This document shows positions 1 through 64,000 of a DNA stretch of 64,000 nucleotides, one piece after another; the stretch's first letter is position 1; every line of letters begins with the position of its first letter. The translations under genes and the position numbers were made by a program. Source of the stretch: Siphonodentalium dalli (lineage: Eukaryota; Mollusca; Scaphopoda; Gadilida; Siphonodentaliidae); contig CP136066.1 in the NCBI GenBank assembly GCA_032622095.1, positions 130,355,917 to 130,419,916 on the forward strand, read 5' to 3'. The notes beneath the pieces were generated by a model. The model had not been told where the DNA came from. It searched no databases and saw only the letters and a program-made list of their open reading frames with translations.

Positions 1-925
1 TGACTAAATCCTTTAGCACGGGCTACAGGTTGTACCTTTAGTCTGATCATCATAAAATTTGTAGTGAATGTTAATAATTACATGTAGATGGGAACGAGTC
101 ATTTTGGGGTCATTCGGCCAAAAAACATGGCCGCCGGCAGCCATCTTTGATTTTACACTTTGTATGACTAAATCCTTTAGCACGGGCTACAGGTCGTTCC
201 TTTAGTCTGATCATCATAAAATTTGTCATGGCTGTTGAAATTGGAATGTAAATGGGAACGAGTCATTTGGACAAAAAACATGGCCTCCAGCGGCCATCTT
301 GGATTTCAAAATTTAATCCATTTAGCACGGGCCACAGGTCTTACTGTACGTCTGATCATCATGAAATTTGTCATGGATGTTAATATTGACATGTAGATGG
401 GAACAAGTAATTTTGGGGTCATTTGGCCAAAAAACATGGCCGCCTGCAGCCATCTTGGATTTTACTCTTTGTATGACTAAATTCTTTAGCATGAGCTACA
501 GGTCGTACCTTTAGTCTGATCGTCATAAATTTGTCATGGATGTTAATGATGACATGTAGATGGGAACGACTCATTTTGGCGTCATTCGGCCGAAAACATG
601 GCCGCCAGCAGCCATATTGGATTTTACTCTTTGTATGACTAAATTCTTTAGCATGGGTTACATGTCGTACCTTTTGTCTGATCGTCATAAAATTTGTCAT
701 GGATGTTAACGATGACATGTAGATGGGAACGACTCATTTTGGGGTCATTAGGCCGAAAACATGGCCGCCAGCAGCCATCTTGGATTTTACTTTTCTCTTC
801 ATGTCTATAAACTAGTATTAGACATTCAACTTTCCACATTCCTAATTGCTCCATTGACTGTAATACATTAAATTATTCCCTTTCCAAGTTGAGCTACAGT
901 GTCATTGACACTTTCTTTTCGGTAC
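1..925 (+). repeat. Tandem monomers of the AGCTCAAC-type repeat family, with its 3' terminus
   Basis: Five monomers of about 160 bp follow one another, each marked by AAAACATGGCCGCC, then CAGCCATCTTGGATTTTA, then GATCATCATGAAATTTGTCA. The block ends in a conserved terminus (about 826-925) holding CCAAGTTGAGCTACAGTG and the perfect hairpin AGTGTCATTGACACT at 898-912. The same terminus recurs near 7718, 12388 and 17272. The 5' end of the element lies outside the window. Short ORFs across the monomers arise only because the unit repeats and are not taken as genes. Confidence 0.85.
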
Positions 926-964
926 TATCTTGGCTTCATTGGCCTTTTTAATATTCAGAGATTA

Positions 965-1254
965 TTTTAATGCTATTTCAGCCTCATTGATTCCGGAATT
1001 GAGCCTCATTAGAAGTTCGTCACTTTCAACGATAGTATCATCTAAATGTTGGATAGCAGTTTGATTAACTTGGCGTCGATATCTTTGAGTGTCGTCATCT
1101 TTCTCTTGAGGTTTGCGAGTGCGAGAGTAGCCTGAACAACATTTTCGCTTGCTAGAGTTTCTTCCATCTGTCGCAACAGCTTAGAATTTTTACCTCGATG
1201 AGTTCTTGAATGCGTAGTTGCTTGTCGGACATGGTTCGTTACAGTAAGATTCAA
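965..1254 (-). pseudogene. Fragment of a BEL/Pao-like retroelement polyprotein, N-terminal coiled-coil region
   Basis: The reverse strand encodes a charged, coiled-coil-like stretch starting MNLTVTNHVRQ and running through LKRKMTTLKDIDAKLIKLL. After a one-base frameshift near 1042 it continues as DDTIVESDELLMRLNSGI and NEAEIALK, followed by a stop. Short N-terminal segments with this 'one helix, DLDxxI, acidic helix' layout are typical of gag-side polyproteins of BEL/Pao and some Gypsy elements in invertebrates. No zinc knuckle, protease or reverse transcriptase is visible next to it. It is therefore a broken 5' remnant, lying directly beyond the terminus of the upstream repeat. The family call rests on pattern memory; an ordinary coiled-coil exon is the alternative. 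Confidence 0.4.
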
Positions 1255-2138
1255 GGGACCAATATTGGGGGGAAAAGCTTAATCGAGATAGAATGAGTCA
1301 AGGTATACGTGGTTGAACTATATTCTTAAACTCATATATAAAACCGGTCTTCCATATGTGCTCCCTGCACAAAGCGTTAACTATAAACATAATGCACATG
1401 TATACACAATTATTCCCAACAGTCATTTCCCGTGTCAACCGCGTTTGAAAAATCTGCCGATAAGAATAATTTTCACAGCGATTTTCGATCTGTCTTGTTC
1501 AAGTTGACCTATAATTTTCGTTAATATATTAAGAAACTGACCTTACATTCATTCTCGCGTGAAACTAAATTTATTTTAGTGTACTAATGTCTTCAATGGT
1601 CGACGTCCCCGCGTAATTCCTTTGAAGTCGCTGATTACCGGTGTTCGGCGCATGCAAATAGGTAATAATATGCTTGGTTCTATATTCAGACACACTTCCA
1701 AGTCTGCTCGTACATAAACCAGCTGGAATATTTGGATAGCGAGTTTTTAGTGGAATTTTGCAGAATAAACATGACTACATGAAAGACAAGGAGACAGAGG
1801 ACCATCTTCAAATTTAATTCCAAATATGCCGGCACAAACTACATGCAACTACAACGCGATAATGAAATCCGGTATAAAGAACTAAACATGCCACCTCACA
1901 GTGTGTCTTTATTTTATTCTCTGTCCCACATGTTTACAGAATTATTTATCAGAAAATATTTATTAGTATCTGAGCGATAGTAGGTCACGATGTACTATAA
2001 ACAGTGTGCGCGTTCTTGACCTGACTCACTACATGGTCACGTGCATGATGACCCCCCATTCAAAGACTGCAGCATAATCCCTTTGATGTATCTATTTTTG
2101 CGACATATTTTACTGCACATGTCTGCAACTTGTAATTA
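1255..2138. other. Unassigned AT-rich stretch
   Basis: I see no ORF with recognisable content, no tandem structure and no inverted repeat of note in this stretch. Confidence 0.5.
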
Positions 2139-3025
2139 TACCCCCTTTAAAAAAAAAGGGGGGTACTAGTATACTGTTTTGCACCTGTCCATCCATGCGT
2201 CCGTCCGTCCGTGAGTATGTGCGTCCGTCTGTACGTCCGTCCAATGTCTGTTCATGTCATAACTTGGAACAGTAGTGCTCGGATCTCAATGAAATTAGGT
2301 ATGGATGTTCACTACTATGAGGACATTAAATAGAGGGTTCCATCGTTTTATTCGGATTTTCCATTCTAGAGTTATTCATCTTTGTTTATCTGGAAATGTT
2401 GGCTTTTTGGTCCGTCTGGTGTCTGTTCATGTCGTAACTTCAACAGTTGTGATGGGATCTCAATGAAATGTGGTATGGATGTTCACTACTATGAGGACAT
2501 TAAAAGGAGTGTTCCATCGTTTTGTTTGGATATTCCATTCTAGAGTTATACATCTTTGTTTATCTGGAAATGTTGGCTTTTTGGTCCGTCTGGTGTCTGT
2601 TCATGTCATAACTTCAACAGTTGTGCTGGGATCTCAATGAAATTTGGTATGGATGTTCACTACTATGAGGACATTCAATAGAGGGTTCCATTGTTCTGTT
2701 CTGCTTTTCCATTCTAGAGTTATTCATCTTTGATTATCTGGAAATGTTGGCTGTTTGGTGTATCCGATGTCTGTTCAGGTCATAACTTGAACAGTAATGC
2801 TTGGATCTCAATGAATTTTTTTATGGATATTCACCACTATGAGGACATTTAATGGCACATTCAACTGTTTTGTTTTAGTTTTTTGTTCTATAGTTATTCA
2901 TCTTTGTTTATATGAAAATGTTTTTGGATCCATCTGTCTGAGTATAGCAGTCATAAGTTATAGATATAACCAAACTAGGCGGTATGCCACAAGGGGGTAT
3001 GCACCGGACGACAGTCCATCTCTTG
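2139..3025 (+). mobile_element. Hairpin-headed tandem element (TACCCCC family)
   Basis: The head is a hairpin at 2139-2165 (ATACCCCC, A-rich loop, GGGGGGTA). It is followed by a CGTCCGTCCGTC microsatellite near 2196-2240. Next come about four monomers of 174 bp, for example GTCTGTTCATGTC near 2421 and 2595, each carrying TCAATGAAATTTGGTATGG. The tail contains the short hairpin GGACGACAGTCC at 3006-3017 followed by ATCTCTTG. The layout matches what is known of bivalve pearl/HINE elements, non-autonomous relatives of Helentrons, but no transposase is present and the assignment is inference. Confidence 0.6.
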
Positions 3026-4079
3026 TTTCTACTGGATGAGATTTATACAAAGTCCGACAACGTGTTCTCATATTTAATGATGCAATATCACATTAGCGCG
3101 AACCGGTGTATGTGAATATATTCAAATGACATTGTGCTTTCTAATATCGTTTTTCTTCAAATTCGAAATGGATAAAATTGACATTAAAAGTAAATGTCTA
3201 TTATAGTTACAAAAGTAACCCTGCAATGCACGGCTACCGGTACAATTACAACTGACTTTGTCTGACTATGTTACCTCATTTTCATTTGCGATATGATCGA
3301 TAGGTCATGTTTTTCATTGAAAATGTTGATATATAACAGGTTTTGGGCAATTTATACTATAGTTGAAGGTGGTTAGCGGCATTATTTTTGGACAATATCA
3401 ATTCTGATAACTGAAGCGGCATTTAAAAAAATGTTGTTGTTGTTGGAATCTGATGATATGGGGACCATCGAATCGGATTGAGTACCTTTAACATAGAGAT
3501 TAGTACTATTACCAAAATGTACATTGTTTCTGTACATTGTGTATGTATCTCTCACTTGAATTTGAGAAAATAGCCTATTATATTAATTAGGGTGATACAG
3601 TAAGTCTCATTTCATGCAGGATAAGCATAATTCATTGAACCAAAAGATATCTGACAATAACCTACAAGAAAACCATAATCAGAAATGGTAACGCCCTCAA
3701 AATCATATTATTAGCCATAAATATAAATTATGATATAAAATATATTGGTTGCATGAATGCATCGCCTCAGAATTCTGTTAAAACAACTAAACCTTCAAAT
3801 TATTACAAAAAACTACGGCTTATTACTGCAGGTTTCTCATTCACCACACTAGAAAGCTTCTAAATTCGGATAAAAAATCGGAGGCATTGTGTTCCCGCAA
3901 AGATTGCATGCCCAGCCATTGTTCATACCTAAACATCGAAAGCAATTAACGCGGTCATAATAGTTACATACTGCAACTATAAGACACCCAGCGAATACAC
4001 ACCCCACGAAAACCCGAAATGTGTTGTCCTGCGAGAAATCCCATTGCTATAGCTAATCTTGACACAGCCAGATTAGCCT
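3026..4079. other. Unassigned stretch with one dispersed motif
   Basis: There is no recognisable coding content. The segment around 3425-3492 (GTTGTTGTTGGAATCTG then GGATTGAGTACCTTTAA) recurs at 34500-34557, directly after the stop of the gene fragment there, so it is part of a dispersed repeat. Confidence 0.5.
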
Positions 4080-4625
4080 TCCTACAATGTCCTAAAACAA
4101 TAAATCTTCTCAAATCATCGGCATAGTCAACAGAACTTTCACGAACGTGGACATTGACACTTTCTAATCGCTCTACATAAGCATCAGACCTATCATCGAA
4201 TACTGTAACTCTGCATGGAGTCCACATCACAAATATCAAAGCATTGTGTTAGAGAAATACAAAGAAAAGCAACGAAACTAGTTCCTCAAATCAAAACTCT
4301 ATGCTACCGAGACCGAATGATAAGACTCAATCTGATGTCTTTAAAATATCAAATATTTAGAGGAGATCTAATCGAGGTATATAAACTGTTGAATGGTCAT
4401 TACAATATCAATGCCTGTGACCTATTAGAAAGACATTCATCAGGAAGAACAAGAGGACATAATAAAAAGCTACAGATGCCCATTGTTAACAAGGCCATAG
4501 GAAAATATTTCTTCACGCAGAGGGTGGGTGGTATAACATAGCTGGAACTCTCTGCCAGACTTCGCTGTTGAGGCTCCAACAATTGATCAATTCAAAATAT
4601 AGCTACATAGACTCATTCTTCTATT
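4080..4625 (+). pseudogene. Non-LTR retrotransposon reverse transcriptase, C-terminal fragment
   Basis: Three frames joined by frameshifts give the familiar C-terminal tail of a LINE reverse transcriptase. First comes SQIIGIVNRTF and a PIIEYCNSAWSPH block (about 4100-4235), then REIQRKATKLVPQIKTL, RLNLMSLKYQIFRGDLIEVY and KLLNGHYNI, then TRGHNKKL and FFTQRV, and after another frameshift WNSLPDFAVEAPTIDQFK (about 4543-4600). These motifs follow the RT thumb in CR1/L2/jockey-like elements. The YxDD palm and the endonuclease are absent, so this is a dead 5'-truncated copy. In-frame stops and at least two frameshifts show decay. The clade cannot be fixed from the tail alone. Confidence 0.85.
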
Positions 4626-5491
4626 ATATAAAATACGAGTTCGACAACAAGTAATATGTTCAAGTGACTCACAAGTAAATATCGAATGACGATACATATA
4701 TTTGTAAACAAGCATTGCGAATAATGTTATTGGGACGAAAAGTCGCAAGACTTGTTCTGTATTATGATGATGATGATGATGATGATGATCGATGATGATG
4801 ATTATGATATGATTGATAGAACAAACCACTATTATGATGATCGTGTCGTTATTTGTTTAAAATACGTATCAATTGACATATACGGACCCATTCCCTTATT
4901 AAAATCAGCATATTTCGACAATTTTAGGGGACCTCCTCGAATTCGGGGACCTCCGCAAATAGCGACCTACTGCGAATTGTCACAACCGGAAAAACTCATT
5001 ATCTATTTATAAAATGCCCAACGAACCACAGCTTTCTAAAATCTGTAGAACAGTATACATCCCATACATATATCAAAATTTCCAAAGTTACTCTTGAGAA
5101 ACTGATCAAATCGACCTCTCAGTAAAATTCATAATACTGACTTAGAGAGCCTTAGATTCGCTCTCAATGCATTGGATTTTCAAAAATTTCCCAGGGGAAA
5201 ACTGCCAGACCCCACCCATCTCTACCCCGCCTTCGGCATATCGTTCCCCTGAAAACAGGTGTCCCCTAAAATCCCCTGATTCCTTCACTTCTGACCAATC
5301 AAAAATTGACAGAGATACGGATTTAACACTTCTCCTTTAAAAGGCAACTGTGAAAAATAATAAATATTCTCTATTTCCTTATATTTTTGGACAGTATATG
5401 TGAATAAGCACCATAAGTCTACAAAAGGCATAAAACATTAAGCTTGATCATGGATAAGTTAGATACCAGCCATTTAATGAAGCCCATTTTT
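4626..5491. other. Unassigned stretch with a (GAT)n microsatellite
   Basis: A run of GAT repeats lies at about 4765-4802, which produces artificial poly-Met, poly-Asp and poly-His reading frames. The rest shows no gene. A segment near 5180-5290 (TTTCCCAGGGGAAAACTG, CCAGACCCCACCC) looks like decayed transposon sequence but I cannot assign it. Confidence 0.5.
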
Positions 5492-5862
5492 ATGTGTACC
5501 CATACCATAGTATGGTACACATAGTCTCGAGGTCTGGATTGACCACTCGTCATTAGTCCGTCCGTCTGTCTGTCCATAGACACTTTATGCATAATGTGTT
5601 TTGGTGTGAATCGGCCAAAAAACATGGCTGCCATCAGCCATCTGAATTTTGAGTATTAAACAATGTAAATCCATCAGCATAGGCTACAAGGCCGTACTGT
5701 TGGTCTGATCATTATAAAATTTGTCGTGGCTGTTGACTTTGGCAATGTAGAATGGAATAAGTCATGTTGGGGTTATTCGGCAAAATAACATGGCTCCCAG
5801 TGGCCATCTTAGATTTTACTCTTCACAGTTCACATCTCTCCAGATGGGAGCCTCCCATTTTT
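5492..5862 (+). mobile_element. Hairpin-headed element (ATACCATA family) joined to AGCTCAAC-family monomers
   Basis: The head at 5492-5522 forms a long stem: ATGTGTACC on the left pairs with GGTACACAT on the right around CATACCATAGTATGG. It is followed by GTCCGTCCGTCTGTCTGTCC and GACACTTTA. The body then changes to monomers of the ACATGGC/GCCATCTT type, so it looks truncated or recombined. Confidence 0.6.
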
Positions 5863-7735
5863 AGCTCAACTTTGTAAAGTTTAAGCTATTGCCATGGGTT
5901 GGTATCCGTCGTTTGTGTATGTGTGTGTGTGTGTGTCTGTCAACTTTCTCCATTAGCCTGGGCTACAGGTCGTACCTTTGGTCGTTCATCATCATTAAAT
6001 TTGTCATGGCTGTTGACATTGACGTGTAAGTGGGAACAAGTCATTTTGGGGTCATTTGGCAAAAACATGACCGCCAGCAGCCATCCTGGATTTCAAAACT
6101 CAATCCATTAGCATTGGCTACAGGCCATACTTTTTGTCATGAATGTGCACATTGATCTGTAGATGAGAATGAGCCATTTTGATGTCATTCAGCCTAAAAA
6201 CATGGCCACTGGCAGCCATCTTGGATTTTACTCTTTATAAGCAGCTCTTTGTATGACTAAATCCATTGGCATGTCCTACAGGTGACATCCCTTGTCCAAT
6301 TGTGACTAAACTTTATATGATTCTTCGGGATGACCACTAGATGGGAGTCTTCCAATTTTTCCGAATGTCGTTAAAAAACATGGCCTCTGGCAGCCATCTT
6401 AGATTTTACTCTTTGCATGACTAAATCCTTTAGCACACCTACAATCCATCATCCGATTCATATTGATCTTCGTGGTGGCCACAAGATGGGTGCTATCAAT
6501 TTTTTTTGAATTTCAGAAAACATGGCTGCCAGTGGGTTTTAATTGATATGTATCTCTTCATGTTGACTTCTAGTATTACTTGGACATTTCAACTTTCCGC
6601 ATTCCTAATCGATCTATTGGCTGTACAGATGAAATTATTCCCCTCCAAGTTCAGTTACAGACTGTCATTGACACTTTCATTACTGAAATTTGTTGAAACA
6701 TGGTCACCAGCAGCCATCTTGGATTTCAAATTTGGATCCATCGACACACCATGCACCCCGCATTTATTGGAGAAATGTTTTGAAAATTTACAGACATGTT
6801 TAGATGGAGATGTCGAATTTGAGCGATTTTCGATGAAACAGCCATCTTGGATTTTACTCTTTGCATGATCAATCGGCACACCCTACCTTGGATTTTACTC
6901 TTTGCATGATCCTTCGGCGCACCCTACAGACGACATACATTGTCTGATTGTCAACAAACTTCATATGGATCTTCGGGTTTATCAATAGATGGGAGGCATA
7001 AATTTTTCTGAATTTCGTTGAAAAACATGGCCACTGGCAGCCATCTTGGATTTTACTCTTTGCATGACTTAATCATTTGACACACCCTAAAGACCACATC
7101 CCTCATCCGATCATCACCAATCTTCATATAGATCTTTTGGGTGATCTCTATATGGGAGCCTCCCATTTTTACCATTTTACTTTGGCCATATTGGAGTTTA
7201 CACTTTGCATGAATAAATCCTTTGGGACACCCTACAGGTTACATCTCTCATCCGATCATCACCAAACTTCATATGCATTTCAGGGTAACCTCTAGATGGG
7301 AGCCTCCTTTGTTTTCCAAAATGTGTTAAATAACATGGCTGCCAGCAGTCATCTTGGAAAGACACTTTCAAATGAGTTGAAATCGTGACAACAGCTGATT
7401 AATAACAATACTTACCAAACAACAGAAACAAAATTCAGACTTGATCTCATTTTCACAAACATGGCAGATGCTCTAACAACAGTAATAAAGTGTCCATGGT
7501 CTAACCATAAGGTTGTTGTTGCTGCAATTCCTCCAGGGACATTCTAGTTAACATTATGGTTTTACATACTTCATCATTCCATATATACTTGCTGAATCCC
7601 AAACTATGTATCTCTTCATGTTGCCATCTAATATTACTTAGACATTTCAACTTTCCGAATCCTAGTTGCTCCATTGAATGTAACACATGAAAATATCTCT
7701 TCTCCAAGTTGAGCTACAGTGTTATTGACACTTTC
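5863..7735 (+). mobile_element. AGCTCAAC-family hairpin-headed element, long copy
   Basis: The head hairpin is at 5863-5887 (AGCTCAACTTT paired with AAAGTTTAAGCT), followed by a (GT)n tract near 5913-5938. About ten ACATGGC...GCCATCTT monomers of 150-175 bp follow. A degenerate internal terminus lies near 6583-6690 and the full terminus with hairpin AGTGTTATTGACACT lies at 7718-7732. The terminus carries AAGTTGAGCTA, the reverse complement of the AGCTCAACTT at the head, so the element has subterminal inverted repeats as well as two hairpins. Confidence 0.7.
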
Positions 7736-8140
7736 ATTATAAATTGTCATATCTGGGTCAAACGTAATTACTCCACACTGGGGCTTATTTAGCTGTTTCT
7801 ACATCCTTAGCTGCACCCACTGAACTATTATTGGCTAACAGTTGCCTTTTAAATGAATTAAAGTCATTAAACTTCTAAAGCAGACACCCTGAAATAACTA
7901 GACCAATGAATTCCATAGGAGGAGATTTAACACACCCACCCACTGTTTTACAAGAGAAACTATCTGCAGTTGAATTCAAGTTTGGTGTATATAGTGGTAA
8001 TGAGATTTATTGCAATCTCAAGTATGTTCATAGCATCAAGGACAATATCTGGGGTGCCATGGATGATGTTGACTAACCCTTCCATATATTTGATTGCTAC
8101 CTTTGGGGAACATGGTATCACTTGACATGGTTTAAATAAT
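7736..8140. other. Unassigned stretch left of the 1,740 bp transposon
   Basis: The reverse strand has a modest open frame through about 7960-8137 (CQVIPCSPKVAIKYMEGL and on). I do not recognise it. It is cut by the transposon insertion at 8141, so it may be a decayed exon or chance. Confidence 0.35.
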
Positions 8141-9880
8141 GGACCTATCCGTAGGGACCGCCCCAATTTCAAGCCGATAGCTTAAACCCAGAAGCGACGT
8201 ACGCCTACCTAGTGATATGAATCGCACCACAAGTGGGTGCCTAGATACCATAGTAAGCTATAGGGAAATTACGAACACGAGAGCAAATATGTCTTAAAAA
8301 GCTACAAAGGTGTTGAAATGTGCATGGGGAACATGTCCGGTTGACGAACGATATTTATACAAATATCCCGGAGTGTTTTTAGTTTGGTTTCCTAAACCAG
8401 GACGTACTAAAGACAGCATATAATCAACGGGGTATCTTCGAGTAAATAAATAGAAGCTCATTTAGTATTTAATTTGTTGAACAGATGTGTCCATGAGTAA
8501 TATATATGTTGTGTTACTTTATGAAAACATTTTATCACCTTACGATAATATATAACTTGCCATAGGGGGAATGGGAAGTTAGCAAAACAAACCATAACAC
8601 CTCAGCTAGGGGCTCGATTACTAAATACCAACAGCCCCTTAAATGTTCACACTTCCTATACTGAATGGGGTATGTTGTTTCACAATGCTTTGTCGGTATG
8701 ATAAAGGTGATGACAGGAAGTATGATACTATTAATTTCACTGTGTGCTTGCGTAAATACTAATCACTGATAATAAAATGGAACAATGACAACAAATGGAT
8801 CATTTATAAATGATACTTGAATAAACTAGTTGTATTTTCGTTTGTCGTGGGACATGCCATTGTTGAGGAACACTTGTGCAACTAAGATGTTGTGTAACTT
8901 CAAACCCTGAAGTGATTTTATCAATCCAATAACATGAGAGCACCTTCCAACTAACCTAAAATAAACGAGACAGAGATATTCACTATAACATTTTGTACGA
9001 ACAAAATAAATAAGGATAAATTTTACCGATAATCGGAGGACATGTTCATGTGAGTATTAATTCTATACTTTTCGGAAATACGTGCACGTGCACTAATATC
9101 ATTCAAAAAATCATCAATGCATGTTAAATTTGTCTATTGCCATGTTCATTGACTACATTTACACATGTAGCATACATGTATGGGACACTGGACGGACCAA
9201 ATCATTCGAAAATACTGAGAGCACCAATTTAACATGAATATTATCCATTTTATTTAGAAAAAACAACAAAACAAACATGGCAACGATTAACATGATTTTG
9301 TCAAGTGAAACTAGATGGCGTGTGACTGATTAGAAATAATATTACATGTATAGTAGATGAAATATGACCGGTCAAGTTGATTTTGAGATTATGTTGCCTA
9401 TTTTCGTCATAACCGTAAATTACGAGGGATATATTCCAAATATATCTAAAATTCAGAAAGATAAAAGAAAAAACTTTAATACCCGGCTTTGCAGGAGCAC
9501 ATCGATTCGATAATTGTCTTTGTGATGATGCAGATTTCTATATTTATTCAGTGTGGTGGTTGTGACTTTGCCATCGATCTATAACACTTTGAGTCAACCC
9601 TGATGCATTGGTTAATTTCACTCATTCTAATGTCATGAATATATCCCTGGGTATAATAATTAAGCCCCTTTTCTTGTGCCCTTTTTGATAATTTATCAAT
9701 GTCGGGTAAATAACAAACGTTTATATCGTCTGGAACATTTAAAAGCGAACTTGAAACACAAGATCCGTTCTCATCGGAAGTCATTTCAGCACTGAAGATA
9801 TAGCGAAATCGAGATGGCTTGTGGTGCGTAGTAACAGTAACCATGCAGTATACTGGTGGGCGGTCCCTACGGATAGGTCC
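8141..9880. mobile_element. 1,740 bp DNA transposon with 23 bp terminal inverted repeats
   Basis: The left end at 8141-8163 begins GGACCTATCCGTAGGGACCG. The right end at 9858-9880 is its exact reverse complement over 23 bp. AAT flanks both ends (8138-8140 and 9881-9883), which would be a 3 bp target-site duplication. No transposase motif (DDE triad, helix-turn-helix) is recognisable. The interior is AT-rich and mostly empty apart from a 98-codon ORF near the right end on the minus strand. A 3 bp duplication would suit PIF/Harbinger or CACTA elements, but AAT is not the usual Harbinger target, so the superfamily stays open. Confidence 0.8.
9548..9844 (-). CDS. 98-residue ORF resembling the N-terminal part of SWIM-domain proteins, inside a transposon
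   Basis: The ORF begins MVTVTTHHKP 14 bases inside the right terminal repeat and stops after KCYRSMAKSQPPH. The segment DKLSKRAQEKGLNYYTQGYI followed by HDIRMSEINQCIRVDSKCYR resembles the block that precedes the SWIM zinc finger in multicopy invertebrate proteins, often linked to YqaJ-like nucleases. The resemblance (GY.H.I, a Cys, a charged CxRS stretch, then PPH) is from memory and untested. The CxC...CxH SWIM zinc ligands are not present, so it would be a partial domain. Because it lies wholly between the terminal inverted repeats, it may be captured cargo or the remains of the element's own protein. Confidence 0.4.
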   Translation of the reverse strand: MVTVTTHHKPSRFRYIFSAEMTSDENGSCVSSSLLNVPDDINVCYLPDIDKLSKRAQEKGLNYYTQGYIHDIRMSEINQCIRVDSKCYRSMAKSQPPH

Positions 9881-10019
9881 AATATGGTGGCTGGAATCAT
9901 ATAAATAGGTCCATAGAAAAGAAAATGCTGTTCTTTCAGCTAAGCATAGGTGAGAGTGACTAAGAAGTTGATAGCATATTTTAAATTTATGTTGAATTCT
10001 ACAGACTGCAGTAGACTTT

Positions 10020-10400
10020 AAATTCCCAGTCTTCTCGGTCTCAGTTTGGTGACTGTCTTGTTAACAGTATTTATGTATTCAACTATCGTCATAGATTCAG
10101 GACTTTTGAAGCTTTCAAAATTTGCATATATTGATCAAAGTAGATTGCTGTTCATCCTCTGCATACAACACATTCAGTTTATCCAGAAGTTTCTTTATTT
10201 CATTGTGAGAGTTTATTTCCATAACAGGCAGCTGTAACAGGTATAATAAAGTCGTTGCATGCATGTCATCCAACAAAAAAATATATTGCTGGTGCCCATC
10301 TTACATTGCCATAGTTCTGTCTCTCTCAACTACATATCAAAGTCACTTTCTTCTGACAGTACCGGTGGGGTATACATAGCTTTGCTTGCTGCCACGTTTG
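10020..10400 (-). pseudogene. Gag-like fragment of an LTR-type retroelement
   Basis: Read on the reverse strand, about 10400 down to 10330 gives VAASKAMYTPPVLSEESDFD, then an in-frame stop where Trp would be expected, then LRETELWQC. After a frameshift, about 10240 down to 10110 gives EIKKLLDKLNVLYAEDEQQS and a second helix. This 'P.L.E.SDFD.W..E...W' opening followed by 'LL.KLD.LY..DE' is the pattern of copia-like (UBN2-type) gag proteins in animals. No protease, integrase or RT is nearby. Stops and frameshifts mark it as dead. The repeat at 10456-10595 lies just upstream of its start and may be the element's leader. Confidence 0.45.
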
Positions 10401-10455
10401 AACAAACAATATTTTCTGAACTTCACAGTAAATTTTGTCTATATACTCTAATTCT

Positions 10456-10595
10456 TTTTAAAGTGATGTGAAACACTCCGGTAAGGTGATTAAATAGAAA
10501 TGTAGAATAATCTTGTTCAAGGCAGTTATTTTTACAAATATTACATCTAAATTGACAACACACACCGCCATTCTTATATATTAATTAAATGCAGT
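10456..10595 (-). repeat. 140 bp dispersed repeat, copy 1
   Basis: The block from TTTTAAAGTGATGTGAAAC to ATTAAATGCAGT is repeated at 22163-22296 in the same orientation with few differences and small indels. Its position just upstream of the gag-like fragment (which is read on the minus strand) suggests a retroelement leader or part of an LTR. Confidence 0.75.
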
Positions 10596-11160
10596 GACTG
10601 TCGATGGCGAAATCGTTTTCGTTAGTTTATCGCCGATAGAAGCGTCTCGATCCGAGTAGTAAATATTTACAATTCAGCGTAGTTCAGATAATGTTTTCTA
10701 TGGGGTGGTACGGTCGATTTGCTTGAGATTTTTCGGTGATGTTAGTAGAATTCTACATTCCTCCAGTTGGCGTAGCACATTAATACTAACTTATCAGTTT
10801 CACGCACCCATACAAGTACATAATATGTCTTTAACTCATATCTGTTTTCCCAAAACATTACCTACAGGATGGGAAATGGATATATCCGTTTCCCACTTCA
10901 TGCACTTGTTATCAGCTAATGATTCTTTTAAAATTAAAAGTTTTGCACACAGTAACATGTATTCAATATAGGCTGATCACTCAGTGAGGGGTCCATGAAG
11001 ATGTAGCCTATTTTTTGTGTCACGTGGGGGTCGTGTGCCATGATTCGTGACGTCATTGTTCCAAAATGGCAGCGCCCAGTAACCAAAGCCGTAGACGCGT
11101 AGATAAGTTTCCGGTTGGCAATCACCATGGCAGGTGAATCTTGACCCCAAAATTTTTGGA
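10596..11160. other. Unassigned stretch
   Basis: No gene, tandem array or inverted repeat is recognised here. Confidence 0.4.
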
Positions 11161-11700
11161 AGATTTATAGACTACGGATGATCACCCATACATATATATT
11201 ATGAGTATATTATCACGTGGAGAATTCTGTCATGACAAATGGTCTGACCCAGCATTAAATTAACACATATATTGCTATAAAATGACATTAAAGTAAGCAT
11301 TTTAATGTTAGAAAACGGGGCTTTTGTGGCCATTTTGAATGGCATCCTCTGTCGGTGTTGGGTGATTTTTGAGAAAGGCTAGTTCCAGATGTTGGCAAAA
11401 ATATTCCTGGATCATTTAACTTCGGAAATAATTTATATTTGATTCAAAATGTCGCAAACATATCGTCATATAGCGAAATTACAGCTCCAAGCGCATACAT
11501 TTCCCAAAATAAGTTGCTATGGCAGCTGGTCGCAATTTGATGCTATCACCCAAAATTTCTAGAAGACTTGTAGACTAAGGATGATCATCCATATAGTATG
11601 AGTTGTCACGCGGATAATTCTGCCATGGCGAATGGTCTGACCCAACATTGAATAAACGCATAAATTGCTATAAAATTATATAAAAGTAAGCATTTCTGCA
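11161..11700. repeat. Two diverged direct repeats about 400 bp apart
   Basis: GACTACGGATGATCACCCAT near 11170 is matched by GACTAAGGATGATCATCCAT near 11572. Both are followed by ATATAGTATGAGT-like sequence, GTCACG(T/C)GGA, ATTCTG and ATGG(C/T)CTGACCCA, about 130 bp in all. The copies are diverged, so this is an old tandem duplication or satellite remnant. Confidence 0.6.
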
Positions 11701-11940
11701 AACAATCACGTCTGTGAGTAATGTTTTCTCAAAAGAATCATGTCCCAAACAAGTTAACATAAATCTTCAACAATACTTTCTTGATTATATGTAGAATATA
11801 TTGCAACACATTATTGAATTAATTTCTCAAGTATAACTTTGCTCCGCTGCTATTGTTAGCAGTGCTCACCTGAACATGTGGCCAGCATAGTGACCACACA
11901 TGGGTAAATTTATTTTTACAAGTTTGATCCATCCATGTAT
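11701..11940. other. Unassigned stretch
   Basis: Nothing recognisable is seen. Confidence 0.4.
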
Positions 11941-12415
11941 GCGTGTGCATATCTATAAAAAACATGGCCACCAGCAGCCATCTTGGATTTCAAATTGATT
12001 CAATCAGCTCACCCTGCATTTATCAAACAATTGCTTTGAAAATTAATTGGAATCATCTCTAGATGGGAGCTATCAAATTTGAATGATTTTCGATGAAAAA
12101 CATGGATGGCCATTTGTGGCCATTTTGGATTTTGCTCTCTGCATGACCAAATCCTTTGGCATGCCCTACAGATCACATCTCGCATCCAATCATCATCAGA
12201 CTTCATATATGGATCTTTGGGGTGATCTCTATTTGGGAGCCTCCCACTTTTACCGAAATTTGGATCTTCTGAGTGACCACTAGTTGGGAGCCATAAAATT
12301 AAATGTATTGCTTTAACATTTAACCTTTCTGTATTCCTTATCTCTCCATTGACTGTATGACATTACCCCCTCTCCAAGTTGAGCTACAGTGTCATTGACA
12401 CTTTTATTAGCTAGA
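11941..12415 (+). repeat. AGCTCAAC-family monomers ending in the family terminus
   Basis: Two to three ACATGGCCACC...GCCATCTTGG monomers lead into the conserved terminus CCAAGTTGAGCTACAGTG with the hairpin AGTGTCATTGACACT at 12388-12402. The 5' head is missing from this copy. It lies about 210 bp upstream of the first kinase exon, in the preceding intron. Confidence 0.7.
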
Positions 12416-12627
12416 AAAGATGGAAACCAAATGGGAGATATAAAGGCATGATCAACGACGATACGCTCTTTCAGGTGGCACTTTTCGTTCCAAACAAGTT
12501 ATATTATACACTAGTATCTTAAGAAAAAGAAAAAGGTAAAGTAAAATTGACCTGTAGGCCGGAATACATCTTTAAAATAAAATGAAGAGATTGTGTAGGA
12601 AATATTTGAATAATTCTATATTTGCAG

Positions 12628-12768
12628 ATTTTCGACACAACATCACAGTGCAGCAACAGAATCCCTCATATGATTTCACTAAGCGACTTTCTGGGAGCCT
12701 GACCAGCCCAGAGAGCCCACCTGCTCAGTCACCAATAGGTCATCCTCTCAGACTCAAAGCAATTGCCT
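12628..12768 (+). CDS. MLK: Mixed-lineage kinase (MLK family MAP3K), internal C-terminal-region exon
   Basis: The exon is 141 bp, entered and left in phase 1, with TTTGCAG as acceptor and GTAAGT as donor. It encodes (D)FRHNITVQQQNPSYDF and TSPESPPAQSPIGHPLRLKA. The D-F-x-H-x-I-T-V-Q block followed by a Ser/Pro-rich stretch and a PRLRAI-like motif is what follows the leucine zipper and CRIB region in MAP3K9/10/11/21. MLKs are MAP3Ks that phosphorylate MKK4/7 and feed the JNK pathway; this region is part of the regulatory C-terminal half and is not catalytic. The upstream exon, expected to end in the basic stretch after the zippers, was not found in this window. Confidence 0.85.
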
Positions 12769-13002
12769 GTAAGTTTCAAATCATTTCTCATTTCAATGAA
12801 ACATTCTACTCTTGAAATCTTTCCAAAGAATATGTCAGAACTTCCAAAAACTGTGTATGTTCATCTGCGAAATGCATCTTTTTCCAGCTTGATATTTTGG
12901 AAGAATACTAAAATTAACAAAATTAACCTAAGGCCAAAAAAAACATCTGTGTTTCCGGGTACCACGACCGACCTGCCGAAATTGGGCGGACCTGGACTTT
13001 TT
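12769..13002 (+). other. Start of the 11.1 kb MLK intron
   Basis: A canonical GTAAGT donor starts the intron at 12769. No further feature is seen before the repeat element at 13003. Confidence 0.6.
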
Positions 13003-13600
13003 ATACCCCCCCGCAACGAAGTTAGGGGGGGTATACTGGAGTCAGCTCGTCCGTCCGTCCGTGGACACAAATTTGTCCGGAGTTTTTCTCAGCTGTTTTT
13101 TTATCAATTTCCGTGAAACTTGGCACAGGCATCAACCATCATGGGAACCTGTGCACCTGCGATTATGACGTCTGTCGGACTTTTTTTGTTGGAGTTATTC
13201 CCCCTTTTTCGACTTAGAATTTTTTTGCAACATGTATAATTTTGTCCGAGCTTTTATTCCTACATTTCTAGGTCAATTTTGTTTTAACTTGGCACAGACA
13301 TTTAGTACCATGGGAACCTGTGCACCTGCGATTATGATGTTTGTCTGGCATTTTTGTGTGGAGTTATTTCCCTTTTTTGACTTAGACATTTTTTTGCAAC
13401 ATGCCTAATTTTGTCCGAGCTTTTATTTCTACATTTTTAGGTCAATAGGTTTAAGATTACGGTTAGGTTTGTGCAAATAGCTGCAATGGGAACTGTTATT
13501 TTATTATTTTAACTAGATGTTTACTGACATGTGAAACATCTTAGTATTTTAAAAACATGGGGGGTATCCTTAGTCCCATTGGGACAGTCACACCTCTATT
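13003..13600 (+). mobile_element. Hairpin-headed tandem element (TACCCCC family), second copy
   Basis: The head hairpin at 13003-13034 pairs ATACCCCCCC with GGGGGGGTAT around CGCAACGAAGTTA. It is followed by CGTCCGTCCGTCCGTGG. Two and a half monomers of about 170 bp follow (GGGAACCTGTGCACCTGCGA at 13143 and 13312). The tail has the hairpin GTCCCATTGGGAC at 13573-13585, then CACACCTCTA. The head and tail layout is the same as at 2139-3025, though the monomer sequence differs, so the two are distant relatives. Confidence 0.7.
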
Positions 13601-14476
13601 TTTTTTCAAATTTCAACCCAAAAATAATTTTTTTTAAATTTAATGCATTTAATTGGCATGTAAACACATCTATATCGCTAAATATATACTATATACTATG
13701 TTTACATTAAGCAGCAATAATTTTAGATGGAATTTTCAAAAACAATTTACTTCTTTTAAAATACATGTCCATTTGTGGTTGCAGATGAATCCCAATCTCA
13801 CCAATAAATCTGCAGTCTTTAAAACCTGCATGTGGGGTAATCTTGTTTGTTTAACTCCCATGTCTTGTGGGAAGAAGTCTTATGTGTTAGAGAGAAATAT
13901 ACATGTAGAGGACTTTCTAGATCAGAATTTTTAAGATTCTCTCCCCAGTCAATCAAGGATTCATAGTGTTCATGCATAGTTACTAGTGTGTATACAGACA
14001 GTATAAAGTTGACTGCATGTCTACCATATCAAACACCTTTCTGGGATGGGCACTAAAAAGGCACATGAAATTATCTACTGGTTTGTTTGGCTGTATAAAA
14101 CTTACAAGCATGCATATGCCAGTTTGTATAAGGAACTTCAAAGTGGGGGGCAATTTGAATGCTGAGGTGTGGTACCTCAGTCAAGGTGTGGCCTGTGGTA
14201 CCATTTTCAGCGTGGTGTGGGACTTTATATTTCGATGCAATTGAGGGGTGTCTAAGGAACATTTACACACCGTGCAATGTGTCTGAGGCACATCTGAGAT
14301 ATCCTGCCAGTTGAGGTGTGTCTTAGGTCCTGAGGTGTATGACCAAATATTTAAGTGAGGTTTGAATTAATAGCATACAAGTTGTGTTATTATAAAGTCA
14401 TAGAAAAGCCCTATTATAGTGTTCGTCTTGGGCCTGTTGATATGTCAATATTGTGCTCTGAGGAAGATGTGCCACC
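13601..14476. other. Intronic stretch without recognised features
   Basis: It includes the flank GAGGTGTG... (14160-14340), which has a loose repetition of GAGGTGTG, but no gene is seen. Confidence 0.4.
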
Positions 14477-15070
14477 TAGTGTTGAAACGATTATCATTTT
14501 TAAGGAATCGACTAGTCGCCAAAGGTAATCGACTACTAGTCGACTAGCCGGACCCCTTCTAAAAGTTCCCGTTTCTATGCCCATATGATGTATAAAAAGG
14601 GCCATGTGGCATCGCAGTTTTGAGTATCCAACTCTCCGTTTCAGAACGTTAAAACGGAAAGCACGTGAACTATATAATCTCCCGTTTTGCCCGTAAGTCT
14701 CCGAATTTGATGTATTAAACCCGGCTCTCCTGCAACCTTCATATTATCTCATGGTTTGGGGAATGTAGGTAATAAAACATTTTATATAAACACAATTGTC
14801 GCCGGTAACCAGGAAATAAATAGGCAAGTCTCGTTAGTAAGTCTCGCTAATGAGATGTCGGGTGTATTAAAGGAACAATGCAATAAGCTCTAAGAAGTTA
14901 ATATGTATTAACTGTTACAGATTACGTGATAATATTTCCATGCAATGGCACTGCTGTCATGATAGCACTCAGGTAGTGCTTTTTCTTGACTAGTCGACTA
15001 GCATATTTCGGGATCGACTAATTTAATAATCGTGTCGATTTTGACTAATCGATTAATCGTTTCAACACTA
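14477..15070. mobile_element. hAT-type non-autonomous transposon, 594 bp
   Basis: The terminal inverted repeats are TAGTGTTGAAACGATTA at 14477 and its reverse complement ending at 15070. An exact 8 bp target-site duplication, GTGCCACC, lies at 14469-14476 and 15071-15078. The 8 bp duplication and the TAGxGTTGAAACG end are characteristic of the hAT superfamily. Subterminal regions carry repeated GACTAGTCGACTAG motifs, possible transposase binding sites. No coding capacity for a transposase remains. Confidence 0.93.
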
Positions 15071-17195
15071 GTGCCACCACAATCTAAACTGAGAGAATAA
15101 TTACAAGAGAGCTGCATAGTTGAATGCCTGGGAGGCATTTGTTTGTCCACATTGACAATACTTATCATATTATTGTGCTACATTAACTGTTTACATGGAC
15201 AGCATTGACACAAGTATAAAGAGTAAGCATTAATGTACTTCTTAACTGTTTGGGGGAAAAATAAAAAAATATTACCAAAAAAAAAAAATTCCCTACCTAA
15301 CTACCTGAATTTTTTTGGCACCGTAATTGGAAACAAATAAGTTTTTTTGTTTTGGGTTAAAGACTATGATTACTGAACAAATAGGTTGATCGATTTAGGC
15401 AAATAGATGCGAAAGTTTTCATGTCTGTTGCTAACATTTTTAATAGGGTCATGGGACTGAATCTGCTCCAAAATATGCCTTTATATGGAATATGTACACA
15501 ATGGTGTACCATTTTGAAATGGCACAAATTAGGCTTCAATATTTATAAAGGCAGATGGTTGGGAGCAACCGTGTTTTGTAACCGCAGCATACAATAATGA
15601 CCATATTAGTACCAAAGTACACACTGATATGCCTCTAGATGATAGAGTAAAGATAAACAAATAAACAATAGTACTTCACCATACAATGTTATGAAATGCG
15701 ATAATGACGAAAAACTGCTATAATGACGTCACGTTTTTCAAATTTTTAATATCATCTATTACACAACATACATGTATTCATTTATACAGTGAAGTGGCTG
15801 TTTTTTGTAAATGTAAAAACTACCATCGAATGTTTAGAATTTACATTTGTCTATGAACAATGTAATTTATAACATGACGAAGTGGGCTACTTCGCTTTCA
15901 TTTCCATATATGATACTGCTATGGTGAACGCGTATTGCCGCACTGAACACAAACTATATACCGGTATATATCGACGCTGATTTAAAATAAGCTAAACATT
16001 GACTCGGTATTTACAAAAAGAATTTCTATTTCCGCGATTTATTCCATATAATCGTGCATATTTTGTATCAAGATGTAGGACTAGACACAAGGAATGTATT
16101 TTTTTGATAAAATATTTCCACTTCTAAAAATGCTCTCCAAAAAAAGGCGCCCCGTTTTCCAGTTGCTGAAGACAGTTCCATTTTCCGTGATAATTTCGCA
16201 TGTGTGGGTTAACTGGTCTCGAGGTCTACAAAAATAACCACTTCATTCTAATAAATACATTTATGTTGTGCAATAGATACTGAGCTTCATTTTGCTCATG
16301 GGGATAGTTGTTTCGCTGTAAAAACGCAAATCTAGAACTGTCCCGCATCCTTCATTTCAACAATGTTAAGTTGTTGGTCGAATAATGTAACATCCGGTGA
16401 TTGGCGGAGTTAATTTATTTGGTTGGGGTGAATATCGCACTTTCATTCAACATGAAATTGAGCCCTCTATGGTACTCTGTTCTTCGATATATACCTGTCC
16501 CATCCATAGTTTAGACACAGATACAGTTCCGAGGTTAATCTTGATCACATGATTGTTGCATGCTAATTTCAGCTCTGGGTTTTCCCCAAACTTGATCGAG
16601 GTGGATTAAAAAAATGTCCGTCTGACAATACAAAACATCATTCGATTCATGATTTAAAAAACTTATGTTACTCAATATATAATTTGAAGAACGTAATAGA
16701 CTTAGGTTAAACAGAGCAATGTTTCAGATAATGTTGCTGAAACATTGCTAGGTTTAACCTATATTGCGCAACTTTGTTGCAGGATATTGTTTCATCGTGT
16801 TCGGACACCCTGCAACATTTGCGCAACATTGTTGCATAGTGTGCAGTCTGCTTGGCAAACCAATGTAAATGCAGCTGGTACTGCGCGATTTCAAATATTT
16901 TGTCATATAGAATTAAGATCTTATTAACAAAAACACATTAAACACACATACTGTTCAACCGTATGTGCATATTGAAGTTATTAATATGGATATGATATAT
17001 CCATGTATTTGTATTACTATTAACGTAAACAAACTGTATACTAAGTTTAAATACCCCCCACCACCCAACACCCTCCATATTGTAATGGTGTCAGTATCTT
17101 CAAACCAGTGGAAAAAGACAAATACATATACCAAATTACACATTAAAACACAACCCTTTATAATATACATATCACTTAAAGTATTTAATGCTTAG
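15071..17195. other. Intronic stretch without recognised features
   Basis: AT-rich sequence with several short homopolymer runs. I see no exon-like conserved frame, no tandem array and no clear inverted repeat. Confidence 0.4.
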
Positions 17196-17290
17196 ATATT
17201 AAACTTTCCGAGTTCCTAAAGACCCAATTGACTCCAGCAAATAAAATTATACCATCTACAAGTTGAGCTACAGTGTCATTGACACTTTCA
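17196..17290 (+). repeat. Solo AGCTCAAC-family terminus
   Basis: About 95 bp of the family's 3' terminus stand alone, including CAAGTTGAGCTACAGTG and hairpin AGTGTCATTGACACT at 17272-17286. The head of the next element begins only a few bases later. Confidence 0.7.
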
Positions 17291-17293
17291 TAA

Positions 17294-17640
17294 TGTGTAG
17301 ACATACCATATTATGGTACACATATTGACGCGTTTGGGTTGATCACTCATCATTTGTCCGTCCATCCATCCATCTGTCTGTCCGACCATAGACACTTTAC
17401 TTTACGCATGGTGCGATAACTCCAACACATTCTATCCGATTGCAATCAAATTTTGTATATGAATTTCTCAGCCCAAAATACAGATCGAGTTAGTATATGG
17501 GATTAATCCGAGTTTATTTTACAGAGTTATGGCCAAGGCTTGAAATAAGTGGTCGGTCAAGGTCAATGACAGTCACCAAAACAGCTTTGACCAACACAAT
17601 TTGCGTCTGGTCGGACCTTTTGTCCGACAGCATATTTCTA
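17294..17640 (+). mobile_element. Hairpin-headed element (ATACCATA family), second copy
   Basis: The head at 17294-17324 includes TACCATATTATGGTA and outer stem ATGTGTA/GTACACAT. It is followed by GTCCGTCCATCCATCCATCT and GACACTTTAC. One monomer follows (CAATCAAATTTTGTATATG, CAGATCGAGTTAGTATATGG, AGAGTTATGGCC). No tail hairpin was identified. Confidence 0.6.
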
Positions 17641-18360
17641 CTCCCATCAGATAAAATATAACTGGATAAGACATTTCTGTCAAGTTAATTTGCTTCTTTG
17701 CAAATCTGGATCGAACAAAACCATTAGATACGTGAATGTATCGTGTAGTTTCTTATGACTATATCAGAAATCGCGTTGTTCTTTAATCGCGTTAGCGACT
17801 CGGAAGTTTCATTTCATTTTAAGTGCGGTTCGTAATTATTGGCTTACCGTTCACCTTTTAACACTTCCGTTTTAAATCAAGGTCATTTATAAGATTTTTA
17901 AAGCAGTATTTAATTAAATGAAATAATGAAACGGGGGATCACTGGTCGAACAGTAAAAGTACACAAATGGATTTCCGAATTGCCGGAGCACAACCTTATT
18001 CGGTGGTTGCAAATTCAATTCGATACAGACAAGAAGGGGGTTGTTACCCACTTTAAAATGCAATTACTGCTTCTCCGAAGTCAAGGAAATCGAAATTCAA
18101 AAGGACTTTAATAGATCTTGGGTTGATGGATCAACAAATTTCTATTAAAAACAAAGCATGATGGTAGCAGTAGCACTGAGAGTCACTTTTTAAGGTCACA
18201 GAAGATTATTTTACATGGTATTGCAGCATTATTTATCGCATAAAAATAAGATATGAGGACAATTGACAGCACATAATTTTGACCGACACCGCCCAGAAAA
18301 TGACAGCCATCATGCATTTGGTGTCTGTCATTTTGACAGGCACCATGACAATAATTATTT
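17641..18360. other. Intronic stretch without recognised features
   Basis: A short open frame at 17926-18113 has no recognisable motif, no splice context that fits the kinase gene, and is not needed to join the exons, which are already in phase. Confidence 0.4.
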
Positions 18361-19433
18361 CAAGGCTTGGTTATGGCCCTTTTTGTCCGCCGACCCAACG
18401 GGTTCGGAGGACTATTATAATCAGCACGTGCGTGCGTGCGTCCGAGGTTTCCGGATGATAACTTTAGTTAGAGTGAACCAAATTAAATTAAATTTGGTAT
18501 GTGGGTTTACTAGCAGAAAAGATAGGTCAAGTTCGAATTCTGGTTCCGTCCACCAATTTTCACCAGAGTTATGCCCCTTTTTGTCCCCCGACGTTTCCGT
18601 CGGAGGACTATAGAAATGACCCTCGTCCGTCCGTGCGTCCGTGCGTCCGTCACGTCCGTGCGTCCGTGCGTCCGAGATTGGGTACCTTCATGGTGTAATC
18701 AACTCCTCCTACAGTTTTAAACGTAGAGATTTGAAACTCTGGGATATTGTTCCTAACATGTTGGTGATTTGCATCATCTATAAAGCTAATCAAAAATATA
18801 ATTTTTTCCATATTTTTGGGGGGGTTTTCGACTTAGAAAATTTGGAACATTTTTGCCTTTTGGATGAGATTGGGTACCTTCATGGTGTAATCAACTCCTC
18901 CTACAGTTTTAAATGTAGAGATTTGAAACTCTGGGATATTGTTCCTAACATGTTGGTGATTTGCAACATCTATATAGCTAATCAAAAATATCATTTTTTC
19001 CATATTTTTGGGGGGTTTTCGACTTAGAAAATTTTGAACATTTTTGCCTTTTGGATGAGATTGGGTACCTTCATGGTGTAATCAACTCCTCCTACAGTTT
19101 TAAATGTAGAGATTTGAAACTCTGGGATATTGTTCCTAACATGTTGGTGATTTGCAACATCTATATAGCTAATACAAAAATATCATTTTTTTCGTGTTTG
19201 CATGCATTTGTTCATCGGGTTGTTTTGTCCAAGAAATTTTGCGGTGGTTTGCAACATCTATATACTGTATAACATTGTTGCAAATAGTATCCTACAAACA
19301 AATCCAATCATGAAGTTTACCACTCGAGTCGGGGGACATGTGGTCTGCGACCTTTTATTTTACTTAGAAAACCCCTGAAAGTTGGTTTCCGGATGATAAC
19401 TTTAGTAGAGTTAATCGGATTCAAACCAAATTT
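18361..19433 (+). mobile_element. Hairpin-headed tandem array (GTCCGCCGAC family), left part
   Basis: There are two heads: 18385-18412 (GTCCGCCGACCC, loop AAC, GGGTTCGGAGGAC) and 18583-18608 (GTCCCCCGACG, loop TTTC, CGTCGGAGGAC). Each is followed by a GTGCGTCCGTGCGTCCG microsatellite. The monomers carry GGATGATAACTTTAGTAGAG, CCAAATTTGGTATGT and AGAGTTATGCCCC. The element continues at 20575 after a hAT insertion. Confidence 0.7.
18674..19240 (+). repeat. Three tandem units of 191-192 bp
   Basis: GAGATTGGGTACCTTCATGG starts at 18674, 18866 and 19057. The units are nearly identical, so this is a recent local expansion inside the hairpin-headed array. The unit happens to be open in one frame (192 is a multiple of 3), giving a repetitive 128-codon ORF. 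The third spacing of 191 bp breaks that frame, which argues against coding. Confidence 0.9.
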
Positions 19434-20566
19434 TAGGGGTGCCACGATTAATCGTATAATCGATGAACCGTTGATAAAACCGATAATCGATTACCATTTC
19501 CGTCGTCGATTAATCTGCGTTATTTATTTCGGACGTTGGAAAATGCCAGTTAATGTTGAATGCCCTGATTGTTTTACACAGTTTAATATGCAACCGAGGG
19601 GTTAACAACATTTGATCATGTATCAAAGAGATTCCGACAACTTGAGTACTACTAGTATATGTTGCAAACAGCCGGCAGTTCATTTGATGACATGGTTTAC
19701 TCTTCGAGTCATTGTATATTCTTCAAATTGCATGGCGCCATGATGGCGGCACTGCAGCTTTGAACTTATGCCGACATCGTTGTATATTTCTACAAGAAAG
19801 GCGGCACTACGTCTTTGAAATGGGCTGACTGTCAGTGAACTGAATGACCTCGCCCTTGAATCTCATTGGACCAAAGGGGAGTTGATTGACATTTTCTCAA
19901 AAATCAGGGAACCTACGGCATTTTAATCAGCGTTATTCTCGGCGGTGTCATTTGCAGCAAGTATACTTTGTTTGTATAAGTATACTTAGATGTTACTAGT
20001 ACAGGCTATCGCTTATAGTGTGGTGATTGCTAAATGAAATTAACTATTACCAAATACTTAACTTGTTCTGAGACTGAGTCCTGAAATTTGTGGACAGGGG
20101 CCCACCTTTGTAATTGTTATCCATGCTCTGGAAGTTCGCTGAAACTTATAGTTTCCGTAACATTAGATTCCTTTTTTTTAGGAAGTTATAGGAACCACTG
20201 TCGGTCCGTCGTGCATTCCTACTTTTATATTGCTTGTATGTTTGGCTGTTAAATTAATCGCTACGTTCGTTCCAATGAACTCACAAATATTATAACCATC
20301 GCCGAGAACTGTGCTTGTATTGAACACATTGTGCTCATTAGTCATTACCGGTGGTTTATGATGCACTTTATTAACACAAAAATTACATCAGCCGATGCCT
20401 CAAACAAGCAGCGATAGCAGTTAACCAACACCCAGCCAATATGGCAATAGGCCATATTACGGAATACTTCTACTGATGTTATTATTATTATGTACGATTA
20501 ATCGATTATAGTCGATTATTGACGACCGATTATCGATTATCAAAATAAATAATCGTGGCACCTCTA
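19434..20566. mobile_element. hAT-type non-autonomous transposon, 1,133 bp, nested in a tandem repeat
   Basis: The ends are TAGGGGTGCCACGATTAATC at 19434 and the reverse complement of TAGAGGTGCCACGATTATT ending at 20566. An exact 8 bp target-site duplication, CCAAATTT, lies at 19426-19433 and 20567-20574. The insertion splits a monomer of the GTCCGCCGAC family at its AAACCAAATTTGGTAT motif, and joining the flanks restores that motif. Subterminal CGATTATCGATTA motifs repeat at both ends. No intact transposase frame is seen. Confidence 0.93.
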
Positions 20567-20574
20567 CCAAATTT

Positions 20575-21440
20575 GGTATATTACTTTCTCCCAGCAAAAC
20601 ACAGGTCAAGTTCGAACTTGGCAGAGTTATGCCCCTTTTTCGACATAGAAAATTCAGTTTTTCTTCTGTTTTTTGGTTTCCAGATGATAACTTGATTTTG
20701 GATTGTTTATATGCAAAACCCGTTTTTTTGTGGATTACTTATATCAAAATACAGCTCAAGTTCGAATTTCGGTTTGCGAGAGTTATGGCCCTTTTTTGTC
20801 CGCCGACCCGACATATAAAACCCCAAAAGTTGGTGTCCGGATGATAACTTTAGTAGAGTTAATCAGATTTAAACCAAATTTGGTATGTGTCTTTCTCCCA
20901 GCAAAACACAGGTCAAGTTCGAATTTGGGTTCCGCCCGCCAATTTTCACCAGAGTTATGTCCCTTTTTTACTTAGAATTTTTGCCGATTTGATGTTTCCG
21001 GATGATAACTTTAGTAAATGTGTACTGAATGAAGTTAAATTTGGTATGTAGGTTTACTAGCACTAAAGACAGATTTTTATGCGCAAACAACGGTCGTATT
21101 AAGCCGACGCTTAGAGGTGGACATGAGGTCTACCGACCTTTTATTCCACTTAGAATTTACGCATGCTGTCATGACTCAAAAAAAAATTTATTCGATCAGA
21201 AACAAATTTGGCATGTGAATTTCTCAGCCCACAATATAGATCGAGTTCGAATATGGGTTTGACCCAATGTTCTTTTACAGAGTTATGGCCGTTTTACATA
21301 GAATTCACGCATGTTTCGATAAATCAACCATTTTTTATCTGCCCCCTAACCAAATTTGGTATGTGAGTTTCTCAACTCACATTACAGATCAAGTTCAAAT
21401 ATGGGTTTGATCCGATTTTATATACCGGAGTTATGAAGGG
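20575..21440 (+). repeat. GTCCGCCGAC-family array, right part
   Basis: This continues the array interrupted by the hAT element. Monomers of roughly 150-180 bp carry AAACCAAATTTGGTATGTG, CAGGTCAAGTTCGAATTTGG and AGAGTTATGGCCCTTTT. A GTCCGCCGACCCGACAT copy without a matching right stem lies near 20800. The last two monomers (21150-21440) drift toward the CAGATCGAGTTCGAATATGG type seen after the ATACCATA heads. Confidence 0.7.
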
Positions 21441-21922
21441 CCCTTTTTCAACTAAGAATTATCCAGATTATAACCCAAGTAATTTACAATTAATTAATAC
21501 CTGCTTCTCTGTGAGACAGACAAAATACAATGTGGTTTATTGAATTGAGAGTTATTTATAGCCCTCATATGTTAGCCCTATAAAGGGAACTGTACACACA
21601 CAGAGTAGTTCAATGCTGGATAAATTTCTTTTGCTATCTTTTTTACCACAACTTAGCCAGGTGAATTTATTTAACTAGACAAATGGAGCTCTAGGTCCTT
21701 GGATGCTTGGACTTACATTGGATCAAACAGGGTAGAGATAGGTGATTTAACCATTTTACCCATTCCATGTCTTTAAACCTTTTCCATTATTAAGTAACTA
21801 TATTATTTTGATATATCACATGGCTATTTGCAACAACGTGAATAGAACTGCTTACACTTTTGATAGTGGTGACATGCTCTATATTTTAGATGTTATATTC
21901 AACCTTCTATTTTGACTCATAC
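21441..21922. other. Intronic stretch without recognised features
   Basis: No repeat or coding signal was identified. Confidence 0.4.
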
Positions 21923-22092
21923 ATTCCAATAATTTGTGTTATTACTGGTTATTATGTACATTTGTCTATACTACTTTAGATCATAACAGTATACTCTATA
22001 ATTCAACACCAAATGATTATTATTCTGGTCATAACAATTTACTATCGCCAAAGGATGGGTTAAACCTCTGCCAATCATGATCGGCCTCTCGA
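21923..22092 (+). repeat. Dispersed repeat with CTCTCG tail, copy 1
   Basis: Shared with 36181-36330 (TTCCAATAATTTGTGTTAT, AACAGTATACTCTATAATTC, ATCGCCAA.GGATGGGTTAA) and in part with 32919-32961. It ends in a hairpin-like GCCAATCATGATCGGC followed by CTCTCG. The tail hairpin followed by a short CT-rich end recalls the other hairpin-tailed repeats here. Confidence 0.75.
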
Positions 22093-22162
22093 TCCTTGAT
22101 GAACTTAATTATGAAACAACATTGATACTAGTAACTTCAGCAGTCTTTTTTAAATAAAAAGC

Positions 22163-22296
22163 TTTTAAAGTGATGTGAAACACTCCGGTAGAAAATAGAA
22201 ATGTAGAATAATCTTATTAAAAGTAGTTATTTTTACAAATATTATATCTAAATTGACAACACACACTGCCATTCTTATATTTTAATTAAATGCAGT
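22163..22296 (-). repeat. 140 bp dispersed repeat, copy 2
   Basis: Second copy of the block at 10456-10595, from CTTTTAAAGTGATGTGAAAC to TTAAATGCAGT, with a few substitutions and a short deletion. No gag-like sequence accompanies this copy. Confidence 0.75.
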
Positions 22297-22658
22297 ATAA
22301 TAGTAGTTGCTCCAGTAGACTAACTAAAGTGGTATGCACCAGAATAAAACTAGATAATGAGCTGGTTGACAGGCTAATCAGGAAATAGTTATGGAATTGT
22401 GTGTATCCCGCACAATGATCTAAGCTTGCAGATATATTCAATTGATTAAGTATTATTTCCAATTGCAGCCTGCTAAATCTCCTCTCTGTGTATCTAATTT
22501 TAAAATATGTCAATTATAGTTAAATTCGAGCTTAACAACTGATATGTTATGGAATTGTCTACAAAATGTTAGCGGTGACTCGAAAGCAAGATTTAGTTCA
22601 CTGTCCTGAGATAACTTTATCAGCTTAAAAGGTATTACAAGCCAAATAGCCAAAACAC
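22297..22658. other. Intronic stretch without recognised features
   Basis: Nothing recognisable beyond AT-rich sequence. Confidence 0.4.
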
Positions 22659-23408
22659 TAGTGTTGAAATGACTAGGATTATTCTTCGTCGACCAATCGA
22701 CAGTCAAAAATTTACTTCCAATTCACTACCTGGCTATTGAATACTATAAAATGAGATAACTGCTGTTCCAATTGTTCGCCAGTTTTATGATCGAAAGACA
22801 GAAGCAGGTGGCTGGTGCTACAAACCTGTGACTGGTGCTACTAAATTTGTATCCATCTAGCTAATTAATACCGGGTGTCTTGGCTATAAAGTTGGCTTGA
22901 GTTTCATTGAGTATAGGTTTCTCGAATGTGGCATAATACAATGCTAAACGAGAAACCTATACCATATCCGGACACATTATTCCATACTCATATTGAATTA
23001 ATTACACACATACATGTCATGACAGAGAATACGCAATAAACATATTGATATAATAATTGTGTTCAATTAATCTGATGTGATGTGAAACAAATTGAAAGAA
23101 CATCAAAGGATTCAAAATGCGGCTGCCAATACCTTTATATTTGATCGGCCATCGCGCAATGATATTTATTTATTAGCGACATTGTAGATTTCATAACTGG
23201 TGTTTGTGTAATTAATTCTACTAAATAGCTCGGCTTTTGTTTTAACTTTTAACACTGTCATTTGCATTTGGTATATTGCATTGAACCATTCTTCTTTTAA
23301 AACATAGTGCATGCTCAGTTTAATGTAACAAGTCAACTTCAGATTCTGGAATAAACTTTTGGTGAACAATTCAATATGTCGACTAATCTACAAGTCGTTT
23401 CAACACAA
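22659..23408. mobile_element. hAT-type non-autonomous transposon, 750 bp
   Basis: The ends are TAGTGTTGAAATGACTAG at 22659 and the reverse complement of TTGTGTTGAAACGACTTG ending at 23408, related to the 594 bp element at 14477. The flanks CAAAACAC (22651-22658) and CTAAACAC (23409-23416) match in 7 of 8 positions, consistent with an older 8 bp duplication. An internal hairpin pairs GTATAGGTTTCTCG with CGAGAAACCTATAC (about 22912-22965). No transposase frame survives. Confidence 0.8.
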
Positions 23409-23914
23409 CTAAACACATGAATTGTATCAGGTGTTATACATTTCAAAGTTATAAAATATGTTCACTCTTAATATTTCATCATTACCTTGACGGCGATAAA
23501 CTACTACAATGGGACAAAATAAGAAACTCATGTAAATTGTGCAGTTCAGCATGTACCAGATGTGATCAATTAAATCACATTGCATTCACATATAAAAATT
23601 TACTCTGTTGGTAAAAATTCTCTCGGATATGCATCTGCATTATATATAATTCAGAAAAAATGAGTGAAAACACTAAAGACATAATATAATATCAGTTGGA
23701 AATCATGCCATCATGCCTTTATAATGTAAGATGTAACTCTGTTTCCAATGGTAAATTTCCCCCAAAATCTCAAATAAAGGAATATCAGCCAGCTGGATGA
23801 AGAGCATGACATAGCTTCAAAAAGACAGAGATCTGACATAATTATAATATGTTAATGATGAAAAATTAATTCAGTTATCATATGGTACCACGATAAATTT
23901 TCAATATTTTCCAG
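23409..23914. other. End of the 11.1 kb MLK intron
   Basis: It contains no recognised repeat. It ends in the pyrimidine-rich acceptor CAATATTTTCCAG at 23914. Confidence 0.6.
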
Positions 23915-24085
23915 ATCCCGCTGATGGAAAGAAAGGCAAAACATGGGGACCAAGTTCAGTTCAGAGAGATCGCCACCAAAGATCATCCGTAATCTCTACA
24001 GCTGGTAAATGGTCAAAGAGTACACCGAGTTTGGGGAAGAACCTACGGAGTTTGCCTTCTGAACATTCCAATTTTGGCGTTTACA
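23915..24085 (+). CDS. MLK: Mixed-lineage kinase (MLK family MAP3K), internal exon
   Basis: The exon is 171 bp, phase 1 at both ends, bounded by TTTTCCAG and GTGAGT. It encodes PADGKKGKTWGPSSVQRDRH followed by KWSKSTPSLGKNLRSLPSEH. The K-x-W-G-P-S-S motif, and the W-S-x-S-x-P-x-L-G-K motif downstream, are hallmarks of the Ser/Pro-rich C-terminal region of vertebrate MLK1/2/4. The reading phase joins exactly with the exon at 12628-12768 and with the one at 25087, so the three form one transcript. The region is a phosphorylated regulatory tail in known MLKs. Confidence 0.9.
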
Positions 24086-25086
24086 GTGAGTTTTGCTCAT
24101 TAGGGATGGTTTGAAGCTGCAATATCTGTTTCACCAAATCTGCAGATGAAAATTTAGTTCCTTGAATCCATCCATCTGTCTTTCAACAATTATTTAAGTA
24201 TCTGCTCAAGATTTGGCTTCTTTTTATGTGGAATTGTGTATAGACTACGATCCAGATTTAATTAAAAAAAGATATGGTCAAATAGGTGAAGAGCCAGGGA
24301 ACTATTATTTTTCAAAGAACACAGTGAAACTGCTAAAAACAATTCATGTTTCAAGAGGCCTGGAAATATTAGGTGCCAACTTAATCTCACGCAAGCATTT
24401 TTCCACTTGCCTACTTCACATCATGTTCCACTTTGGTGGTATTTTAGAAAATTAGCAATCCTTATAGCTCTTTATGGGTAGGATCAAAATGAAGCAATAG
24501 CCTAGGGCCCTGCAAATCGATTCAATTCGATGCGATTCAAAATCTTTTGTATGATTCGATTTCATTCGAAATCGGCTACCATGATTCGGATTTTATAAAA
24601 TTTGTTGTGACAGGTGCATTTCCGTGCTTTCTACAGACCACAGTGCTCTTACGAGATAAGAACATTCACTATAATAACGTAGTAAACGACTTAAACGTAC
24701 ACACGTACCGTTATGTCCAATGGCAGGACATGTAATGTTATCGCCAACTAATCTATAATTAATTGACCCAATCTGTAAGAATGACATAAATACTGCGCTA
24801 CTCAAGGAAATGAAACGGCCATCACATGGTACATTATTCGATATCAAAACATGATGTATTAATCCTCATCAAATGTGTGAATACACTGTTAGATTTCTCA
24901 GTGCTATTCAGGAAATGACCAAATATTTTTATCAAGTTCCTCATTAGAACTACAAGGTGTGCATTTTTTCCTCCTATCTGATGAGAAGCTTTCATTCTAA
25001 CCAAATATGTAAATCTTACAAATTCCTTCTTCAGGCAACACATGTATCAATTTCTAGCTGTATAACGCATCTAATGAACATTTCAG
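24086..25086 (+). other. 1.0 kb intron of the MLK gene
   Basis: The intron runs from GTGAGT to a TTTCAG acceptor. Near 24503 there is TAGGGCCCTGCAAATCGATT followed by repeated GATTCGATT motifs, which looks like one end of a hAT-like element. I could not find the matching other end. Confidence 0.7.
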
Positions 25087-26237
25087 ATGGAGATGAATGG
25101 CCAAAAGACCTTGAAGAAAATATTGGAGAATACATTCCAAATAGCCATAGTGAGCCTTCATCAATGAGACGGCCAAAAAAAAAATGTGAATCCGCTTTGT
25201 ATGCCATGGCAGCAGTGCTATCTTCTGTTGCTGCTGGATACGATGTGCGACTTTCTAATAAGAGTGCTATCCATCCTGCTCTCCATGAGGCATCAGAAAA
25301 AGTGCTCCAAAAAAGAGATTCTTACATAGGAAACAGACGAGATGCTTATTTAGCAGGAGTAAAGGATGGTTTCATTGAGCCAGAGGGTGATTTTTCTTAT
25401 TACTCTACTAAATCTGGTGGATATAGTTTCAACACATATCATGGTTATTCTAATAAACAAAGACCTGCAATAAATTTTGAAGATAGCCCCATACATGTGA
25501 TACAAAAGCCTGAGTTGTGTGGATATACAGGTAATCTGTCAGCTCGCCCATCAACCAGCACACTGGGTTCATCATCACAAGAATCATCAAATGCTGAGTT
25601 GAGTGAGAGGACACTTATCTCTGTTTCACACTTCAGTCGACAGAACAGTGATAGGACTAGTTCTGGAAGTGGCAAGTTAGATACTCATAAATCTGTGATT
25701 AAAACCCTGCACAAAACAGACTCCGTGACATTCGATGATGACTTTGACCCTCCAGTTTACAAGGTTCCTACTCAACCAAACAGACAGATACCATCAAGTG
25801 CTCCTGATTCTACTGCTAATATTTACGATGCTGCATACAATGATGAGTACCATGTAACAGACAAACCAATTGACTTTCAACTGGGCAGTCCATCACGCCC
25901 TAGAACTTTGAATCTGGCTTCAAAGAATGGACATAGTGCTGGCTATTACACACCACCTGTTGATCTAGGACATTATAGTTCGCCAAGTCTATCACAATCA
26001 GGTAGCAGAGAGTCACAAAGATCATGGGTAACACCATCAGAATCTGTGACTGACAACTCATTTTTCTCCACCAAGTCTCGAATAACACCTGGAAGTACAC
26101 CTCCTCACATTTTACACAATAAGACATTATTGGACATAGATATTGATGGACAAAATATGGACTCTACACAGCCCTTAGTATTACCAAAACCAAAGGGAAT
26201 CTTTAGCGTTTCAGATTTAGAAAAAGAATTCCTTTGA
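25087..26237 (+). CDS. MLK: Mixed-lineage kinase (MLK family MAP3K), terminal coding exon with stop
   Basis: The TTTCAG acceptor at 25086 fits phase 1 from the previous exon, so the upstream in-frame ATG at 24957 is intronic and not a start. The exon encodes about 383 residues. It starts GDEWPKDLEENIGEYIPN, then a hydrophobic segment ALYAMAAVLSSVAAGYDVR (MLKs have a matching ALL..ALLASVALG.D segment), then a long low-complexity Ser/Thr/Pro-rich tail with many SP/TP sites. It ends TLLDIDIDGQNMDSTQPL and SVSDLEKEFL before TGA. The TLLD-[IM]-x-x-x-G-Q block and the terminal LE[KR]EFL are conserved at the C-terminus of vertebrate MLK1/4. JNK and proline-directed kinases phosphorylate such tails, and the SP-rich content is consistent with that. 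Confidence 0.93.
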
Positions 26238-26267
26238 TAATGTATATTGCAAGATCTTCTTAATATA

Positions 26268-26273
26268 TTAAAA
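26268..26273 (+). promoter_or_regulatory. Possible polyadenylation signal ATTAAA
   Basis: ATTAAA occurs 31 bases after the MLK stop codon. No canonical AATAAA is seen close by. The true 3' end may lie further downstream. Confidence 0.3.
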
Positions 26274-26349
26274 TATATAACCTAACAGGAGCTGAATAAC
26301 TAAGTCAGACCAGACCTGTTTTTTATGACACCTGTGACGAGTCTTCGTT

Positions 26350-26698
26350 GGAGCAGTCCTTCCCATGAGGAAAACACAGTGAGAGCAATTATTTGCTCTC
26401 ATAATTCAGAAGACAGGTGTAATTGCGCCTGTAAGATAATAGTAAGTTGGGTTTTTCTCAAACAAAATGGCATTGTGGGATAGACCTCTGTCCAGTCACA
26501 TTTTCACATGCCCATAATTTAACTGAGATGGTAAAGGTTTTAAATATACCTTCGAATAGTTCAATATTGAATCAACAATTACAGTGACCATAAACAATTT
26601 GACAAGGGACGAGTGCAAATTTTAGCACCCGTGAATTAAAAACTGAGCACATACAGGTACGAGTGAAATTGCTCCCATCTTATGGGAAGGACTGGTGG
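26350..26698. mobile_element. MITE-like inverted-repeat element
   Basis: GGAGCAGTCCTTCCCATGAG at 26350 is matched in inverse by TATGGGAAGGACTGGTGG ending at 26698 (three mismatches in 18). Weaker inverted similarity continues inward (GAGAGCAATT... and ...AATTGCTCCC). No clear target duplication is seen. It sits just 3' of the MLK gene and may fall in its 3' UTR. Confidence 0.45.
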
Positions 26699-26734
26699 AG
26701 CTATAGTTATCACTCCTCTTCCATCGTCCATCCA

Positions 26735-27062
26735 TCCATCCCATCTTCCAAAAATGGGTCATATTTGGTGACTGATTCAGATTAGTTAAAATGGAGCTGT
26801 CAGGTCAAATAGGGGCGAAGCCATAAGACTTACCTCTTTTACTCCATTGTAATTTCTATAACATCATTATACCCCATCCCAAAAGATAGGAGGTATACTG
26901 GATTGCATGCATACATCTGTCCGTATATCTGTCTAGCCATCTCCATCCGTGCGTGCGTCCGTCCCCTTATATATCTCACCATGGGTGATCTGATCTCATT
27001 GAAATTTGGTATGCATGTTTGTCATCAGGAGAGCTTTCAAAAGAGGGATCATTGATGTTTTT
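26735..27062 (+). repeat. Monomer fragment and a TACCCC-type hairpin head
   Basis: A monomer of the GTCA..GGTCAAATAGGGGCGAAG type is followed by a head hairpin at 26869-26896 (ATACCCCATCC and GGAGGTAT). Then come CATCCGTGCGTGCGTCCGTC and one monomer start (GATCTCATTGAAATTTGGTA). The next element's head interrupts it at 27063. Confidence 0.6.
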
Positions 27063-28590
27063 AGCTCAACTTTACTTTGTAAAGTTTGAGCTATTGCCAT
27101 GGCTTGGTATCCCTCGTCCGTGTGCATGTATGCCTGTGCGTGTTTGTGTGTGCGTCTGTCAACAATTTCCTTTAGGACGGATCATTATGAAATGTGTCAT
27201 AGCTATTGACATTGACATCTAGATGGGAACGAGTCATTTTGGGGTCATTTGGCAAAAAAAACATGGTCACCAGCGGCCATCATGGATTTCAAAATTCAAT
27301 CAATTAGCACGGGCTACAGGTTGTCTGATCATCATGAAATTTGTCATGGATGTTAATATTGACATGTAGATGGGAACGAGTAATTCTGGGGTTATTCGCC
27401 ATAAAACATGGCCATGGCAGCCATCTTGGTTTTTATTCTTTGCATGACTAAATCCTTTGGCATGAGCTACAGGTCGTACCTTTGGTCGGATTATCATGAA
27501 ATTTCTCATGGATGTTAACATTGACAAGTAGATGGGAATGAGTCATTTTGGGGTCATTCGGCGATAAAACATGGCCACTGGCAGCCATCTTGGAATTTAC
27601 TCATTGCATGTATTTATATAAATCCTTTGGCACGGGCTTCAAGTCATAGCTTTGGTTGTATCATTATGAAATTTTCATGGCTGTTGACATTGTCATGTAG
27701 ATGGGAAACTAGTCATTCGGCAAAAAAACATGGCAGGCAGCGACCATCTTGGATTTTGAAATTCAGCCATTAGCATGGGCTACAGGCCGAAGTTAACGGT
27801 TCGTCTGATCATCATGAAATTTGCCATGGATGTTAATATTGACATATAGATGGGAATGGGCATGGGCTACAGGTCGTACCTTTGGTCGGATCATCATGAA
27901 GTTTGTCGTGGCTGTTGACATTGACATGTAGATGGGAAACGAGTCATTTTTGGGTCATTCGGCCATAAAACAAGGCCGCTGGCAGCCATCGTGGATTTTA
28001 CTCTTTGCATTACTAAATCCTTTGGCACAGGCTTCATGTCGTACCTTTGGTCGAATCATTATGAAATTTGTCATGGCAATTCACATTGACATGTAGATGG
28101 GAAACAAGTCATTTTGGGGTCATTCAGCAAACAAACATGGCCACCAGCAGCCATCTTGGATTTCAAAATTCAAACCATTAGCAATGGCTACACGCTGAAC
28201 TGTTGGTCTGATCATCATGAAATTTGTCATGGACATGTAGATGGGAACGAGTCATTTTGGGGTCATTCGGTCATAAATCATGGCTGCCAGCAGCCATCTT
28301 GGATTTTACTCTTTGCACACCCTACAGTCCGTTCCCTCACCCGATCATTACCAAACTTCATATTGATCTTTATATTGATCTACTAGATGGGAGCTATCAA
28401 TTGTTTTTTATATTCATTGGAAAACATGGCTGCCTGCAGCCATCTTGGATTTTATTTTTATTTTTATTATCAACTCTTCATGTTGATATCTAGTATTACT
28501 TAGACATTTAAATTTTCCGCATTCCTAATCTCTTCATTGACTGTAACACATGAAATTATTCCCTTTCGAAGTTGAACTTTTCAGTCAAAT
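27063..28590 (+). mobile_element. AGCTCAAC-family hairpin-headed element, third copy
   Basis: The head hairpin is at 27063-27092 (AGCTCAACTTT, loop, AAAGTTTGAGCT), then TCCCTCGTCCGTGTG and a TGTGTGTGCGTCTGTC tract. About eight monomers with GATCATCATGAAATTTGTCA and ACATGGCC...GCCATCTTGG follow. The terminus near 28500-28580 is degenerate (GAAGTTGAACTTTTCAGTC in place of the hairpin) and runs into monomers of another family. Confidence 0.7.
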
Positions 28591-29449
28591 TTTCAGTTCA
28601 AGAGTTATCCCTCCTTTGTTTATCTGAAAATGTTGGATTTTGTCAAATATCTCAACCATGGGTTATCGAATATCGATGAAATTTGGTTTGTATGTTTGGC
28701 ATCAGGATGGTTTCAAAAGAGGGTTCATTGACGTTGTTCTCATTTTCGGTTCAAGAGTTAACCCTCTTTATTTATCTGAAAATGTTGGATTTCCATCCAT
28801 CGTTAGAATTGTCAAGTAATTTGTTCGTTCATCACATTTTTGTTAACAATTTGGTTTCCGACCCGCCCATATTTAAATTTTCACCATGGGAGTATCCCAG
28901 CACCTGTGGTGCAACCTCTTTTTTTCTTCTGCCAAGGACATAACTCTTCCCTCCATATTAATTCTCAAAATGCCTTCTCATTCAGCCTATTTAACTAATA
29001 TTTGGTATGAAGCATCCTTTGGTGACTGGGATCCAGATTTTATCAAACGGGGTCGAAAAGGGGTTGAGTTAGGGCACTTTATAACCCTTTCAACCCGTAA
29101 CACAAAAATAGTTGCGTAACCCGTAACACAAAAATACTTGCGTAAACCCATGTGTGTTTTGTTTACGTTATCACTAAAATATAGAGTGCCTGCCACCAAC
29201 ACTGACAACAGCCAATGGATGATTTGATTCCAGAGGGGTGCCGGAATTGAATGAGAAGAACTGTCAGTGGAATTCTGGGATATTGACATTGTTTTTATTG
29301 TCATATCTGATGTGGATATAGCCTAGGTGACTCACATTCAGATTTGTTCCAATGAGGTCACTGGGTCAAATAGTTGCGAAGCCAGGGCCATAACTCTTTT
29401 CCTCCATAGTAATTCTTAAAAATGACTTCGGGCCGATTGGGTTCATATA
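28591..29449 (+). repeat. Monomers of the TCACTGGGTCAAAT type
   Basis: Several diverged units of about 170 bp carry AAAATGTTGGATTT, TCGATGAAATTTGGTTTGTA, and CATTCAGATTTGTTCCAATG/AGGTCACTGGGTCAAATAG. Related units are at 30530-31670 and 38570-39140. A 30 bp direct repeat (CCCGTAACACAAAAATA) lies near 29093-29145. Confidence 0.6.
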
Positions 29450-29598
29450 AGAAATGAATGGTGGTTTCATTGAGGTCATGGGATTTTTACCGCGAGAAAA
29501 ATTCAGCAAACTACATGAAACCCAGGGTTCATGCGGAGTTTGCTGAATTTTTATCGTGGTCAAAACCCATGACCACGTTGAATCCGCCGTTTATTATT
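29450..29598. repeat. Near-loopless long hairpin, arms about 50-75 bp
   Basis: The symmetry centre is at 29524. The inner arms 29474-29523 and 29525-29574 pair GGTCATGGG, AAAAATTCAGCAAACT and CATGAACCC-type segments with few mismatches. Weaker pairing (GGTGGTTTCATTGA against CGGCGGATTCAACG) extends the stem to roughly 29450-29598. It could be a tiny foldback MITE or a hairpin RNA source. Confidence 0.8.
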
Positions 29599-30529
29599 TA
29601 TATTTATATACTTAAATTCATTATGAACTAGGATTGTCTGTCTTTCCCCCTATTTATTCAACTTTAAATGAACGCATGGAGTTCGGTTCGGAAAGTTCGA
29701 ATCCTCGTTTTTTAGAAAACCAAACATTGTGAGAATCCGTTGACGGAGAGCGGAAAAACAAAATTTCACAGTAAAGTATACACATATGACGAAATGTCTT
29801 GTTTAGCTTTTATGAATGTAGATGTGTTGATTTCAAGAATGATAATATTTGAAACTAACAATTAAGTTTCGGCTGTGGATAAGAAATTGACAACACGCCG
29901 TTCTACCATAATGATATATTTGTGATGTCGGGGGGGAATATTTGTAGCGGCAAGGAAAATGATCAAACTCTACTGAGTAACACGGTTATTTGAACATGAA
30001 CTCTTAGTAACACGAAATGTATTGTGTGGTCGCTCGGTTTTTGCATTTGTCTGTGGTATTTCAGTATTATTACTGCAGTATATGCTATTGTGCAACTATG
30101 TGGTCCACGGTGCTCATGTAAGAAGACCCAATAGCAACCTTTCATCATAAAGCGATTTTACGTCGGGTCGCAACACTATATACGCACAATTCATTTCAAT
30201 TGCAAATTAAAAACAATAATTATGCAAATGAGCAAACACCATTGTTCGCGATGTTTCGAAAGTTGTGGAGTTATAAACAGAGTGTTGTCTTTATATTATA
30301 ACGTAGCTGTGAGGTGAGGGATCTGCGCAGATGTGGGTTGAGTAACCAGAGGAGATGAGTTTTAGCTGCAGGGTAACAACATTGATTATAGACCAAATTT
30401 CTTGCCAAATCCGGACGTGATCAGGCTGAATACTCAAGCGGTCGTTCATGTTCGACAATCCCGTGTGATTTCCGGGATCAATGTGTTCATAAACCTATGA
30501 ACGACATTGAAAGTGACATCACATTATGT
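29599..30529. other. Unassigned stretch
   Basis: No gene or repeat structure is recognised here. Confidence 0.4.
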
Positions 30530-31670
30530 TCATAGAAGGGTCCTTGTGTGACTGGGGTTCAGATTTGTTCAAATGATGTCACTGGGTCAAATGTGGGTGG
30601 TGCCAGGGACATAACTAAAAAAAAAAAAAAAAATTGGCAGATTGAACTACATGTACATTGTACTTGCTCAATTTAACCAAAAAGAAAACAATGAAATTCT
30701 TGTCATTAAAAAATGTCTGCTTTTCTTTTGTAAATTAGGGCTGAAAAGGTTACGCTATTTTCAAGACTGGTTAACCACTTTAATTAACCGAGGTTAACTA
30801 CAGTCATATGTAGGCCTACATTGACACATGATGTCTATATCATAATATGATGTCTATGTGAGTTACAATTTCAAGTTTATAATCATTAGTAAATTATTGT
30901 TATTACATTACATGTTAGATCAAATTATATATCCAGATTGAATCATGGGTGGAATACTTTCACTGCTTTGATAGACCGCTAGGTACTAAATAATGAAATT
31001 TGGTATGGATGGTCACCGCTATGAGGACATTCAATGGCATGTTCAGATATCTGAGCAGATATCTTCACCACTGGTTATCGGATCTCAATGAAATTTGATC
31101 TGGATGTTCACCACTATAAGGACATTCAATGGAGTGTACATTCGTTTTGTTTGGGTTTTCCCTTCTAGAGTTATTCATCTTTTTTATCTGGAAATGTTGG
31201 GTTTTTAACCCATCAGTCAACAATGGTCATCCCCAGAACAACAAGACCGAATGGGTTCATATTTGGTAAGGATACTCCCTGGTTGACTCAAATTCAGATT
31301 TGTTAAAACTGAATTCACCAGGTCAAAAAGTTGCTAAGCCAGGACCAAAACTCTTTCCCTCGATAGTAATTCTTAAAACTACTTCTCCAGGACCACAAGA
31401 CCAAATGGGTTCATATTTGATGTGGACGTTCCCTAGGTGACTCACATTCAGATTTGTTAAAATTAGTAACCAAGTCAAATAGTTCAGAAGCCAGGGCCAT
31501 AACTCCCTCCATAGTAATTCTTAAAATGACTTTTCAAGAACCTTCAGATCTATTTAGCTTATATTTGGTATGGAGGGTCCTTGGGGTTCAGATCTGTTGA
31601 AATGGGGTCACTGGGGCAAACATGGGCGGAGCCAGGGTCATAACTTAAAACAAATTTTTTTTTAGATTGA
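30530..31670 (+). repeat. Mixed old tandem monomers
   Basis: Diverged units of the TCAATGAAATTTG.TATGGATG and TATGAGGACATTCAATGG type (as at 2220-2870) are mixed with units of the CATTCAGATTTGTTAAAAT and CAGGGCCATAACTC type. An A-rich run is at about 30609-30632. The region from 30633 to 30980 has no clear repeat. Confidence 0.55.
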
Positions 31671-32918
31671 ACTCCTTGCACAATATAACCAACAAAAAAA
31701 AACATAAATTTTTTTAAATGGGAAAACTATTTATATAGATTTTACTCCTTGCTCAATTTTTTAAATATATATTTTTTTAAGTTAAATTTTGAAAAACTAA
31801 CCACGTAATAACATCCACCAGGGTACATGGACTCACCCCACCAAAATTAGTTTAAATAGGTCCAGGGGTCTGGGAGAAAAATCACGAACAGACAGATAAT
31901 TACCCTTGCCAATTGAAGGGTCAAGTAAGTACATGTACCCCTGTTACAAATGTTGTTCTTTCACATTCCTAATGCCACAATATTATTTAAGAAGTCATTT
32001 CTTTCACTGACCACAATATAAGGCTTATATGCCACTCTCTCCAATGACCCATGTCTGCCTGCCTTTCTCTTCAATGTCACTTGTGTATGAAATGAGATCT
32101 GATCTTATCTTGACACTGTTTGATTAACAAATAACAGAAACTGCTGGATAATGTTTATGTCTGTCATTCATTTCAATTTAAATGAGATTAATTCCCATGT
32201 GCTGTGCTCTATGCAGCTGTCCATGTGGCAGGTGTTACAATATTATGTTTATATAAGCTATTAACTCCTTTTCATCTATGATAATTAGGGTTAGATGAAG
32301 GGGTCATAGGGGCCAGCATCCTCATCCTATTATGTCTGTATAACATTATGTAGATAACACTTTTGTATTGTATTGTATAAACTACATTTATTTTTGAAAA
32401 CCATACACCCCTGTTATGAAACACTTAATCTTGCATGTACCTAAACAATATAATCATTAATTTTTACACATGTCAGATCTGATCATATTGGTCTGACATG
32501 TTTGATAAACAAATAACAACTGGGGAGAATGGGTGGGGGGGGGGGGGGGGGGGGGTAATTAAAGTACAATAGCATATATGTTGTTCTAAGCAGTCTGTCT
32601 TGTCAACAAATTATGATTTCTCTTTAGAAGTGAATGAATTTTGAATGACCGAGATAGGGGTTTATTACTTTTGCTTTCAACGAGTTAACTTAAACACCTA
32701 AACATATCCTCCGAAATCACTTAACCGTTGGATCTCACAGTGAGAGGTTCTTGGGTGAACAGGGACAGAGTTATGATATTTAAAACTATTCCTCCCCACC
32801 CCAAATACTTTAACCCATCTTAAGACAGATTATTTGAGCTTTTGATTTCAAGTTTGGTACTGATATATGGATTCATGTGATCATATCTTTGACAAATTAT
32901 CAGTTATAGCTAATCGCC
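31671..32918. other. Low-complexity and unassigned stretch with a 21-base G run
   Basis: The stretch includes T-rich tracts (31660-31800) and an uninterrupted run of 21 G at 32535-32555. No coding or mobile-element signal is seen. Confidence 0.5.
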
Positions 32919-32961
32919 TATCGCCAAGGTATGGGTTAAACATCTGCCGATCTGCCTCTCG
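32919..32961 (+). repeat. Dispersed repeat with CTCTCG tail, short copy
   Basis: It carries TATCGCCAAGGTATGGGTTA, CATCTGCCGATCTG and CCTCTCGTT. It is the 3' end of the repeat at 21923 and 36181, with the right half of its tail hairpin deleted. Confidence 0.6.
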
Positions 32962-34125
32962 TTCGGTTTAGTTCCTATGATGTTCATCAGTCAAAGCTTC
33001 TTAATCTATGTTCAATTTCACTTTTTCTTCCTTTGATTTGGGAGACGGTTATGTGCGTGGTATTGAAAATGGTAAAAAGATAGCCAGATAATCGTTTGAT
33101 GTTCAAGTTTGAGCTGTGATTTATTTTGTTAATCGTGAACATATTTTTTTGCTTATTCAGCTACATGTCTCAGTTTCAACTCTGTTTATCCGAAACTTAT
33201 CGGATATTGTCACAATACTAGTATATGCCTTTTTTGTGATCTGTGGCATATCTGCTATTGGATGGTTGTATTATTGCGGCTCTGTTGCGTAAGTAGCGCG
33301 AACACAGGGCAAAAACTTACCCCTCCATCTATAGTCTAGATTACAGTACTTAACAAAAGTATGTGCACAGTGCTTTGTAATGTCACTGATAATATGCAGC
33401 CTGCAAAATGTTGCATATGTTGATTAAAATGAAAAATGGTCACCAAGACTAAAGTTTCACATTGTGACGATATTGTAAATTATTGTTTTAATGATACGTG
33501 TTATCAACAGACAAAGGTTGAAGCCAAATTGTAAATCATAAAGAATTGTAATGTGTCAATACACTGGTAAATTATACTCCATCATCATCGGTGTCAATAG
33601 TCTATCATATATACATCAGGAGAGTATGTCTGTTTTATAGAAGGCCATATATGTGTTTGTCTCTACTATGATATCCCTTTTAGTATAGTCGTTGTAGTGA
33701 TTTTGAAGAGTGAACCAAGAACAAATTGTTATAAAGCAGTTTTTGTGTCATATTTCGACAACAATATATCCAAAATCCGCTTTGGGGAATTTTTTTTACA
33801 GACATTTGAATACATGCATGGTGTTTCGTCATTATGACACAAAATTTCCTATTGCATATTCATGCGGACAGTTTAATTATGTGAGTTCGCAAACCACGCA
33901 TCCATGTCAAGTTTGCATGGATAATTGTCATAGGAGTACACGATAGTACGACCCACTACAGTATAGGCCATCTGTGCCTTCCACTAATAAAGAGCGTTAA
34001 TGTAGAACTCCAATGCGTGCGTCCCACAATAAAGAGCGCATTCTATGAGCGTTGGAGGACAACGCCATTATACACGTAAGCCATGTGTGCGCTCAAGTAA
34101 TAAAGTGCATGCGTTATCATAGTTC
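32962..34125. other. Unassigned stretch
   Basis: No gene is seen. Near 33980-34115 the phrase AATAAAGAGCG or a close variant occurs three times (33985, 34029, 34101), the remnant of a short imperfect tandem repeat. Confidence 0.4.
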
Positions 34126-34462
34126 GGGGTCAAAAATATTTGATTCGAGTCGAGGAAGTCACCCATTAAGGCTCAGATTTGTTAGATATCGATTTTAGAA
34201 ATCTATTATTTTTCATTATCGGGAATACTTTCTGGACCAGAACTCAGTCAAAATTGCGTTTTTATTACCACTTGATTTTAGAGTTATCCATCCTTGTCTG
34301 TTTGAATATTGTTTTGGTGTACACATCTCGAGCAGGATACGAAATTGACAGCAATTATTAGTACTCATCTCGAGAACATAACAAATTTCAAAAATCAATA
34401 TCTAATAACTCTGAGCTTTGTTTGATGGGTTCTTCGACTCGAATCAAATATTTTTTACCCCC
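34126..34462. mobile_element. MITE with about 78 bp terminal inverted repeats
   Basis: The left end begins GGGGTCAAAAATATTTGATT; the right end reads inversely as GGGGGTAAAAAATATTTGAT. Both continue with CGAGTCGA(G/A)GAA, CCCAT, AAGCTCAGA-like and TTAGATAT(C/T)GATTTT. The two arms occupy almost half of the 336 bp element. No target duplication is obvious. The interior has no ORF of note. Confidence 0.8.
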
Positions 34463-34555
34463 TAAGCCAAAGAAATAGTAATATAGGACCCTCTGATCGG
34501 ATTGTTGTTGTTGGAATCTGTTGAGATGGGGACCCTCTCTTCGGATTGAGTACCT

Positions 34556-35090
34556 TTAATCTGATGAAAGCTCATCACAAGAGTTTTCGATGTCATCGTC
34601 ATCTAAGTCATCATCAATTTCGGTTGTACGTGTAGCTTGGTCATTCACAGCCTGGTCAGCGTCCATGTTATACAGAAGGGATGCTATGTCATCCGGGAAT
34701 GCAGCGTTGGTCCATTTGATAGACGCGTTGTCCAGCCATCCGTGTGATGTGGGGGTTGGCGCCTCGATTTTACTTTCCCGCGATAACCGCCACAATCGAG
34801 ACACGTAGTTGGACCTGACAATATGCAGTTTGAAAGAATCTTGGCAAGGCGGCAGAAGAGAAAGGTCCATAAGTTGCTTTTCTTTCTTGTACTTTTCCCG
34901 GAATATCTGCCGCCTTGTTTCGTTGCATGTTTGTGGTCTTCTTTGCCCATAAAGCTTGCACAAAAAGTCTTCCAACAGACAGAAAATATCTGCGTCAACA
35001 TCCCACGAAGAACCTAGTTCGCTAAATGCAGCAATATAGTTTGGGTTTTTGAGCATTAAATTGAAGCACGACTTCTTTCCCTTTTTATGT
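34556..35090 (-). pseudogene. 3' part of a multicopy TE-linked protein gene of unknown function, cut at its 5' side
   Basis: The frame reads GKHKKGKKSCFNLMLKNPNY, then AAFSELGSSWDVDADIFCLL, LYGQRRPQTCNETRRQIF, LPPCQDSFKLHIVRSNYVSR and LWRLSRESKIEAPTPTSHGW. It ends in an acidic tail (EIDDDLDDDDIENSCDELSS) before the stop. The order 'GKGK..SALKL, F.ELG..W, YG....N..R...F, LPPC.DSL..H..R.NY....WR, GW' is one I recall from a multicopy protein family in cnidarian and mollusc genomes, with no assigned function. Residues before GKHKKG are encoded by the stem of a hairpin-headed repeat (35088-35123), so that element has replaced the upstream part of the gene. The ORF start codon at 35146 therefore lies in repeat sequence and is not the native start. 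Confidence 0.5.
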
Positions 35091-35520
35091 TTACCCATAC
35101 CATGTACCGGTATGGTAAACATAGTGTCGTTGTCCGGATTGACCACTCGTCGTTCGTCCGTCCGTCCGTCCGTCCGTCTGTCCGTCCGTCCGTCTGTCCG
35201 TCCGTCTGTCCGTCCGTAGACACTTCACGTGTAATGCGATAACTCAAACATTTTCTATCCAATCAGAAGCAAATTTTGTATATGGGTATATCAGCCCAAA
35301 ATACAGATCGAGTTCGAATTTGGGTTTGATCCGAGTTTTTGTTACAGAGTTATGGCCCTTTTTCGACTTAGAATTCACACATTCTGCCATAACTCAAATA
35401 TTTTTTATCTGATTGGAACCAAATTTGGTATGTGAGTTTCACAGCCCAAAATACAGATCTAGTTCGAATATGGGTTTGATACGATTTATTTTAAAGGAGT
35501 TATGACCATTTTTTTTTTTT
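35088..35520 (+). mobile_element. Hairpin-headed element (ATACCATA family), third copy
   Basis: The head at 35088-35123 has the stem ATGTTTACC/GGTAAACAT around CATACCATGTACCGGTATGG. It is followed by about 55 bp of GTCCGTCC/GTCTGTCC microsatellite (35155-35215) and GACACTTCACG. Two monomers of about 160 bp follow (GAAGCAAATTTTGTATATGG, CAGATCGAGTTCGAATTTGG, AGAGTTATGGCCCTTTTTCG). The element abuts the truncated gene fragment. Confidence 0.7.
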
Positions 35521-36180
35521 TTTTAAATTGAAAAAAAAAATCTATTTAAAAAAAAAAATATTTTTAACTTTTATAATAACAATAAAAAAAATGTCATTGA
35601 CATTGTCATTTGTTTTCATTTAGATATTGATGATTATGATACAAGTTGATAAAAAGATTTCCAATGTGTCCCTTTAATTTTTTAATTAATTCACCAATTG
35701 CATTTGGACTACTTAGCTATTGATAAAGCTATATTATTTTCTGATGTTTCTTATGCCAATGTGCAAATAATCTGATAAAGAAGGCTATGGTATCTAATTT
35801 AAAATAAGATTCAACAATAAACATCACATGATATTAACAGTAGACTTGGACATCTGTGCTGCAGAGTTATATCTTCAGATGGTCTGATATCATTATAATT
35901 GTTATTGGTTTAATAGAGGTCAGTGTTCAACATAAACAATTCCTGTGATTTTTTGACAGCTGTGCTATATAACTGATATTAATGGGTCAGTGGTGAGGTT
36001 GCTTATCTGTATACTAGGACACATTATTATTGTAAACTTAAATTGGACTCTCTTAACCCAAGTATTCCATGTCCAGGTCACACCTACACATTTAACCCAC
36101 GGACTTGCTGGCTGTGGTGGTTTAGCATTACAGATCCTGTACCAGTGCATTCTCTTATATAAATGCCAGTGACCCATAAA
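35521..36180. other. A/T-homopolymer tract and unassigned stretch
   Basis: Poly-T and poly-A runs at 35508-35590 are followed by AT-rich sequence with no gene. Confidence 0.5.
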
Positions 36181-36330
36181 TTCCAATAATTTGTGTTATG
36201 TACATTTGTCTATAATAGTACATAACAGTATACTCTATAATTCAACACCAAAACTCTCATTTATCCGATCATATTAAATTTTTATCGCCAAGGGATGGGT
36301 TAACATCTGCCGATCGTGATCGGCCTCTCG
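36181..36330 (+). repeat. Dispersed repeat with CTCTCG tail, copy 2
   Basis: Same repeat as 21923-22092. The tail hairpin GCCGATCGTGATCGGC is perfect at 36309-36324 and is followed by CTCTCGTT. Confidence 0.75.
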
Positions 36331-36435
36331 TTGAAGATTGAAGGTATATAGTCATTTCCCGTTGCAGCATGCATGCCGATTAATGCAACGCGTGTTTCGC
36401 TGGATAGTGAACAACTACTCAATTTGTAAATTTTC

Positions 36436-36615
36436 CTGGACAACGCGGCTATCGAATGGACCAACGCTGCATTCCCGGATGACATAGCATCCCTTCTGTA
36501 TAACATGACGCTGACCAAGCTACACGTACAACCGAAATTGACGAATTGTCCTCAGATGATGACTTTGATGACGATGACATCGAAGACTCTTGTGATGAGC
36601 TTTCATCAGATTAAC
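36436..36615 (+). pseudogene. Inverted partial copy of the gene fragment at 34556-35090 (3' end only)
   Basis: It encodes LDNAAIEWTNAAFPDDIASL and LYNM, then after a one-base deletion DADQATRTTEIDELSSDDDF and an acidic tail to CDELSSD and TAA. This corresponds to the last 60 or so residues of the minus-strand fragment 1.3 kb away, in opposite orientation. Differences (S to A, K to E, extra DELSSDDDF) show the two are diverged copies and not a fresh inversion. Confidence 0.75.
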
Positions 36616-36739
36616 TAAGTATCAATCTTGAACATACATGTGCTTAATAGTTGAAGCTGTTTCTTGAATGTCTTGTTGTGATAACATGTACTGGTGACAC
36701 AACTAGCTATTGTATTCCGTTCGTTTGATATCGTAATAC

Positions 36740-36800
36740 TACACAGCATACACACGCACACACACACACACACGTATATATGGGTGTGTGTGTGTGTGTC
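36740..36800. repeat. (CA)n/(GT)n inverted microsatellite
   Basis: CACACACACACACACAC is followed by GTATATATGG and GTGTGTGTGTGTGTGT, so the tract can fold on itself. Confidence 0.85.
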
Positions 36801-36920
36801 TATATGTAAATGAGTGAGTAATGAATAGGAGTACATAATGTCTAGTTTATATATATATTGAGAAATTTGAGTTAGAATTCCATGTTTTCATTATTTAAAA
36901 AAAAGAACAAATGTTGTCAC
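36801..36920. other. Short unassigned spacer
   Basis: Nothing recognisable. Confidence 0.4.
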
Positions 36921-37450
36921 TTTTGGGGGAGGGGTAGCTTTTTGGTCACCATAAACATAATTTCTAACATGTCAATACAATCATTGTCGGATATTGTTTG
37001 CAATATGCCAATGTTTCCAGTAACATATGAAATTCTATGAAATACGTAAGGTTGAACAAATGAACCTAGTTGAAATGTGACAATTTCGGTGAATCGTCCT
37101 TAAATTTTGCTGAGTCATGAAAATTTTGCAGGAATTTCACAATATATTAATGTTATATGGCATCATATGTCATATAGCACATGATCTGCACGACAATTAT
37201 TAATGTTGGTGGAGTTATTAAGTCAGCGGAATAGTCAAATCATCGTTATTTGGAAATTGACATATTTCGCAACATTAGGGGGAGGGGTAGCTTTTTGACT
37301 ACCATCAACAAAATATGAAACATATTATGAAAACCATTTATGAATGTTGTTCGCAATATGCAACTGTTTCCAAAAACATATGACATGCTATGAAATATGC
37401 ATAAATAAATCAATCGCTGGAGTTGACATGCGGCTGTTTGTGTGAATCGT
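36921..37450. repeat. Two diverged tandem units of about 353 bp
   Basis: GGGGGAGGGGTAGCTTTTTG occurs at 36925 and 37278. Both are followed by ACCAT(A/C)AAC, later GCAATATGC(C/A)A, TGTTTCCA and ACATATGA. The period is about twice the 170-190 bp monomer length that dominates this window. Confidence 0.65.
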
Positions 37451-37848
37451 CATGCTGATTTCGTCGATATGACATCATGATAGAAAATGCAACCCAATAT
37501 ATTGTATATATGTATCGTAGAGGGTCATCAGACGGTCCAAATTGACCACAATTATATTATATCTGCGTACCCTATGAAACAAATTTCTCATCCACTTTTG
37601 GCTATGCAAGAACCGGATCCATAATTAAACTACGATAATTTTCCTATAAGATTGCACTGGTCGCATAAATTCGCATCGTTGGTGACACTTGACCTCCAGC
37701 CCTGCCTAAACTAATTATAATGAAGGTAAATGATATGTACATCACTGATATAATCAAGTGAAATCTGACATTTTATAAACATTCCCTGGAGATCTGCTAG
37801 AAGTAATTAATTCCCTATTGTATTGTTCAACAGGGCAAATAGCATGCC
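37451..37848. other. Unassigned stretch
   Basis: No recognised feature. Confidence 0.4.
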
Positions 37849-38473
37849 TGTCATTTGCAGAATGAGGCCCCCCCAGAGGGTGAATTTAGTGATTCTATCC
37901 CACACAGTGGGCTAGCATCTTCTGGGAAGTATCTATAGTATCAAATTAACATTGTTGTTAGTTACATTTCCCTTCTAGGAAGTTTCTATATCCCCTAATT
38001 GGCAGAAGATAAAATTCATAATTAGTGTAAACATATTTTTATTTCCAAATCCAAACATAATACACATAATACACAAATGACATAAATATATAACATATAA
38101 GAGATAATGTATGGAAATGAGGATCAGACAACAAGCCCGAGGGCTTATATGAAGTCTTCTCCTCTTTGGCGACATGCCCCATCCCCAATAAGTGAGGGAT
38201 GGGTATCGATCAGACGGGAAAGGATATAAATAATGTTTTTTAAAGGAAAAGTAACTAAGTTTGAGTTGGGGATGGAAACAGCGGGAAGAGGTGCCCAATG
38301 GGTGAACATCAACTTCAACTGGGGAACTTCAATCTTATCCCAGGTCTGCCATAGCAGTTGAGGGCCTTTGCAGAATGAGGTCCCCAGAGGGTGAATTTAG
38401 TGATGCTAGCCCATTGTGCAGGATAGCGTCACTAAAGTCACCCTCTGGGGGACCTCATTCTGCAAATGACAGA
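37849..38473. mobile_element. Inverted-repeat element with a nested hairpin at its right end
   Basis: The outer repeats are CTGTCATTTGCAGAATGAGG near 37849 and its reverse complement ending near 38470. A third, inward copy starts at about 38367 and forms with the right end a tight hairpin (GCAGAATGAGGTCCCCAGAG... against ...CTCTGGGGGACCTCATTCTG). The interior near 37985-38200 on the minus strand resembles a LINE 3' end (AAGCCCTCGGGCTT hairpin, then ATTTGGAAATAAAAATATG). Confidence 0.6.
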
Positions 38474-39290
38474 CACACTATTTCAAGGCTTGATTGTATA
38501 ATACATTGTGTTGCTTGAGACCAGGCACATACAATGTAGGAATATGCACACTATTTGCAGGCTTGCTCCTTTGGTGATTGTGATTCAGATTTGTTCAATC
38601 AGTGTCACCAGGTCAAGTAGGTGCAAGGCCAGCTACATTACTCTTTCTCTCCATAGTAATTCATGATGTGTCTTCTATGCAATAATCAAGTGGCCTATTT
38701 TACTTATATTTGGTATGAAATTAACTTGGGTGACAGATTTGTGAAAATGGGATCACAAAGTCAAATAGGGACAGAGACTTAACTATTTCACTACATAGTA
38801 ATTCTTAAAATATGTTTGCAAGGACTAGTTGGCTTATTTAGCATGAACTGTTCTTCCTTGACTGAAATTCCGATTTTTTAAAATGGGGTCACCTGGTCAA
38901 ATAGGGGCAAACGATGGACAGTTTCCCTCTTAATATGCTTCCTTCACAAGGACCATCGTGTCTATTTTACTGATATTTATCATATGTATGAAGGGTTCTT
39001 TGGTGTGTGGGATTCAAATTTATTCAGATGGGGTCACCAGGTTAAATAGGGTGGGACCATATAGTATGGAGCAATCAGGAGGATCCTTTAGTGACTGAGA
39101 TTCAGATTTGTTAAAATGAGGTCAACCTGTCAAGAAATGGTGGGGCTATGAGGAGTTAACACTTTTGTGTCTCATAAAATCATTGAAATACCAAATTCAT
39201 TAAAACATCTACCTTGGAACCACCTGACTGATTAATCTGACATACATGTATTGTGTTTTGGGTCCATGGATAATTGGGCTTCAAACATGT
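38474..39290 (+). repeat. Monomers of the GTCACCAGGTCAAATAGG type
   Basis: About four diverged units of 150-180 bp, with ATTCAGATTTGTTCAATCAG, GTCACCAGGTCAAGTAGGTG and CATAGTAATTC. Same family as 28591-29449 and 31230-31670. Confidence 0.6.
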
Positions 39291-40162
39291 CTAAATGGTT
39301 TTAGAAAAAGGCGCTTGTGAGATTGGAAATTTCCAACAATTGAGAAAGTTTGAGGTGTCAGTTGTGAAATTCCAACCTAAGACTTGTGAGTCTGTAGCCC
39401 GGGTCGGAAGGGACTTGTTGAGCTGGAGGAGGAGGGGGTGATCAGTAGTGTACAGTTGGTAATTTCAAGGTGGATTTTCACCAATCTACATACGTGAAGT
39501 CTCTCTAGCCACATATCCTGTTTAGAGCTATTTCTTTTAAAGTGATTATGAAAAGTTCTGACTGTTGTGGTCTCCAGAGTCCCAGTCTTATCAGTATTTG
39601 CAGTCTGTTGAGCGACCCCACAGTCATTGACTGTCTTGTTTTGTAATTCCGTCACGATGGATTTCAAGATATACATGCATTCACACCGACCATTCGAAAA
39701 CGCGCATCTGTGTTGCCAACACTATAGTCAAATCTTCCTACAATTACCTTGCGTTGAAATTTGTGTTCATGATTTAGCCAATTTTCATAAAATGAGTCGA
39801 TTTCGGAAGTGGGTATATCGAAAAATATACGACAATGCTTCTTTGTGACCAACAACCAACCATCTATGTTGCCTAATTCCCGTCTGATTATAACTAAAGT
39901 AAATATCACGTGTATATTTGTCCGAATCGATGTCTAGAGGAAACTATTTCGTTTCCTAAACGAGATGTACTCAAATTCGTCTCGGCTCGTGCTGAACTGA
40001 CACATTCGACAAATTATATTATTCAAATAAGCTGATAAACGAGTCCCATATGTAATTGAATGTTTTAGCATAATATCAGAGACGTGGCGAGAGAGGGGGG
40101 CCCGGGGGTGTCTCACCCCCCAACTTTGGTCAAAATTTTCAACAGTTGGAAATTTCATACCT
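39291..40162. repeat. Left flank of the giant inverted repeat, with TTGGAAATTTCCAA motifs
   Basis: GGAAATTTCCAAC and GTTGGAAATTTCATACC motifs recur, continuing into the arm. The stretch 39400-40080 is otherwise without recognised features; short frames there lack conserved motifs. Confidence 0.5.
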
Positions 40163-40209
40163 GCCAAAACATTAGTTGGAAATTTCATACCAACGATAGG
40201 TTGAAAATG

Positions 40210-40760
40210 TTCTTGTAGTTTGAATTTCAAACAATTTATTGGGGGAATTAATTGTTTTTGGACCAATATTTGCATATTTTCCTATTTTTTGTCAAAATTT
40301 TGGACTGAAATGGTCACCAGTTGCAAATTTTCCAACCTTAGGGGGGTTGACAGGTTGGACATTTCCTACACTTGGAAAGCTTGTGTCATGGTCCCTCCCC
40401 CGTGGCCAGTCAAAAACTGTTAGTTAATTTTTTTTTAAACCAATATTGTCATACATTTGGTCAACATTGTCATTGGAATTGTCATCAGTTGGAAATTTTC
40501 CAACCTAAGTGGGGTTTGAAATTTCCAACTCTAGGAAGGCTTGAGGCTAGTCTATAGATGCTAGGATTTTGCGATTTTCTTGTTCAGATTTCACAATTTT
40601 CGTGTCATTGTCCCTCCCCCATGCATGGCCAATACAAAACTGCTAACAAAAATTAACTTGTGGACTGAAATGGTCATCAGTTGGAGAAATTTCAAATCTG
40701 AGGGGAGAGTATGAGGTTTGAAATTTCCAACACTAGTATAGGCCAGTCCAGATGCTAGGA
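40210..40760. repeat. TTGGAAATTTTCCAACC tandem units
   Basis: Three units of roughly 170-190 bp carry TGGTCATCAGTTGGAAA-type phrases, a short palindrome TTGGAAATTTTCCAA and GTCCCTCCCCC(G/A)TG. The units overlap the outer edge of the left arm and are mirrored at 61790-62340. Confidence 0.65.
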
Positions 40761-41806
40761 TTTGCGATTTTCTTGTTTAGTTTTCAATATTTTCTCACAC
40801 CGGGCCGAACAACCATGTTTCCTGCTTTCTTGCCCGTAGCCGTGTGCATTTATCTGGAGTTAGACCACTAGATGTTAGGATTTATGCAATTTTTCAGGTT
40901 AAAATATCTGAATGAATGTTCTCATACCGGGTTATATAGAGCATATTAGGCTTGAGCACTGAGGCGCAAAGGGGGGGGGGGGGGTGCAAATGGAATTATG
41001 CAAAACTTGTGTTTTTGTCTGATTCTGATTCAAGAGGGGGGTGCAATTGGAATTTCCCAAGGTGGACACCCCCGAACTGAGACACTCTAGCCACGTCCCT
41101 GCATGATATACTTGATAGTGAGCTGTTTCGAGTTGGAACCTTCACGTAAAGTGAAGTACATAATTAAGGAACAGGTAATAACTAAATAACTAAGAATATA
41201 TTCCCCGCGTTATTTTTTCAAGTTTATAATGCTCCCTGTCAAAACTTCAAAAAGTTTCCATGTTTTGTACTGATAGAATATGATTTATATGGGTGTTAGT
41301 CAGAATAGAGATTCGTGGCATGATCTAAACCTTTTAAGATCAATCAATAAGCATTTCAATGTTAAAAAGAATTACCAACTATTATAAACAACCTGTAATT
41401 GGTATGTTTCGCCCCATACCGTTATATAGTGAAACCGGCACACATATAAGCGCACACCCTGAAAACGCTGTATAATGTGGCCGTCCCTCAAACGGTTCAC
41501 GTTTGGTATTAAGTCATTCTATATATTAGTCGGATTCCTTATGTCATTTTGCATTTTTGGTTTGTTAAAAGCGATCTGAAAACGGATTATGTATGCCTAG
41601 TATGTGTGTTTTCAGGATTCACTTGTTTCCATTCTTGAATTTTGGCGGGTCGGCCTAAATCGGGGTCATCATAATTTAGAGAGCGTTTCGTATTTATAGA
41701 AAACGATAGATGGTGCCATCTGGCATATGGTGATCGGTGTGATTTGAAACTTCTCCAAACTACTAGATATGACTGTTACATGTATTTTTGAAAATTTTGA
41801 TGTGAT
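40761..41806. other. Left-arm stretch without recognised features
   Basis: It includes a 14-base G run at 40971-40984, mirrored as about 15 C at 61565-61579. No gene is seen. Confidence 0.5.
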
Positions 41807-42060
41807 CGGTTCATTCTTGTTGGCTACAGTTGTGATCAAAATTTAACACTGAGTCCTATGGAGATTATAGTACTTTAGATAAATGGCGCCATTTTGCGTA
41901 TTATGATATGCGCGTACTGATATTTCTAAAGAATACTAAGTATGAAACACAGACGTAGTTTTTAAAAGAATGGATGTGATCAGATGATTCTTGCTGGGTA
42001 CAGTTGCGATCAAAATTTAACACTTAATCCTATGGAGAATTTCGTGTTATGCTCAAACGT
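41807..42060. repeat. Two diverged units of about 178 bp
   Basis: Both units carry ATTCTTG.TGG.TACAGTTG and GATCAAAATTTAACACT, followed by TCCTATGGAGA. They are mirrored in the right arm near 60490-60745. Confidence 0.65.
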
Positions 42061-44054
42061 TGATTGTAATATCACTTATTGGCAATCGTGCGCAAATATA
42101 TATGTAGACTAACACTCGTGTTTGACCCACTGTAACTATCCGTGATTTAATGGATGCAATTAATACATGATATAGTTATGCCTCAAGATACAGTTATTGG
42201 CAAAAGTAAGTGTCGAATGGTTTTGTAATTTCGATAATATGCAGTCTGTTGAATCAAACGAAAATATTCACAACAAGACTGTTCACGATGTGATTACATA
42301 TTATATTATTGTTTTATTTGATACTTGTTTGTCTTGTTGTCCACTGACTAGTTTTTAAAACCACATCGTTGATCATAACGGGATGTAGTGTCACAAATAC
42401 ACAGGTATATAGATTGTAGTTGTCATTAACTCAATCGTTGTCATCGGAGTCTATCCCACATGCACTGAGAAAATCTGTGTTTTCGCAGGATTTGTGCTAC
42501 TGATAAATGGACATTTCGGTGGAGCTGAGATCTTTGCTATAGCGGTATAGGCTTTGCTTTCATACTTCCCACGTCAGTTACATTTGGGCCAACTTCAGTA
42601 CAGCTAGCGACTGAAACCCAACATTCACCATCAATATTCTGACCACAGTCAATTTCTTCGCTTCGTGTATAGCTGTGAAAATCAAGTAAATTCGAATTTC
42701 CATTAAAGTAGAGCTTAATGAGTAAAATAGATATCAACCATAGTTGCATTTCCTGCAAATTCCCAGTAGGTTCTTAGTAACCGTTACTAAGGAGCTATCG
42801 GGATCGGTGACAAAGTCTCCCGATCTTATAATGATCAGTGGCCTATGCAGAACATGGCTGCACAGTTAAAAGACATATATACATGTGCCCAACTTTGAAC
42901 AAAACCAGCACCATGTGATTAGACACTGACTAAATTATGGCAATACCAATGAATGATTAGCAACCGTTGTTAACCTTAAATAAGACATATGATTCACTTT
43001 GACGGCCAGGTATATCTCAAATTTCACATTTGGGTATTAACTGCATCGGAAACGCAAACGTTGAATTACGACCCTATCTGTTACAATTGCAATTTCTAGT
43101 GAATTCCCAGTAATTTCCTAGACTAAGTTTCTCGATCTTATAATGATCAATGGCCCATGGGGTACTAACATGTACAGTTTCATATCTGTGTCACCATTTC
43201 AACATAACCAATACCATCCGACTGTAGACACTATCTAATTTACGGGAAAATGCCACGGCCCAGAATGTTGATCGGTTCAAAGCCAAGTATATTATTGGGG
43301 GAGAACGATCCATTAAGCCTAAGTCGATGGTTTGTTCACAACGGATGGAGTCATGATACATTATGAAGGATGATGGAAGGGTCCCCTCAAATATGTTCTT
43401 CGACACAGTATTGTCTCGCACTGTGTCACTTGCATCTTACTGTATTGTACTATATATAAGACCAAGCACATATTGCACACATATATCTTCTTATAAATAA
43501 ATTATCTCTTAGAAAGTGTCCAGAGATGTCTTGCCTATTTATTCTGACAATTTATTTTTATTCTTGTGGCAAAGGACTTGAGGGAGTGATTTGTTATGTT
43601 GACTAAGGTGTTAATTTAGTATGTGAAACATGTATGCCGGGGGATGTATCGAGTGGACGGAGAAAGTATTTTCTTTATCATCAGATGAACATAATTTAAA
43701 CTCCCAATTTTGATCAACCCGACCAGGAATTATAGAACAACCATCTATATATGCCCAGCAATATTTAGCAATACATAAGGACATGATAACATTGTTTAAC
43801 ATTTTTAAACAATACTGTGCACCCTATCCACATGTATGGCTAAACACATCGTTGGCATAGATGAGTTGTTGTAGTTGTTACATTGATGCTGGTCGGGTTT
43901 CTCCAAATTTAATACCAAACAGAATGATGCATAAGCTACGGTGGCTGGTTTAGGACATGGGGAAATTGTTCTTTTTATTTCGTGGCCACGAAATACTAAT
44001 TCGTGGCGAATTATAACTGATTGACCTTTGCATATATCCAGATACCTTTATGGT
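42061..44054. other. Left-arm stretch without recognised genes
   Basis: Two related segments begin CTCCCGATCTTATAATGATC (about 42818) and TCTCGATCTTATAATGATCA (about 43130), both followed by ATGGC/GGCC and an arm-shared flank, so a diverged duplication of about 310 bp is present. Short minus-strand frames near 42537-42758 and 43191-43421 carry no recognised motif; a signal-peptide-like start in the first is weak and unsupported. Confidence 0.45.
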
Positions 44055-44190
44055 GGGATAGGATAGGATGGGATATTTTATTTCAATATACACATATTAA
44101 TACATAATACATTTGACAAATATTGTATTGAATATTCAAGGGGGTGGCATTGTCAGGCTAGACTGTCTTACTGCCACCCTGCTACGGTAT
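44055..44190 (-). mobile_element. SINE- or LINE-tail-like element, left-arm copy
   Basis: On the minus strand it runs from GGGTGGCAGTAAGACAGTCT through CTTGAATATTCAATAC to AAATAAAATATCCCATCC and a (CCTAT)n tail. A hairpin-like 3' region with a short repeated tail fits a LINE or SINE 3' end. It is mirrored at 58316-58450. Confidence 0.45.
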
Positions 44191-45010
44191 GGTTACACTT
44201 GATGATGTTTTAGAAACAATTTGTACGATCGCAGAGAAGCTACTATAAACCCCTTATGGCGTGAGACCCGGGCTCTATGCGGATATGAACGTCCGATATA
44301 AACTAGCCCAGAGAGAACGGGGAAACACGGGTCAGGTGGCTCCAAGAAAAACTGAATATTCATTAGTTTTTACCACAAGGGATCGAATGGGAATGACATT
44401 TCACTCGGCATATATATTGGCCGAATTAAGTCAAATAATGGGTTTTGTAGGGTGGGCCCAAAACAAACTTATAAATATTCACCCCTTTCAACCATACCCG
44501 ATCCAAAATGGTCGCCGCTCAGAAGGGGTCAAATAGGGTACACATTATTTCTTGGTCACTTGACCGATATAGATCAAATAAAGGGTGTTGTACGGTGGCT
44601 AGCAAAGCAAGCTAAATTTTCACACCTTCAGCCCATTCGAGCGAAAATGATAAATGATCATTGGGGTCCATATAATTATGGTACAATGCAATAACCCCCC
44701 AATATTGGGTCGAATACAGTGTGTTGTAGGGTGACCCCTGATGAGACAAACTAAATATTCACCGGCTTATCCATCTCCGATCCAAAATGGCCGCCCAGAT
44801 GGGTTCAAATATGGCACCTATACAATTTCTCGGCCCCTTAACCGTTTGATGTGGTAGAATTGGTGCTGTAGGGTGGCCCCAAGATATACTGAATGTCGTG
44901 GGTGCCCTATGTGACCCACCCCCAGGACGGCGGCAACTTTGGATCGGGTTGGTGAAAGGGGTGATTACTTAATTTGTTTTACGGGCCACCCTACAACACC
45001 CTTTATCTCA
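44191..45010. repeat. GTAGGGTGGCCCC tandem units, about 170 bp
   Basis: Four to five diverged units carry GTTGTA(C/G)GGTGGC, AAACTAAATATTCACC and CGATCCAAAATGGCCGCC. They are mirrored at 57496-58315. Confidence 0.7.
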
Positions 45011-45628
45011 AACCGCCGTGGCTGATGCCATGATGGTGGACTTGACATATGTGCATAATATCAACTCGCATAATTCATGAAAAGGCTAATCGTGTAAGTT
45101 AATATATGTATAATCAGTAAACGCTCTTTAAATTTTTTAAACCGTCCAAACAATTTGTTTCCACTAAAATGTCAGAATGGAAACAAGTAGACTCTGAAAG
45201 TAGACCGCCATATTTGATACTTTTGTTAATTTCAACTCGCACATCCACCATAAGGTTAGTTATGAGGATTAATATTTGTATAATAAGCAAACGCTCTTTA
45301 AATTCTTAAAACAGTCCAAAAACACTTTTTTTTCAATAAAATTTTAACTGGACACAGGTCAACTCTGAAAGTAGACACGCTATTGATAAATAAACCGTTC
45401 GAATGTCATTTTAGACAATCCGAAATTGCGCGACCGTTGTTTTTGACCAAAGGAATCTGACTTGTGAAATCAGTGAGGGTGGGGGTAGGGTTAGCTTTTC
45501 TGCGATATCTTTACCAAAATTCGATGTATCGAAGTTTTGTTTGTGGCATATGATCAAGATATCCTTGTAGATTGTTCATGTTCGTCTATATGTGATCTAG
45601 CTGATTTTAAGAATATACAATACCTTAA
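45011..45628. repeat. Tandem units of about 180 bp (CAAACGCTCTTTAAATT)
   Basis: At least two units with AACTCGCA, AAACGCTCTTTAAATT and ACTCTGAAAGTAGAC. A further diverged relative lies at 45840-46000 inside the block missing from the right arm. Confidence 0.65.
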
Positions 45629-47202
45629 TATTTGGGAAAGAAAATTGAAAATGCAGTCATAAATACAATTCATCTGATGATTTTATGATAAAATTCCACA
45701 TTAAGATATGTAATTAAGTAATTATGGCAAGATCTTTCCATGTTTTACGATTTATAAGAACAAAGAAAGCCACTTACCGAACTGGCTATGCGTAATGGCA
45801 TGTTTGTATTACCAGGTGGACGGGAAAAAGATAGAGGGGTACACAAACAAAAGCCTCACAAAAACCTGTTTCCACTAAAATATCAAGCTGGAAACAGGTA
45901 GATTCTGAAAATAGACACACTGGTGGTATAGAAACTGTTCTCATATCGCTTTTAACATTCCGAAAACGCGCGACCATTTTTTTCGACATAAGGAATCCGA
46001 CTATATGTCTTACCATTTAGCTCCATGAATTTAGTTCCCTATTCTCCTAAAATTGCACTTTTCGTTACTAAATCGGCTGCGTACTAGCCAGAGCCATGAT
46101 GGCCACCCGGGAATCCTTGTATTTTTGTGCGGTGCCACCCAGTGGGCATCTATAGGAAAGGGACGCGACCATACAGCCCTTTCCAAATTTTCAAAAATCG
46201 TGATGAAGTCGTGCATGGGGTGTCAAAATAGCACTTTTCGTTACTAAATCGGCTGAACAAATGTGTATAAATACTACACAATATGTGTTACATTTGATCT
46301 TAAACAAAATTGTGTAGAAATGCAACATGACATAAATGTGTCGGTGGAATTTTCTCAACATTGAATATGAGTGAATATGTGAGTATATTATATTTAATAT
46401 ATGAGATATTTTCTATTTGAGACATAAACCTCGTAACAGCTGCCATAATAAAAAATTGGCAGCTGCTTCAAAATTTTGTGCTACACAATTATGTGTTGTT
46501 CAGTTTTTACACAAACATAGTGTATAACAAAATTTTAAGCTGCCAATAAATTATTGTTTGTTCTGTGGTAGCCATTACGAGTTGTGTGTCTCCAATATAA
46601 CACATTTCATCTAATAACTATGATACACTCACATATTCAATCATATTCAACGTTGATGATATTCCACCGACATATTTAATAATTATATGTCATGTGTCAT
46701 TTCTACACAATTTTATTTAAGATCAATTGTAACACATTTTGTGTAGTATTTATACACATTTGTTCTAAGAGTGCAGCGGGCATCTATAGGAAAGGGACGC
46801 GAGCATGCAGCCCCTTCCAATTTTTCGAAAATTGGGCTGAAGTCGTGCATGTGGTGTCAAAATAGCACTTTTCGTTACTAAATCGGCTGCGTAGCCAGAA
46901 CCATGGTGGCCATCCGGGAATCCTTGTATTTTCGTGCGGTGCCACACAGCGGGCATCTATAGGAAAGGGACGCGACCATGCAGCCCCTTCCAAATTTTCG
47001 AAAATTAGGCTGAAGTCGTGCATGGGGTGTCAAAATAGCACTTTTCGTTACTAAATCGGCTGCGTCGCCAGAACCATGGTGGCCACCCGGGAATCCTTTT
47101 TGTTACTAAATCGGAAGAACGGCGGTCACCCGGGAATCCTTTCACTTCGCGTGTTGCCATCCAGCGGGCGTCTAAATAGCAAAGACATGACCAAATAGCC
47201 AA
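45629..47202. other. 1,574 bp block present only in the left arm
   Basis: The right arm goes directly from the equivalent of 47203 to that of 45628 (junction near 56877-56880). The block holds about 400 bp of unassigned sequence, then satellite units and a foldback element. The two edges share only about two bases (AA), so the difference looks like a simple deletion or insertion. Confidence 0.9.
46255..46765. mobile_element. Foldback MITE, 511 bp, almost all inverted repeat
   Basis: The ends are GAACAAATGTGTATAAATAC and its exact reverse complement. The arms stay similar for roughly 200 bp each (TACACAA.ATGTGTTAC, GATCTTAAA.AAAATTGTG, GTCGGTGGAAT). It splits a satellite unit. No target duplication was recognised. 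Confidence 0.88.
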
Positions 47203-47214
47203 TCCAAAATTTTA

Positions 47215-47275
47215 TATTATTTGGTGGGGGTATATGACGTGGTAATTGAAAGACAAAGTAAACTGTTAATTGGAT
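47215..47275. repeat. 61 bp segment repeated exactly at 50833-50893
   Basis: TATTATTTGGTGGGGGTATA through ACTGTTAATTGGAT sits between two satellite fragments here and in unrelated sequence at 50833. Mirror copies lie at 56805-56865 and 53187-53247, so there are four copies in the window. Confidence 0.95.
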
Positions 47276-47760
47276 GGTGGCCACCCGGGAATCCTTGTAT
47301 TTTCGTGCGGTGCCACCCAGTGGGCATCTATAGGAAAGGGACGCGACCATGCAGCCCCTTCCAACTTTTCGAAAATTAGGCTGAAGTCGTGCATGGGGTG
47401 CCAAAATAGCACTTTTCGTTACTAAATCGGCTGCGTCGCCAGAACCATGGTGGCCACCCGGGAATCCTTGTATTTTCGTGCGGTGCCACCCAGTGGGCAT
47501 CTATAGGAAAGGGACGCGACCATGCAGCCCCTTCCAAATTTTCGAAAATTGGGCTGAAGTCGTGCATGGGGTGTCAAAATAGCACTTTTCGTTACTAATT
47601 CGGCTGCGTAGCCAGAGTCATGATGGCCACCCGGGAATCCTTTTTGTTACTAAATCGGAAGAACGGCGGTCACCCGGGAATCCTTTCACTTCGCGTGTTG
47701 CCATCCAGCGGGCGTCTAAATAGCAAAGACATGACCAAATAGCCAATCCAAAATTTTATT

Positions 47761-48589
47761 TCGGCCAATTTGGCCGGTTGCTTCATGTGAGTTTTTCATC
47801 TGACGTGTGTGTCGGAATAATGATGTGGAGGATTTATGTAAATGTTAGCCCAAACTACATTTCCAAGTAACGATGGTTTTGTTGTTTATTTTGAGGAATA
47901 ATACCGCGTCAGATGAATTCAGCCCAAATATGTTAACAGTTGTCGTGTAAAACATTCGGCAGTAAGTTAGCGTTATTTAGTATTTGTGGATGTCCTTTAA
48001 CATGGGGAAAATAGACTACTGCGCTTGAACGAGCATGTGAATTGTCGTTTTTAATGTATAGCAACTTTATAATCAATAACAGAGGCATTCTCTGTCAAAT
48101 AAGGTCGCTCTATTTACGATACCAATTGGGGAACTTTGTGAATTAAATTACGCGTAAACTTAACCTGCTGCAAATAGAAAAGGTGTCGGAATCGGCGTAC
48201 TCGCCTCAGGGCTAACTCGCCCCAATCAGCGAGTGCCAACTCGGAATAAAAGGCCAACTCGGAATAAAAGATGCATACGGGGTGTTATATGGCGTTTGGT
48301 CCGTTGTTTCTCAATGAATATTATTGAAATTTGGTGTATATGTCCGGGCTGGGACATGGAATACAACAACGTTTGAATTGTTTTTAAATTTACAAATTTG
48401 TTGATTTTATTCATTTTGTTTTCGTTCTGAAACACACTATAAAGTGTATATAATATAATAACGAACACGAGACATACATAATTTATAAACTGTTAACAAA
48501 AGATATCAAATTCAATACATGACAAAGATGACTCAGTGGAGTTTATAAAGTGAACATAAAAATATTAAGGTAAAAATCTTTTTAAGCAT
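47761..48589. other. Left-arm stretch without recognised genes
   Basis: A short direct repeat, GCCAACTCGGAATAAAAG, occurs twice near 48235-48270. Nothing else is recognised. Confidence 0.45.
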
Positions 48590-49930
48590 TACTAAACCGT
48601 TTAGCACAGTCCGCTTCACTCATCCGATCATCACTAAACTTTATATTGATCTATCAGATGAGAGCTATCAAATATTTTTTTAATTTTATAGGAAAAAATG
48701 GTCGCCATTTACGTTATATGTTATCGCGTCATGTCGATATCTAGTATTAGTTAGAAATTTCACCTTTCCAGATTCATAATTGCTCCATTGACTGTAACAG
48801 ATGGAATTATTCCCCTCTTCGGATAGAGTGTCACTGAAACTTTATTTTGTCAGACTGTCTGTATAGTCACTGATTATATATGGCAATAATCTGTAATAAG
48901 ATGTAGCACTATTTTATATTTACATGCAGTGCTGTTTTTATACAACAATTCTAATCCCCCCTAGATCATCATGTGATCGACCATACATCGCGCGAGGACC
49001 TGGTTGAATTGAGGGGGGTTTTATGGATAACTTCTGTCCTCAAGCTAGATTATACTTATGACATTTAATGGCATGTTTCTAACGTGGAGGGTTAGATATG
49101 CTTGAGACACCACCACTCTTCAATTCACACCAAGTTATCAGCTGTCATATCCGGATATTAGAACCCATAGCCATGATATATGGTTTATTTTGTGTATACT
49201 AGTAATATTGTTATTTTCAGTACCTTTATATACCAGTACTGTGTATAACAATGCATATAAATTAATCCATGTATACATGTATATTGATTCAACGGATTCA
49301 GTGGTTTTGTCCATAAGTCTATCAAATATGCGGGGAAAACATGGCCACAAGCAGTACACCCTGTTAAATTTCGAATTTGAATCAATTGGCGCACCCTGCA
49401 GCCAGCTTTTATTGGAGAACTCTTTCTCACGTGGATAGTTTGGGTCACCGCTAGATGTGAGCCATGTTTTGTTCTCAAGCTGTCCTTGTGAAGACATCAC
49501 TGCCAGCGGTGATCTGGAATTTTACTATTTTTATGGCTAAATAATTTGGTTGATCCTACAGACGACACCCCTTGTCCGATCGTCACCAGATTCCACAATG
49601 ATCTTCTGGATAACCAGGGTGAGAGTAATCTAATTTCCCCGAATTTCGTTAAAAAACATTACCACAGGCAGCTATTTGGTATCTTACTGTTTGATCCTCT
49701 TTTGCGTGACTGAATTGTTTAGCAACTGTACAGTCATATCCCTCATCTGATAGTCACCACACTTTATATTGATCTTCGGGCTGACAACTAGATGGGAGCT
49801 ATCGAATGCTTTGAATTTTTTTGGAAAACATTGTCGCCAGCAGTCATCTTCTATTTTGGTTTTTATATACATGTATATCTCTTCATTCGGATAGTCAGTA
49901 TTACGTAGGTACTTCAACTTTCCGCATTCC
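48590..49930 (+). repeat. AGCTCAAC-family monomers in the left arm
   Basis: Old monomers (GATCATCACTAAACTTTATA, AGATGGGAGCTATCGAA-type, ATTTCACCTTTCC, GCTCCATTGACTGTAA) include a degenerate terminus near 48760-48845 (AGAGTGTCACTGAAACTT). They are mirrored at 54150-55490. Confidence 0.65.
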
Positions 49931-50129
49931 TGTCATCATTTGAAATATAAAAATTTACCTGATACCATGCACCCTTCAAAATTTGTTTCGTCGTATCTAT
50001 TTTAATGACCCGTATGGTAATATTGATACAGATATATTTGTCAAACATTTCTTTGTACAATATACAGGTATTTAGTTTGTAACTAAATCTAGAAATATAT
50101 AATAGTAGCTGGTGGACCCTACTTCGTCC

Positions 50130-50480
50130 GGGATGTTCCCCTCTGATTTTCGGAGAATTGCGCGATTTAACCTTGAATTGACCATTTTAAAGGTGAACGT
50201 CATGTCGGGTCACGATTTGACCCGTCCAAAACACTCCCCGGACAAAAGTCACGACAACAATACCCGTCGAAATCCGCCCGGCTTTACCCGATTTGACCTT
50301 GAATTGACAATTTTGAATGTCAAGATCATGTCAGGGTCATAATTTGACCCACCCGAAACACTCCTGGGACAAAAGTAACAGTAGGTATTATATTTCGTTG
50401 AAATACTTCCGTTTTACCAGATTTGACCTTGAATTGATCTTTTTGAATGTCAAAGTCAGATCGGGATCAAGATTTGACCC
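50130..50480 (+). repeat. Three tandem units of about 127 bp
   Basis: GATTT(A/G)ACCTTGAATTGA occurs near 50163, 50290 and 50419, with GACCC(G/A)(T/C)CC and CACTCC(C/T)GGACAAAAGT following. They are mirrored at 53600-53950. Confidence 0.8.
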
Positions 50481-51305
50481 ATCCAAATAGTCCAGAAACA
50501 TGCCTACATCAGCACGTTCGAGAACATGGTCCCACGTGAAATTGGACCCGTCCATATTGCTCCCGGGATCGAAGTAGTCCTACACACAATTTTTTAGTCG
50601 GATCGGTCAAGGTCCAGAAACATGCCTATGAGCGAGGTCAAGTTGACACGTTAAATACCAAATCCGAGTCGGATCAGTCGAGCAGTGTTAGAGTCTATAA
50701 CACATACACACATGCATTCATGCATACACACATACATACAGACAGGTGTTCCAAAATGTATAATCGATAGCTACAACAATTCTATGGTAGATAGTTCACG
50801 GCCGACCTGATGCATGCATCTTAGTTTTCTTGTATTATTTGGTGGGGGTATATGACGTGGTAATTGAAAGACAAAGTAAACTGTTAATTGGATAGTTGTT
50901 ATGTATCTTTAATTTCAGATCTTGTTTATATTCTCACAAAATAACGAAATCAACACACAAAAACACATTATAGCGCTCAATAAAAGACCGTTCATGCGAC
51001 ACGTTCCCCACTGTGTTCGTGTATATATTCCCTTTAGAAAACTTTCTGTTATGTGAGTTTTTGTTTTTAACAATCACGTAGTTACACGCATGTTTATATG
51101 GATGGGAAGTGACATTACTAAAATTCTTCAAATTCAAATTCCAAATTGGGTCACCAGAATCATTTTTATACTTGATTGGTGCAGCTGCATATCACACTCG
51201 GTGTGTGCTAGCATTTAAAACAAAATCTAAAATATCACAAAATATCATTTAAAGAATGGTAACAGTTGGATTCTCGAGGACATACACCAAGTTTGGGGGC
51301 AATGG
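50481..51305. other. Innermost left arm, no gene recognised
   Basis: It includes the second copy of the 61 bp segment (50833-50893). A 67-codon frame at 50934-51137 (minus) is identical to its mirror copy but shows no domain. Confidence 0.5.
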
Positions 51306-51618
51306 ACTTAAGTCCAAATAATTGGACTTAAGTCCAAATGAATTGGACTTAAGTCCAAATGAATTGGACTTAAGTCCAATTAGCGAATTGATTTGGACTT
51401 AAGTCCAAATGAATTGGACTTAAGTCCAATTAATTGCACTTAAGTCCAATTATTGGACTTATTAAAGTCCAAATAATTGGACTTAAGTCCAAATAATTGG
51501 ACTTAAGTCCAATAATTTGACTTAAGTCCAATTAATTGGACTTAAGTCCAATTATTTGGACTTAAGTCCAATTAGTGAATTGATTTGGACTTAAGTCCAA
51601 TTCATTTGGACTTAAGTC
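51304..51618. repeat. Palindrome array 1: about 15 units of TTGGACTTAAGTCCAA
   Basis: Twelve units have a perfect GGACTTAAGTCC core and three are degenerate (GCACTT, TGACTT, and one with an insertion). Cores start at 51304, 51324, 51345 and 51366, then after a 29 bp step at 51395 and 51416. The 20-21 bp step is two helical turns. Linkers are AT-only (AAT, AATT, AAATGAA). Confidence 0.97.
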
Positions 51619-51907
51619 CAATTCATCTGGTTTGAAACGATAGTCCCCTTCTTTGTAATGGTATATTCCTGCAAGTTTTGATTGACAGTCAAACTCCGTA
51701 CTAACCAGGGCATTCCTGACTCCAAGCATACACAAGACGGCTGTCAATCAAGACTAACTCCGTACCAAACTGCAAGACAGAGTTCAGTCCCCTATGCTAC
51801 GCGGGACTTACAAATCATAGCATGAGCGTACAGCTTGACTCCGTACGTCCCCTTTGCCACGTGGCTTGTTTTCGGCATGCCGAGATTGAAAATGTTTCGA
51901 ATCCGAA
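51619..51907. other. Segment between the two palindrome arrays
   Basis: TTGATTGACAG (about 51679) and CTGTCAATCAA (about 51741) form an inverted pair. AACTCCGTAC or GACTCCGTAC occurs three times (about 51695, 51755, 51838). No coding content is recognised. Confidence 0.6.
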
Positions 51908-52058
51908 TTGGATCTTAAGTCCAAATCAATTCGCTAATTGGACTTAAGTCCAATTCATTTGGACTTAAGTCCAATTATTTGGACTTAAGTCCAATTCATT
52001 GGACTTAAGTCCAAATAATTGGACTTAAGTCCAAATCATTGGACTTAAGTTCAAATCA
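51906..52058. repeat. Palindrome array 2: about 7 units of TTGGACTTAAGTCCAA
   Basis: Five perfect GGACTTAAGTCC cores and two degenerate ones. The linker AAATCAATTCGCTAATT (51923-51939) is the reverse complement of the linker AATTAGCGAATTGATTT in array 1 (51379-51395), so the two arrays are inverted copies. Confidence 0.95.
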
Positions 52059-55000
52059 ATCAAAAATGTGAAAACGGCTTGCCATATGTGTGAGCCGAGC
52101 GTTTGTTTATATACATCACGTCAATAGTGGGCGATAAAACATTCAACACCGTGGCGATTTTTTTAGGAGATGGCAGTATTACATTTCACTTATAGTGGGG
52201 TCTCCCCGGTGTTGAGTGTTTGGCTTATCGCATACTTTTTACGCACTGTACTGTTGTACAATGTGATCTTTATTTACATAACAAATCGTACGAACTTGAC
52301 AATAGCATACTATTTAGCGATTTTTTATGATTGGCATAATAACAAAATATGACTATATTTAATATTACTTCTGTCTATGGCGGTTTTATCGGATGTGACT
52401 AATTAAGCAGCAATACTCACCACGAAGGCCATTCGTGCCTTTAATACGTAGGTTTCGCAACTTATGTTTTATGGCAACAACTATGTTTAAAAAGTCGTAT
52501 GCGTAAAATTCACGTGAGCCCAGAAATTTCGCTTCGCAAAAATAACGGCGACGATTAGAGCTTGGTTTACATGCGCACCTTGAGTTTTGTAAAACAATTA
52601 TTAGGGTCTTAACCACTGACATCCTTGTACTGTAAACAAAAACAAAACAAAGCACAAATTTGTAATCCCCAAAACACGTAGCTTTTTTAGAAATATCGAT
52701 TTCTTAAAAATATCGATATCTATTTCTGGATAAAAAAGAAACGACATTTCTGGCAGTTTAACCCGATTCTTAAGCCATTGCCCCCAAACTTGGTGTATGT
52801 CCTCGAGAATCCAACTGTTACCATTCTTTAAATGATATTTTGTGATATTTTAGATTTTGTTTTAAATGCTAGCACACACCGAGTGTGATATGCAGCTGCA
52901 CCAATCAAGTATAAAAATGATTCTGGTGACCCAATTTGGAATTTGAATTTGAAGAATTTTAGTAATGTCACTTCCCATCCATATAAACATGCGTGTAACT
53001 ACGTGATTGTTAAAAACAAAAACTCACATAACAGAAAGTTTTCTAAAGGGAATATATACACGAACACAGTGGGGAACGTGTCGCATGAACGGTCTTTTAT
53101 TGAGCGCTATAATGTGTTTTTGTGTGTTGATTTCGTTATTTTGTGAGAATATAAACAAGATCTGAAATTAAAGATACATAACAACTATCCAATTAACAGT
53201 TTACTTTGTCTTTCAATTACCACGTCATATACCCCCACCAAATAATACAAGAAAACTAAGATGCATGCATCAGGTCGGCCGTGAACTATCTACCATAGAA
53301 TTGTTGTAGCTATCGATTATACATTTTGGAACACCTGTCTGTATGTATGTGCGTATGCATGAATGCATGTGTGTATGTGTTATAGACTCTAACACTGCTC
53401 GACTGATCCGACTCGGATTTGGTATTTAACGTGTCAACTTGACCTCGCTCATAGGCATGTTTCTGGACCTTGACCGATCCGACTAAAAAATTGTGTGTAG
53501 GACTACTTCGATCCCGGGAGCAATATGGACGGGTCCAATTTCACGTGGGACCATGTTCTCGAACGTGCTGATGTAGGCATGTTTCTGGACTATTTGGATG
53601 GGTCAAATCTTGATCCCGACCTGACTTTGACATTCAAAAAGATCAATTCAAGGTCAAATCTGGTAAAACGGAAGTATTTCAACGAAATATAATACCTACT
53701 GTTACTTTTGTCCCAGGAGTGTTTCGGGTGGGTCAAATTATGACCCTGACCTGATCTTGACATTCAAAATTGTCAATTCAAGGTCAAATCGGGTAAAGCC
53801 GGGCGGATTTCGACGGGTATTTTTGTCGTGACTTTTGTCCGGGGAGTGTTTTGGACGGGTCAAATCGTGACCCGACATGACGTTCACCTTTAAAATGGTC
53901 AATTCAAGGTTAAATCGCGCAATTCTCCGAAAATCAGAGGGGAACATCCCGGACGAAGTAGGGTCCACCAGCTACTATTATATATTTTTAGATTTAGTTA
54001 CAAACTAAATACCTGTATATTGTACAAAGAAATGTTTGACAAATATATCTGTATCAATATTACCATACGGGTCATTAAAATAGATACGACGAAACAAATT
54101 TTGAAGGGTGCATGGTATCAGGTAAATTTTTATATTTCAAATGATGACAGGAATGCGGAAAGTTGAAGTACCTACGTAATACTGACTATCCGAATGAAGA
54201 GATATACATGTATATAAAAACCAAAATAGAAGATGACTGCTGGCGACAATGTTTTCCAAAAAAATTCAAAGCATTCGATAGCTCCCATCTAGTTGTCAGC
54301 CCGAAGATCAATATAAAGTGTGGTGACTATCAGATGAGGGATATGACTGTACAGTTGCTAAACAATTCAGTCACGCAAAAGAGGATCAAACAGTAAGATA
54401 CCAAATTGCTGCCTGTGGTAATGTTTTTTAACGAAATTCGGGAAAATTAGATTACTCTCACCCTGGTTATCCAGAAGATCATTGTGGAATCTGGTGACGA
54501 TCGGACAAGGGGTGTCGTCTGTAGGATCAACCAAATTATTTAGCCATAAAAATAGTAAAATTCCAGATCACCGCTGGCAGTGATGTCTTCACAAGGACAG
54601 CTTGAGAACAAAACATGGCTCACATCTAGCGGTGACCCAAACTATCCACGTGAGAAAAAGTTCTCCAATAAAAGCTGGCTGCAGGGTGCGCCAATTGATT
54701 CAAATTCGAAATTTAACAGGGTGTACTGCTTGTGGCCATGTTTTCCCCGCATATTTGATAGACTTATGGACAAAACCACTGAATCCGTTGAATCAATATA
54801 CATGTATACATGGATTAATTTATATGCATTGTTATACACAGTACTGGTATATAAAGGTACTGAAAATAACAATATTACTAGTATACACAAAATAAACCAT
54901 ATATCATGGCTATGGGTTCTAATATCCGGATATGACAGCTGATAACTTGGTGTGAATTGAAGAGTGGTGGTGTCTCAAGCATATCTAACCCTCCACGTTA

Positions 55001-58000
55001 GAAACATGCCATTAAATGTCATAAGTATAATCTAGCTTGAGGACAGAAGTTATCCATAAAACCCCCCTCAATTCAACCAGGTCCTCGCGCGATGTATGGT
55101 CGATCACATGATGATCTAGGGGGGATTATAATTGTTGTATAAAAACAGCACTGCATGTAAATATAAAATAGTGCTACATCTTATTACAGATTATTGCCAT
55201 ATATAATCAGTGACTATACAGACAGTCTGACAAAATAAAGTTTCAGTGACACTCTATCCGAAGAGGGGAATAATTCCATCTGTTACAGTCAATGGAGCAA
55301 TTATGAATCTGGAAAGGTGAAATTTCTAACTAATACTAGATATCGACATGACGCGATAACATATAACGTAAATGGCGACCATTTTTTCCTATAAAATTAA
55401 AAAAATATTTGATAGCTCTCATCTGATAGATCAATATAAAGTTTAGTGATGATCGGATGAGTGAAGCGGACTGTGCTAAACGGTTTAGTAATGCTTAAAA
55501 AGATTTTTACCTTAATATTTTTATGTTCACTTTATAAACTCCACTGAGTCATCTTTGTCATGTATTGAATTTGATATCTTTTGTTAACAGTTTATAAATT
55601 ATGTATGTCTCGTGTTCGTTATTATATTATATACACTTTATAGTGTGTTTCAGAACGAAAACAAAATGAATAAAATCAACAAATTTGTAAATTTAAAAAC
55701 AATTCAAACGTTGTTGTATTCCATGTCCCAGCCCGGACATATACACCAAATTTCAATAATATTCATTGAGAAACAACGGACCAAACGCCATATAACACCC
55801 CGTATGCATCTTTTATTCCGAGTTGGCCTTTTATTCCGAGTTGGCACTCGCCGATTGGGGCGAGTTAGCCCTGAGGCGAGTACGCCGATTCCGACACCTT
55901 TTCTATTTGCAGCAGGTTAAGTTTACGCGTAATTTAATTCACAAAGTTCCCCAATTGGTATCGTAAATAGAGCGACCTTATTTGACAGAGAATGCCTCTG
56001 TTATTGATTATAAAGTTGCTATACATTAAAAACGACAATTCACATGCTCGTTCAAGCGCAGTAGTCTATTTTCCCCATGTTAAAGGACATCCACAAATAC
56101 TAAATAACGCTAACTTACTGCCGAATGTTTTACACGACAACTGTTAACATATTTGGGCTGAATTCATCTGACGCGGTATTATTCCTCAAAATAAACAACA
56201 AAACCATCGTTACTTGGAAATGTAGTTTGGGCTAACATTTACATAAATCCTCCACATCATTATTCCGACACACACGTCAGATGAAAAACTCACATGAAGT
56301 AACCGGCCAAATTGGCCGAAATAAAATTTTGGATTGGCTATTTGGTCATGTCTTTGCTATTTAGACGCCCGCTGGATGGCAACACGCGAAGTGAAAGGAT
56401 TCCCGGGTGACCGCCGTTCTTCCGATTTAGTAACAAAAAGGATTCCCGGTGGCCATCATGACTCTGGCTACGCAGCCGAATTAGTAACGAAAAGTGCTAT
56501 TTTGACACCCCATGCACGACTTCAGCCCAATTTTCGAAAATTTGGAAGGGGCTGCATGGTCGCGTCCCTTTCCTATAGATGCCCACTGGGTGGCACCGCA
56601 CGAAAATACAAGGATTCCCGGGTGGCCACCATGGTTCTGGCGACGCAGCCGATTTAGTAACGAAAAGTGCTATTTTGGCACCCCATGCACGACTTCAGCC
56701 TAATTTTCGAAAAGTTGGAAGGGGCTGCATGGTCGCGTCCCTTTCCTATAGATGCCCACTGGGTGGCACCGCACGAAAATACAAGGATTCCCGGGTGGCC
56801 ACCATCCAATTAACAGTTTACTTTGTCTTTCAATTACCACGTCATATACCCCCACCAAATAATATAAAATTTTGGATTTAAGGTATTGTATATTCTTAAA
56901 ATCAGCTAGATCACATATAGACGAACATGAACAATCTACAAGGATATCTTGATCATATGCCACAAACAAAACTTCGATACATCGAATTTTGGTAAAGATA
57001 TCGCAGAAAAGCTAACCCTACCCCCACCCTCACTGATTTCACAAGTCAGATTCCTTTGGTCAAAAACAACGGTCGCGCAATTTCGGATTGTCTAAAATGA
57101 CATTCGAACGGTTTATTTATCAATAGCGTGTCTACTTTCAGAGTTGACCTGTGTCCAGTTGAAATTTTATTGAAAAAAAAGTGTTTTTGGACTGTTTTAA
57201 GAATTTAAAGAGCGTTTGCTTATTATACAAATATTAATCCTCATAACTAACCTTATGGTGGATGTGCGAGTTGAAATTAACAAAAGTATCAAATATGGCG
57301 GTCTACTTTCAGAGTCTACTTGTTTCCATTCTGACATTTTAGTGGAAACAAATTGTTTGGACGGTTTTAAAAATTTAAAGAGCGTTTACTGATTATACAG
57401 ATATTAACTTACACGATTAGCCTTTTCATGAATTATGCGAGTTGATATTATGCACATATGTCAAGTCCACCATCATGGCATCAGCCACGGCGGTTTGAGA
57501 TAAAGGGTGTTGTAGGGTGGCCCGTAAAACAAATTAAGTAATCACCCCTTTCACCAACCCGATCCAAAGTTGCCGCCGTCCTGGGGGTGGGTCACATAGG
57601 GCACCCACGACATTCAGTATATCTTGGGGCCACCCTACAGCACCAATTCTACCACATCAAACGGTTAAGGGGCCGAGAAATTGTATAGGTGCCATATTTG
57701 AACCCATCTGGGCGGCCATTTTGGATCGGAGATGGATAAGCCGGTGAATATTTAGTTTGTCTCATCAGGGGTCACCCTACAACACACTGTATTCGACCCA
57801 ATATTGGGGGGTTATTGCATTGTACCATAATTATATGGACCCCAATGATCATTTATCATTTTCGCTCGAATGGGCTGAAGGTGTGAAAATTTAGCTTGCT
57901 TTGCTAGCCACCGTACAACACCCTTTATTTGATCTATATCGATCAAGTGACCAAGAAATAATGTGTACCCTATTTGACCCCTTCTGAGCGGCGACCATTT

Positions 58001-58315
58001 TGGATCGGGTATGGTTCAAAGGGGTGAATATTTATAAGTTTGTTTTGGGCCCACCCTACAAAACCCATTATTTGACTTAATTCGGCCAATATATATGCCG
58101 AGTGAAATGTCATTCCCATTCGATCCCTTGTGGTAAAAACTAATGAATATTCAGTTTTTCTTGGAGCCACCTGACCCGTGTTTCCCCGTTCTCTCTCGGC
58201 TAGTTTATATCGGACGTTCATATCCACATAGAGCCCGGGTCTCACACCATAAGGGGTTTATAGTAGCTTCTCTGCGATCGTACAAATTGTTTCTAAAACA
58301 TCATCAAGTGTAATC

Positions 58316-58450
58316 ATACCGTAGCAGGGTGGCAGTAAGACAGTCTAGCCTGACAATGCCACCCCCTTGAATATACAATACAATATTTGTCAAATGTATT
58401 ATGTATTAATATGTGTATATTGAAATAAAATATCCCATCCTATCCTATCC
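58316..58450 (+). mobile_element. SINE- or LINE-tail-like element, right-arm copy
   Basis: Mirror copy of 44055-44190, reading GGGTGGCAGTAAGACAGTCT to AAATAAAATATCCCATCCTA in the plus orientation. Confidence 0.45.
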
Positions 58451-58497
58451 CACCGTAAAGGTATCTGGATATATGCAAAGGTCAATCAGTTATAATT

Positions 58498-58566
58498 CGC
58501 CACGAATTAGTATTTCGTTGCCACGAATTAGTAATTTAGTGGCCACGAATTAGTATTTCGTGGCCA
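58498..58566. repeat. Minisatellite expanded in the right arm
   Basis: GCCACGAATTAGTATTTCGT-like units of 21-22 bp occur about three times here. The left arm (about 43978-44010) has one. This accounts for the 43 bp change in pairing sum. Confidence 0.85.
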
Positions 58567-61500
58567 CGAAATAAAAAGAACAATTTCCCCATGTCCTAAA
58601 CCAGCCACCGTAGCTTATGCATCATTCTGTTTGGTATTAAATTTGGAGAAACCCGACCAGCATCAATGTAACAACTACAACAACTCATCTATGCCAACGA
58701 TGTGTTTAGCCATACATGTGGATAGGGTGCACAGTATTGTTTAAAAATGTTAAACAATGTTATCATGTCCTTATGTATTGCTAAATATTGCTGGGCATAT
58801 ATAGATGGTTGTTCTATAATTCCTGGTCGGGTTGATCAAAATTGGGAGTTTAAATTATGTTCATCTGATGATAAAGAAAATACTTTCTCCGTCCACTCGA
58901 TACATCCCCCGGCATACATGTTTCACATACTAAATTAACACCTTAGTCAACATAACAAATCACTCCCTCAAGTCCTTTGCCACAAGAATAAAAATAAATT
59001 GTCAGAATAAATAGGCAAGACATCTCTGGACACTTTCTAAGAGATAATTTATTTATAAGAAGATATATGTGTGCAATATGTGCTTGGTCTTATATATAGT
59101 ACAATACAGTAAGATGCAAGTGACACAGTGCGAGACAATACTGTGTCGAAGAACATATTTGAGGGGACCCTTCCATCATCCTTCATAATGTATCATGACT
59201 CCATCCGTTGTGAACAAACCATCGACTTAGGCTTAATGGATCGTTCTCCCCCAATAATATACTTGGCTTTGAACCGATCAACATTCTGGGCCGTGGCATT
59301 TTCCCGTAAATTAGATAGTGTCTATAGTCGGATGGTATTGGTTATGTTGAAATGGTGACACAGATATGAAACTGTACATGTTAGTACCCCATGGGCCATT
59401 GATCATTATAAGATCGAGAAACTTAGTCTAGGAAATTACTGGGAATTCACTAGAAATTGCAATTGTAACAGATAGGGTCGTAATTCAACGTTTGCGTTTC
59501 CGATGCAGTTAATACCCAAATGTGAAATTTGAGATATACCTGGCCGTCAAAGTGAATCATATGTCTTATTTAAGGTTAACAACGGTTGCTAATCATTCAT
59601 TGGTATTGCCATAATTTAGTCAGTGTCTAATCACATGGTGCTGGTTTTGTTCAAAGTTGGGCACATGTATATATGTCTTTTAACTGTGCAGCCATGTTCT
59701 GCATAGGCCACTGATCATTATAAGATCGGGAGACTTTGTCACCGATCCCGATAGCTCCTTAGTAACGGTTACTAAGAACCTACTGGGAATTTGCAGGAAA
59801 TGCAACTATGGTTGATATCTATTTTACTCATTAAGCTCTACTTTAATGGAAATTCGAATTTACTTGATTTTCACAGCTATACACGAAGCGAAGAAATTGA
59901 CTGTGGTCAGAATATTGATGGTGAATGTTGGGTTTCAGTCGCTAGCTGTACTGAAGTTGGCCCAAATGTAACTGACGTGGGAAGTATGAAAGCAAAGCCT
60001 ATACCGCTATAGCAAAGATCTCAGCTCCACCGAAATGTCCATTTATCAGTAGCACAAATCCTGCGAAAACACAGATTTTCTCAGTGCATGTGGGATAGAC
60101 TCCGATGACAACGATTGAGTTAATGACAACTACAATCTATATACCTGTGTATTTGTGACACTACATCCCGTTATGATCAACGATGTGGTTTTAAAAACTA
60201 GTCAGTGGACAACAAGACAAACAAGTATCAAATAAAACAATAATATAATATGTAATCACATCGTGAACAGTCTTGTTGTGAATATTTTCGTTTGATTCAA
60301 CAGACTGCATATTATCGAAATTACAAAACCATTCGACACTTACTTTTGCCAATAACTGTATCTTGAGGCATAACTATATCATGTATTAATTGCATCCATT
60401 AAATCACGGATAGTTACAGTGGGTCAAACACGAGTGTTAGTCTACATATATATTTGCGCACGATTGCCAATAAGTGATATTACAATCAACGTTTGAGCAT
60501 AACACGAAATTCTCCATAGGATTAAGTGTTAAATTTTGATCGCAACTGTACCCAGCAAGAATCATCTGATCACATCCATTCTTTTAAAAACTACGTCTGT
60601 GTTTCATACTTAGTATTCTTTAGAAATATCAGTACGCGCATATCATAATACGCAAAATGGCGCCATTTATCTAAAGTACTATAATCTCCATAGGACTCAG
60701 TGTTAAATTTTGATCACAACTGTAGCCAACAAGAATGAACCGATCACATCAAAATTTTCAAAAATACATGTAACAGTCATATCTAGTAGTTTGGAGAAGT
60801 TTCAAATCACACCGATCACCATATGCCAGATGGCACCATCTATCGTTTTCTATAAATACGAAACGCTCTCTAAATTATGATGACCCCGATTTAGGCCGAC
60901 CCGCCAAAATTCAAGAATGGAAACAAGTGAATCCTGAAAACACACATACTAGGCATACATAATCCGTTTTCAGATCGCTTTTAACAAACCAAAAATGCAA
61001 AATGACATAAGGAATCCGACTAATATATAGAATGACTTAATACCAAACGTGAACCGTTTGAGGGACGGCCACATTATACAGCGTTTTCAGGGTGTGCGCT
61101 TATATGTGTGCCGGTTTCACTATATAACGGTATGGGGCGAAACATACCAATTACAGGTTGTTTATAATAGTTGGTAATTCTTTTTAACATTGAAATGCTT
61201 ATTGATTGATCTTAAAAGGTTTAGATCATGCCACGAATCTCTATTCTGACTAACACCCATATAAATCATATTCTATCAGTACAAAACATGGAAACTTTTT
61301 GAAGTTTTGACAGGGAGCATTATAAACTTGAAAAAATAACGCGGGGAATATATTCTTAGTTATTTAGTTATTACCTGTTCCTTAATTATGTACTTCACTT
61401 TACGTGAAGGTTCCAACTCGAAACAGCTCACTATCAAGTATATCATGCAGGGACGTGGCTAGAGTGTCTCAGTTCGGGGGTGTCCACCTTGGGAAATTCC

Positions 61501-62394
61501 AATTGCACCCCCCTCTTGAATCAGAATCAGACAAAAACACAAGTTTTGCATAATTCCATTTGCACCCCCCCCCCCCCCCTTTGCGCCTCAGTGCTCAAGC
61601 CTAATATGCTCTATATAACCCGGTATGAGAACATTCATTCAGATATTTTAACCTGAAAAATTGCATAAATCCTAACATCTAGTGGTCTAACTCCAGATAA
61701 ATGCACACGGCTACGGGCAAGAAAGCAGGAAACATGGTTGTTCGGCCCGGTGTGAGAAAATATTGAAAACTAAACAAGAAAATCGCAAATCCTAGCATCT
61801 GGACTGGCCTATACTAGTGTTGGAAATTTCAAACCTCATACTCTCCCCTCAGATTTGAAATTTCTCCAACTGATGACCATTTCAGTCCACAAGTTAATTT
61901 TTGTTAGCAGTTTTGTATTGGCCATGCATGGGGGAGGGACAATGACACGAAAATTGTGAAATCTGAACAAGAAAATCGCAAAATCCTAGCATCTATAGAC
62001 TAGCCTCAAGCCTTCCTAGAGTTGGAAATTTCAAACCCCACTTAGGTTGGAAAATTTCCAACTGATGACAATTCCAATGACAATGTTGACCAAATGTATG
62101 ACAATATTGGTTTAAAAAAAAATTAACTAACAGTTTTTGACTGGCCACGGGGGAGGGACCATGACACAAGCTTTCCAAGTGTAGGAAATGTCCAACCTGT
62201 CAACCCCCCTAAGGTTGGAAAATTTGCAACTGATGACCATTTCAGTCCAAAATTTTGACAAAAAATAGGAAAATATGCAAATATTGGTCCAAAAACAATT
62301 AATTCCCCCAATAAATTGTTTGAAATTCAAACTACAAGAACATTTTCAACCTATCGTTGGTATGAAATTTCCAACTAATGTTTTGGCCGGTGCG

Positions 62395-62445
62395 TATAAA
62401 AGCCGAACACAACCGAACACAACCGAACATAACCGAACACAAGTC
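62395..62445 (+). repeat. CCGAACACAA tandem array at the outer edge of the right arm
   Basis: Four units of about 10 bp (one CCGAACATAA) follow GTATAAAAG directly outside the arm. AAAAGCCGAACACAAG recurs at about 62591, 192 bp further. Confidence 0.85.
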
Positions 62446-62880
62446 CAAATAATGGGAAATATAACGAATAAAGTTCATAGGCGTGTGTATTCATGTTCAC
62501 ACTATTAATATACGAAGTTTGGTGGAGTTCGGGCCAATAATAAGTGTTTTATTCGATATTTTGTAAAACGCGTTCAGTGTTCGGCATAGAAAAGCCGAAC
62601 ACAAGCTTCTCTCGTGGATTAGTCTATAACGGCTGTCTAGCTAGGTGAATGATAATTAATATCAGATATATGGTCACTAAGCCGAAAGGCTTTAATTGTT
62701 GTTGGTGGCGGTCTCTCACCTATTGTAGTTCAGTGTTTTGACAGTTAGTTGCAATCAGTATTTGATGGCGCCTACTATTATAGAAACAACATGCTTTTGG
62801 TGGGCCCCGCCATGAAAGACAACGTACGATTGTAAAAACAATATTTGAGTGACAAGAAAGTGAGTTCATGGTGCAATATC
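62446..62880. other. Right-flank stretch without recognised features
   Basis: Nothing coding is recognised upstream of the PHD ORF in this stretch. Confidence 0.4.
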
Positions 62881-62889
62881 CGAGAAGTT

Positions 62890-62897
62890 CTATATAA
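62890..62897 (+). promoter_or_regulatory. TATA-like box upstream of the PHD ORF
   Basis: CTATATAAG occurs about 85 bp before the ATG at 62976, a plausible distance for a core promoter with a short leader. Such matches are common by chance in AT-rich DNA. Confidence 0.3.
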
Positions 62898-62975
62898 GAA
62901 TGTGGTATGATATTATTTGGCAAATCACAATCTCAGCAGTATTTGGCATTCTGATCACAGGCCTAAAATTCTACA

Positions 62976-63182
62976 ATGCCTAATTCCAAATTGATTTACC
63001 CATGTGGTGTTTGTTCCCAGGAATGTCACGAGATACGCAGCATCGGCTGCGATATGTGTGACCGATGGTTTCATGTAGAGTGCCAGCAATTGAAAATCAA
63101 TGACTTTTTACTAAGTCATCGCTTGGTGACCAATTTAATTTATGCCAGAATCTTCGGCAAATTTCGACTGACGGACGTTTGA
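62976..63182 (+). CDS. Truncated PHD-finger ORF, likely retrotransposon-derived
   Basis: The 68-residue product begins MPNSKLIYPCGVCSQECHEI and continues GCDMCDRWFHVECQQL. The spacing C-x2-C, then C-x2-C-x4-H-x2-C, matches the first six zinc ligands of a PHD finger (C4HC3). The final C-x2-C pair is missing: after FLLSHRLVTN the frame diverges and stops. PHD fingers with a YPCGxC start occur at the N-terminus of ORF proteins of CR1-like and other retroelements in molluscs, as well as in chromatin readers, where they bind histone H3 tails. No reverse transcriptase follows in the remaining 0.8 kb. The basic segment KKPCQTKRVKACKTR in another frame (about 63200-63250) may be a frameshifted continuation. 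Confidence 0.6.
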   Translation: MPNSKLIYPCGVCSQECHEIRSIGCDMCDRWFHVECQQLKINDFLLSHRLVTNLIYARIFGKFRLTDV

Positions 63183-64000
63183 CGATACCGCAAACCGCGG
63201 CTATTGCCAAGAAGCCATGTCAGACTAAAAGAGTAAAGGCATGCAAAACTAGATCAATCAATCCTAGCAAGCGTCAAAAGGTATATTGGCGCAAAATAAT
63301 TATTCCTTTCATATCACATTCCTGTCATATCAGGCACATTTTTGAAAACGATCTTAAATTCCTGCATATCAGACTTTTAAAAAGATACAATACGAAACGC
63401 TCTTTATTCGTATTCAGACAATTCATTTCAATTCAATCGGTATTCGATGCATGTGTTTCTACGATAAGTTGAACACTGGCTTTATATCGGCTTCCACCAT
63501 ACAGCATGATATATACACAAAAGTTAGGCACGCATCAGAGCCATTTCCATCCACTGACTTCAAGGAGAACAAACTCTGCCCAAATCCGTTCCGCCGAGGA
63601 CAGAATTTGCATATAAGTATATTGTATAGTATATTGTATAGTACTTTGAACATATACTATGATTGACATCAATTCCACCAGAATTCCATGCACCATCACC
63701 AAGAGATGTTATGTCGCCAACAAGAAAACTATTATATATAATTTTACAATGTTTACTTATGATTGCAATAAACTATTTGTGGTTAGTATTATATTCTCCG
63801 AACCATTTCCGCATGAGTATCTTAACTCGACAACCGATTTACTACTTCTTAGAAGTCCGGGGCGTGCTGATATGTTCGCATTTGTCCAGTATGATCCATC
63901 TAAACTACCACATTGTACGAAATGACTTGTAATAATAACGGGGGGGGGGGGGGTAACATTTTAGTGAGAATGCAGACGAAAATGGACAACAAAACACGTT
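63183..64000 (+). other. Possible decayed continuation of the PHD ORF, then unassigned
   Basis: Short overlapping frames at 63179-63472, 63451-63666 and 63659-63932 carry no recognised domain. A Ser/Pro-containing piece (EFHAPSPRDVMSPTRK, about 63684-63731) could be remnant coding sequence. A 14-base G run lies at 63940-63953. Confidence 0.35.

Follow-up and report, generated by a model that had tools for sequence, protein, structure and literature searches.

Palindromic subterminal repeats of a dispersed transposon with IS3EU-like ends in Siphonodentalium dalli, and one copy that reads as a fold-back inverted duplication

Excerpts of the published work describe several transposons that resemble the one reported here. 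Galileo and Tetris, which are Foldback-like elements of Drosophila, likewise have tandem repeats within long terminal inverted repeats (TIRs), and in Tetris too the array length differs among copies (PMC3688188, PMC4079207). Some of the repeats in the Galileo TIR hold extra transposase binding sites (PMC3688188). A further likeness is that Galileo and DAIBAM, a relative of Tetris, are linked to inversions (PMC3688188, PMC4079207). Their units are long (about 220 bp in Tetris) whereas ours are 16-bp palindromes, and Galileo belongs to the P superfamily (PMC3688188, PMC4079207). Muta1, a Mutator-like element of Aedes aegypti that has been called a type2 Foldback TE, is alike in its subterminal tandem repeat (nine 12-bp units with 3-4-bp spacers) and in its more than 300 putative non-autonomous derivatives, which often vary in repeat number (PMC5225508). 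It differs in its 8-9-bp target duplications and in its superfamily, and what is palindromic in Muta1 is the terminal motif, not the repeat unit (PMC5225508). PiggyBac has 19-bp palindromes at both ends. In a piggyBac complex each of the two monomers contributes one C-terminal domain to the binding of the palindrome, and the activity of piggyBat is restricted by a subterminal site (PMC11707139).

By its ends and its target duplication length our family matches the IS3EU superfamily. According to the excerpts available, IS3EU families always have TA..TA termini and usually have a 6-bp target site duplication (TSD) (PMC10045372), and the fungal ones have TAYGG..CCRTA termini and a TIR of more than 30 bp (PMC12730594). 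Our family agrees with them in its TA..TA termini, in its 6-bp TSD (15 of 16 loci), in its TATGG..CCATA ends, which fall within TAYGG..CCRTA, and in its TIR of 34 bp. It differs in that palindrome arrays inside the ends go unmentioned in the available parts of the IS3EU descriptions. No transposase was found here, so the assignment to IS3EU is provisional and is made from the ends and the TSD length. A literature search found no layout with perfect palindromes as the subterminal repeats of a transposon with IS3EU-like ends, and no paper joining 'IS3EU' and 'subterminal'. A different comparison is offered by fold-back duplications in humans. In the available part of that work, 13 of the 21 junctions sequenced have 2-8 bp of microhomology, and the loops measure 0.8-70 kb, the smallest being 766 bp (PMC3907307).

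The window, which is the whole 64,000-nucleotide stretch of DNA that was analysed, contains a genuine palindrome array. There are 21 cores and one interrupted core, split over two blocks of 14 and 7 cores with about 290 bp of non-array spacer between them. GGACTTAAGTCC is matched 21 times with at most 2 mismatches at 51304-52052, and 17 of these matches are perfect; the shuffled window (n=100) gave a mean of 1.5 matches and a maximum of 6. The interrupted 22nd core, TTGGACTTATTAAAGTCCAA, was read directly from the sequence at 51453-51472. An earlier note had described a single array of about 22 cores, 17 of them perfect. Its total agrees with ours, but there are two blocks instead of one array, and the perfect 16-mers number 16, not 17. 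The steps it gave are the ones we measured, 20-21 bp in most cases and 29 bp in some. Its AT-only linkers do not hold up: ATGAA, TTCAT and TTAGCGAATTGAT are frequent, G or C is often present, and of 279 linkers that separate perfect cores in the fetched copies, 96 consist of A and T only. It was right to place the array at the centre of an inverted repeat, the arms of which were found at 40159-51305 and 52775-62391. It knew of no described satellite with this unit, and a literature search for the core's 12-, 14- or 16-mer agrees, having found no paper that contains any of them. An Rfam search of the window gave 0 matches, and a Pfam search of three window ORFs gave 0 families. Folding of the left block as single-stranded DNA gives -136 kcal/mol, with a z of -33 against 100 shuffles. 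The features of the array and its borders are as follows.

51302 to 51621, plus strand: left palindrome block, 14 cores and 1 interrupted; array of the spacer-proximal (T-type) transposon end
51303 to 51311, no strand: left inner junction, an array core joined to repeat C; TGG shared, then ACTTAAG against CTTAAG
51393 to 51408, no strand: putative acceptor core, within which the inverted block leaves the left block (alignment)
51622 to 51913, plus strand: spacer, transposon interior adjoining the T-type array
51909 to 52054, minus strand: right palindrome block, 7 cores; inverted copy of the T-type array's outer portion, placed on the wrong side of the spacer
51914 to 51918, no strand: putative fold-back junction, CTTAA common to the spacer end (GGATCTTAA) and the inverted core (GGACTTAAGTCC)
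52053 to 52086, minus strand: 34-bp terminal inverted repeat TATGGCAAGCCGTTTTCACATTTTTGATTGATTT, first core at offset 34
52087 to 52092, plus strand: TGTGTG, target site bordering the transposon, without its partner duplicate; L052-L055 read through

The genome (2.23 Gb in 9 contigs) was searched for the exact 16-mer. It occurs 3931 times, and its reversed control occurs 0 times. Six core clusters were listed, all on contig C1. Five of the six lie within or beside a matching transposon terminus, and the cluster at C1:18527984 has no terminus among those listed. Searching with the spacer (51625-51910, 286 bp) gave 62 matches in the best 40 of 946 candidates, and four places, the window and 3 other loci, are identical over the 286 bp. 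Twenty of the spacer-match places were fetched for reading. As far as the fetched stretches go, the copies consist of terminus, palindrome block, spacer and interior, block and terminus, and TIR plus palindrome blocks at both ends is the structure of a Foldback-type element.

The ends of this transposon are 34-bp TIRs, TATGG...CCATA, and the terminus consensus is TATGGCAAGCCGTTTTCACATTTT(T/C)GATTGATTT, of which minor variants occur. A few single-base variants of TATGG..CCATA are seen among 53 ends. In 47 of these ends the first core lies at offset 34, and in the other 6 it does not. Genome-wide, the exact 23-bp terminus was counted 318 times on one strand and 314 times on the other. Both termini are in view at 18 loci, 16 of which have full flanks, and at 15 of these 16 there is a TSD of exactly 6 bp and nothing longer. 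The sole exception without a TSD (L031) is a composite of two transposon copies with a common border. At L004 and L008 one flank has just 2-3 bases, which are in agreement by reading. The smallest copy read (L039) is 160 bp long and is made of two TIRs and five cores, and the richest has 30 cores. Blocks of about 3-20 cores adjoin the TIRs at dispersed loci with TSDs. Block size differs among copies with identical spacers, 9 cores in L001 against 20 in L002, so the array probably changes length quickly. At G000 C5:130.05-130.15 Mb and 132.31-132.34 Mb there are at least 10 exact transposon ends, all on the minus strand. They recur at spacings of 4,024-4,030 and 14,517 bp, which suggests a duplicated segment with several transposon copies.

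Since there are TIRs, 6-bp TSDs and termini near the listed core clusters, the array is, judging by sequence, the subterminal part of a dispersed, non-autonomous DNA transposon. One could instead picture the palindromes as a satellite or a stand-alone regulatory array, a set of phased cooperative dimer sites unrelated to mobile elements. Such an array would explain why 278 of 460 gaps in the fetched copies are 20-21-bp steps, why the cores are so strongly alike (396 of 591 identical) and why one of the six listed clusters has no terminus. It does not explain the matching terminus at the other five clusters or the TSDs that flank 15 of 16 copies, and the vector strength of the left block is 0.25 at 10.5 bp. 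No long tandem arrays independent of a mobile element were seen in the copies read. The TIRs and TSDs in those copies refute a stand-alone satellite, and we regard this whole line of explanation as very improbable. A special satellite is not supported: the cores belong to dispersed transposon ends. What was a puzzling 'satellite' is now a defined transposon family with IS3EU-like ends and perfect-palindrome subterminal repeats.

No transposase or autonomous copy of this family was found in the copies read. Elements of 10.8 and 11.9 kb have no transposase-like ORF by eye among listed ORFs of at least 110 and at least 90 aa. A genome search with NF033577 (bacterial IS481 transposase) gave 67 matches and 0 over the cut-off; the probe is weak, as its control gave matches in 9 of 14 genomes and was over the cut-off in 0. 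The six NF033577 matches that were fetched are without transposon ends and are LTR pol-like by eye. L036 (4.4 kb, one place with L040) was considered as the autonomous partner and rejected, because its large-family ORFs sit in a nested 3.2-kb insertion at 439-3631, which was delimited by comparison with L033 and L037. This insertion carries part of a large protein family, whose open frames reach about 1,530 codons and which has 151 or more matches in the genome. For the four main ORF pieces of L036 the Pfam E-values were 0.047 or worse and NCBIfam gave none, and the best E-value of one ORF piece against the PDB was 0.98. A 189-aa ORF in L031 matches a GDSL-lipase model at 1.4e-5, which is under the cut-off.

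It is worth considering what the cores do. We argue that they are most likely repeated docking sites, as yet putative, for the transposase or another dimeric protein, and cooperative binding by a dimer at such sites is plausible. Mismatches counted in 591 fetched cores come to 24 at the 8 positions of the inner ACTTAAGT and to 194 at the four GG/CC positions, a contrast that is only suggestive since these cores are related and were selected for similarity. The earlier note had the cores phased regularly on one face of the helix. Strict phasing of this kind fails in the left block, where the vector strength is 0.25 at 10.5 bp (0.53 at 10.0 bp). The 6-core right block has 0.64 at 10.5 bp and 0.97 at 10.0 bp. 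Across copies the values are low at 10.5 bp in most blocks and exceed 0.8 at 10.0 bp in many left blocks.

The copy in the window is abnormal: the terminus at its right border (52086) is good, and its left terminus is absent. The target site is empty in four of four other copies of repeat C that were compared (L052-L055). The left palindrome block is without its TIR, and its order of cores and linkers agrees with the T-type ends of L004 and L009. Thirty loci were oriented by an exact 28-base string in the spacer. Among these, the ends on the side where the spacer starts are T-type in 21 of 21 readable cases, and the far ends are C-type in 15 of 15. In the window the far-side end is T-type, against C-type in all 15 readable others. 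When inverted, the right block is 98% identical to the T-type ends of L004 and L009 over 179-180 columns, versus 91% over 134 for the best C-type end. In the alignment the inverted block begins at the terminus, reaches the left block's fifth core and parts from that block within this core.

The junction between the spacer and this inverted block is peculiar to the window. Among 21 printed rows the spacer continues as GAATTGGATCTTAATAAATGC in 10 and as GAATTGGCATCTTAATAAATGC in the other 11; these 11 read CCGAATTGGCATC, 1 of them after an upstream base change. The window reads GAATTGGATCTTAAGTCCAAATC after the spacer, so CTTAA is common to the two parents. A 27-mer across the junction has 1 match in the genome at up to 2 mismatches, and that match is the window itself. 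The distal interior is lost: 941 bp of the L001 interior beyond the spacer gave 0 hits in the window. The 5' part of C is absent from the window too, except for hits of 66-133 bp to a shared repeat. At the left inner junction CTTAAG is one base out of register, and about 780 bp that are present at the right are lacking, namely the terminus, three cores and 688 bp of C. This absence is read as a deletion in the left copy. The arms and the repeat that received the insertion are these.

40159 to 51305, plus strand: left arm, with repeats B, A, a 173-bp tandem array, D and C; B continues past the outer end
52087 to 53253, plus strand: repeat C, dispersed, the insertion target; unbroken at 52774 in all 4 other copies compared
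52775 to 62391, minus strand: right arm, complementary to the left at about 99.7%; alignments to B reach no further than 62391

In the aligned part, about 9.6 kb, the arms differ by 25 substitutions and by indels of 1, 43, 1573 and 1 bp. On the left, repeat B goes on past 40159 for 30, 33 and 82 bp further in the three copies compared. On the right it stops at 62391, so the right arm looks like the copy.

Library and amplification chimeras likewise make microhomology fold-backs. This counts in favour of the 22-kb inverted repeat being an assembly artefact, either a fold-back chimeric read or an inverted haplotype join. However, the 25 substitutions and the 43- and 1573-bp indels between the arms are not expected from one folded molecule, and the inner and outer junctions differ consistently between the arms. 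An artefact is quite unlikely on these grounds. It would be harder still to believe that the entire 22 kb is one large transposon with 10-11-kb TIRs and the array at its centre. Both arms do contain repeats with many copies elsewhere, but they are mosaics in which no fewer than four repeats (A, B, C and D), each dispersed on its own, are joined, and other copies of these repeats end at different points. Repeat A finishes near 41527 in the four loci read there, and near 46008 in the one locus whose other end was read. Long A matches outside the window gave no inverted pair among the best 40 candidates per search. We rejected the arms as one giant element, a scenario that is hardly credible for such a mosaic.

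We argue that the most probable reading, to which we give a chance of roughly 80%, is that the cores are the subterminal arrays of a non-autonomous transposon with IS3EU-like ends and that the window copy is a fold-back inverted duplication. The element would be laid out as a 34-bp TIR, a block of 16-bp palindromes, a variable interior, a second block and a TIR, with a 6-bp target duplication. In this scenario repeat C had received a copy of the transposon, and a break inside that copy, just beyond the spacer, would expose a 3' end, ...GGATCTTAA. Folding back, that end would anneal to a core on its own strand, about 500 bp upstream. Each core is its own reverse complement and holds both CTTAA and TTAAG, so any core could accept such an end. 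Synthesis would then run in reverse for about 10 kb, through the outer array and the TIR and on into C and more of the nested repeats. The left copy would have lost its TIR, three cores and 688 bp of C in a deletion, either coupled to this copying or later than it. We infer the break, the annealing, the synthesis and the order of events from the junctions and missing parts described above.

A variant with two events must be considered. The inverted T-end could be an older rearranged copy, and a later, separate template switch at 51305 with a 1.47-kb loop would have made the inverted duplication. The left junction has microhomology as well (TGG, plus CTTAAG displaced by one base), and on the right C runs unbroken through 52774; both observations suit this scenario. 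The rearranged junction is absent elsewhere in the genome, though, and a single fold-back at CTTAA accounts for the inverted end and the mirrored arms together. We consider two events unlikely. The single fold-back shares its single-copy loop, inverted microhomology, mirrored copy and distal loss with the human fold-back duplications, as the available part of that work describes them (PMC3907307). The human cases are Mb-scale and terminal, whereas the one in the window is about 10 kb, lies inside an assembled contig and has a transposon palindrome as its acceptor (PMC3907307). Here a natural event, resolved to the base, reads as a fold-back inverted duplication whose acceptor was the transposon's own palindromic repeat.

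Other copies were searched for the same arrangement. Three of the 18 complete copies have flanks too short for the test. The other 15 have no comparable flanking inverted repeat, and 12 of these 15 have less than 500 bp on at least one side; only L016, L018 and L021+L022 have flanks of at least 500 bp on both sides. Six one-sided loci, which are unpaired ends on C1 with flanks of about 4 kb, have no inverted repeat longer than 223 bp. A second fold-back of this kind was not seen at the loci examined, many of which have short flanks, and the window is the one locus. The earlier note had asked whether arrays mark other inverted-repeat centres. With none comparable at the 15 complete copies and 6 one-sided loci, it seems that such centres are not generally marked by the array, many of the tested flanks being short. 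The note had also suggested that the array could drive palindrome formation. That idea is supported in the window, where the axis junction lies at a palindromic core, and it finds no comparable case at the 21 other loci, many of them with short flanks.

Smaller inverted repeats do occur beside the ends. A 194-bp inverted pair (88.7%) brackets the terminus in L068, and L070 has several inverted repeats of 110-148 bp beside its terminus. Near 3998 in L068 the terminus lies beside a self-complementary sequence (4028-4237, 83%) without recognisable cores, which is perhaps a diverged array.

We put forward tentatively, and consider rather doubtful as a general rule, that transposons with self-complementary cores at their ends are ready-made fold-back acceptors, each copy being a potential seed for germline palindromes. 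If this were true, a nearby broken end with half a core could anneal to any of a dozen cores on the same strand, and core number would set the rate of germline palindromes and inverted duplications. There are hundreds of ends in this genome, and core number varies among the copies read, so the link from repeat architecture to palindrome birth is testable.

The nested repeats of the arms deserve a few remarks of their own. Repeat A was tried as a CTTAAG-site insertion and rejected, since it ends inside the arms near 41527 and 46008. The 1,573 bp at 45628-47200 contain 173-bp tandem repeats and are in the left arm and absent from the right. A short CCGAACACAA tandem repeat at 62392-62470 adjoins the outer junction. 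Past the right arm, within 62440-62460, is a 13-base array-like stretch, AAGTCCAAATAAT, that is possibly there by chance. Repeat D (53245-56300 and its mirror) interrupts C. It has 38 other scored copies, and these are 97-98% identical over most of a 2.4-kb stretch, so D was probably active recently.
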